From a virus: 33,871 nt of DNA. The DNA lies in IMG/VR virus record IMGVR_UViG_3300037882_001593, positions 1 to 33,871 of that record. One strand, given 5' to 3'. Positions 1-33,871 of this stretch are shown here, in pieces (within the stretch, counting starts at the first letter, position 1; every line of letters begins with the position of its first letter). Both the position numbers and the translations under genes were made by a program. The notes under the pieces were generated by a model that ran no database searches, was not told the DNA's origin, and saw nothing but the letters and a program-made list of their open reading frames with translations.

Positions 1-30
1 AAGGCCGAGAGTTTAATAGCTCTCGGCCTT
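1..30. terminator. Perfect 11-bp hairpin at the end of the late operon
   Basis: Positions 1-11 and 20-30 are exact reverse complements around an 8-base loop, giving an 11-bp GC-rich stem. It lies directly beyond the tRNA in the direction of late (minus-strand) transcription, so I read it as the terminator of that operon. The expected minus-strand T tract would be outside the window. On the plus strand only a short TTTT follows five bases later. Confidence 0.7.
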
Positions 31-96
31 CCGTTTTCATCCACCCTTGGTGCCGCTCCGGTCGCTGGGTGATTTAGCTCGGAGAGGCGATGAAAT

Positions 97-171
97 TGGA
101 TGCAGGGACGGGACTCGAACCCGCGACCACCAGAGTATGAATCTGAGACTCTACCATTGAGCTACCCTGCG
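97..171 (-). tRNA. tRNA with CAT anticodon (Met, initiator-like Met or Ile2)
   Basis: The minus strand folds into a complete 75-nt cloverleaf: acceptor stem from 171, D arm GCTC/GAGT with a GG-containing loop, anticodon stem TCAGA/TCTGG with loop TTCATAC, variable loop TGGTC, and T arm with TTCGAGT. CCA is encoded at 97-99. The anticodon CAT is the complement of 137-139. The first acceptor pair is a C1 x A72 mismatch, a hallmark of bacterial initiator tRNA. Two other initiator marks are missing: the three G-C pairs of the anticodon stem, and A11:U24, since the tRNA has C11:G24. CAT is also the gene-level anticodon of tRNA-Ile2, whose C34 is modified to lysidine. The structure is clear but the amino-acid identity is open. 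Confidence 0.93.
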
Positions 172-338
172 TGAGTAACGGGATGAATGGGTTGTTTCGC
201 GGGCGTTGCAATCATTTTCTCGCCGGGTTCCAGCGGAGCAGGCCCGTCATACTGCTTGGCGTCCTTCAAGGGGACATACTCGCCGGAGCCGTTGCAAAAC
301 AGGTCTATGCGGCCTGGGTGTTGAATTACGAATGTCAT
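162..338 (-). CDS. Small hypothetical protein after the tail tip gene (58 aa)
   Basis: A 58-residue ORF starts at ATG 338-336, which overlaps the stop codon of the tail tip gene as ATGA, the usual sign of translational coupling. It begins MTFVIQHPGRID, is rich in proline in its second half, and has one cysteine. I do not recognise a family. Its stop codon TAG (164-162) is formed by bases 8-10 of the downstream tRNA, so the ORF and tRNA overlap by 10 bases. The coupling makes it likely to be expressed, but its short length leaves some doubt. Confidence 0.65.
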   Translation of the reverse strand: MTFVIQHPGRIDLFCNGSGEYVPLKDAKQYDGPAPLEPGEKMIATPAKQPIHPVTHAG

Positions 339-3300
339 GGATAAGATGGGATGGTTTGCTCGGCGCAGTAAGTAATCTCAGCGCCCCAGCGGTCAACGAC
401 GCCGACGCGCCAGTATTGAGCCGCATGAGTTCCTGCCGTGAGGGCGATGGCGAAATCATAGCCGAGGAATAGTCCGGTTGAGAGCAACGAGAGCGATCCT
501 GATGTCGGCCCGCCGTAAACCTTGTATTCCTTGATGTCCGTCGCCTGTGACTGCATCCAAGTAATGCGGTAGGTATTCTGCGTCAGTTCTTCTTTCGTGA
601 GGAGGAGGGCCATTCCGGTAACGGCGGCAGGTTCAGCGTTTTCGACTGCGAGCGTCTCAAACTCATCGGAAGTCCCAGCCGCGTTGACCGCGTAAACCTC
701 GAACGTCAGTTCGCGCTTCATCACGGCACCGCCGCCGACAGTCGCAACATCGAGTTCGGCCTGAGCGACGGTGTAGTTGAGGAAGGTGCCGCTAAGATTG
801 ATGGTGTTTAGCAGAAGCATTCCGTCCGTCTGGTAAACCTTCACTGAGACATCAGAACTTCCGCCTGATGCGGAAACCCAGCGAATCAACGCCTCGTAGG
901 AGTCGAACACGGTTGGAGTGGCCGAGCTTACAGCATTGGCCAGAGAAAGCCCCGAGACGACGCCTGGGACGGCGGCAGCGACACCAACCTCGCCTTGCCA
1001 GTAGGACCAGCGGCCTTGCCCGGTGTTTACCCCTGCCACGCGGGCGATGAGGAACGACGGCGAGACGGTCAGTGGGTAGGAGAGTCCGTTGATGGAATTG
1101 GACGCTGGCCAACCGTCCGTGATGCGAATGGCGGTGCCGCCCGAGCCGTCCGTGTCTATCGGAACCGCTATGCCTGCCGTCGCGTCGTCGGCAGTCTTGG
1201 CCAGCTTGAACGTGCTTCCTGTCAGGAAAATGCAGTAGTAAGCCTTCAACGTGGTGAGCCCGCCGAAGCCCGCTGAGAACGTCACCAAGATCATGTCGCC
1301 CGTGATAAACCCGTGCGAGGCTTTCGTCAGGATGTCAGTCCCGGCCACGGCAGACAGCGCACCGCCAACGTCCGCGACGACCTGAGTCTCGACAACGTAG
1401 TAACGAGCACCGGGGGCAGCGCGCCACGAAACAACCGCCCGCGTGAGTTGGCCGGGGACTCCTGCCACCAGAACGCCCGTCACGGTCGGCAAGGCCGGAT
1501 TTAGCGGCACGTCGGACGTGTCAGGAAGCGCCGGGACTGGATAATCGCCCTCGTCGTCGGCAGCGAAGATTTCCGGTGCGTAGTTTACGAGGTTCAGTTC
1601 CACCTCTTCCTTGCCGGAGGGCGACATTCCCACCACGATCATTTTCTTTACCCAAAAGTCGTTGATGCCGAAGACGAAGGGAGCGCGTTCGTGGATGTCA
1701 TCCAGTGGGATGTTATCAATCCCAGTTTCGTCGTCGGCGTCGTCGGTGAGGTCCGCGCAGGTCACATGGTAGTCGTCAACGCCCGGCAGAACGTCGAACG
1801 GCCCCATCATGTCGCCGTTGAACGCCTTGAACGACATGACGTGTGAGGTGTTCGAGGTGACGACCTCTGTGATCCCGGCGCAGGTGCCGTTGGCGATGGC
1901 GATGTTCAACGTCGCGTCATAGGCCGTGCCCGTCTTGGGCTTCAACGAGATGCGGTCCCCGGTGCCGAAGACATCGTAGAGGTCCGTCACGTCGCTCTCA
2001 GCGAGGAGAGCCTTCCTGACCCGACTCGCCCACATTCCCGGCGTGTCGTCGTCAACTACAGCGACCGAAACGACAACCGGAGCGCCATCAATTGTGACGG
2101 TCACAGTAGCGTTGCCCGTGGTGGTGATGGTTCCTACTGCCACGGCATTTGTCCCAAAGCGGCAGGGCTGGTTTACCTCCACGATGGAAGGCGAGCCGAA
2201 CGTAATGCTCTCAACCCGTCCGCCAACCCCCCAGCGAGGTTTGTCCCGCATGATGCCGACCATTGAACCGTAGGCGGCAAGCTGACCCTCCATGCCGACT
2301 TTGATAGAAAGGTTCATCCGCTGGTAACGCTTCCGCGCATACTGAATCATTCCTTCCTGATATGCCTGACGGCGAACTGTTACACCCATGAGGTTAATCC
2401 TATCGGGGTTTACCGGATAAGCCTCGTCAGGGAAGTAGCACATCACCGTTTCCTCTTTCAGCGTGTCCTCGTCAACGTAGGTCACTTCAAGCCCGTCCAT
2501 TGGGTCCGTCTCAGGCGTTTCAATGGCCAAGTCGGCGGAGTCCTTTACGATGGTGGCGGTGTTGTAGAAGGTGCCGGGGAGCGTGATGGGATTGTCCCGA
2601 ACGATGGTGAGCTTATTGCCGTTCATCATGGGCCGACCGCGCCAAGCAGCGGCGATGGTTTTCAGCGGACCATCCCAAAGGCCGGTTCGCTGGGTGAACT
2701 GGCCGTCAAAGGTGTTTCCGAGCGCCTCATCCGCCTCGTCCAGCGCAACCAGCGCCTCAAGGTCAATCTGGCTGTCACTCCTGCGCCCGCCGTAGCTCGC
2801 CCGAGCCACGTTGACGAACGCCCAAACGAGAGAGCGGGTTGCCGTAGGAGCCGACCACGTTTTGTAGGTCAGGTCGTAAATCGGGAGCTTTCGGGTCGCC
2901 ACGAAATTAAAAGTCGCCTGAGACTGCGTGTTTAGGTTGTTGGTAGCCAACGCCTTAAACGCAACCATGTGGACGTTTCCGTAATCCACGGTCGATGGAA
3001 GGAAGACGCGGAGCGCCTGCCAAGACAGCGTGTTTCCAGAGCGCGGGTTCAAGTCGCGGTCGTTTACGCGGTTGGCGCGGATGTGGGTTACGCCGAGCGG
3101 GACGGTAGTGTTGACGGTGAACCTTTGCGGCGTGTTGGTGGCGAGCGTCCGCGAGAAGTTGAAGAGTTGCGCCCATGTGGTTCCTCCGTCCGTTGAATAC
3201 TCCCAAAGCCCTTGGATTGTGTTGGAAACGAAGTTGCCCTGGGTGTCGGAGGCGTAGAGGCCGTTGGGAAAAACGATGTCAATGCCGATGCTGGTCCCCA

Positions 3301-4072
3301 GCGCCGTCCCGGTGGCGTAACCCTCTTCATCGAGAACGTAATCGTCCTCATTGGGGCCGTAGAGTTCAATCCCTTGCACGTTGGCCACGGTGATGACGTT
3401 ATCAGGAAACAGCGTTACAGGCGTGCTGGGCGGGCAGTTCTGAACCTCAATCCCCTCGAAGTTGACGATGTTCGTGTCACCGAAGCGCCAGCTTGGAACG
3501 TCCACGCCATCAACCTCTTCCGTCTCGATTTCATACTCACCATGGCCGAGACAAAGAATGACGTAGAGAATCTGTTTCCCGTTCACGTCGAACTCGTTGT
3601 AGGAGCCGGAGCCGTAGGAGGGATACATCCTCATCCGCCCGTAGTTATCAGGGATCGGCTGGCCATACTTGTTTTCGTTCTGCCTGCCCTCCAGATTGTA
3701 AACCGAGTTGGGAAGTTTCTGCTGCCCCGGCAACTGAGGCTTGGGCATCGTCAACACCAAGACGATTGCCGCGACGACGAGAACGACGAGGATGGCGATG
3801 AAGAGCGTTACAACGTCGCCGGGGATCGCCGTGAATGTGATGATGTCGTCAGGCTGAATGACGTAAGTGTGCCATGCTTCCGGCAGTAGGTAGTCGAGTT
3901 TGCCTTCTCCACCGCGAACGGCCACCGAGCAGACAGTCGGCACGGTGAAGTTCACGAACCCCGGCGTGCGAATATGCAACCATTCCCATACGGTAATTCC
4001 GCCCGCGTGCTGATGCTCGACGGCGGGTTGTCCCGGTAGGAACGGGTTTAGGTATTCGCGGATGACGGCCAT
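335..4072 (-). CDS. Tail tip / host-specificity protein (lambda gpJ-like)
   Basis: At 1245 residues this is the largest gene, in the position and size range of lambda gpJ-type central tail tip proteins, which form the receptor-facing end of the tail. Residues 87-109 form one long hydrophobic stretch, a transmembrane-like segment seen near the N-terminus of several relatives. Residues 120-620 have the general look of the J core (YNLEGRQNENKYGQPIPDNY, then GHGEYEIE). Fibronectin-III-like modules occupy roughly 861-1030, 1034-1140 and 1146-1240. Two stretches look like inserted beta domains: about 641-742, rich in Val/Thr, and about 904-983, which splits the first FN3-like module. The start overlaps the upstream NlpC/P60 gene by 25 bases. 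The leader carries ACC-rich sequence, not a Shine-Dalgarno site. Receptor specificity cannot be inferred. Confidence 0.9.
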   Translation of the reverse strand: MAVIREYLNPFLPGQPAVEHQHAGGITVWEWLHIRTPGFVNFTVPTVCSVAVRGGEGKLDYLLPEAWHTYVIQPDDIITFTAIPGDVVTLFIAILVVLVVAAIVLVLTMPKPQLPGQQKLPNSVYNLEGRQNENKYGQPIPDNYGRMRMYPSYGSGSYNEFDVNGKQILYVILCLGHGEYEIETEEVDGVDVPSWRFGDTNIVNFEGIEVQNCPPSTPVTLFPDNVITVANVQGIELYGPNEDDYVLDEEGYATGTALGTSIGIDIVFPNGLYASDTQGNFVSNTIQGLWEYSTDGGTTWAQLFNFSRTLATNTPQRFTVNTTVPLGVTHIRANRVNDRDLNPRSGNTLSWQALRVFLPSTVDYGNVHMVAFKALATNNLNTQSQATFNFVATRKLPIYDLTYKTWSAPTATRSLVWAFVNVARASYGGRRSDSQIDLEALVALDEADEALGNTFDGQFTQRTGLWDGPLKTIAAAWRGRPMMNGNKLTIVRDNPITLPGTFYNTATIVKDSADLAIETPETDPMDGLEVTYVDEDTLKEETVMCYFPDEAYPVNPDRINLMGVTVRRQAYQEGMIQYARKRYQRMNLSIKVGMEGQLAAYGSMVGIMRDKPRWGVGGRVESITFGSPSIVEVNQPCRFGTNAVAVGTITTTGNATVTVTIDGAPVVVSVAVVDDDTPGMWASRVRKALLAESDVTDLYDVFGTGDRISLKPKTGTAYDATLNIAIANGTCAGITEVVTSNTSHVMSFKAFNGDMMGPFDVLPGVDDYHVTCADLTDDADDETGIDNIPLDDIHERAPFVFGINDFWVKKMIVVGMSPSGKEEVELNLVNYAPEIFAADDEGDYPVPALPDTSDVPLNPALPTVTGVLVAGVPGQLTRAVVSWRAAPGARYYVVETQVVADVGGALSAVAGTDILTKASHGFITGDMILVTFSAGFGGLTTLKAYYCIFLTGSTFKLAKTADDATAGIAVPIDTDGSGGTAIRITDGWPASNSINGLSYPLTVSPSFLIARVAGVNTGQGRWSYWQGEVGVAAAVPGVVSGLSLANAVSSATPTVFDSYEALIRWVSASGGSSDVSVKVYQTDGMLLLNTINLSGTFLNYTVAQAELDVATVGGGAVMKRELTFEVYAVNAAGTSDEFETLAVENAEPAAVTGMALLLTKEELTQNTYRITWMQSQATDIKEYKVYGGPTSGSLSLLSTGLFLGYDFAIALTAGTHAAQYWRVGVVDRWGAEITYCAEQTIPSYP

Positions 4073-4473
4073 GTGTGGTAGCGGTAAAATGAGATGTGCC
4101 GATACCCTATGCTTCGGATTTCTCCCACCGACATGAAGCGGACTCGCGGCTTGTCCGCATGAAGGATTTTCCCGCCGTCAACGTCAAGCCAGATGCCAAC
4201 GTGGTGCGTTTTCTGACTGTTCACGCCCATCAGGACGCCGCAACCGTGAACGGGGCGGGCAATCAGTTCAGCGTCACCTCGCTCAATCGCAACTTGGACA
4301 GCGCCGATGACCTCAATCCGGTTGCATGGATCAATCGGATAATCGGGGAGCAGCACCCCGAATTGCTCACGGTAAACGTGGACCAGCAAACCCCAGCAGT
4401 CGAACTCATTCGGGCCGCGTCCGCCCGCCTTCCACGGCAGGCCGATTAGTTTCTCTGCCCAATGCTCAACCAC
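4048..4473 (-). CDS. NlpC/P60-type cysteine peptidase, tail hub assembly protein
   Basis: This 141-residue protein matches NlpC/P60 proteins that in siphoviruses sit just upstream of gpJ (lambda gpK C-terminal domain). The catalytic cysteine is in FDCWGL (Cys26). The expected histidine is in THHVGIWL (His90/91), with a second His-Asp in LHAD near residue 105. Such proteins cleave peptidoglycan peptide bonds and may act during tail assembly or DNA entry. It overlaps the DUF1833-type gene upstream by 8 bases and the tail tip gene downstream by 25. It lacks the metalloprotease domain that precedes NlpC in lambda gpK, so it is a one-domain version. Confidence 0.87.
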   Translation of the reverse strand: MVEHWAEKLIGLPWKAGGRGPNEFDCWGLLVHVYREQFGVLLPDYPIDPCNRIEVIGAVQVAIERGDAELIARPVHGCGVLMGVNSQKTHHVGIWLDVDGGKILHADKPRVRFMSVGEIRSIGYRHISFYRYHTWPSSANT

Positions 4474-5446
4474 GGCTTTCGAGTCCCGGAAAACGCTCCT
4501 TGGTGAAGTTCTCAGTGAGGTAGGCGCGGTTGATTAAATCCCCAATGGAGGCGCGAGCCGAGAACGAGTAGACCGTGACTCTCGCCTTTGACAGAGACAT
4601 CTCAAGCAGGTATTGGACCGTGTTCAAGTCATCCTCCCGGTAAGCCCGGTAGGTCATGGAGATGGGGACATTACTGCCGGACAGCGCCACGCTTTCGATG
4701 AAGTCTCCGAACTGGCCTTCGACATCGCACCCGGTAACGGACAGGTCTTGGATTCCATGTTCACCCGTGGAGGCGAGTTTGATTTCAAACGCGAGCGGCT
4801 GGAAGACCTGCGTGATAGTTTCGGAGGCAATGCAGGCCGTCCAAGCCGTGTAGGCTGCGTCTCTCGACTCCCAAGCCTCATGGAGTGCCACCGCCGCGAG
4901 CCAAGCGTCGTGAATAGCCTTCGTTGCGAGCCATGCGTCGTGAGCAGCCTTTAAGCCAGCCCACCAGTCATGGTCGCTTTCAAAAACGGCCTCAGCCGCC
5001 TCAGTCGCGTTGTCCCTATCAGTCGCGTCGTCAAGGTCAGCCTGCCATGTTGCCCAGCGGTCCTCCCATGTCTCAAAAAGAACGGGCTCGGACTCCGGTT
5101 CGTAAAATCCAAGATCGAAAGGCTGGTGCGAATAACTGACACCATCAACGACGTAGGTGTAACTGGAAAGGACGGGCTCATTTCCCGGCAATGGAGGCTC
5201 TGTGTCCGGTTCGTCCGGCTCCGTGCCAGGGTCGGCAGGTTCCGCGCCGGGAGCGCCAGGATCAAGCCCGCACTCAGAAAGAGAACTTCCGTCCTCAAGG
5301 CCAAGCGTGCGAGGTGTCAGGCGGTCAACGAACCATAGGTCGCCGGTCGGAAGCGCGGGGTGACGGACCTGGATCGTTTGAAGGATCGGGACGTTCGACG
5401 GGCAGGACGCCATCGCCTGCTTGATTGCTTCCTCGTAGGTGGCCAT
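4466..5446 (-). CDS. DUF1833-type tail protein with Pro-rich and Trp-repeat insertion
   Basis: Residues 1-45 (MATYEEAIKQAMAS, RHPALPTGDLWFVD) and 214-320 (FQPLAFEIKLAS to SMTYRAYREDDLNT) resemble the two halves of DUF1833, a tail protein found beside NlpC/P60 and gpJ genes. That family is normally about 150-180 residues; this one has 326. The extra length is central: a Pro/Glu/Gly-rich stretch at about 61-92, then helical sequence, then five 10-residue units at 158-207 of pattern xHxAWxAxxA. The start ATG follows the preceding stop directly (TAAATG). The insertion may be a rod or a binding surface; its role is unknown. Family assignment is from memory of the motifs and gene order. Confidence 0.8.
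   Translation of the reverse strand: MATYEEAIKQAMASCPSNVPILQTIQVRHPALPTGDLWFVDRLTPRTLGLEDGSSLSECGLDPGAPGAEPADPGTEPDEPDTEPPLPGNEPVLSSYTYVVDGVSYSHQPFDLGFYEPESEPVLFETWEDRWATWQADLDDATDRDNATEAAEAVFESDHDWWAGLKAAHDAWLATKAIHDAWLAAVALHEAWESRDAAYTAWTACIASETITQVFQPLAFEIKLASTGEHGIQDLSVTGCDVEGQFGDFIESVALSGSNVPISMTYRAYREDDLNTVQYLLEMSLSKARVTVYSFSARASIGDLINRAYLTENFTKERFPGLESRG
4826..4975 (-). repeat. Five tandem 30-bp coding repeats (10-residue Trp/His unit)
   Basis: Inside the DUF1833-type gene, residues 158-207 read as five consecutive 10-residue units: DHDWWAGLKA, AHDAWLATKA, IHDAWLAAVA, LHEAWESRDA and AYTAWTACIA. Trp sits at position 5 in every unit and Ala at position 10. The nucleotide sequence of the middle copies is also similar, suggesting recent amplification by slippage or recombination. 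Confidence 0.9.
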
Positions 5447-5614
5447 TTATCGCTTTTTAACGTCCGCAGACGTGTAGGCACCAAGTAATTCGAGTTCCTT
5501 CCAGTCGGCTTCCGTGGGAGACTTTCCGGCGCGGATGTCCTCAATCATACGCATCACGGCGGGAGCCTCGTCAACGACGAGTTTGAGGATGGAGATGACA
5601 ACGGCTGGGTTCAC
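5447..5614 (-). CDS. Small conserved-looking protein of the lysis/tail junction (55 aa)
   Basis: A 55-residue ORF starts at GTG 5614-5612, overlapping the stop of the lipoprotein-like gene as GTGA. It ends with TAA immediately before the ATG of the next gene. The product begins MNPAVVISILKLVVDEAP and continues with an acidic/basic helix (ADWKELELLGAY). It has no membrane segment long enough to span and no recognised domain. The tight spacing on both sides supports a real gene. Confidence 0.75.
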   Translation of the reverse strand: MNPAVVISILKLVVDEAPAVMRMIEDIRAGKSPTEADWKELELLGAYTSADVKKR

Positions 5615-5946
5615 TTGGAGAGAGATTGGAGTTCGGAGAGAAGGGACACCATTTCAACCGGGGCGGGAGCGTCGAGACGTTCCTTGGCCAGCTTCTTTGC
5701 GGCGTTGAAAGCGGGCTGAAAGCGGTTGTCGTAGAAGGCAGCAATGGAGTTCCATTTCGCTTCCGTGATGACGCCTCGCTTGCGAAGCTCCCATGCGCCG
5801 TCAATGACGGCTTTCCCGGCGTAGCCAACGGCCTTGAGTGTTTGGACGGCCTGCGTTTGAGCAGGAACGTTGCGGCAACCTTGGGTCATCGTCAGCGACA
5901 TTGGCGTGACGGAGGCAAGGATGAATAGTAATTTAGCGAGTCTCAT
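5611..5946 (-). CDS. Secreted or lipoprotein-like small protein, possible lysis accessory
   Basis: I place the start at ATG 5946 (MRLAKLLFILAS), because it has a GAGGA Shine-Dalgarno-like sequence at good spacing and gives a clean signal peptide. An ATG at 5982 would add 12 residues inside the holin gene. The product has 111 residues. A hydrophobic N-terminus ends at MTQGC, which resembles a lipobox but lacks the usual Leu at -3. The mature part is basic and helical. With the holin-like gene just upstream (14-base overlap) it could be an outer-membrane lysis factor such as an o-spanin, but it has no diagnostic spanin features. Function is uncertain. Confidence 0.72.
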   Translation of the reverse strand: MRLAKLLFILASVTPMSLTMTQGCRNVPAQTQAVQTLKAVGYAGKAVIDGAWELRKRGVITEAKWNSIAAFYDNRFQPAFNAAKKLAKERLDAPAPVEMVSLLSELQSLSK

Positions 5947-6247
5947 TGTGGTTCCTCTGTTGAAAGTCTTTGAGCAAAACATCTCTCATGGTTTTAAGAT
6001 CGTCGGCCAGTCTCTTAATCTCGTCATCCTTGGCTTGAAGGGCTGCAATCTGAGCTTCCTTTTGATCCTTGTCCTTTTTCTCCAAGTGTTTCCAGAGAAA
6101 AAAAGCCGTCACCATCGCAAACGCCCCTGCCGTCATGTTGGCCCATCCATTCGGAATAATGTCGGTGGCTTGAGCCATGAAGCCACCGACCGGAATTGCG
6201 GCTAAAACGAATGCCCCTAGGTCGTGGATGGCTTGCGATATGTGCAT
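5933..6247 (-). CDS. Holin-like small membrane protein
   Basis: With start ATG 6247 the protein has 104 residues. A TTG at 6262 that overlaps the previous stop would give 109. Two hydrophobic segments, AFVLAAIPVGGFMAQ and AGAFAMVTAFFLWKHL, are followed by a charged coiled-coil tail (KKDKDQKEAQIAALQAKDDE). Two membrane spans with a charged C-terminus fit phage holins, which permeabilise the inner membrane at the end of infection. Its place within the tail genes, followed by a lipoprotein-like gene, supports a lysis cassette. No endolysin is recognised beside it, so the holin call rests on topology only. Confidence 0.7.
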   Translation of the reverse strand: MHISQAIHDLGAFVLAAIPVGGFMAQATDIIPNGWANMTAGAFAMVTAFFLWKHLEKKDKDQKEAQIAALQAKDDEIKRLADDLKTMRDVLLKDFQQRNHNETR

Positions 6248-6258
6248 GAGATTGTCCC

Positions 6259-6612
6259 TCAATCGCGTGCCTCAAGCGTAGCCGAAACGCGAGCAGAAAG
6301 TATGGCGAAATGCGAGTGCGAGAACTCCCCGCCGACGAAGCGGACGACCTTCGTTTCCATTGCCCCCGAAACTGGAACGGTCGCCTCAAACCAGTCGGCA
6401 CCATTGGACAGCGAATGCTTGAAGAACGATTGAAACTCCGCGAACTGGTCTTTGTCGAACTCCCATTGGACGCTGATTGTCCTCTGGTTCGCCACCTCGC
6501 GAGACGCCTGCTTTACGAATCCATCCTCCATCTGCGTCCGCGAGACTGCCGACGCAACCTTAGTGGATACGTCAAGGGAGCAGTTCGGGAACCATGCGGG
6601 CCAGGTCTGCAT
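6259..6612 (-). CDS. Tail protein, shorter paralog
   Basis: This 117-residue protein is a paralog of the one at 7729-8205: an ungapped hand alignment over all 117 columns gives 72 identical residues, about 60%. Shared blocks include SRTQME, FAEFQ, KVVRFVGGE and SHF. Small proteins of this kind lie between the tape measure and the tail tip genes in siphoviruses, and the repeated WF and RFVGGE motifs are typical of minor tail proteins. I do not know the exact role. It ends directly before the holin-like gene. Confidence 0.85.
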   Translation of the reverse strand: MQTWPAWFPNCSLDVSTKVASAVSRTQMEDGFVKQASREVANQRTISVQWEFDKDQFAEFQSFFKHSLSNGADWFEATVPVSGAMETKVVRFVGGEFSHSHFAILSARVSATLEARD

Positions 6613-6615
6613 AGC

Positions 6616-7719
6616 TTAGGGTTCAATAGAAAAACTGGCCAGACGTAGGGCGCAACCTGTTCCGCCTGATGGATGGTCAACGATCAAGGCAGGGCAGGTA
6701 TGTCCAGAGGTGCCCAAGCCTGTCGGCAAGCCTGTGGTTAGGGTGTCCACTAGCGCTCCGTTGAAGTAGAGGTAAAACCCAACTCCCGCCCTGTAAATTG
6801 CGGTGATGCGAACGATTGCGTCGGAGCCAGCGGTGATGGTGTAGCCTGTGCTGCTGGTGGGCGAGCTGCCGTTGTGAGCAACCAGCTTGAGCTTCAAATT
6901 GGACCCGTCGCCAACCGCTGAGACGCCTAAACCCTTGGCTGAAAAAAGAGTTGCGGGAAGCGCGTTTTCAGCGGCAGGAGTGAAGAAAAGGGTCATACCC
7001 GAAGTGGCAGGCGCGTTGAGGACGCCCACGACGTCAAAGCTAAAGTCTTGGCTGTAATCAACTTGCTGACGAGTGCCGGGGCAGTAGTTAATGACATCAA
7101 CGGTGAAGAGTCGGGCGCGCCCGGCTCCCGCAACTCCGCTACCTACGGTAATGACGCGAGCGCCCGAGGTGTATTGACTGCTCGCCACGGTGCCGGATAG
7201 CGTCGAGGTGCTCCAAGCCGATTCCGACAAGTTCACGTTGACCATGCGGCGGCTTCTGGCGAAGAGGGCGAGGCGCATTTCGGCTGCCGATAAGGAAGAT
7301 AGGCTATTATTGGCGTTTATCCTTGGAAACGTAATAGCAGATGGGTTGGCGAGCGTAGTAAAAGCAGCACCAACTTCCGTCATGGTCGAGGCCGCGTCCC
7401 TGAAATAGTTGTTTGAATTGAACGTGGCGGCAGCGGAACCCGACGAGAAGTAGGGGATGTCTCCCGTGGCAGGCGCGGCGTTTATCGTGGCCGCGAGTAT
7501 TCGCCCTGGATTGCTGAACGTGATGTTTCCGCCGATGACCAGCGAGTAACTGCCGAGCGTCAGCGTTCCGGTTCCAGTGGTGATCGTGTTCCCGTTGACG
7601 CTCGCAGGCAGAATCACGGCCCCGTTCTTCAGAACCATGTCACCCGTTCCGGTGGTATTGTCTACCAGCCCCTCAAGGGTCGTCGTGGCGGTTTCGAGTC
7701 TTTCGGCAAGCGTTGGCAT
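6616..7719 (-). CDS. Tail fibre-like or appendage protein
   Basis: A 367-residue protein rich in Gly, Ser, Thr and Ala. Its N-terminal half carries the low-complexity beta pattern common in tail fibres (GTGTLTLGSYSLVIGGNITF, then ATGDIPYFSS). The C-terminal half (about 210-367) looks like a lectin or laminin-G type jelly roll, ending with IVDHPSGGTGCALRLASFSI. It is probably an exposed virion appendage that may bind the cell surface or a glycan. It sits between two paralogous tail genes, so it may have been acquired at a duplication junction. The start follows an ACC-containing leader without a Shine-Dalgarno sequence. Confidence 0.75.
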   Translation of the reverse strand: MPTLAERLETATTTLEGLVDNTTGTGDMVLKNGAVILPASVNGNTITTGTGTLTLGSYSLVIGGNITFSNPGRILAATINAAPATGDIPYFSSGSAAATFNSNNYFRDAASTMTEVGAAFTTLANPSAITFPRINANNSLSSLSAAEMRLALFARSRRMVNVNLSESAWSTSTLSGTVASSQYTSGARVITVGSGVAGAGRARLFTVDVINYCPGTRQQVDYSQDFSFDVVGVLNAPATSGMTLFFTPAAENALPATLFSAKGLGVSAVGDGSNLKLKLVAHNGSSPTSSTGYTITAGSDAIVRITAIYRAGVGFYLYFNGALVDTLTTGLPTGLGTSGHTCPALIVDHPSGGTGCALRLASFSIEP

Positions 7720-7728
7720 GGTCGTAAA

Positions 7729-8205
7729 TTAGGCAGGGATGATTTCGGCCTCAAGCTCAACCGCATACAATCTCGCAACGGCGGCTTCAAGGGCGATGAG
7801 TCCTCCGGCGTCAATGACGGCTTCAATCTCTTCGGCGTTGTAAGCCTCGCATTGATCGCGGGTTTCGAGTGTTGCGGTGACGCGAAAGTTTAGAATCCCG
7901 AAGTGAGAATCTGAATACTCTCCTCCGACAAAGCGGACAACCTTTGATTCCATCTCGCCCGCGATAGGCAGCGTCATGCTGAACCAGTCGGTTCCGTTGG
8001 CGATGTCGTCCTTGAAGAAGGTTTGGAACTCCGCAAATTCGGTGCCGTCAAACTCCCATTCCACGCTGACCCTGCGCTGATTCTCAATCTCACGCGGGCG
8101 TTGCCGTGACAGCCCGGTTTCCATCTGCGTGCGCGAAAACGCCGTCCTGAGCTTCTGTGAGAAGTCAGGTGAGCAGGCCGGGAGAGTTGCGGGCCACGTT
8201 TCCAT
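7729..8205 (-). CDS. Tail protein, longer paralog
   Basis: 158 residues. The first 117 align without gaps to the protein at 6259-6612. A 41-residue C-terminal tail rich in Glu and Ala (EEIEAVIDAGGLIALEAA) is unique to this copy. Its start codon overlaps the end of the tape measure gene by one base. Being first after the tape measure, it occupies the position of distal tail or minor tail proteins that cap the tail tube, but its sequence is not one I can tie to a known fold. Confidence 0.85.
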   Translation of the reverse strand: METWPATLPACSPDFSQKLRTAFSRTQMETGLSRQRPREIENQRRVSVEWEFDGTEFAEFQTFFKDDIANGTDWFSMTLPIAGEMESKVVRFVGGEYSDSHFGILNFRVTATLETRDQCEAYNAEEIEAVIDAGGLIALEAAVARLYAVELEAEIIPA

Positions 8206-11108
8206 TATGCGACTCCTTGCCTACGGAGGCCGTATTTACGCTCGTAGGCGCGAGCTTGGCGGGAACTTCCCTCCATGATCTTCGCCGCGCCTCGTTTATC
8301 CAGTTCCTCAATCATCACTTCGATGTCGCCCATCTCGTTCATGCGGGCGCTCGCGGAAGTGCCGGAGGCGTTGTTGTAAACGTAGACGTTGACAGCAGGC
8401 TTTCCGCCCGAGGCTTGGCCGTTGGCCAGCGCCATGAAGTTTCGTTGCTGATTCCCATTCAGCACCGCCTCGCCAGCGTTGCCGTGGAAAAGAACCCGGT
8501 CGCCCGTGGTCTGACTTCCGCCAAGGAAGCCACCGTCTGCGAACTTACCCGAGTATTCCTGAGCGGAGGTCGCAGCCATGATGGCGACTGAGGCGTAACC
8601 AAGCCCGCGAATGGCTACCGACATCGGAATCCCCAAGTAGAACCCGCCCTCAACGTAAGCCCTTGTAGCGGCCAACTCAGTATTGACGATAGCCTGTGCA
8701 ATAGAGATGCCTTTCATGGCTAAAAAGGTCGCCTTTGCCGCGTCTGAGTTATGCTGGGCGAGTTGGTCCAACTGCCCGGCGATGTTAGAGGACATCCCGA
8801 GAACCGTGGAGGACATTTCCAGGTTCTTCATGTAGACGATCATCGCCCCGGTCGTGCTGATCTTACCCAGGTCAGCCGTGTATTGACGCCAGAGCCTGCG
8901 AGACTCGTCCATGTAAGCCTCGTCGCTCATCTTCTGAGCATCGCGGGCGTCGTTCAGCATCCGAAGCTCGGTTTCATACTTCGACTCAAGAGTCTTGAAC
9001 TGAATGTCGTCTCGCTCAGGTTTGGTAAGTTCTCGCGTAAATGGATCGTCGCCGGGATCAGGCGCTGGCACAATGCCGTCTCCAACGGAAATCTTTGAAA
9101 CGGCGTCAACGTAGGCCTGCCAGTTCTCCTTGGACTTGTTCAGACGCTCAACTTCCTTGCCGTCGCTATTCCTAAATGCACGCTGAATCTGACGTTCGCG
9201 GTCCTCGTATTCCTGCTTAAGAATGTCCCTGCGGGAATCCGCCAGCTTCTTGAAACTTTCAACCGTCTTGGCGCTCACGATTTCAAGTGCCTTCTCTTGT
9301 TCCTTGCTGTCTTCAAGCGTCATCTTTTTGACGTAATCCGACATCTTGGTGTGTTCAGCGAAGATAGCAGACTCGTCGCCTCCCTTCTTCCCAAGGAAGA
9401 ACTCAAAGTCAGCCTTGCGTTTGTCACCCTCATCCCAACTCGCTTCAATGCGGCTGCGGATGGAGGCAGAGCGGGTCACGCTGTCCGTCCTCTTTTTGTC
9501 TTCGAGAGCTTTAACCTTACGGCTGTAATCAGCGTAAGCCTTGTGCTTAATGTCGAGACGCACGAACTCAGCGTTCTGCCCTTCGATTTCAAGCTCATCA
9601 ATTTCCTTCTGAGTGTCCCTGTATTTTTGATTCAGAACGGAAAAGTCGTCCGCGAATCTCAACTGCATCTCAATGACGGCACGCTCTTTGTCATACTTGG
9701 CTTTTGCGGCCTCGGCCACTTCATCGAGAATTTCCTGCTCGGTCTTGACCGCAGCCTTGGCCTTTGCCGCCGCAAGCGTAGCTGGCGTGCCCTTGTCATC
9801 AAGTGCCGCATCTGAAATGCCAAACGTAAGCCCACTTGCTACGCCCTTGGCTCCTTTTGTAGCAGCTTCCTTAAACTCCATTTTTGAGATGTGGCCCGCA
9901 ACCTCGCCTGCCCGCTCAACCTGCCTTGTAAACGTGGTCAGGATGTAATTCCATCCGTCCAGAACGAGAGTCAGCCCTTGAACCAACTTGCCGAGCGTGT
10001 CAGAAACTCCGCCCTTCGACATACTGGAAATAAAGTTCTTCCATGCGCTGTCCAAATTGGAGATGGAGCCCGCAAGGGTCTTCATCTTGTTGGCTGACGC
10101 CTCCGCGAACGTGGAGCTTTGGCCCAACTTTATGAAGTAGCCCTCAAGTCCGGCCTTGGTCCGATCTACTGTCTCGGAGATGTTGTTGAAGGTCAGCTTC
10201 ACCTTATCCCCGACAACCACGGCTTCAACACCAAGGCTGCGAATACGGCGGTAGTCATTGGCCACGCCACGGGAGACGGCCAAAACCACGTCCTCAATGC
10301 TTTTGGATGAAGCCGAAGAGATTGCTGAATATGAACGCAAAGCCTCCTCGGATGGAGTCAGGCCAAGGTGAACAAGGTTTACGAAAGCCCCGGTGAGTTC
10401 GCCTATGTCGTGCGGAAGTTGACGGTCGAGAATCTTCAACGTGGCAAACATCTCGTTGGCTTTCTGGGCACTTCCGGCCACGGTCAAAAGTCGGGCCTCA
10501 AGAACTTCCATCTCCACGATGGTGTTCTTGATCTCGTTTAGCCCGAAGCCGACGCCAAGACCTGCGGCAAGCGGACCAACCTTACCAGCGATGTTCGACA
10601 CCGTGACACCGGGCAGTAGTCCGCCGGGACGGCCAAATCCGCCAGCGGCAGCGCCGTTGATAGTCCCGCCGCCACCTCCGCCGCCGCCCCATCCTCCCGA
10701 CGCGCCGGAAAAGCGGTTTTCCAGCCTCGCCTTGTCAATGGTCTGCTGGCGGGCCTCTTGAATTTTACGCTCGGCTTCAATCGCGGCAGCGGCCCGGCGC
10801 TGCTCGCCCATGATGAAGGTTTGCTCGTTTCGCTTGAAAGCGTTGTCTACCGCCGTCGCCCGCGCCTGCGACATCGCAATAAACGACTGAGAGTTGCGCT
10901 TGAACTGATTCTCAAGCCTCTCGTTCGCTTGGTATTGCTTGTAGGAGGCGTCCTGCTGCTTCTTCGCCCAATACTCACTGGCTTTCGCCATCTTATCCGA
11001 CGACACCTCAACCTTGTCGGCAGACTTCGCTACTTTCTCAAGGCTGTCAGCGGCCTTTTCGACCCCCTGGCCGTCCACTCGAATGATTAGGTGTGCTAAC
11101 TGGTCCAT
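8205..11108 (-). CDS. Tape measure protein
   Basis: 967 residues, the longest gene between the tail chaperones and the tail tip. It starts with a typical tape-measure N-terminus (MDQLAHLIIRVDGQG) and a long Ala/Lys/Glu coiled coil. In that coil FKRNSQSFIAMSQARATA at 69-86 is repeated as FKRNEQTFIMGEQRRAAA at 91-108. A pure glycine run lies near 138-148. The region at about 170-400 holds the conserved tape-measure domain (EVLEARLLTVAGSAQKANEM). More coiled coil follows, then a Gly-rich C-terminal domain (GKFADGGFLGGSQTTGDRVL). Its length sets tail length, by the usual relation about 145 nm. Its start lies 62 bases inside the end of the frameshifted chaperone product. Confidence 0.93.
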   Translation of the reverse strand: MDQLAHLIIRVDGQGVEKAADSLEKVAKSADKVEVSSDKMAKASEYWAKKQQDASYKQYQANERLENQFKRNSQSFIAMSQARATAVDNAFKRNEQTFIMGEQRRAAAAIEAERKIQEARQQTIDKARLENRFSGASGGWGGGGGGGGTINGAAAGGFGRPGGLLPGVTVSNIAGKVGPLAAGLGVGFGLNEIKNTIVEMEVLEARLLTVAGSAQKANEMFATLKILDRQLPHDIGELTGAFVNLVHLGLTPSEEALRSYSAISSASSKSIEDVVLAVSRGVANDYRRIRSLGVEAVVVGDKVKLTFNNISETVDRTKAGLEGYFIKLGQSSTFAEASANKMKTLAGSISNLDSAWKNFISSMSKGGVSDTLGKLVQGLTLVLDGWNYILTTFTRQVERAGEVAGHISKMEFKEAATKGAKGVASGLTFGISDAALDDKGTPATLAAAKAKAAVKTEQEILDEVAEAAKAKYDKERAVIEMQLRFADDFSVLNQKYRDTQKEIDELEIEGQNAEFVRLDIKHKAYADYSRKVKALEDKKRTDSVTRSASIRSRIEASWDEGDKRKADFEFFLGKKGGDESAIFAEHTKMSDYVKKMTLEDSKEQEKALEIVSAKTVESFKKLADSRRDILKQEYEDRERQIQRAFRNSDGKEVERLNKSKENWQAYVDAVSKISVGDGIVPAPDPGDDPFTRELTKPERDDIQFKTLESKYETELRMLNDARDAQKMSDEAYMDESRRLWRQYTADLGKISTTGAMIVYMKNLEMSSTVLGMSSNIAGQLDQLAQHNSDAAKATFLAMKGISIAQAIVNTELAATRAYVEGGFYLGIPMSVAIRGLGYASVAIMAATSAQEYSGKFADGGFLGGSQTTGDRVLFHGNAGEAVLNGNQQRNFMALANGQASGGKPAVNVYVYNNASGTSASARMNEMGDIEVMIEELDKRGAAKIMEGSSRQARAYERKYGLRRQGVA

Positions 11109-11472
11109 TGGTGGCGGCGGTTGATTTTTTGTTGAGGTGGTCCGACTTTACGCGCTGAAACATATCGTCAAGGCGTTTGAGAATCAAGACCTCTTTCGAC
11201 GTGATGTTTCGGCAGGTCAGTTCGGACCAATTACGAATTTCGGTGTAGGTAAGTGCCTCGCCGGTTTGAAGCTCGTTGAAGTAGCCCCAGAGGTAGCGAA
11301 GCTCCTCCGGCATCTCCGGCAGGTTCGCAAGCCTCTGAGGCATCTTGCCGGTCTTCTCATGGACGATTTCAAGGGTCCGGCGTAGCGAGGTTGAAGACTT
11401 CGAGCCCTCGACTGGAAGACTCAGCTTAAACTCCTCGTCGGCTCGTCCGTAGAGGAGTTCAAGGCGTGCCTG
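11047..11472 (-). CDS. Tail assembly chaperone, frameshift extension (GT-type)
   Basis: This frame is open without a stop from the slippery site at 11472-11478 to the TGA at 11047-11049. It encodes 141 residues that would be joined to the first 124 residues of the upstream chaperone, giving a 265-residue fusion. An ATG at 11343 could start a free 98-residue product, but the first 43 codons before it also look coding (QARLELLYGRADEEF). The sequence ELRYLWGYFNELQTGE to LKRLDDMFQRVKSD resembles the second tail chaperone (lambda gpT position, DUF1799-like). It would bind the tape measure and recruit tail tube subunits. Confidence 0.85.
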   Translation of the reverse strand, partial: QARLELLYGRADEEFKLSLPVEGSKSSTSLRRTLEIVHEKTGKMPQRLANLPEMPEELRYLWGYFNELQTGEALTYTEIRNWSELTCRNITSKEVLILKRLDDMFQRVKSDHLNKKSTAATNGPVSTPNHSSGRPGGRKGR

Positions 11473-11843
11473 AAAAAACGCGAGCGGTTGCCAGTCTCCA
11501 TCCTGATCTGCTGGGCAATCTGTGGCGCGTTTTCAACCAATTCCAGGGCTTCCTCGGCCGTCATCTCAGGCTTACCCGTCCAACCGATGACAAGGGCGGC
11601 TACAAGGCGATTTTCGGCGTTCTCGCGGTGCTTCTCGCCAGCTTCCTTATCCTTGGCATAGAGGTCCATCGCCTCGCGCATGACCTCGGCATCAATGCGC
11701 CGGAACTCGTCGGAGTCCTGACCGCGCAGGAAGATAAGCATCCCCGTATTCTCGCCCGTAGCCGGATCGGCCAGCGGCAAAGAAATCCCCTTGTTGGCAA
11801 GGGGACGCGTGAAAAAGCGTTTGATGTCGGGAGCGTCAGGCAT
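11421..11843 (-). CDS. Tail assembly chaperone (G-type)
   Basis: 140 residues between the tail tube and tape measure genes, the standard place of the first tail assembly chaperone. It begins MPDAPDIKRFFTRPLANKG, and its middle contains RRIDAEVMREAMDLYAKDKE and a tryptophan-bearing VIGWTGKPEMTAEEALEL, typical of these proteins. The last 16 residues after the slippery site (RHALNSSTDEPTRSLS) are the zero-frame tail. The protein is not part of the virion in known systems; it keeps the tape measure soluble while the tube grows around it. Confidence 0.88.
   Translation of the reverse strand: MPDAPDIKRFFTRPLANKGISLPLADPATGENTGMLIFLRGQDSDEFRRIDAEVMREAMDLYAKDKEAGEKHRENAENRLVAALVIGWTGKPEMTAEEALELVENAPQIAQQIRMETGNRSRFFRHALNSSTDEPTRSLS
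11472..11478 (-). other. Programmed -1 ribosomal frameshift site T TTT TTC
   Basis: On the minus strand, codons 122-124 of the tail chaperone are CGT TTT TTC, giving heptamer T_TTT_TTC. Slippage by one base lets both Phe tRNAs re-pair with TTT. The 0 frame stops 16 codons later at 11421-11423, while the -1 frame continues to 11047. Position, gene order and geometry match lambda G/GT and most siphovirus tail chaperones. Confidence 0.87.
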
Positions 11844-11849
11844 AGGAAA

Positions 11850-13034
11850 TTACGAGAGGGCAGGGTTGAGGCGGACTTGGACAGCGTAACCAGCGGTGGT
11901 GTCGTAGACCGCGACAAACGGAAGGTTCAGCGTGATTTCGCCGTTGGTGCCCTGGGTGTCAGGCGGAGCGGCGGTGATGAAGACCTTCGGCATGCGGAAG
12001 CTGATGGAGTTCCCGGCAGGGTCTTTGATCGTGTGAACGATGGCAAAGGAGGTTTCGTCGGTGAACTTGGCTATCCAGTCCGTAGAGTCGTAGAAGGCGG
12101 TGAAGCTGCCAGTGATGGAGCGCTGACCAATGGTGTGATTCTGCGTCAGCTTGGAGCCAACCACAAAACGGTTAGCGAGGTTGTTGGCGATGGTCACATC
12201 GAACTCAGTAATCGTAGCGGCGGCAGTCCCGTCAATGGCCACGGTGCCCGTGTAGGAATCCATCGGGCGAACCGTCGAAGGATCGGAGTATGTGGAGCTT
12301 GCAACCTCGCTGGCAGACTGAACCATGTTCTGACCCATGATGGTAAATGTGACACTCACGTTGCCGTCTGCTGGGCTCTTCACGTTCATGGAGGAGACGT
12401 TGCAGCCCGTAAAACGCTCGTAGCGGATGCCAGAGGTGACGATGCCAAAGTCTCGCTCAAGGGAAAAACCCTCCTGCGAGCGACCGGAGCCGTCAAAGTC
12501 GTAGATGGTCGTCTGCGGCGTGATAGTTACGGACTCGCCAGCGGTGTCAGTGACCAGAGTTTTGCCGGAGATGATTATTTTAGAGGCTGTGCGAGAAACC
12601 ACCGTAGCGAGGCCGTTATTGCCAGCAGTTCCAGTGAATCCAGCAATCAGGATTGTGTCGCCAGCAACAACGACAGGAAGCGAGCCGGCAGCCTTGTTGA
12701 TGCTGTTATCAGTAGAGGAAGCGGAGATGTCCGTTGCCGTGACGAGCGCCGGACTTCCGCCGTCTCCGATGCAGAGAGACTGGAGTAAAATACCAAGGGT
12801 GCCAGAAGGCTCATAAAGCATCTCCATCGTGATGTCGCCGTTCACGTCGTGGACGCCCAAGCGGTGATCGGCCAAGTTGCGGTCACTGCGAAGCTCGGGG
12901 GAGGCGTGAGCCGAACGGTTGAGCTTCATCGTGCATCCACCGTGACGCACGTTGGACCACGCGGGATTTGCAGTAACTTCGCCGTAGTCGGATTCCCCGA
13001 CGATGCTGAGTTTGTGAAGAATGGAGTCGGACAT
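11850..13034 (-). CDS. Major tail tube protein with an inserted beta domain
   Basis: 394 residues. The flanking parts (HKLSIVGESDYGEVTANPAW, GCTMKLNRSAHASPELRSDR, then TGSFTAFYDSTDWIAKFTDE) match siphovirus tail tube proteins, which polymerise as hexameric rings around the tape measure. Residues about 96-171 look like an added domain (TATDISASSTDNSIN, then VVAGDTILIAGFTGTAGNN and AGESVTITP). That kind of module recurs in phage proteins and probably decorates the tube surface. The gene is preceded by a leader containing ACCTAACG and no Shine-Dalgarno sequence, and is one of the best candidates for high expression. Confidence 0.92.
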   Translation of the reverse strand: MSDSILHKLSIVGESDYGEVTANPAWSNVRHGGCTMKLNRSAHASPELRSDRNLADHRLGVHDVNGDITMEMLYEPSGTLGILLQSLCIGDGGSPALVTATDISASSTDNSINKAAGSLPVVVAGDTILIAGFTGTAGNNGLATVVSRTASKIIISGKTLVTDTAGESVTITPQTTIYDFDGSGRSQEGFSLERDFGIVTSGIRYERFTGCNVSSMNVKSPADGNVSVTFTIMGQNMVQSASEVASSTYSDPSTVRPMDSYTGTVAIDGTAAATITEFDVTIANNLANRFVVGSKLTQNHTIGQRSITGSFTAFYDSTDWIAKFTDETSFAIVHTIKDPAGNSISFRMPKVFITAAPPDTQGTNGEITLNLPFVAVYDTTAGYAVQVRLNPALS

Positions 13035-13046
13035 GGCGAGTTTTCG

Positions 13047-13508
13047 TTAGGTGTTGTGAGTTGGTGAAGGTCTTGTGGTTCGTCCGTGCCAGTAAATTGA
13101 AACGTGGCAGCAGACGCGAGTGTCGTCAGGGAAGAATGGACTGTCTGATGTGTGTTTGAATCTGGCGGTCGCGCCGTCGTAAGTCGAGGTTGATCCTGCG
13201 GTGAAATACCTTTTGGCCTTGCCCACTGCGGAGCGCAACGCACCTTCGCCAATGCGAGACGGGAAGTAAAGCGATAATTGCAGAATACCCTTTTCTTCAT
13301 CTTCGCCACCAATGCCAAGCGTTACAGGAAAGGACGAGATTTTAATCTTCCTCACCTCGACATAAACGGCGTCACTCGGCGGCGTAAACGACACCAGCGG
13401 CCAAGCAATCGAAGCCGAAGTGAGCCCAAGCCCGCCTGACCCGCTGGCAAGCTCCAAGAACCGCTTCGCGGCTTGGTTTACTGCGGCTTCAAGGTTCTCG
13501 TAGCTCAT
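13047..13508 (-). CDS. Tail terminator protein (DUF4128-like)
   Basis: 153 residues directly upstream of the tail tube gene, where the tail terminator (lambda gpU equivalent) is expected. It starts with a helix (NLEAAVNQAAKRFLELAS), followed by beta strands including WPLVSFTPPSDAVYVEVRKI and KGILQLSLYFPSRIGEG, the pattern of the DUF4128 tail terminator family. It would form a ring that stops tail growth and joins the head. The start overlaps the previous gene by 4 bases (ATGA). Confidence 0.85.
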   Translation of the reverse strand: MSYENLEAAVNQAAKRFLELASGSGGLGLTSASIAWPLVSFTPPSDAVYVEVRKIKISSFPVTLGIGGEDEEKGILQLSLYFPSRIGEGALRSAVGKAKRYFTAGSTSTYDGATARFKHTSDSPFFPDDTRVCCHVSIYWHGRTTRPSPTHNT

Positions 13509-14038
13509 GCGTGTTTCCTGACTGAACTCCTGACAATCTCATGGAACTTGGCAACATTTATTCTCACCATGCCCTTCGGTGCCCAGCGGCTGAAACCAGA
13601 CGCTAAAACATTCTCCGAAGGTGGCCCGCGTCCGGTCTGAGCGTCCCAAGCATAGAAGTTGTAGCCGAACTCGATCTTCCATCCGTAGAAATCGCCGTCG
13701 CCGCCCTGGGCCGAGTTCGCAAGATAGGTCTGCGTGTCGCGCTTCAAACCTTCTCCGAGGTTATCAAGCATATTCGCGTAGGCGTGCGCGGTGGCCGTTG
13801 AGGCGAAAGCGGCCCGGTATTCCTCGGGGTTGTTTCGCCTGCCGTTTCCCCACTGCTCCCATGATAAATCCGGCGCTCCCTGCGAGGTCTTCCAGTTGGC
13901 CGCGAAGTTTCCCGTGTCCACGGCAGAGTCGAAAATGATGTCCCCGAACAGGGTCATAATTACGTCCTTGCGAACAGCCTCCGCCGCCTTGAGGCTGCGA
14001 ACCTGGAACGAACGGATGGCGTCTGCGAACTGGCCCAT
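13505..14038 (-). CDS. Tail completion / neck protein (HK97 gp10-like)
   Basis: 177 residues with an N-terminal helix (IRSFQVRSLKAAEAVRKDVI), then AVDTGNFAANWKTSQGAPD, a signature similar to HK97 gp10-type neck proteins, in which Val-Asp-Thr-Gly and an aromatic 'NW' segment are conserved. It ends with a basic helix. It lies between the head-closure and tail terminator genes, fitting a role at the head-tail joint. It overlaps the next gene by 4 bases. Confidence 0.8.
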   Translation of the reverse strand: MGQFADAIRSFQVRSLKAAEAVRKDVIMTLFGDIIFDSAVDTGNFAANWKTSQGAPDLSWEQWGNGRRNNPEEYRAAFASTATAHAYANMLDNLGEGLKRDTQTYLANSAQGGDGDFYGWKIEFGYNFYAWDAQTGRGPPSENVLASGFSRWAPKGMVRINVAKFHEIVRSSVRKHA

Positions 14039-14039
14039 G

Positions 14040-14453
14040 TTATTTCCTTTCGACGGCCACGGTGTAGATCAGTGGCGTGGCCCCATCTGGCTTCAACGGA
14101 TTGCACCCAAGCACCTCCCACGTGGCCGATTCCAACCCGGTCACGGTGTCACCGTTGGACGGCTCAAACGGAGCCGTAGAACCGGCGATAATCAGCCTGC
14201 GGAGGCGTCCTTGAATGAAGGCCCGCATAACCTTGTTGTCGGCCTCAATCACGCCGGTAATTAACTGCCTTACGCCCTTCTCTGTGTAGGTGAGAATCGC
14301 GCAGTCAATCGTTCCAGTGGTTGTGTCCTGTCCCGTGGAGAATGTTCCCGCAACCGGGTCAAACGTGCCGCCAGCCTTCCGCGATAGAGTCGCAGTCGTC
14401 CCGGCGTCACGAATCTGACGTAGGGCTTGGGCAGCTACGCGGGCGTAATTCAT
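14040..14453 (-). CDS. Head closure / head-tail connector protein
   Basis: 137 residues, largely beta-strand in character (TTATLSRKAGGTFDPVAGTF, TIDCAILTYTEKGVRQLI), ending with TPLIYTVAVERK. The order adaptor, stopper, neck, terminator in siphoviruses places this as the head-closure (stopper) protein. The sequence pattern agrees but is not specific. It shares 4 bases with the preceding gene and is followed after one base by the next. Confidence 0.75.
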   Translation of the reverse strand: MNYARVAAQALRQIRDAGTTATLSRKAGGTFDPVAGTFSTGQDTTTGTIDCAILTYTEKGVRQLITGVIEADNKVMRAFIQGRLRRLIIAGSTAPFEPSNGDTVTGLESATWEVLGCNPLKPDGATPLIYTVAVERK

Positions 14454-14953
14454 CTGCGGACGGCCTCAAGGGTCCAAAGGCCAGTCCCGGCCTTAAAGAG
14501 CGGTTTCAAAAAGTTCATCGCCTTATTAAACTGAGCCTGCACCGTCCCGGTGCCGCGCTTGGCGTATTCAGTCTCGATCACGTCAACCTTCTCACGAACG
14601 ACCTCCTGCCCGCTTCCGTTGGCCTGCAACTCGTAAGTCTCGGAATCGTAGGCCAACTGAATCTGAGCGGCGATCAATTCGGACGGAATCTCATCGTCAG
14701 GGAACTCGTTGCCGTCAAGCCAGACATCTGAGCGCGGCCACTGCAACGGTTGGTCGGCGTCCACCTTGTCACCTTTCCAGCGATCGCGCATCCCTTCCAG
14801 CACGTCCATAGCGTTCACCAGACGGGCTTCCACCACGCTATCGGCTCCCGTGAATGTCAGTCCTCGCAACGTGGCCCAAGAACGGGCGTTTGCCACCGAA
14901 ACGTAGCTGTTCGCGCCGGTTACAATCGTGCCGTCTTCTACGATGAGTGCCAT
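14450..14953 (-). CDS. Head completion/adaptor protein, DnaT-like family
   Basis: 167 residues. The start MALIVEDGTIVTGANSYVSV and the later LQWPRSDVWLDGNEFPDDEI plus IPSELIAAQIQLAY are typical of a phage family often labelled 'DnaT-like ssDNA-binding'. Its gene position shows it is a head-tail adaptor. It would dock under the portal and start the connector. A strong terminator lies between it and the upstream head surface gene, so its transcription must read through that site or start locally. Confidence 0.85.
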   Translation of the reverse strand: MALIVEDGTIVTGANSYVSVANARSWATLRGLTFTGADSVVEARLVNAMDVLEGMRDRWKGDKVDADQPLQWPRSDVWLDGNEFPDDEIPSELIAAQIQLAYDSETYELQANGSGQEVVREKVDVIETEYAKRGTGTVQAQFNKAMNFLKPLFKAGTGLWTLEAVRR

Positions 14954-14963
14954 GTCTGGTTAC

Positions 14964-15005
14964 AAAAAAGCCGGACAGCCCGAGCGCAAGCCCAAACTGT
15001 CCGGC
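14964..15005 (-). terminator. Intrinsic terminator after the head surface protein gene
   Basis: On the minus strand a perfect 9-bp stem GCCGGACAG / CTGTCCGGC (15005-14997 with 14978-14970) with an 18-base loop is followed by TTTTTT at 14969-14964. It lies 11 bases upstream of the next start codon and 15 bases after the stop of the 15021-15602 gene. Confidence 0.88.
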
Positions 15006-15020
15006 CTTGAGTGGAGAGAC

Positions 15021-15602
15021 TTACGAAACGGCGGTGGTAGCCACCTCGCGCCAAGTGTCGGTAGCTGTGCCCTCGGCGGTGTCGCTGGCGTTGATGTAGA
15101 TTTTTCCGTTGTAGTGATACTGCTCCCAGGGCTCGCCAACCGTGCCGTTTACGCCGCCAGTCATCGTAGCCCCGGCCCAAGTATTCGAGCCAGAGGTGAA
15201 CGTCTCGGTGGTGGCGTAGGAGTTGGCGGCGGTGCCTTTAACGATGGCCGTGATGGTCATCGCATGAGTGCTGAAGGCGGCAGCGGTAACGAGCGTGTGG
15301 GCGGTGTTGATCGAATCACTGCCGTTGATAGCGGCAACGAGATTGACCTTGGCGGCAGCGAGGTCGGCACCTCTGTTAATCTCGCCGTCAGCGTCAGCAC
15401 CGGAGGCGACCCATGTAAAAACCTTGTCGGCAACTGTGATGGTGTCGCCAGCGGTCGGCTGAACGGACATGGTGAGAACGCGAGTGGCGGCGACGGCTTG
15501 GGTGGGAGCGGCAGAGCCAGCCTTGAGGATAAGAGGCGAAAACGCCTCGTTGATAGACTTCGAGCCGTTGTTGCCCGTTTTGAGAATTTGACGAATAGCC
15601 AT
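15021..15602 (-). CDS. Head decoration or virion surface protein
   Basis: 193 residues immediately downstream of the capsid gene, where decoration proteins are usually found. Residues about 41-150 form a Thr/Ala-rich beta domain (PTAGDTITVADKVFTWVASG, then SYATTETFTSGSNTWAGAT). This resembles modules that occur in many unrelated phage structural proteins. A C-terminal part, EQYHYNGKIYINASDT, looks like a small beta module of its own. No enzyme motif is present. It is transcribed between two intrinsic terminators, so its level is likely set separately from the genes that follow. Decoration is an inference from place and composition. Confidence 0.75.
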   Translation of the reverse strand: MAIRQILKTGNNGSKSINEAFSPLILKAGSAAPTQAVAATRVLTMSVQPTAGDTITVADKVFTWVASGADADGEINRGADLAAAKVNLVAAINGSDSINTAHTLVTAAAFSTHAMTITAIVKGTAANSYATTETFTSGSNTWAGATMTGGVNGTVGEPWEQYHYNGKIYINASDTAEGTATDTWREVATTAVS

Positions 15603-15628
15603 TTTGATAAATTGGTTTGGTGGTAAAG

Positions 15629-15656
15629 AAAAAAGCCCCTCCGGTTAGGGAGGGGC
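15629..15656 (-). terminator. Intrinsic terminator after the major capsid gene
   Basis: Minus strand: perfect 8-bp GC-rich stem GCCCCTCC / GGAGGGGC (15656-15649 with 15642-15635), 6-base loop, then six T at 15634-15629. It begins 13 bases after the capsid stop codon. Such a site would allow more capsid mRNA than mRNA of the downstream genes. Confidence 0.9.
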
Positions 15657-15668
15657 CGGAAGTGAACC

Positions 15669-16679
15669 TTAGTCGTTGACCTTGAGGAATGCGACCGGGA
15701 TGTTTTTACGATCCCAAACACGGTTCCAATTCGCGGCGGTGGCGAGTTGGGCGTAGGTGGCGGCTTCGCTGTTCGTGACAGACGAGTTGGTGAACGTGAA
15801 ACCGTATGGGTGCCAGACGTTCGACACGCGGGAGTAGATGACATCGTAACCGCCGCCGTTGCCAGCGTTGGGAACGCGCTCCATTTCGGAGGGAACCAGC
15901 ACGCGACCGTTGGCAGTCCCGATGGCACCGGCACCGAAGAGGATACAGGTGTAGGTGGTGCGGTTAGTCCCGGCCACAGCGGGGAGGGAGTCGTCAACGA
16001 TCAGGCGCTTGCCGAGGTAGGTCGGGAAGCCGATGTTGGAGCCAGCGGGGGTGACGTAATCAATGAGTTCGGCCTTCTGGAGACGGGCGTGAACTTTGGA
16101 GTGAACGGCAATCGCGGTGATGCTTTCCTTGTGATCCCCAAGGGTCTGGAGGGCGTCAATTACGACATCGCCGGAGATGCGTTCGGCGTCGGTGATGGCG
16201 TCGGCGGAGTCGGTGGCGACGTTCTTCACCATGTCGCCGGAGTCGTTGGCGACGTTATCGGCCAGAACGCCAAGCAGCGATTGGATGATGCGCTTTTCGT
16301 TATCGGTGGCCCAGAAGGCGGCAACGCGGTTGACGATGGCACCAAGCGGGTCAACGAGGGCGAGTTCGCGGGCAACATCCATCGTGGACCAAGACTTGTT
16401 ACGCTGGGCAACGCGGAAGGCTTGAACGGCCTTGGCGATCTTGGCGTGAGTCACGGTGTCGGACGGGTCGTCGTTCGAGTAGTTGGGCTCGCCAACGGTG
16501 AGAGGTTGCATCCCGGTAAGTTCACCGAGGTTGCCGCCCTGAGAGATTTGGCCCGCGATAACTCCATCCATCATGGCGATGCCAGAATTGAGGAAGCGGT
16601 TGAGGGCGGTTTGACGCTCTTGAACAAGAGCGCCAAAGGTAAGCGGATTGTAGATGTCCGCGATTTGGACGTTAGCCAT
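15669..16679 (-). CDS. Major capsid protein
   Basis: 336 residues located right after scaffold. The N-terminus (MANVQIADIYNPLTFGALVQ) and C-terminus (ATAANWNRVWDRKNIPVAFL) are characteristic of a large family of phage coat proteins with the HK97 fold. Internal blocks such as AVHSKVHARLQKAELIDYV and PTYLGKRLIVDDSLP belong to the central domain. It assembles the icosahedral head on the scaffold. The leader (AACCTAAACTATC before ATG) has no Shine-Dalgarno sequence despite the high expression expected. Confidence 0.94.
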   Translation of the reverse strand: MANVQIADIYNPLTFGALVQERQTALNRFLNSGIAMMDGVIAGQISQGGNLGELTGMQPLTVGEPNYSNDDPSDTVTHAKIAKAVQAFRVAQRNKSWSTMDVARELALVDPLGAIVNRVAAFWATDNEKRIIQSLLGVLADNVANDSGDMVKNVATDSADAITDAERISGDVVIDALQTLGDHKESITAIAVHSKVHARLQKAELIDYVTPAGSNIGFPTYLGKRLIVDDSLPAVAGTNRTTYTCILFGAGAIGTANGRVLVPSEMERVPNAGNGGGYDVIYSRVSNVWHPYGFTFTNSSVTNSEAATYAQLATAANWNRVWDRKNIPVAFLKVND

Positions 16680-16710
16680 GATAGTTTAGGTTTGGTGTGA
16701 GAGGTTGGGT

Positions 16711-17454
16711 TTACTGCGCCTTTTCAGCGAGATACTGGCGGTAGGCGTCGGGGTTCTTGTTTGCGAACTGAGCCTGCTCCGTTGCGTTCATCTCGCCGAT
16801 TTTCTTCGGTCCTGTCTGTCCTCCGGCACCGCCGGGTTTCGAGCCTGAGCCACCGGCACCAGAACTCTTATTGCCAATCAGAATTGCATCGAACTTCTTC
16901 GAGTCAACCAGATTTTTCTTCAATTCGGCGGGCGTCAGAACGGACTCAGCTCCGGACTCGTCCAGAACAACCGTCACGGCCTTGCCATCACGGACCTCCG
17001 CACGGAGACGGCCCTTGATAAACGGCAGCATCAGTTCGGAGTTGGGGCCAGCGAGTTCCACGGCCAAACCGGACGCCACGTTGTCAACCAACTGCGAGGT
17101 CAAGGCGGTATTCAGCCCGGCAATTTCGTTCTTCAACTCCGTCTCGCGCTTGGCCAGCAAGGCGGCGTGGCGCTTCTCGGCGGCGGTCAGCTTCTCGTCG
17201 CCCTTGGACTGATCGGCGCGAACCGTTTCCAGTTCGGTGCGGACGCTGGCCAGTTCGTCGGTGAGCTTTTTCTTGGCGTCGTCGCGCTCCTTCTTGACGT
17301 GCTCAATCGTCCGTTTGAGAACGCCTGTATCTTCGAGTCCTTGAACGTCGAGGACGTGATTGCCTTCCGCGTCAGCGGTAGCGGCGTAGTGCTCCTTGAG
17401 AGCGGGCGGAAGGGCGGTGAAATCTGCCGCCGTCAGTTTGTGCTTTAGTGCCAT
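16711..17454 (-). CDS. Scaffold protein
   Basis: 247 residues with the classic scaffold layout: a short N-terminal domain (DFTALPPALKEHYAATADAE), a long coiled coil at about 43-118 full of Lys and Glu, a middle domain (ELMLPFIKGRLRAEVRDG), a Gly-rich linker at 198-213, and a C-terminal helix (ATEQAQFANKNPDAYRQYLA) likely to touch the capsid. It lies directly before the major capsid gene. It would guide procapsid assembly and then leave. No protease motif is present. Confidence 0.9.
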   Translation of the reverse strand: MALKHKLTAADFTALPPALKEHYAATADAEGNHVLDVQGLEDTGVLKRTIEHVKKERDDAKKKLTDELASVRTELETVRADQSKGDEKLTAAEKRHAALLAKRETELKNEIAGLNTALTSQLVDNVASGLAVELAGPNSELMLPFIKGRLRAEVRDGKAVTVVLDESGAESVLTPAELKKNLVDSKKFDAILIGNKSSGAGGSGSKPGGAGGQTGPKKIGEMNATEQAQFANKNPDAYRQYLAEKAQ

Positions 17455-17472
17455 AAGTGGTGGGTGGTGAAA

Positions 17473-17637
17473 TTATTCCTCAGAGTCGTCGGCCTCGCTC
17501 GAAATTACCTCATCGAGTGCGTCCAAAGCCGTTTCAATAGCCTGGCCAAGCAGGACGGGATTCGTGGCCTCGCCATCACCGCCACGACGCCATTCGTTGT
17601 GGTCGGACAGGATTTTACGCGCTTCCAGATTCGTCAT
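17473..17637 (-). CDS. Small acidic phage protein between portal and scaffold (54 aa)
   Basis: A 54-residue ORF starts at ATG 17637-17635, overlapping the portal stop codon (ATGA), and ends with TAA at 17475-17473. It contains ILSDHNEWRRGGDGEATNP followed by LLGQAIETALDALDEV and an acidic end. Short proteins with an HNEWRRG-type motif and a following helix are common in phage genomes near structural genes. No function is known to me. Coupling to the portal gene strongly supports translation. Confidence 0.82.
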   Translation of the reverse strand: MTNLEARKILSDHNEWRRGGDGEATNPVLLGQAIETALDALDEVISSEADDSEE

Positions 17638-19142
17638 ACGTCGCTGGTCTCCTTCTTCGGTTGAGTAACCTTCTTCTCCAAGGTGGCCTGAGCCTCCTCT
17701 TCCTTCTTCTTGGCCTCATACCATGTCTTCCACTCCTCGGTTGTCGCGCTGGTCATGCTGCCGCGCTTAAACTGGTCGCGCATCTCGTCATCGGTGATCG
17801 CTCCGGCCTGCCAGTTCGCAACCATCTGGGCCTGATCGCTCGGCGTCAGGTCGTTGGTGCGGAAGTCAGTGGACAAGCGAATCTGCAACTCGGCAGTTTC
17901 CCAACCCGAGTCCACGAACTGCATGGCGCGGCGAATGATCCACTCGTAAGCCTGCGAAACGTTGTTCGCCATGCGGGCGAGAGCGCAGCTTGAGGCCCCA
18001 TCATGTAATCCAGCCTCGAATGCGGTCATCGCCACCTTCGACATCTCAATCAGCTTCGCTCCAATCGCCACCATCTGCTTCTCCTTGTGGGTCATGGCCT
18101 CGAACGCCAGCGTGTTCGGTTTCGCCTGGGCAATCCCCATCTGGCCATCTGGCGGCAGCGGGATAATCGTTCGACTGCCGACAAGAACCTTACCGCCCAA
18201 CTGCTCCTTCAGCCAATCGGAATCCAGTCCGCTCATCCAGTAGGTCGGCTGGCCAGTCTGGTAAACCGACTCCTCGTAGTCGGCGGAGTTCCGAAAATGC
18301 GCCCGGTTCAACTCGGTCAGGCCGTCCATCGGAGGCAGGTCGCAACTCGAATCGTTGTTCTCGCTGCCGACGAACGTAAACGGGATTTCCGTGAGCGGTT
18401 TTCCGTCAACCATCGGCGTCCAGCGCATCAATTTCTCCTCGCCTGCTGGAATTATCTCAAACTCGCCCTTTTTATCGGTCTTCTCGCGCCAGAGTTCAAT
18501 CACGACCTCTCCCGCGTCGTTCAGATACAGCACGCGCCAAGAATTATCCAACTTCTGCTCGAATCCGTCGTCGTTCGTGACGTATTTTTCCGAGATAACC
18601 AGACGGATCAATTTCGTGACGCCGCCAAACTCTCCCAATCGCCAATTCACGATGTCGAACGGCTGCACCAGCGTCACTGTGGGCCGGATGTTCCCCTTCG
18701 TCATCTGTTCCCGCGTCACCATCCCGTCGGTAGCAGGGAAATCGGCCAGTAGTCCGCACCTACCAAACGCGATAACGTGATTCAGCGCCTTGCTCGACTG
18801 CTGCACCAGCGACACGCCCGCACCGTCAACGTCCATCTCCAGACGCTTCACAGACTCGGGCAGGCGGACTACCGGAGGGTCGCTGAAAACCTGCCCATTG
18901 TAGCCTTCCAGCGTGCGGGCAACCGCAGGGTAAAAACAGGCACGTTCGATGTATTGGTCATACCTCGTCGTGTTCTCGGTGGACGTGTCGGCAGCGTTTG
19001 GCTTCGGCAGCACCAATTCGCGCAGCGCACGCACCGAGTCAGCGCCGGAGACAAACGCATGGATCAGTCGCCATTTCGGCAGCAGCGCCGAGTAGTCGTC
19101 GTGGCAGTGGGCGATGTTAGGTCCAGTCGAGGCAGCAGGCAT
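17634..19142 (-). CDS. Portal protein (DUF4055-type)
   Basis: 502 residues. The sequence matches the DUF4055 family of portal proteins: a helical N-terminus, FVSGADSVRALRELVLPKP, YIERACFYPAVARTLEGYNG, then VTLVQPFDIVNWR, and the central FVGSENNDSSCDLPPMDGL. The final quarter, QMVANWQAGAITDDEMRDQF, and a Lys/Glu-rich tail are also typical. Twelve copies form the DNA channel at one head vertex and bind the terminase. It follows TerL and the 83-residue gene and overlaps the next small gene by 4 bases. Confidence 0.93.
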   Translation of the reverse strand: MPAASTGPNIAHCHDDYSALLPKWRLIHAFVSGADSVRALRELVLPKPNAADTSTENTTRYDQYIERACFYPAVARTLEGYNGQVFSDPPVVRLPESVKRLEMDVDGAGVSLVQQSSKALNHVIAFGRCGLLADFPATDGMVTREQMTKGNIRPTVTLVQPFDIVNWRLGEFGGVTKLIRLVISEKYVTNDDGFEQKLDNSWRVLYLNDAGEVVIELWREKTDKKGEFEIIPAGEEKLMRWTPMVDGKPLTEIPFTFVGSENNDSSCDLPPMDGLTELNRAHFRNSADYEESVYQTGQPTYWMSGLDSDWLKEQLGGKVLVGSRTIIPLPPDGQMGIAQAKPNTLAFEAMTHKEKQMVAIGAKLIEMSKVAMTAFEAGLHDGASSCALARMANNVSQAYEWIIRRAMQFVDSGWETAELQIRLSTDFRTNDLTPSDQAQMVANWQAGAITDDEMRDQFKRGSMTSATTEEWKTWYEAKKKEEEAQATLEKKVTQPKKETSDV

Positions 19143-19150
19143 GGCGTGTC

Positions 19151-19402
19151 TTATGAAATGGTTAAATGTCCGTCGTTAATCGCAGTCTCGATACGCTCTG
19201 TCATCTTAGACCTACACCTTTCCCAATAACAAGCACGGCGAAAATTCTTCTTCTTTGCGCAGCGCAATTCATTCACAAAGTGCATTCTGGCACTGGCAAT
19301 CAAACGCTTTAAATAGGCGTCGGCTTCTACTCTCATGGCAATTCGTCCGGTCGGCATACGCGGAAATCTCAGGCAATTCGGCAAAAACGCAACACAATTC
19401 AC
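19151..19402 (-). CDS. Small basic protein between terL and portal (up to 83 aa)
   Basis: The longest version starts at GTG 19402, overlapping the terL stop (GTGA) with GGAGG three bases upstream. An ATG at 19336 would give 61 residues beginning MRVEADAYLKRLI. The more convincing part is the C-terminal 60 residues: basic, helical, with NFRRACYWERCRSKMTERIE. I do not recognise the family. Its place between terminase and portal suggests a packaging or DNA-binding role, but that is inference. Confidence 0.7.
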   Translation of the reverse strand: MNCVAFLPNCLRFPRMPTGRIAMRVEADAYLKRLIASARMHFVNELRCAKKKNFRRACYWERCRSKMTERIETAINDGHLTIS

Positions 19403-21012
19403 GCGCCTCCATACCAGCGGGTTTCAATCGCCCCAAACGTCCGCTTACGGTCCAGCACGCGGTAGCGAACTGCATCCCAAGGGTGGTCCTGGCCGTCGCT
19501 CGCCGCGTCATCAGGGTCTTTCATGTCGCGCTGCAACTGAGGCAGCAGGTTCAGCGCCGCCTGGCAGTTGTCCATGAAGTAAATCCCCGGCCCATCCCCG
19601 GTCACGGACGCCAGCAGCATATCGCGCATCAGGGCCAGGCCGTTCTTTCGGCTCCCAGGCGATTTATCCGATTCCGTCCAGCGGATTTTTTCAGCGGCCA
19701 TCCGCTTCGCTATCGAGTCGGTGTCCGCGTCGTTCTGATTGTGAATCTGGTTATCCGCCGCGCCGGGTTTCACCTCGCCAACAATCCACTCCTTGTCGCG
19801 CATCGTCTTCTCGCGGGCCGCAATTCCCTGGGCAACCGCTTTTGGCCCCAAGCGCAGTCCAACATTCGAGGTCCACGACGTTGAGCCATACCACTCGTTG
19901 AACATAATCAGCGACCCGCGGGGCAGTCCCCACCAGATCGTCTTTCCCTCGCCCCAAGGAATTTCAATCTCACTTCCGTCAGCCTCCGCCCACCACGCGC
20001 AGTAAAACGGCACGGTCGAGCCCCAATCGAATGTCCGGTCCTTCTTCCACTGAGGCGGAACCTTGAATCTCGGCTTCCTGACGTAGCGGTGATCCCAAAC
20101 GTCATCCAGAGCGCCTCCAGCGGTCACGTTCCAGTCGCCGTGCGCCCATGCCTTGCGCTTGTTCTCGTCCGTTATCTGCACCAAGTCGGCGATGTAGGCA
20201 TCAGGCAGTTTCCCGTTCTCAATCCAGTGACCGAAAACGTGAGTCTTCGTTACCTTCACGATCTGCTCTTTACGGGTCGCAGGGCTGAGAATCTTAATCT
20301 CCTTCGTCACTATCTCGCCGGGGTCGCCCGCATCAATGAAATACCGCTTCACCCAACTGTGTCCCACACCGTGAGGGTTCGTTGTGCAAAAAATCTCCAG
20401 CGGAATCGGCGGCAGCGGGTTCGATGGGTCGGGACTATTCATCTCGGGGACGAAACTCGAACGATTGCACGACTTGATTGCATCAAAGAAATCACTCGTC
20501 GCCTGCTTAGTTAATTCGTTGAATCCAATAAACGGGTATTCGTGACCGTGGAACTGATGATAGTCCATCGCCGTGCTGCCAGTTCTAAACATTAACTCCT
20601 CACCAGTAGGCCAAACCCATTTGTAATCCTTCGCGGAACGCAAAAACACTGCGCCATCATTAAACTGCGGAAACCATTTTAGAGTCTTCGCTACGATGTC
20701 ATCCAAATTCTTGTATTCTACATCGAAAATCACGCCACGCCAAAACGCTCCATAGCCAACGCCTACATTCCGGCGAAAACGCATAATCTGACAATCAGTT
20801 TTCCCCGGACCCCTCGGACCATGATACAACGTCTCCTTCGCTGGACTCGCTAATGCCAAACTCTGGCTCCCAAAGTGAGGCTTCCAAACCACCTTCACGT
20901 CATCAGGGATTCTACCACGCTCCAACGTCCGAAATCCCAAACCCTTACGGCCACGGCTTTGACGCACAGGTTCGTCATTCACGTTCAAAAGTTCATCAGC
21001 GATCATCGGCAT
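19399..21012 (-). CDS. terL: Terminase large subunit
   Basis: 537 residues with both TerL domains. The ATPase has Walker A GPRGPGKT at 65-72, a Walker-B-like strand FIGFNE at 161-166 and a coupling motif CTTNPHG at 209-215. The RNase-H-like nuclease has acidic residues in FDWGST (Asp329), near Asp420 and in WDAVRY (Asp513). It cuts concatemeric DNA and pumps it through the portal. The start ATG 21012 follows a leader with a repeated CTCTGGGGTAAA element and no Shine-Dalgarno site. The gene order TerS, zinc protein, TerL, small basic protein, portal is compact. Confidence 0.95.
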   Translation of the reverse strand: MPMIADELLNVNDEPVRQSRGRKGLGFRTLERGRIPDDVKVVWKPHFGSQSLALASPAKETLYHGPRGPGKTDCQIMRFRRNVGVGYGAFWRGVIFDVEYKNLDDIVAKTLKWFPQFNDGAVFLRSAKDYKWVWPTGEELMFRTGSTAMDYHQFHGHEYPFIGFNELTKQATSDFFDAIKSCNRSSFVPEMNSPDPSNPLPPIPLEIFCTTNPHGVGHSWVKRYFIDAGDPGEIVTKEIKILSPATRKEQIVKVTKTHVFGHWIENGKLPDAYIADLVQITDENKRKAWAHGDWNVTAGGALDDVWDHRYVRKPRFKVPPQWKKDRTFDWGSTVPFYCAWWAEADGSEIEIPWGEGKTIWWGLPRGSLIMFNEWYGSTSWTSNVGLRLGPKAVAQGIAAREKTMRDKEWIVGEVKPGAADNQIHNQNDADTDSIAKRMAAEKIRWTESDKSPGSRKNGLALMRDMLLASVTGDGPGIYFMDNCQAALNLLPQLQRDMKDPDDAASDGQDHPWDAVRYRVLDRKRTFGAIETRWYGGA

Positions 21013-21017
21013 TCAAA

Positions 21018-21257
21018 TTTACCCCAGAGGATGTTTAGCCTTACGCCTAAACATAGGGCCGTGCTTTGGAGAAATATCAAGCCCGCAGTGAGCTACAAAC
21101 ATCTTGCCGCACTTGCAACAACACCAAGAAACTCGGTCTGATTCGTCAACCGCAGGAGTTGGGTTGCGAGTCAAATCAGACACATCAAACTCATGCTCAC
21201 ACGCCTTAGCAGTCAAAAACCTCCAGCGCGATACGATTTTACCCCAGGGGATTTTTA
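21018..21257 (-). repeat. Two 20-bp direct repeats around CCTGGGGTAAA
   Basis: Positions 21018-21037 and 21238-21257 match at 18 of 20 bases (core TTTACCCCAG.GGAT on the plus strand). The second copy contains the perfect CCCC A GGGG inverted repeat at 21242-21250. One copy is the leader of terL, the other lies inside the zinc-ribbon gene. This may be a packaging or regulatory site; the match itself is certain, the role is not. Confidence 0.6.
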
Positions 21258-21348
21258 CAAACAGCCCGCGATTAAAAACTCCCCCAGGTTTTTTTGAGGG
21301 GTCAGTAAGTGATTGGGTATGATATACAGGGGTGCCGGGGGGTCTCAT
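21019..21348 (-). CDS. Zinc-ribbon-like small protein between terS and terL
   Basis: 109 residues. Its start lies one base after the terS stop. The C-terminal half has a likely zinc site: Cys50-x-His52 in CEHEF, then Cys77-x2-Cys80 in CCCKCGKMF, with another His-Cys near 87-88. Such short zinc-ribbon proteins are frequent in phages and often bind nucleic acid. The first 45 residues are poorly conserved in appearance (Pro/Lys-rich), so the true start may be further in. Its place between the terminase genes suggests a link with packaging, but this is inference. Confidence 0.75.
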   Translation of the reverse strand: MRPPGTPVYHTQSLTDPSKKPGGVFNRGLFVKIPWGKIVSRWRFLTAKACEHEFDVSDLTRNPTPAVDESDRVSWCCCKCGKMFVAHCGLDISPKHGPMFRRKAKHPLG

Positions 21349-21349
21349 G

Positions 21350-21673
21350 TTATTGGTCGGGGGTCGGCAGTGGTGCGCGCTTCACCTCATCGCGCAAGCG
21401 TTTGTCGTGAGCCATGGTCAAACCACTCCATTCTTCCGCGGACTGACAGAAGGGGACAAGCATCACGCTTCCTTTGATGGTCATCGAGGTTTCAACCTTT
21501 TTTGTAACCATGCCTTTAATGCGCGCTATCTCTGCCAAGGCTCCGATTCTCTCCTTTGGCTTAGTCCCTGGCTCCTCTGCTATCGCTATGAGGTGAGCCA
21601 AGACACTATTCCGGCTCGCTTTGAGCGGTCCGGGCTCGGCGTTGGCTGCGTTGGTTGCGTTTGGTTCACCCAT
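21350..21673 (-). CDS. terS: Putative terminase small subunit
   Basis: With start ATG 21673 the product has 107 residues. I chose this start because the ORF's longer version runs through a strong terminator (21713-21743) and overlaps the upstream gene. AAAGGAG and AAGGGAGG lie 13 or more bases upstream. The block KPKERIGALAEIARIKGMV followed by ETSMTIKGSVMLVPF and SAEEWSGL resembles the C-terminal part of small terminases that precede TerL. A canonical N-terminal helix-turn-helix is not obvious, so this may be a short form. It would recognise the packaging site and control TerL. Confidence 0.62.
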   Translation of the reverse strand: MGEPNATNAANAEPGPLKASRNSVLAHLIAIAEEPGTKPKERIGALAEIARIKGMVTKKVETSMTIKGSVMLVPFCQSAEEWSGLTMAHDKRLRDEVKRAPLPTPDQ

Positions 21674-21712
21674 GACCCGCAAGGTGCCTCCCTTGGCTCC
21701 TTTCGCAAGCGC

Positions 21713-21743
21713 AAAAAAAGACCGTCCATCGCTGGGCGGTCTT
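21713..21743 (-). terminator. Intrinsic terminator just upstream of terS
   Basis: Minus strand: 9-bp stem AGACCGCCC / GGACGGTCT with one G-U pair and a 6-base loop, followed by seven T (21719-21713). It lies 34 bases after the stop of the 189-residue gene and 39 bases before the terS ATG, too close to leave obvious room for a separate promoter. Confidence 0.88.
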
Positions 21744-21776
21744 ATCTCCTCCATCAAGGCGAGCAACTGGGTCAAC

Positions 21777-22346
21777 TCAGTCGCTCGAGCCCTCCGGCGT
21801 TGGTCCTGGATCACTGGCAACCGCCAACGCAGGCAAGGCAATCGGGCATCCGTGCGCGTGCTGCGTGTCGTGCTGTGCCTCGGATGGGTGAGGAGGTGGA
21901 GGGAAGTGCCAAAAGGGCGGGTCTTGGCGTGCGAGCCGTTCCGCCATGTCTTCAGCTGGTGGAAGCGGAGGGTTGTCAGGTATGGCGGTCGCTGGCCTCG
22001 GTATGACAAAGCAGCGGCCTGACTTCCCATTTCCCATGTAAGCGGTCTTAACCTCCCGTTTGTAAGCATTCGCGTTAAACGTCCTAACAAAGCGACTCTT
22101 AACCCCGACAACCATGCCGCAAGGGTGATGCCATACACCTTGTTCCTTTCGTTCACTTTCGTGCATTGAATCGAAACGTTTGAATGCTCCTTCAATCTCC
22201 CCTGGCACTGTTACGGTTTTCGGGTCAATGTAAGCCTTTTTAGCTCTTTGCGTGTAAGACAGCGCGGACCCGTCGGCCTGCTTAACGGTGAGCGTAAACG
22301 CTAGACCGCTGTCAATTAAATCAATCAAGTTTTGTGGAATCTGCAT
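21777..22346 (-). CDS. Hypothetical protein, first gene of the late strand (189 aa)
   Basis: 189 residues, start ATG 22346 next to the AT-rich control region, ending before a strong terminator. The N-terminal 115 residues look folded (LIDLIDSGLAFTLTVKQADG, then VPGEIEGAFKRFDSMHESER and GVWHHPCGMVVGVKSRF). The C-terminal third is Pro- and His-rich and probably disordered (WHFPPPPHPSEAQHD). I recognise no family. As the promoter-proximal gene with its own terminator it could be made earlier or in larger amount than the structural genes, and may be regulatory. Confidence 0.75.
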   Translation of the reverse strand: MQIPQNLIDLIDSGLAFTLTVKQADGSALSYTQRAKKAYIDPKTVTVPGEIEGAFKRFDSMHESERKEQGVWHHPCGMVVGVKSRFVRTFNANAYKREVKTAYMGNGKSGRCFVIPRPATAIPDNPPLPPAEDMAERLARQDPPFWHFPPPPHPSEAQHDTQHAHGCPIALPALAVASDPGPTPEGSSD

Positions 22347-22448
22347 AGGTCAGAATAAGTCTAAATAAAAACAAGCGCGGTCAATCTCTTTTTTCTATTA
22401 TTTCAAAACGCCAAGAAGGTTCTCCGTCCTCGCCCTCCTTTGCCAATT

Positions 22449-23154
22449 GCAAGTCGCTCGAAACCAACAATTTGCGAAAAGCTGTATGACTTCGCTAAAT
22501 AAGCAAGGCGACTGAATAGCACGATTGACTACTCTTAACCCGCTGACAGTCAAATACTTGCTCTGCTTTTGACTTTTTTGGGATTTATTACGGGAAAAAT
22601 GGAGAGACTGTTAAAGAGAGGATGAAAAACAGTAAAAGATAGTAAAACAGTAGATTAGTAAATGAAAACATGATAAAGAGTGTATAATAGTAATTAATAG
22701 CATAAATTTTTATCGATAAAAAGATAGAGCTTAAATAAATAAATAAAATAAAATAATATTTAGTAGTAGTAGTAGTAGTAGTCCTGTGTTAATCCGTTGA
22801 TTGCCAATGACTTGCGACGCGGTTTTTTTATTATTTCAGGACGTAAGATGGATTCTGTATCCCTATTTTTTCCTAACCGTCAACCATTTGCAAGTCGTTG
22901 AATGAGAGTGAGTTATTAAAATGGTTAAGTAAAAAGATTTATGAATGAACGTCGAAGTTGTTGATTGTCAGGGACTTGCGCGTCGTATGGTTAGGAAACG
23001 CAAGTTATTGATAGTGAGGAAGTTAAATAATAACGTGAAGAGGCTTTTGGAAAAGACGCGCGAAAGTCGAAGCGGGAAAGGGTGATTTGCCTGGGGAAAT
23101 GGGAGCGGTTTTTCTGTGTTTTTCGGAAAAGAGTTTGATTGGAAAACGTAAGTC
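22449..23154. repeat. Family of GCAAGTC-type motifs (iteron or operator-like)
   Basis: Six related sites: GCAAGTC at 22449-22455 and 22890-22896, GCAAGTT at 23000-23006, GTAAGTC at 23148-23154, and inverted copies (GACTTGC) at 22809-22815 and 22973-22979. Similarity goes beyond the core: both inverted copies continue on their own strand as CAAGTCxxTGxCAATCAAC. Those at 22890 and 23148 are followed by a TGAATGAG-type segment, with GTGAGTTATTA and GAGTTATGAG nearby. All lie in the gene-free region. Confidence 0.7.
22761..22782 (+). repeat. TAG trinucleotide repeat, seven units
   Basis: A pure tract of seven TAG units plus one T, directly after AT-rich low-complexity sequence (AAATAAAATAAAATAATATT). 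It is a simple-sequence repeat in the control region and could change length by slippage. Confidence 0.95.
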
Positions 23155-23189
23155 GCTGTCAGTGAATGAGTTATGAGACGAAAAAAGTT

Positions 23190-23235
23190 AAAAGATTCTT
23201 CGAAAGTGGCTTGACTCCACTGCCAGGGAGTGCAT
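23190..23235 (+). promoter_or_regulatory. Candidate early promoter region with shared upstream element
   Basis: AAAAGATTCTTC at 23190-23201 is followed by GGCTTG at 23208-23213. TTGACT (23211-23216) is a good -35; 17 bases on lies ATTGTT, a weak -10 preceded by TGC as in extended -10 promoters. A small inverted repeat ACTCC/GGAGT lies between the hexamers and could be an operator. The same AAAAGATTCTTC...GGCTTG element occurs upstream of the gene at 25595. The predicted leader would be about 20 bases. Confidence 0.4.
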
Positions 23236-23261
23236 TGTTTCTTTTGTAACCACCACCACCT

Positions 23262-23783
23262 ATGACCACCACCCAAACACCTACCATGTGTCCTGCTCGC
23301 ATTGGCTCCATCTCATCCGGCACGCTTAGGGCGCCCGATTTATTAAACGCATTCGCTTACACCTTAGAGGGGTTAGTGTTTATCAATGGCGAGTTTCTTT
23401 GCCTGCCTGAAAATATGGGCATGAGAGACAGTCTGAATAATTTAATTGGCGAGGTTTCCGACTGTTTGGACGATTCAGGCGAGGAAGTTGCAGAAGGAAA
23501 AGATGAGGAAGCGGGTTGGTTGGTTGAAAACCTTGTTGATTCACTGAACATCTTTGCCCCGCCGTTTTGTTTTTTTGGCGCGCATGAAGGCGACGGTGCG
23601 GACTTCGGCTTTTGGCCTTGCATTGATGCAGCAAAGGAGAATTGCGAGTTCGTTTCCTCCCGTTTCACTGAATTTCCCGAAAGTGATTTTCAGGGTGAAT
23701 GGTTGCACATTTCGGACCATGGAAACTGCACGCTTTATGTTCGGACTGATGGAGAAGACAAAGAAGTTTGGTCAATCGTTTAA
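23262..23783 (+). CDS. Hypothetical protein, first gene of the early operon (173 aa)
   Basis: A 173-residue acidic protein. It contains SSGTLRAPDLLNAFAYTLEG near the N-terminus, a Glu/Asp-rich middle (DDSGEEVAEGKDEEAG), and an aromatic region (APPFCFFGAHEGDGADFGFW). Similar proteins occur on plasmids and other mobile elements, but I know no function for them. The leader is AACCACCACCACCT before ATG with no Shine-Dalgarno site. Being first after the control region, it is probably expressed early. Confidence 0.87.
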   Translation: MTTTQTPTMCPARIGSISSGTLRAPDLLNAFAYTLEGLVFINGEFLCLPENMGMRDSLNNLIGEVSDCLDDSGEEVAEGKDEEAGWLVENLVDSLNIFAPPFCFFGAHEGDGADFGFWPCIDAAKENCEFVSSRFTEFPESDFQGEWLHISDHGNCTLYVRTDGEDKEVWSIV

Positions 23784-23806
23784 GTTAACCCACTAAAAAT
23801 TTTCCC

Positions 23807-24106
23807 ATGAAAAACGTTATTGAATTTGGTAAAAAAGGCGGATTTCACGTTGACAACTTAGTTGTGCCAACTGCGAAACTTGCCGCTTCTATGGCTTGCA
23901 ACTTAGTTTGCACTTTTGAGAATGACAGTTTTGCGACAACTTTTCAGCAATGGCTTTTAATGCCGCTTGAAAGTCGCAAGACCTGGGAAAGTGAAACTCA
24001 CTTTGTTGCGGTGTCGAAACTTGACAGAAAAGACCGTGGACCGGCAAGCGCTATCCTTTGGCGAGAAGGTGTTCAATTTATGGCAAAGCAAATCATTACC
24101 GAATAA
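23807..24106 (+). CDS. Hypothetical protein (99 aa)
   Basis: 99 residues, beginning MKNVIEFGKKGGFHVDNLVV, with a central ENDSFATTFQQWLLMPLESR. It has alternating hydrophobic and charged segments and no membrane span, zinc site or known motif. The leader contains AACCCACTAAAAATTTTCCC and no Shine-Dalgarno site. No family recognised; small soluble early protein. Confidence 0.82.
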   Translation: MKNVIEFGKKGGFHVDNLVVPTAKLAASMACNLVCTFENDSFATTFQQWLLMPLESRKTWESETHFVAVSKLDRKDRGPASAILWREGVQFMAKQIITE

Positions 24107-24124
24107 CCCTTAAAATTTAAGACC

Positions 24125-24361
24125 ATGAAAAAGCTAACAATCGGAACCAAACGCCAAGCGGAAGCCATGCAAGCGGCTTCCCTGTTTATCCCAGGCGGAA
24201 CGCTTTCAATCGTGAAACTTTGCGCCGGAAAGTATGACCCGGCGAAGGTTAAGGTGGGAGTCGAGAGAGAGTTTCCCGAAAGGGTCAAAGCGGTCTTTCT
24301 GAAGCCGGGCAAAGATAAAGACGGACCGTTTGTGACACTTTGGGCCGCTGTTCAATCCTGA
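24125..24361 (+). CDS. Hypothetical protein (78 aa)
   Basis: 78 residues, basic (KKLTIGTKRQAEAMQAASLF, then GREFP-like VEREFPERVKAVFL). The start follows AACCCTTAAAATTTAAGACC. There is no cysteine pair or recognised domain. Length and position in a run of co-directional short genes with similar leaders support it as a real gene. Confidence 0.8.
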   Translation: MKKLTIGTKRQAEAMQAASLFIPGGTLSIVKLCAGKYDPAKVKVGVEREFPERVKAVFLKPGKDKDGPFVTLWAAVQS

Positions 24362-24388
24362 CACCTAACTTTTAACCGCTCCAATTTC

Positions 24389-24610
24389 ATGACAACTCAA
24401 AACACTTCAAAGATAGCTTGGCGCAAATGGTCAAAGGCCGTTCCAATTTTTTACGTTTCAAACCTGCCGGGTGACGGCGGAAAAGACTGGGGTTATCATA
24501 CCGACCCGGCAAAGGCTTTACCACTTTCCCCATACTGGCAAGTTAGGTTTGCCGCTAACTGCCGGGCTTGCGGTTCAGAAGCATTTTTTCAATCCCAGGC
24601 CATTTTTTAA
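24389..24610 (+). CDS. Hypothetical protein (73 aa)
   Basis: 73 residues with several Trp and aromatic residues (IAWRKWSKAVPIFYVSNLPG, DWGYHTDPAKALPLSPYW) and a C-terminal CRACGSEAFF that has one Cys-x2-Cys pair. It could bind a metal only as a multimer, since there is just one pair. The leader carries ACACCTAAC. No known family. Confidence 0.8.
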   Translation: MTTQNTSKIAWRKWSKAVPIFYVSNLPGDGGKDWGYHTDPAKALPLSPYWQVRFAANCRACGSEAFFQSQAIF

Positions 24611-24634
24611 GAAAACCTAAAAACAGCAAAAATT

Positions 24635-25273
24635 ATGAAAACAGAGAATTTTTTACATTTAATCCGGGAGATAACGGGAAGGCCGTTTGAGATCGGAAAC
24701 GAATTTGGGTTTCCCTTGGGGGAGTCTGAACTTGTCGCGGGTCAAACTTACTGTGTCTTCAGGGATTTACCTTTGACCGCTCGCCGGGTTTCCTTTCAAT
24801 GGAAAGCGCCAACGGATGAGGAGAATTTTTTGCGGTCTTTTGTGACTGCGTTTTGCTCGCGTTATTTTGAGCCAAACCCGGCGGCTTATTCAGATCATCA
24901 GCCGGGAAACCGCTGGGAAAACTGGGATGAAAAAAAGCGTGAAAGCGCGTCCGGGCATCACCGGGGATTTATGTTTTCCAAGGAAGATTTACGGGCGCAA
25001 GTGGAAGCGAATTTTCGCGCTGATAAAATGGGGAAGGTCTTGGAAAGGCACGGTTTTTATTTCACAGATTATGGCGTGGGGATTTTCGTTTTGTTTGGCG
25101 GAAAGGCCGTTGAAACCGCCTGCGATTCAATGCGCGAATTTTTAACCGGCAAAGGCGTTGGATTCACTAACGAACTTTCCAAGGCCGGGTGGGTCCTGCG
25201 TTTCCGCCTGGGTTTAACGCGGGAGATTCACGCCGGCCTTTTGACTGATTTTTCCAACGCTTCCACAATTTAA
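24635..25273 (+). CDS. Hypothetical protein (212 aa)
   Basis: 212 residues, one of the two largest early proteins. It begins MKTENFLHLIREITGRPFEI. A middle part, DHQPGNRWENWDEKKRESA followed by HHRGFMFSKEDLRAQVEANF, is rich in charged and aromatic residues. The C-terminal half has a ferredoxin-like feel (YGVGIFVLFGGKAVETACDS), which is only an impression. I recognise no enzyme motif. Leader AAAACCTAAAAACAGC, no Shine-Dalgarno. Confidence 0.83.
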   Translation: MKTENFLHLIREITGRPFEIGNEFGFPLGESELVAGQTYCVFRDLPLTARRVSFQWKAPTDEENFLRSFVTAFCSRYFEPNPAAYSDHQPGNRWENWDEKKRESASGHHRGFMFSKEDLRAQVEANFRADKMGKVLERHGFYFTDYGVGIFVLFGGKAVETACDSMREFLTGKGVGFTNELSKAGWVLRFRLGLTREIHAGLLTDFSNASTI

Positions 25274-25286
25274 CACCTTTCCAACC

Positions 25287-25505
25287 ATGCAAAACGACAC
25301 CACTAAACCGGGCCAAGGGTTCCGGGTTCTTCCATCCAAAGGCAAGCCGCTTGGGTTTGTCATTTACTCGCCGGGCAAAGGCCGCCGCGCCTTGCGCCGT
25401 TTTCTCGCCTTGCGCGGCATACCATACAGCCGCGACCGCGTTTTTTCTCACCTTTGCAACGGTCAAACCCCTTCGGCCTTTGTCAATCCCTCCCGGCTTT
25501 CCTGA
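25287..25505 (+). CDS. Small basic hypothetical protein (72 aa)
   Basis: 72 residues, strongly basic (GKGRRALRRFLALRGIPYSR), a composition fitting a nucleic-acid binding protein. It begins MQNDTTKPGQGF, close to the start of the protein at 26335 (MKNDTTPGPW), but they do not align further. The gene ends just upstream of the second copy of the AAAAGATTCTTC element. No known family. Confidence 0.78.
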   Translation: MQNDTTKPGQGFRVLPSKGKPLGFVIYSPGKGRRALRRFLALRGIPYSRDRVFSHLCNGQTPSAFVNPSRLS

Positions 25506-25514
25506 AAAAACTTG

Positions 25515-25537
25515 AAAAGATTCTTCAAAAAGGCTTG
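25515..25537 (+). promoter_or_regulatory. Second copy of the AAAAGATTCTTC...GGCTTG element
   Basis: AAAAGATTCTTC at 25515-25526 and GGCTTG at 25532-25537 repeat the element at 23190-23213 with one base less spacing. It lies 58 bases upstream of the ATG at 25595. TTG within it may act as a -35 box, though no good -10 is seen downstream. It may instead be a binding site for a shared regulator. Confidence 0.42.
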
Positions 25538-25594
25538 CAACCTTTCGGCCTTTCGGAGAGTCTTTGAATAACTCACCCACAAAGCACCAAAAAG

Positions 25595-25759
25595 ATGAAG
25601 ACTTACATTCAACGCCGCGACGGTAAAAACCTTGAAACCGTTGACGAGTTCACCAGCACGCGGGAAGCGCGGGCAATGGTCCGAGAGTATCAAATTGCGG
25701 ACCGTTCCGCCCGCTATTACATGAGTTCCCGCCCGTGCAAGGCTTGGCGCGATAAGTGA
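25595..25759 (+). CDS. Small conserved phage/plasmid protein (54 aa)
   Basis: 54 residues, start MKTYIQRRDGKNLETVDEF, with a helix REARAMVREYQIADRSA and an end SSRPCKAW. Short proteins of this pattern (KTYIQRRD...ETVDEF...EAR...YY.SSRPCK.W) recur in phages and mobile elements, usually as unknowns. The preceding 89-base gap has the shared upstream element; the gene is followed by a hairpin. Confidence 0.85.
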   Translation: MKTYIQRRDGKNLETVDEFTSTREARAMVREYQIADRSARYYMSSRPCKAWRDK

Positions 25760-25795
25760 CGCGCAAGGCCCTCCGGCTCCCCCGCCCTGACTCCT

Positions 25796-25815
25796 CCCCG
25801 GAGAGTCGGGGTTTT
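25796..25815 (+). terminator. Short hairpin with TTTT, possible weak terminator
   Basis: CCCCG (25796-25800) pairs with CGGGG (25807-25811) around a 6-base loop and is followed by TTTT. Only five pairs, so it is weak or an attenuator. The sequence from here to the next ATG resembles that at 26303-26337. Confidence 0.5.
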
Positions 25816-25838
25816 CCGGTGCCAACGCAAAAAAAAAC

Positions 25839-26261
25839 ATGAAAACCACACAAAACACGATTGCCCGCAGAAACGCCCACCTTGCCGCGCTCGCCAGCTT
25901 GCACGCCGTCGCAGCAAAAGCGGAGGGGATGAAAATGTTTCGCCAACTCCGCCGCCTTGAAGCGGAACTCCACCGCGCCGCAACGGCTCAATGTAACGGA
26001 GCCGCGTTTGAGGGTCAACCGTTCCGCCCCGACTGGAACCCGGACGGATCGGAGGGAACTGAGGAAAACCCGACCGAATGGGAGATTTACGCCGGAACGG
26101 TGCGGGAAAGGGTGGGTAAAATTTTTGGCGGTGTCGTTCCTGCGGGTTTCGTTTTCAATCAAGACCCAAGGGGTTACGCTTTGAAGCTGAAAACCGCTCC
26201 CGGTGGGATGGAAAGCGACTGGGGCGGGTTTGGAATCCTGGCCGCCGAGATTAACAACTGA
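25839..26261 (+). CDS. Hypothetical mobile-element-type protein (140 aa)
   Basis: 140 residues, Ala-rich helical N-terminus (HLAALASLHAVAAKAEGMKM), then FRQLRRLEAELHRAATAQCN and GYALKLKTAPGGMESDWGGF. The LRRLE-x-AT-x-CNG type segment recurs in phage and plasmid proteins of unknown function. Start ATG is preceded by nine A residues and no Shine-Dalgarno site. Hairpins flank it on both sides. Confidence 0.85.
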   Translation: MKTTQNTIARRNAHLAALASLHAVAAKAEGMKMFRQLRRLEAELHRAATAQCNGAAFEGQPFRPDWNPDGSEGTEENPTEWEIYAGTVRERVGKIFGGVVPAGFVFNQDPRGYALKLKTAPGGMESDWGGFGILAAEINN

Positions 26262-26283
26262 GAAAAAATAGCCTCACCACTCG

Positions 26284-26311
26284 CCCCGCTTTTAACCGAA
26301 GTGGGGTTTTT
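26284..26311 (+). terminator. Hairpin and T tract between early genes
   Basis: CCCCGCTT (26284-26291) pairs with AAGTGGGG (26299-26306) with one G-T pair and a 7-base loop, followed by TTTTT. This is a plausible intrinsic terminator within an operon, suggesting attenuation or readthrough. Confidence 0.65.
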
Positions 26312-26334
26312 GGGTGAAAACACCGAAAAAAACC

Positions 26335-26730
26335 ATGAAAAACGACACCACTCCCGGCCCTTGGCACATCTGGCACGAACACCCCGCAAACGTCGGCCAC
26401 GTTGAGCCCTCAGGATACAACCTTTGGCAATTCGTTCCTATTGCCACCCCTTGTGGCATGATTCGACTGCTTGCGGAGGGCGACACACTGAACAGACGCG
26501 AAGCCAACGCCCGCTTGATCGCCGCCGCGCCTGAGACTGCCGCCGAGCGCGACCGCTTACGGGAAGAGGTTCGTGAGTTGCGGGAGGTTTTGGGTGCGTC
26601 CTTGGCTTGGATCGAAAGACACCGCCCCAAAGGTAAGATCGGCGACATTTTTACAGAATTAAACGAGATGGAAAATGGCATCGTAAAACCTGCCCGCGCC
26701 GTGCTCGCCAAGACCAACCCGAAAGCCTGA
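26335..26730 (+). CDS. Phage protein with TPGPW / NARLIAAAP motifs (131 aa)
   Basis: I start at ATG 26335 (MKNDTTPGPWHIW), not the in-frame GTG at 26314, because the leader before 26335 matches that of the previous gene. The product has TPGPW at the N-terminus and EANARLIAAAPETAAERDRL in the middle, followed by a coiled coil. This is a widespread phage family of unknown function, often located among early genes. C-terminal part basic. Confidence 0.87.
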   Translation: MKNDTTPGPWHIWHEHPANVGHVEPSGYNLWQFVPIATPCGMIRLLAEGDTLNRREANARLIAAAPETAAERDRLREEVRELREVLGASLAWIERHRPKGKIGDIFTELNEMENGIVKPARAVLAKTNPKA

Positions 26731-26733
26731 GTC

Positions 26734-26958
26734 ATGAAAACCGAGAAACCCCTTGCCGCCGTCCGTTGCGGTGTTTTACCCGCTCGCCCTTGGCCGCGTT
26801 CGGATGTCGCCTTGCGCCTGCGGGAAGCGCGAAAAACCGGCTTGACCGTCCAGCGGTTTGACGGGGCGAGAGTTTACACGCCGACCGACACCCGCAACCC
26901 CTACACGTTTTTCGTCCTCACCGGGCCGGAAATTCAAAGCGCCTCCCGCGTCCGCTGA
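26734..26958 (+). CDS. Small hypothetical protein (74 aa)
   Basis: 74 residues, basic (RPWPRSDVALRLREARKTGL), with VYTPTDTRNPYTFFVLTG near the end. Start follows the previous stop after three bases (TGAGTCATG); the same junction is repeated at its own end. No family known to me. Confidence 0.8.
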   Translation: MKTEKPLAAVRCGVLPARPWPRSDVALRLREARKTGLTVQRFDGARVYTPTDTRNPYTFFVLTGPEIQSASRVR

Positions 26959-26961
26959 GTC

Positions 26962-27123
26962 ATGAAAAACGCAATCCTTGCCGGTTTTTTCGGCCTTTTA
27001 ACGGTGGGCGCGGGTGTCGGCATAGCCAAGGCGACCAACGCGGGTGTTTTCCTTGCCTGCTGGCTGCTTTTCGTCGGTTTCGGCATGGCGGCTTTTTACC
27101 ACGCCGAGGAGGCCAGACGATGA
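26962..27123 (+). CDS. Two-span small membrane protein (53 aa)
   Basis: 53 residues that are almost all hydrophobic: ILAGFFGLLTVGAGVGIA and GVFLACWLLFVGFGMAAF are two predicted membrane segments, with basic/acidic ends (HAEEARR). The stop overlaps the next ATG (ATGA). The protein could be an inner-membrane effector, a holin-like or a superinfection factor; there is no evidence to choose. It lies in the early operon, unlike the tail-located holin candidate. Confidence 0.8.
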   Translation: MKNAILAGFFGLLTVGAGVGIAKATNAGVFLACWLLFVGFGMAAFYHAEEARR

Positions 27124-27533
27124 AAACCGAGGTAATTTTATTCGAGGAGCCGGGGCGGATTGTCGCAAGCTGGGGAAAATCTTCTGAGGCTCGCGGCGGT
27201 GTTGACCACCTTTCTCATCATTACTGGATCGTCCAACCTGAGTTCGGCCAGTTGACGTTGCGGGTTCGGCACGGGGCCGGGGTTGAGGAAATCCCATTTG
27301 GTTATCCGTCCGACCTCATCCACGCGGCTTTCTCCGGTATGAGTTCTGACCAGCGTTTCCGGTTCCTTGCGGAAATTTTCTGGCAGTTTCGGACTGCCAA
27401 GGAAAACGCGACCAACCGCTGTAACCACGAGTGGACCCAGGCGGCGGCAGACGGACGAATCCAGACGCGGAAGGTTCGCGGGCAAAACGCGGTGCGCGTT
27501 CGGTTGCTTCCTAAAGCGGAGGGAACCCGGTGA
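27120..27533 (+). CDS. Hypothetical protein (137 aa)
   Basis: 137 residues beginning MKTEVILFEEPGRIVASWGK. The first 70 residues look like beta sheet (HYWIVQPEFGQLTLRVRHGA), followed by helix (FAEIFWQFRTAKENA) and a basic C-terminus. No catalytic motif is apparent. It overlaps both neighbours by 4 bases, so it is probably translated with them. Confidence 0.83.
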   Translation: MKTEVILFEEPGRIVASWGKSSEARGGVDHLSHHYWIVQPEFGQLTLRVRHGAGVEEIPFGYPSDLIHAAFSGMSSDQRFRFLAEIFWQFRTAKENATNRCNHEWTQAAADGRIQTRKVRGQNAVRVRLLPKAEGTR

Positions 27534-27889
27534 GCTTCTGCGACAACCTGACCGCGACCCAGGCGAAAGACTGGTTCCGCGCTGAAATCGCCCGCCTTTG
27601 GCCTGTTCGGCGCATGATTGGCCGGGTTCGGATCACGGAATTATGCGACACGGTGCGGTTTTACTCTGACCTGCCGACCAAGCGCCGGGGAACTTTCGGA
27701 GTTAAAACCCCGCCGGGAGATTGCCCGATGCTCAAGCCCTGCGTGGCTCACGGCTCATGCGTGGGCGCTGGCCGTCCTTCACCTGACAAGGGCGGGTGGG
27801 TTTCCATTTCCGAGTCACTGTGCGAAGAAGTCTGGGCGCTTCGCCGCGACCGAGACGAGTTTTTTGCCGCTCACCCTGCAATCGTTTAA
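27530..27889 (+). CDS. Hypothetical protein (119 aa)
   Basis: 119 residues with a GTG start inside the previous stop codon (GTGA). The sequence has a helical N-terminus (NLTATQAKDWFRAEIARLWP), a middle Cys pair (CPMLKPC) and acidic C-terminus. Soluble; family unknown. Confidence 0.8.
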   Translation: MSFCDNLTATQAKDWFRAEIARLWPVRRMIGRVRITELCDTVRFYSDLPTKRRGTFGVKTPPGDCPMLKPCVAHGSCVGAGRPSPDKGGWVSISESLCEEVWALRRDRDEFFAAHPAIV

Positions 27890-27893
27890 TTTG

Positions 27894-28199
27894 ATGAACA
27901 CCGCCGAACTGATCGAAAAATACGAACGTGCCGAACTCGGCATTGATGGAAACTGCGGCTTCGCACTGCTTGGCCCTGACATCCAGGAGGGAGAGGCCGA
28001 ATTTGTTGAGATTCTGCCCGTCAACCGCGCCACACTCCCGAAAACCAGACACGAGGAATTCACGGGAGAGGTTGAGTCTGGCCGTAAACTTGGCGAAAAG
28101 CTAAGAGCCTGCCAGACGGCAATGGAGAATCTTAGAAATCGCCTTGGCGCTCCTTCCCTTAGTTACTATCTCGGACGCTCGCACCCTTACGGAGACTAA
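27894..28199 (+). CDS. Hypothetical protein (101 aa)
   Basis: The open frame begins farther upstream at 27618, but that part overlaps the previous gene entirely and looks like a shadow. I place the start at ATG 27894 (MNTAELIEKYERAELGIDGN), just after the preceding stop. 101 residues with a helix EKLRACQTAMENLRNRLG. No recognised domain. Confidence 0.78.
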   Translation: MNTAELIEKYERAELGIDGNCGFALLGPDIQEGEAEFVEILPVNRATLPKTRHEEFTGEVESGRKLGEKLRACQTAMENLRNRLGAPSLSYYLGRSHPYGD

Positions 28200-28203
28200 T
28201 CCA

Positions 28204-28431
28204 ATGGCAAAAAAACCAAACCCAATGGGAGAGCCTTTAGGGCAGTCAGACGACCTCGAAGGCATCTCCCGCGTCGTTCGCGCCTATTACGGCGAAGAGC
28301 GCGAGCTAATCCCGCAACCATGCCGGACCAAGTGGGCGCTTAAATCGCCTGCCGGAAACGTCATGAAGCTGACTTACGTTTACAGCCAGTTTGATACCTA
28401 CTATTTTGCATCAATCCCAACGAAAAAATGA
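28204..28431 (+). CDS. Hypothetical protein (75 aa)
   Basis: The start at ATG 28204 (MAKKPNPMGEPLGQSDDLEG) is preferred because an earlier ATG at 28144 lies within the previous gene. 75 residues, with VVRAYYGEERELIPQPCRTK and a Tyr-rich end. It overlaps the next gene by 4 bases (ATGA). Confidence 0.78.
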   Translation: MAKKPNPMGEPLGQSDDLEGISRVVRAYYGEERELIPQPCRTKWALKSPAGNVMKLTYVYSQFDTYYFASIPTKK

Positions 28432-29198
28432 AAACACTCAGAGAAATCTACAACCCGCCAGCGGCCACCGCTGCGGAAATCTACCGCTGGAGCGAGACGT
28501 TGAAGTTTGGCCAGTGGCAAACGCTCGCCCACTCCTGCGGCTCCATCTCCTTCGCCAGAGAAACGCCGGGCATGATTTCCGCATCGTCTTGCGCGTCCGG
28601 CCTCATGGCGCGGATCAGACTGAAACGACCCGGCGCAACGGTCGGGTGGGCCGGTTCTCCGCCGCCCGCCGTGGTTCCATGCGAGCCGGAAATCGAAGAG
28701 GCTCTGACTGACAACCAACGCGAGCAGATAGAGGCGCTTTTGCGCCACATTCGCGCCGAGGTCCGGCAGTGGTCGTTCGCTGCGGAGTGGCAGGCAATCG
28801 TTGACGGTCGGAAGGCGGCCAAGGCCAAGGCGCTCTACGCCCCGGTGGCGGAACTCCGACGCAAGGCCAAGATTCTCGCAGGAGGCAACGGCGACCCAGG
28901 CAAGGTTTTCCGCGAGCGTGCCAAGGCGCTTGCCCGTTTCATCCAAGTCAAGGAAATCAACGGCCTGCGCGTCTGCTACTGGCCGGAACGCGGTTGCTGG
29001 CACGTTGCCGAGTTCCACACGGGCGAGCGAATCGGCGTTCCTGCGGTGAAGACCAAGGCAGGGTGCAAGCGTGAGACGATTGCGGAACTGATGGAGTCCG
29101 TTCGACTCCGTGTTGCCGAGGTCGGCTTCGCCGCGATGATCGAGACGCTGAACCAATTCCCGGTGGTGAATCAACCGGGCAAGGAGGTGATGTCGTGA
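28428..29198 (+). CDS. Hypothetical protein, Lys/Arg-rich (256 aa)
   Basis: 256 residues, the largest early product. N-terminal region unknown (SLREIYNPPA-like MKTLREIYNPPAATAAEIYR); a central coiled-coil area (EQIEALLRHIRAEVRQWSF) leads to KVFRERAKALARFIQVKEIN and a C-terminal RVCYWPERGCWHVAEFHTGE. No catalytic motif identified. Lys- and Arg-rich helices suggest nucleic-acid binding; that is an impression only. Start ATG and stop both overlap neighbours by 4 bases. Confidence 0.82.
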   Translation: MKTLREIYNPPAATAAEIYRWSETLKFGQWQTLAHSCGSISFARETPGMISASSCASGLMARIRLKRPGATVGWAGSPPPAVVPCEPEIEEALTDNQREQIEALLRHIRAEVRQWSFAAEWQAIVDGRKAAKAKALYAPVAELRRKAKILAGGNGDPGKVFRERAKALARFIQVKEINGLRVCYWPERGCWHVAEFHTGERIGVPAVKTKAGCKRETIAELMESVRLRVAEVGFAAMIETLNQFPVVNQPGKEVMS

Positions 29199-29494
29199 CC
29201 CAGCGAAAGCCCAAAGGGCCGCTGATTACCCCCATGCCGACCCGTTGCCGTGTGGACATGCCGAACTGCGCCGACAACGAGCGTTTGCGGGCTGTTTTGA
29301 AGGCAATCGTCAAGCCTTCCAGCGTGCTGCGGAAGGCCGGAAACTCTCACATGCCGCAACTGTCTCGCCTGTCCGGCATGGCGGGGCTGTCGAGGTCCGC
29401 GCTTGCCCGGTTTCAGTCGGGGCGGGTCATGGTCATGGGTGAGTCGAACCGTGCGAAGGTGTGGGAAGTTTTGAAAGCGGAGGGGTTGACATGA
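29195..29494 (+). CDS. Putative helix-turn-helix regulator (99 aa)
   Basis: 99 residues, GTG start overlapping the previous stop (GTGA). The segment MPQLSRLSGMAGLSRSALAR at about 53-72 followed by FQSGR looks like a Cro/CI-type helix-turn-helix (hydrophobic helix, Gly turn, recognition helix). The C-terminal WEVLKAEGL is typical of such short regulators. Its place at the end of the early operon beside the adenine methyltransferase suggests gene control, such as the early-late switch. Confidence 0.68.
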   Translation: MTQRKPKGPLITPMPTRCRVDMPNCADNERLRAVLKAIVKPSSVLRKAGNSHMPQLSRLSGMAGLSRSALARFQSGRVMVMGESNRAKVWEVLKAEGLT

Positions 29495-29910
29495 GTGTGC
29501 ATTTTTCGAGCGCGTCGGACAACTGGGCAACTCCTCAAGACTTTTTCGACAAGGTGAACAGCGAATTGGGGCCGTTCGACATTGACGTTTGCGCTTCTGC
29601 TGAAAATGCGAAGTGTGGCGTTTATTTTACCGAAAGAGACGACGGACTTAGGCAGCGATGGAGTGGCAAGGTCTGGATGAATCCGCCCTACGGTCGCACC
29701 ATTGGCCATTGGATGAAAAAAGCCTACGAATCTTCACGGGGGGGGGCTACGGTGGTTTGCCTTGTCCCGGCCCGCACTGACACCGCTTGGTGGCACGACT
29801 ACGCCGCGAAGGGTGATGTCCGGTTTATCCGTGGCCGTCTAAAGTTCGGCGGTCACAAAAACTCTGCACCGTTTCCAAGTGCTTTAGTTGTTTTCAAGCC
29901 GTGGTGCTAA
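29491..29910 (+). CDS. Phage DNA N6-adenine methyltransferase (Dam, PF05869-type)
   Basis: 139 residues from ATG 29491, overlapping the previous stop as ATGA. The sequence starts SASDNWATPQDFFDKVNSEL and has FDIDVCASAENAKC as the cofactor-binding part, then VWMNPPYGRTI with the catalytic NPPY motif at 64-67 and later LVPARTDTAWWHDY and FIRGRLKFGG, all typical of the phage Dam family. It probably methylates adenine in phage DNA, protecting against restriction. The coding part has a run of nine G (29738-29746), read as Arg-Gly-Gly. Terminator follows. Confidence 0.93.
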   Translation: MSVHFSSASDNWATPQDFFDKVNSELGPFDIDVCASAENAKCGVYFTERDDGLRQRWSGKVWMNPPYGRTIGHWMKKAYESSRGGATVVCLVPARTDTAWWHDYAAKGDVRFIRGRLKFGGHKNSAPFPSALVVFKPWC

Positions 29911-29913
29911 ATG

Positions 29914-29948
29914 AAAAATCCCCACCTTTGACCGGGTGGGGATTTTTT
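29914..29948 (+). terminator. Early operon terminator
   Basis: AATCCCCACC and GGTGGGGATT pair around an 8-base loop, with five A on the 5' side and six T after. The seven GC/AT core pairs plus flanking A-T pairs make a strong intrinsic terminator, possibly bidirectional. Confidence 0.93.
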
Positions 29949-29968
29949 GTGTCTCATGGATGAGAGTC

Positions 29969-30014
29969 AAAACCGGTTGCGTCTCAAAATAGGCTATTTC
30001 TGAGACGCAACCGG
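29969..30014 (-). terminator. Replication operon terminator
   Basis: A perfect 14-bp stem (29973-29986 with 30001-30014) with an inner AAATAG/CTATTT palindrome, followed on the minus strand by TTTT at 29972-29969. It starts two bases after the stop of the primase-helicase gene. Confidence 0.92.
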
Positions 30015-30015
30015 A

Positions 30016-32127
30016 TCACTCCGCATCTTTCGGTGGATCGTAAAGCACCCTGACCGCTCTCCGGCTGTCGGCGCATCCAATGTAATACGTCCTGATCCGC
30101 GTTCCGCGCTTCGGGTCCATGTCAATGTCAGGGCCGGGACAACGGGAGAGACACTGAGCCCACGAGCCGTCCGCCCAGCGTGTGTTTCTAAACATCTTCT
30201 TGAGGTCTGGATGGACTGCCGCGACGGTTAAAATCCCGTCCTTCCAATACATTCCGCTGCGGTGAAGAATAGCGGTGAGTAATTCATAATCAGTAGAGGA
30301 TTTGAACAACCCCTTCAACCGTCCTATCATCTCGGAAATCGAGTAGTAAACCACTGGAGATGACGGGTAGGGCAGTTTCGAGTCCAGTAGATGACGCAGG
30401 CAGGTTTCATGCTCTGGTTCGGCCTTGGTTGATTCGGCCACGCTCCAATCCTGTTCAGCCACCCATTTCTCGGCGTCCTCCAACGAGATAATCCCGCTGT
30501 TAGTGAGTCCGTAGGCAGACGCGACCAGCGTTCCGAGTTGGTCCCCAGCGCGAGCGGCACCGAGTTTGCGGGCAAGGGCTTTGGAGAATGTCCGAACATT
30601 GGCGATGATGTTCACCGCGTTTTCCCGCGCTCTCGCCCGCAGTCCGGCACACCAGAGCGGGTTTAAGACCGTCTCGTCTGCCAGTTTCTTGATTTCCTCA
30701 AACTCCGCTTCCGTCGAGGCCAGCTTTTCGATGACCGTTATCCGCGATGAGTCCGCCGCACCAAGCGCCGGGATGGAGATGGAGTTGCAGCAGTATGACG
30801 AATTGGTCGTGAACTCACAGCCCTCTTGGTCGGCGGTTCCCTTGAAAACCTTAGCTTCTCCCGGCGAGGACGATTGCCTCATGAGGTGAATCACGCCCTG
30901 GTTAATCTTTAGGTTCTGCTCGTCGTCGCTCTCGATGTCGTCAATGATGACGGGCAAGGCGTCGCTCCCTGTGGTCTGCCGGATCGCTGCCGCCGTAGTC
31001 CCGCCGCGAGCGTAGAGGCTGGACCTTCCGGCGCACTCTTTAACCCACTGCGTCGTCGTTGATTTGCCGCTTCCCGCGCTACCTGTAATCCAGATGTGAG
31101 AGCGCCAACTGAGCGCCCCGCAAATGGTAGCGGAGAAGCACCAACCGGCGAGGTAAACGCCGGAAATCGCCTCACGAAACCGGACCAGCTTGAACAGTTG
31201 GAGAAGTTTTGCCGCTTCGGGACTCGTCAAGGGCTGAATCTCGAAGTCATCCTCAAGTGGAAGGCCGCGTTCGTAAACGTAGGTGGAGGCAAAAAGCGGA
31301 GTAGATTTGCCGTCGCGGATGAGCCAATTGCCCGTATGGACCACGACCTGCTTTCCCTCAAGCCAGCAACCCCGGCCCCTGATTTTCTTCGGATCGAACA
31401 TATCCGCTTCCTGAGATTTCCAAACGAGGTCGGTTCTGGCCGCGTTCCAGTTGGTTCCGCCCGTTCGCTTGCCGTCTGCGTTTATTTTCGGGTAACGAGA
31501 CAGCCACCAACGCGGATGAGCGAGCGTGAGCATATTCGCCTCTGTGAGCTGTCCGGCATCGAAGCGGACGACCTTTCCAAATGCGGTGGTCAGGAAGTAA
31601 AACTGAATCGGGTTGCCGAAAAAACCGAGATACTTGAACGGCGGGCGCTCCGGCAGCGCGAGTTCTTCGGGAAGCTCTGGGAAGCTCGCCGCGTCCTCCT
31701 CCGCCATTGACCTCGGCTCGTCCTCGTAGGTTGGGTCCGGTTCGGTCACGATTTCGCCCTCAAGAAACCCGAGAACGTCCTTGGCAAGCCAGCCGTCCTT
31801 TTTGGCGTCAACGAGGCTCCAGCCTGACGGCATACCTTCGGGCGGAACGATCACGCGGGCGTTGGGGAACAGGCGTTGAAACGCTCTCCCGCTGGCCGCG
31901 CCCAAGTCGTCCGCCCCTGGCCAATAGGCGAGCTTGCGCCCCATGAGCGGATCAAGGTTCAAGTCGGAAATTACGGCCATGCCGCCTTCCCATGTGGTCA
32001 CAAGCCAGTCGGACGCGGCGAGCAGCTTTGCAGCGGCCTTGGCGTCGTCCTTGGTTTCTACGATTAACGTGGGCGCGGTCGGGCTTGATAGCAGCGACGG
32101 CAGGCCCCAGAAGGTGGGTTTACTCAT
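30016..32127 (-). CDS. DNA primase/helicase with toprim-like and ATPase domains
   Basis: 703 residues. The N-terminal 100 residues resemble a toprim fold (TLIVETKDDAKAAAKLL with conserved Glu24, then LAYWPGADDLGAASGRAFQR). A long middle part is followed by a helicase-like ATPase with Walker A GSAGSGKST at 349-357 and Walker B LPVIIDDIE at 391-399. A possible arginine finger lies in SSRITVIEK. The arrangement fits a phage replication protein that combines primase-like and helicase functions, as in DUF927/D5-type proteins. I see no separate DNA polymerase in the window. The start overlaps the upstream small gene by 4 bases. Confidence 0.83.
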   Translation of the reverse strand: MSKPTFWGLPSLLSSPTAPTLIVETKDDAKAAAKLLAASDWLVTTWEGGMAVISDLNLDPLMGRKLAYWPGADDLGAASGRAFQRLFPNARVIVPPEGMPSGWSLVDAKKDGWLAKDVLGFLEGEIVTEPDPTYEDEPRSMAEEDAASFPELPEELALPERPPFKYLGFFGNPIQFYFLTTAFGKVVRFDAGQLTEANMLTLAHPRWWLSRYPKINADGKRTGGTNWNAARTDLVWKSQEADMFDPKKIRGRGCWLEGKQVVVHTGNWLIRDGKSTPLFASTYVYERGLPLEDDFEIQPLTSPEAAKLLQLFKLVRFREAISGVYLAGWCFSATICGALSWRSHIWITGSAGSGKSTTTQWVKECAGRSSLYARGGTTAAAIRQTTGSDALPVIIDDIESDDEQNLKINQGVIHLMRQSSSPGEAKVFKGTADQEGCEFTTNSSYCCNSISIPALGAADSSRITVIEKLASTEAEFEEIKKLADETVLNPLWCAGLRARARENAVNIIANVRTFSKALARKLGAARAGDQLGTLVASAYGLTNSGIISLEDAEKWVAEQDWSVAESTKAEPEHETCLRHLLDSKLPYPSSPVVYYSISEMIGRLKGLFKSSTDYELLTAILHRSGMYWKDGILTVAAVHPDLKKMFRNTRWADGSWAQCLSRCPGPDIDMDPKRGTRIRTYYIGCADSRRAVRVLYDPPKDAE

Positions 32128-32324
32128 CTCAGGGGTTCTATTACGAGGGGGAATCTACTTTTGCTTCTTTTCAAGATACCACGGCACACAGCGCATATCG
32201 GAATGCGCCTATTTCCGGGCTGGGAGACCCATGTTGCGACCGCTGGGCGACCGCATGACTTGTCATGCCAAGACGGACCTTCCATGATTATCCTTGCGCA
32301 TTTCCTTGGTTCTTCTGAACTCAT
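32124..32324 (-). CDS. Small Cys-containing protein, upstream of the primase-helicase
   Basis: 66 residues with Cys9, Cys24, Cys45 and Cys48 (PICAVC), a spacing compatible with a zinc ribbon, followed by a basic C-terminus. It overlaps the primase-helicase start by 4 bases (ATGA). It probably binds nucleic acid or the helicase; there is no further evidence. Confidence 0.78.
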   Translation of the reverse strand: MSSEEPRKCARIIMEGPSWHDKSCGRPAVATWVSQPGNRRIPICAVCRGILKRSKSRFPLVIEPLR

Positions 32325-32332
32325 AGCGAACC

Positions 32333-33166
32333 CTACTGTTTTGCCATCGCGGAAGCGATGCCGGAATAAGTCGCGGAACGGATTTTCCAGCGGTCAGCAG
32401 AAGGTCCAAGTTTATTCTGTCCGCTTGGCGTCTGGTTTTCCCAATGGCCTGATTCTGGCCTTGGCATGATCTGAGTCGGAACGAGCAACGGGAGCCCCTT
32501 GAGCCATAGGCACGTCGCCTTACTCTCGGCATGGCCGAACTGCCAAGGCTGGATCGTTTGTGACGGCTTCCTGATTCGCGTCGAGATGCAGCCAACCGGA
32601 TTTTCAAGGGCGATACGGGCGATTGGGGCGTCAAGGAGCAACCGGACAAACGACAAGGCGTCCTCGGTTTGCGCGGCACGCTCCGGCCTACGTTTATTCC
32701 AGTGAAGACCGGAGGAGCAAAGGTAAGTGCAAGGCGGGTGAGCTATCATCAAGTCCCATGCGGGCGAGGCGACAGAGCGAGCGAAAAGACCTTGCTCGGT
32801 TTCCCTGTATTCAAGGCCGTCTTGGCATGGACCAAAGCACGGGCATTCCGACGTGTCCCTGTCCGTCAAAAGGCAAAGTCCGCCGCCCGATGGGTCACAC
32901 TGGCATTGATGCCGAACAGGAGCCCAGCCGTCCAGTAAGTCCCGAACGTCGCCCTGATAGTGAAGTCCCGGCGCGTCAGTCGGCAGTAAGTCGCATGACC
33001 AAGCCTCATGACCAAGGGCAGTGAAGGCGTCTCGGACGGCTCCGCTGTATTCGCAAGCGATGAGGACACGGAGCTTGCGTGATTCGGTGTCCTGGACTTC
33101 GCATTCTCCCTCTTGGTCGAATTGGATAAAGCGCATTTGTCCCGATAATTTCAATGGTTTACTCAT
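32333..33166 (-). CDS. DNA cytosine methyltransferase-like protein with Cys-rich insertion
   Basis: 277 residues. LRVLIACEYSGAVRDAFTAL (32-51) resembles the cofactor-binding motif, HPPCTYLCSS (143-152) the PPC catalytic loop with Cys146, and ALENPVGC (186-193) the ENP motif of C5-cytosine methyltransferases. Phage proteins of this kind are shorter and may protect DNA from restriction. Between the Asp of DVRDLL and the PPC motif lies an added Cys-rich segment (about 82-135; Cys88, 90, 98, 108, 110, 114), probably a zinc-binding module. Start overlaps the previous gene (ATGA). The target sequence cannot be told. Confidence 0.85.
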   Translation of the reverse strand: MSKPLKLSGQMRFIQFDQEGECEVQDTESRKLRVLIACEYSGAVRDAFTALGHEAWSCDLLPTDAPGLHYQGDVRDLLDGWAPVRHQCQCDPSGGGLCLLTDRDTSECPCFGPCQDGLEYRETEQGLFARSVASPAWDLMIAHPPCTYLCSSGLHWNKRRPERAAQTEDALSFVRLLLDAPIARIALENPVGCISTRIRKPSQTIQPWQFGHAESKATCLWLKGLPLLVPTQIMPRPESGHWENQTPSGQNKLGPSADRWKIRSATYSGIASAMAKQ

Positions 33167-33585
33167 GCGTCATCCCCTATCTCAACCGACTTGGCCGGTG
33201 CGACATGAATGTGCTCAACTCGCGGCTCCGGTTTCCAACCGGGAGCCAAGGCACGCGCTGACAGAGGCAGCGGCGTGGGCGCGACGGTATGAAACGAGTG
33301 AATGTGAGGCTCGGCAGTCAGGACGATGCGCCATGCGTGGAGCTTGCCCGCCGAGATGAGCGAATTGGCCTCCGAAATCCATCCGGCGACGATGGAATCA
33401 GAGATGTCCTTGCCTTCCGCGTCCCTCTCGTCGGCCTTGATTGGCTTGTTCTTCTGCGAAGGCGTCCAAGGCCCGTCCGGCTTGGCCTGAGCCTCGATTG
33501 AGACGGTCACAAGGGACTGAGGCCATGAGGCCAGCGGAACGCCCCTGAGGCGGTCAGCCTCCGGCGTGTGGGATAGGTTTTTCAT
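33163..33585 (-). CDS. Hypothetical protein (140 aa)
   Basis: The start at ATG 33585 (MKNLSHTPEADRLRGVPLA) gives 140 residues. A longer version from 33723 would overlap the upstream gene and look like frame shadow. The protein has an N-terminal part with LVTVSIEAQAKPDG and a C-terminal part with AWRIVLTAEPHIHSFHTV. No known motif. Overlaps the next gene by 4 bases. Confidence 0.75.
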   Translation of the reverse strand: MKNLSHTPEADRLRGVPLASWPQSLVTVSIEAQAKPDGPWTPSQKNKPIKADERDAEGKDISDSIVAGWISEANSLISAGKLHAWRIVLTAEPHIHSFHTVAPTPLPLSARALAPGWKPEPRVEHIHVAPAKSVEIGDDA

Positions 33586-33793
33586 CGGTTGTTGTTGGGT
33601 GAGGGTAGGTTTTCCAATCGCGGTGCATGGCGAGCGCGGCATCTCGCCAGCCAAGATACCATTCACGGGCGTCGTGAGGCCACGTTGAAAATAGCGGTTC
33701 CGGCCCCGACCTGTCGTAGTCAAGGAAGGGGTTGGCCTCGTAGGCGAGGCGGTGCAGCAGGTAGGCGTCTCGGCCCTCGTCGTAGGGTGTCAT
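33554..33793 (-). CDS. Small protein with GRDA / NPF motifs (79 aa)
   Basis: 79 residues beginning MTPYDEGRDAYLLHRLAYEA, then NPFLDYDRSGPE and WYLGWRDAALA. Short phage proteins with a GxxA-x-NPY/NPF-x-W-x-GW pattern are widespread and of unknown function. It overlaps the upstream partial gene by 4 bases (ATGA) and the next gene by 32. Confidence 0.82.
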   Translation of the reverse strand: MTPYDEGRDAYLLHRLAYEANPFLDYDRSGPEPLFSTWPHDAREWYLGWRDAALAMHRDWKTYPHPTTTDEKPIPHAGG

Positions 33794-33871
33794 GGGGTTG
33801 TTTTACAGAATGGACAGTCGTGGGTTTCTCCGCCCTCCGGCGTCATTCCTCCGATAACTCCAAGGCCATGA
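33790..33871 (-). CDS. Partial gene cut by the window edge, C-terminus with CPFC
   Basis: The frame is open from the window edge to TGA at 33792-33790, giving HGLGVIGGMTPEGGETHDCP and then FCKTTP. The end HDCPFCK is a zinc-knuckle-type pair. An ATG at 33846 preceded by GGAGG could also start an 18-residue peptide. The other frame, ending at 33845-33843 with MALELSEE, would fit a gene whose stop overlaps that ATG. I favour a longer gene continuing beyond the window, but cannot decide. Confidence 0.45.
   Translation of the reverse strand, partial: HGLGVIGGMTPEGGETHDCPFCKTTP

What the first reader, a model, noticed from the sequence alone, without database searches (positions are those of the whole stretch)
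97..171. Phage tRNA-CAT with an initiator-like C1 x A72 mismatch
Seen: full cloverleaf, encoded CCA, anticodon CAT and an unpaired first acceptor position. Known: the 1-72 mismatch marks bacterial initiator tRNA and lets formyltransferase act and excludes it from elongation. The anticodon-stem G-C pairs and A11:U24 are absent, so identity is mixed. In a phage whose genes mostly lack Shine-Dalgarno sites, a dedicated initiator-like tRNA would be a new way to favour phage translation start.
Basis: partly seen in the sequence, partly recalled or inferred. Interest (0 to 1): 0.65.

Follow-up and report, generated by a model that had tools for sequence, protein, structure and literature searches.

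The report
Phage-encoded initiator-type transfer RNA
This virus carries one transfer RNA gene that looks like the special tRNA bacteria use to start proteins; many unrelated phages turn out to carry such a start tRNA, often as their only tRNA, which suggests that they bring their own starter for protein synthesis.

Summary
In detail: one complete tRNA-CAT lies at 171..97 (minus strand) with C1xA72 open, encoded CCA and no other tRNA in the 33.9-kb record. The mismatch is not random decay. In an acceptor-blind IMG/VR sample of 97 distinct phage tRNA-CAT genes, about a third are unpaired at 1:72, against 44 of 1,103 for other anticodons (38 of them tRNA-Gln). The unpaired ones share independent initiator traits (R11:Y24, G30:C40) and often are the record's only tRNA (10/15 versus 0/30 for elongator-type). 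Named phages (PaMx74, D3, R6L, QDWS359) carry such genes, mostly labelled tRNA-Met or not annotated.

The window's gene is a divergent member. Of the three anticodon-stem G-C pairs only the middle one (30:40) remains; it has C11:G24, C26, U73 and loop UUCAUAC, where every bacterial initiator examined has CUCAUAA. Initiator-type is the best call; elongator Met cannot be excluded. Best explanation: a formylatable starter tRNA that tops up or replaces the host pool. The altered loop would suit resistance to initiator-cleaving nucleases, untested.

The parts
97..171 (-). tRNA-CAT gene, 75 nt with encoded CCA; initiator-type acceptor stem
   Evidence: ARAGORN, Rfam RF00005 59.8 bits, fold, parse
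171..171 (-). C1, unpaired with A72 at position 101
   Evidence: alignment; parse
100..103 (-). G70 C71 A72 U73: initiator-type 3' acceptor end with U73 instead of A73
   Evidence: sequence, parse
130..146 (-). anticodon arm UCAGA-UUCAUAC-UCUGG; only G30:C40 (143:133) of the three initiator G-C pairs kept; U32 and C38 differ from the bacterial CUCAUAA
162..338 (-). 58-aa ORF overlapping the tail-gene stop (ATGA) whose own TAG stop is U8-A9-G10 of the tRNA, so tRNA and upstream genes abut; no PHROG match
   Evidence: sequence and translation; PHROGs
335..4072 (-). tail protein J homologue, last long gene of the minus-strand structural block upstream of the tRNA
   Evidence: PHROGs phrog_469 and phrog_31; tblastn
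1..30 (.). 13-bp hairpin downstream of the tRNA at the contig end, possible terminator; the T-run is seen only on the + strand side

Best explanation
The gene encodes a divergent phage initiator-type tRNA. It is inferred to be co-transcribed with the minus-strand structural genes and cut out of that transcript. Host MetRS would charge it with Met through anticodon CAU. The open 1:72 end with G2:C71 and C3:G70 would let host formyltransferase act and would weaken EF-Tu binding and peptidyl-tRNA hydrolysis. G30:C40 would support P-site selection, as in naturally unconventional initiators such as the AU/GC/GU initiator of Mycoplasma pneumoniae. The benefit to the phage would be to keep initiation going when the host initiator pool is too small or is being attacked. 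Shown here: the anatomy, the recurrence of the class, the association of traits, and lone-tRNA status. Inferred: charging, formylation, use in initiation, and the benefit.
For: Anatomy. Specificity of the mismatch: 32 of 96 cleanly parsed distinct tRNA-CAT genes in an acceptor-blind IMG/VR sample are unpaired at 1:72; other anticodons 44 of 1,103, of which 38 are tRNA-Gln. Association with independent initiator traits after 85% redundancy reduction: G30:C40 24/25 versus 13/36 (p 1e-6), R11:Y24 19/25 versus 3/36 (p 6e-8), C3:G70 25/25 versus 14/36. Over all 123 distinct unpaired genes, 30:40 is G:C in 117, against 35 of 79 paired ones. Lone tRNA: 10/15 records with the unpaired type versus 0/30 with the paired type, p 9e-7; 32 of 51 other records; also PaMx74, R6L and the window. 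Conserved place terL-tRNA-nrd in four Bradleyvirinae-type phages (PaMx74, QDWS359, Donnerlittchen, Elanor). The central G-C pair is the most important of the three (PMC7005279), and natural initiators with AU/GC/GU exist (PMC10568206).
Against: The window's own copy has C11:G24, C26, A:U at 29:41 and 31:39, and U73; U73 may weaken charging by MetRS (own knowledge). AU/GC/AU was found in no other copy. Its score without acceptor features, +4.3 bits, lies in the zone where both classes occur. No close relative covering this locus was found, so selection on this particular copy could not be measured. Host unknown.
Confidence: 0.6

Rival explanations
1. Elongator tRNA-Met in which position 1 or 72 has mutated, leaving an accidental mismatch; it would read internal AUG codons.
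For: C11:G24 and the weak anticodon stem are elongator-like; the non-acceptor score is only +4.3 bits towards initiator.
Against: 1:72 mismatches are very rare in other phage tRNAs apart from tRNA-Gln. Elongator-type phage tRNA-CAT genes sit in tRNA arrays (0 of 30 alone), while the window's is alone. G30:C40 and the CGCAGGG/CCCUGCA stem match the initiator-type class.
Confidence: 0.22
2. tRNA-Ile2: C34 is changed to lysidine by TilS and the tRNA reads AUA.
For: The anticodon is CAU; a vibriophage tRNA(CAU) with lysidine is described (PMC13191261).
Against: Ile2 tRNAs of known type have a paired 1:72 (own knowledge). The acceptor stem and lone status fit the initiator-type class.
Confidence: 0.05
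3. Attachment-site relic or pseudogene: a host tRNA-fMet fragment left by integration.
For: Some viral contigs do carry host-identical fMet genes within about 80 bases of the contig edge, as prophage flanks would.
Against: The window has no tyrosine integrase. The gene is complete and its sequence is unlike host initiators, whose listed copies are nearly invariant in D-arm and loop. In temperate relatives the integrase lies far from the tRNA.
Confidence: 0.05
4. A decoy or sponge that binds initiator-targeting toxins or nucleases but does not itself initiate.
For: Divergent anticodon stem, U73 and loop; toxins that target initiator tRNA exist (PMC8522696).
Against: A sponge should keep the target site, whereas nearly half of one phage set alters the loop. 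Acceptor and G30:C40 features needed for initiation are kept.
Confidence: 0.08

Closest known systems
Bacterial initiator tRNA-fMet
   Same: C1xA72, G2:C71, C3:G70, CAU anticodon, G30:C40, encoded CCA
   Different: C11:G24 not A11:U24; A:U at 29:41 and 31:39; C26 not G26; U73 not A73; loop UUCAUAC not CUCAUAA, which is invariant in the bacterial copies examined
Unconventional initiators with AU/GC/GU anticodon stem (Mycoplasma pneumoniae, PMC10568206) or AU/GC/GC (many Pseudomonadota)
   Same: Middle G-C pair kept while flanking pairs are weakened
   Different: The window has AU/GC/AU; host and compensating ribosome changes are unknown
Phage tRNAs labelled tRNA-fMet or tRNA-Met with an initiator body (Stenotrophomonas QDWS359, Pseudomonas D3 and PaMx74, Erwinia pEa_SNUABM_47 in PMC7760394)
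   Same: Phage-borne CAT tRNA; C1xA72 in PaMx74 and QDWS359, C1xU72 in D3; a single tRNA in PaMx74
   Different: Those read here retain more of the initiator anticodon stem and D stem; pEa_SNUABM_47 is known here only from its published annotation
Phage tRNAs that replace nuclease-cut host tRNAs (van den Berg 2023, PMC10264068; PMC11555353)
   Same: Altered anticodon loop compared with the host form
   Different: Those proposals rest on other isotypes; van den Berg reports that phages generally avoid tRNA-fMet where VapC cuts it. PMC11555353 was seen only as an abstract

Membership tests
Bacterial-type initiator tRNA | No Watson-Crick pair at 1:72 | tested here: met
   C1xA72
Bacterial-type initiator tRNA | G2:C71 and C3:G70 for formyltransferase | tested here: met
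   Acceptor CGCAGGG/CCCUGCA
Bacterial-type initiator tRNA | Purine 11 : pyrimidine 24 | tested here: not met
   C11:G24; 28 of the 123 distinct unpaired phage genes have C:G, the window's included
Bacterial-type initiator tRNA | Three G-C pairs 29:41, 30:40, 31:39 | tested here: not met
   Only 30:40 is G-C. Full 3GC is also missing in 34 of 36 non-redundant phage copies and in many Pseudomonadota hosts
Bacterial-type initiator tRNA | Loop CUCAUAA and A73 | tested here: not met
   UUCAUAC and U73; bacterial copies 120/120 and 122/122 canonical
Bacterial-type initiator tRNA | Formylation and P-site initiation | not testable with these tools
   Needs biochemistry
Recurrent phage initiator-type tRNA class (as defined here) | CAU, open 1:72, C3:G70, G30:C40 | tested here: met
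Recurrent phage initiator-type tRNA class (as defined here) | Usually the only tRNA of the record | tested here: met
   for the window; for the class
tRNA-Ile2 | Lysidine at C34 | not testable with these tools
   A modification cannot be read from DNA
attP relic | Integrase beside the tRNA and host identity | tested here: not met
   No tyrosine integrase in the window; sequence unlike host initiators. The record may be incomplete.

The most novel reading that the evidence does not exclude
Many phages carry one own initiator tRNA as an anti-defence and takeover device: an initiator whose acceptor end and central anticodon-stem pair are kept, while loop positions 32/38 and the outer stem pairs are changed so that VapC-like nucleases that cut the host initiator cannot cut it.
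Probability: 0.25. Interest if true: 0.85.

Novelty: new variant of a known kind. Interest (0 to 1): 0.6.

Why it matters
Why phages carry tRNAs is a long-standing question, usually answered by codon supply. A lone initiator-type tRNA cannot be explained by codon supply and points to translation initiation as a step phages support or protect. Many of these genes are filed as plain tRNA-Met or not annotated, so the class is easy to overlook, and its shared pattern makes a simple initiation and nuclease test possible.

Tried and rejected
Close nucleotide relatives in phage records: none. Relatives of the tail gene at 93-94% identity end before the tRNA, and a search with the tail C-terminus gave only one distant locus. 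Portal search for a prophage host in GTDB genomes: nothing. DNA pattern with the exact D-arm: no hit. Considered an A(-1):U73 pair as a reason for U73: only 3 of 17 distinct U73 initiator-type genes have A at -1, so rejected. Considered a link with phage peptide deformylase: 4 of 47 records, all large tRNA-array phages, none of the lone type, so no support. Considered an attP relic: rejected. Missing 3GC as a purely phage trait: rejected, since many Pseudomonadota hosts have AU/GC/GC, and some viral contigs carry host fMet at their edge, so counts from that pattern are contaminated. Loop alteration is strong in the CGCAGGG set (17 of 36) but weak in the CGCGGGG set (8 of 82 distinct, host copies included), so it is a feature of part of the class only.

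Full report
The window is an IMG/VR virus record of 33,871 bases, classed linear. It encodes a siphophage-like structural block on the minus strand: tail J homologue 335-4072, tape measure 8205-11108, major head protein 15669-16679, portal 17634-19142 and terminase 19399-21012. ARAGORN finds a single tRNA, tRNA-Met(cat), at 171..97 minus; Rfam agrees with 59.8 bits. It follows the tail gene and a 58-aa ORF whose TAG stop is U8-A9-G10 of the tRNA. A 13-bp hairpin lies beyond it at the contig end. The arrangement suggests that the tRNA is processed from the structural-gene transcript (inference).

Anatomy: acceptor CGCAGGG/CCCUGCA with C1xA72, G2:C71 and C3:G70; U73; encoded CCA; C11:G24; C26; anticodon stem UCAGA/UCUGG (A29:U41, G30:C40, A31:U39); loop UUCAUAC.

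Is the mismatch more than chance? Of 97 distinct genes about a third are unpaired at 1:72, most often CA. In non-CAT tRNAs of the loci then held, 1,059 are paired and 44 are not, and 38 of those 44 are tRNA-Gln. Unpaired CAT genes carry other initiator traits far more often than paired ones: after 85% redundancy reduction G30:C40 24/25 versus 13/36, G30:C40 plus G31:C39 21/25 versus 6/36, R11:Y24 19/25 versus 3/36, C3:G70 25/25 versus 14/36. Related sequences are not fully independent, so the p-values are indicative.

Two further patterns gave 22 contigs with A72 U73 (not all of them unpaired at position 1) and 61 with the window's own acceptor stem CGCAGGG/CCCUGCA. Across 123 distinct unpaired genes, 30:40 is G:C in 117, 11:24 is A:U in 66 and G:C in 21, and U73 occurs in 15. 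The window's AU/GC/AU stem is unique in the set, but AU/GC/GU, AU/GC/UG and AU/GC/GC occur. Natural initiators with AU/GC/GU exist in Mycoplasma pneumoniae (PMC10568206), and the central pair is described as the most crucial (PMC7005279).

Named phages: PaMx74 has an unannotated C1xA72 tRNA with A11:U24 directly after terL. The same place, between terL and the nrd genes, is kept in QDWS359 (annotated tRNA-fMet; a tRNA-Ile and one ORF also lie there), Donnerlittchen (U1:A72) and Elanor (U1xU72, unannotated). Erythrobacter phage R6L has an unannotated C1xA72 copy. Pseudomonas phage D3, which has four annotated tRNA genes, has a C1xU72 CAT tRNA annotated tRNA-Met.

Lone status: among records of the acceptor-blind sample, the unpaired type is the only tRNA in 10 of 15, the paired type in 0 of 30. 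In another set 32 of 51 records have exactly one tRNA. Records may be fragments, but that applies to both groups. This argues against codon supply as the reason for the gene. In temperate members the integrase is far from the tRNA, and the window has none, so an attachment-site relic is unlikely.

Where the window's copy stands: a leave-one-out tested naive-Bayes score (56 to 57 of 61 right) puts it at +4.3 bits towards initiator without acceptor features and +12 bits with acceptor features other than pair 1:72. That favours initiator but lies near the border, so elongator Met keeps a sizeable probability.

Comparison with hosts: bacterial initiators found with loop positions left free have CUCAUAA in 120 of 120 loci, A73 and G26 in 122 of 122 (this pattern fixes 3GC and A11:U24). 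A pattern that leaves the anticodon stem and loop free found matches in 109 of 249 Pseudomonadota genomes; all listed copies have CUCAUAA, with 3GC or AU/GC/GC. In the CGCAGGG phage set 17 of 36 non-redundant copies differ at 32 or 38; in the CGCGGGG set only 8 of 82 do, and that set contains host copies at contig edges. So loop change is common in part of the class, including the window's.

Mechanism: the shown facts fit a starter tRNA kept by selection on its acceptor end and central stem pair. What it is for is inferred. One idea is extra initiator during the burst. Another is replacement of host initiator cut by nucleases such as VapC, several of which target tRNAfMet (PMC8522696). Van den Berg et al. 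proposed such replacement for other phage tRNAs and report that phages generally avoid tRNA-fMet where VapC cuts it (PMC10264068). The present class is an apparent counter-example whose loop is often altered. No functional study of a phage initiator tRNA was found in the held library; absence there is not absence in the literature.

Verdict: observation confirmed, interpretation partly supported, a new and divergent variant of a known but little-noticed kind of phage gene.

Noticed in passing
window 1-33871: Genes lack Shine-Dalgarno enrichment (9 of 43 with a core; mean duplex energy weaker than at random positions); many upstream regions look rich in A and C, which may point to a host that does not rely on SD pairing.
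   Followed up: partly
window 22001-24000: G+C drops to 0.42 against about 0.58 elsewhere, at the junction of the minus-strand structural block and the plus-strand gene block.
   Followed up: no
window 29461-29910 and 32333-33166: Two DNA methyltransferase-like genes of different PHROG families, phrog_111 and phrog_757.
   Followed up: no
L007:3359-3434; L008:4001-4077; L213:4003-4078; L221:1501-1577: Complete tRNA-CAT genes of initiator type in PaMx74, R6L, Elanor and CN1A (CN1A with U1:A72) that the public records do not annotate.
   Followed up: yes
records of L038, L049, L053, L059, L079, L084, L090, L092 (G016, G022, G024, G027, G039, G041, G047, G048): Large tRNA-array phages (23-34 tRNAs) also carry initiator-type tRNAs; four of them (G022, G024, G039, G047) encode a peptide deformylase.
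   Followed up: partly
L214:429-503: Stenotrophomonas phage RAS14 has an ARAGORN call for a tRNA with anticodon tta (a TAA-reading suppressor type) in its tRNA cluster.
   Followed up: no
viral tRNA-Gln genes in the fetched loci: 38 of 44 non-CAT phage tRNAs with an unpaired 1:72 are tRNA-Gln(ttg), mostly U1xU72.
   Followed up: no
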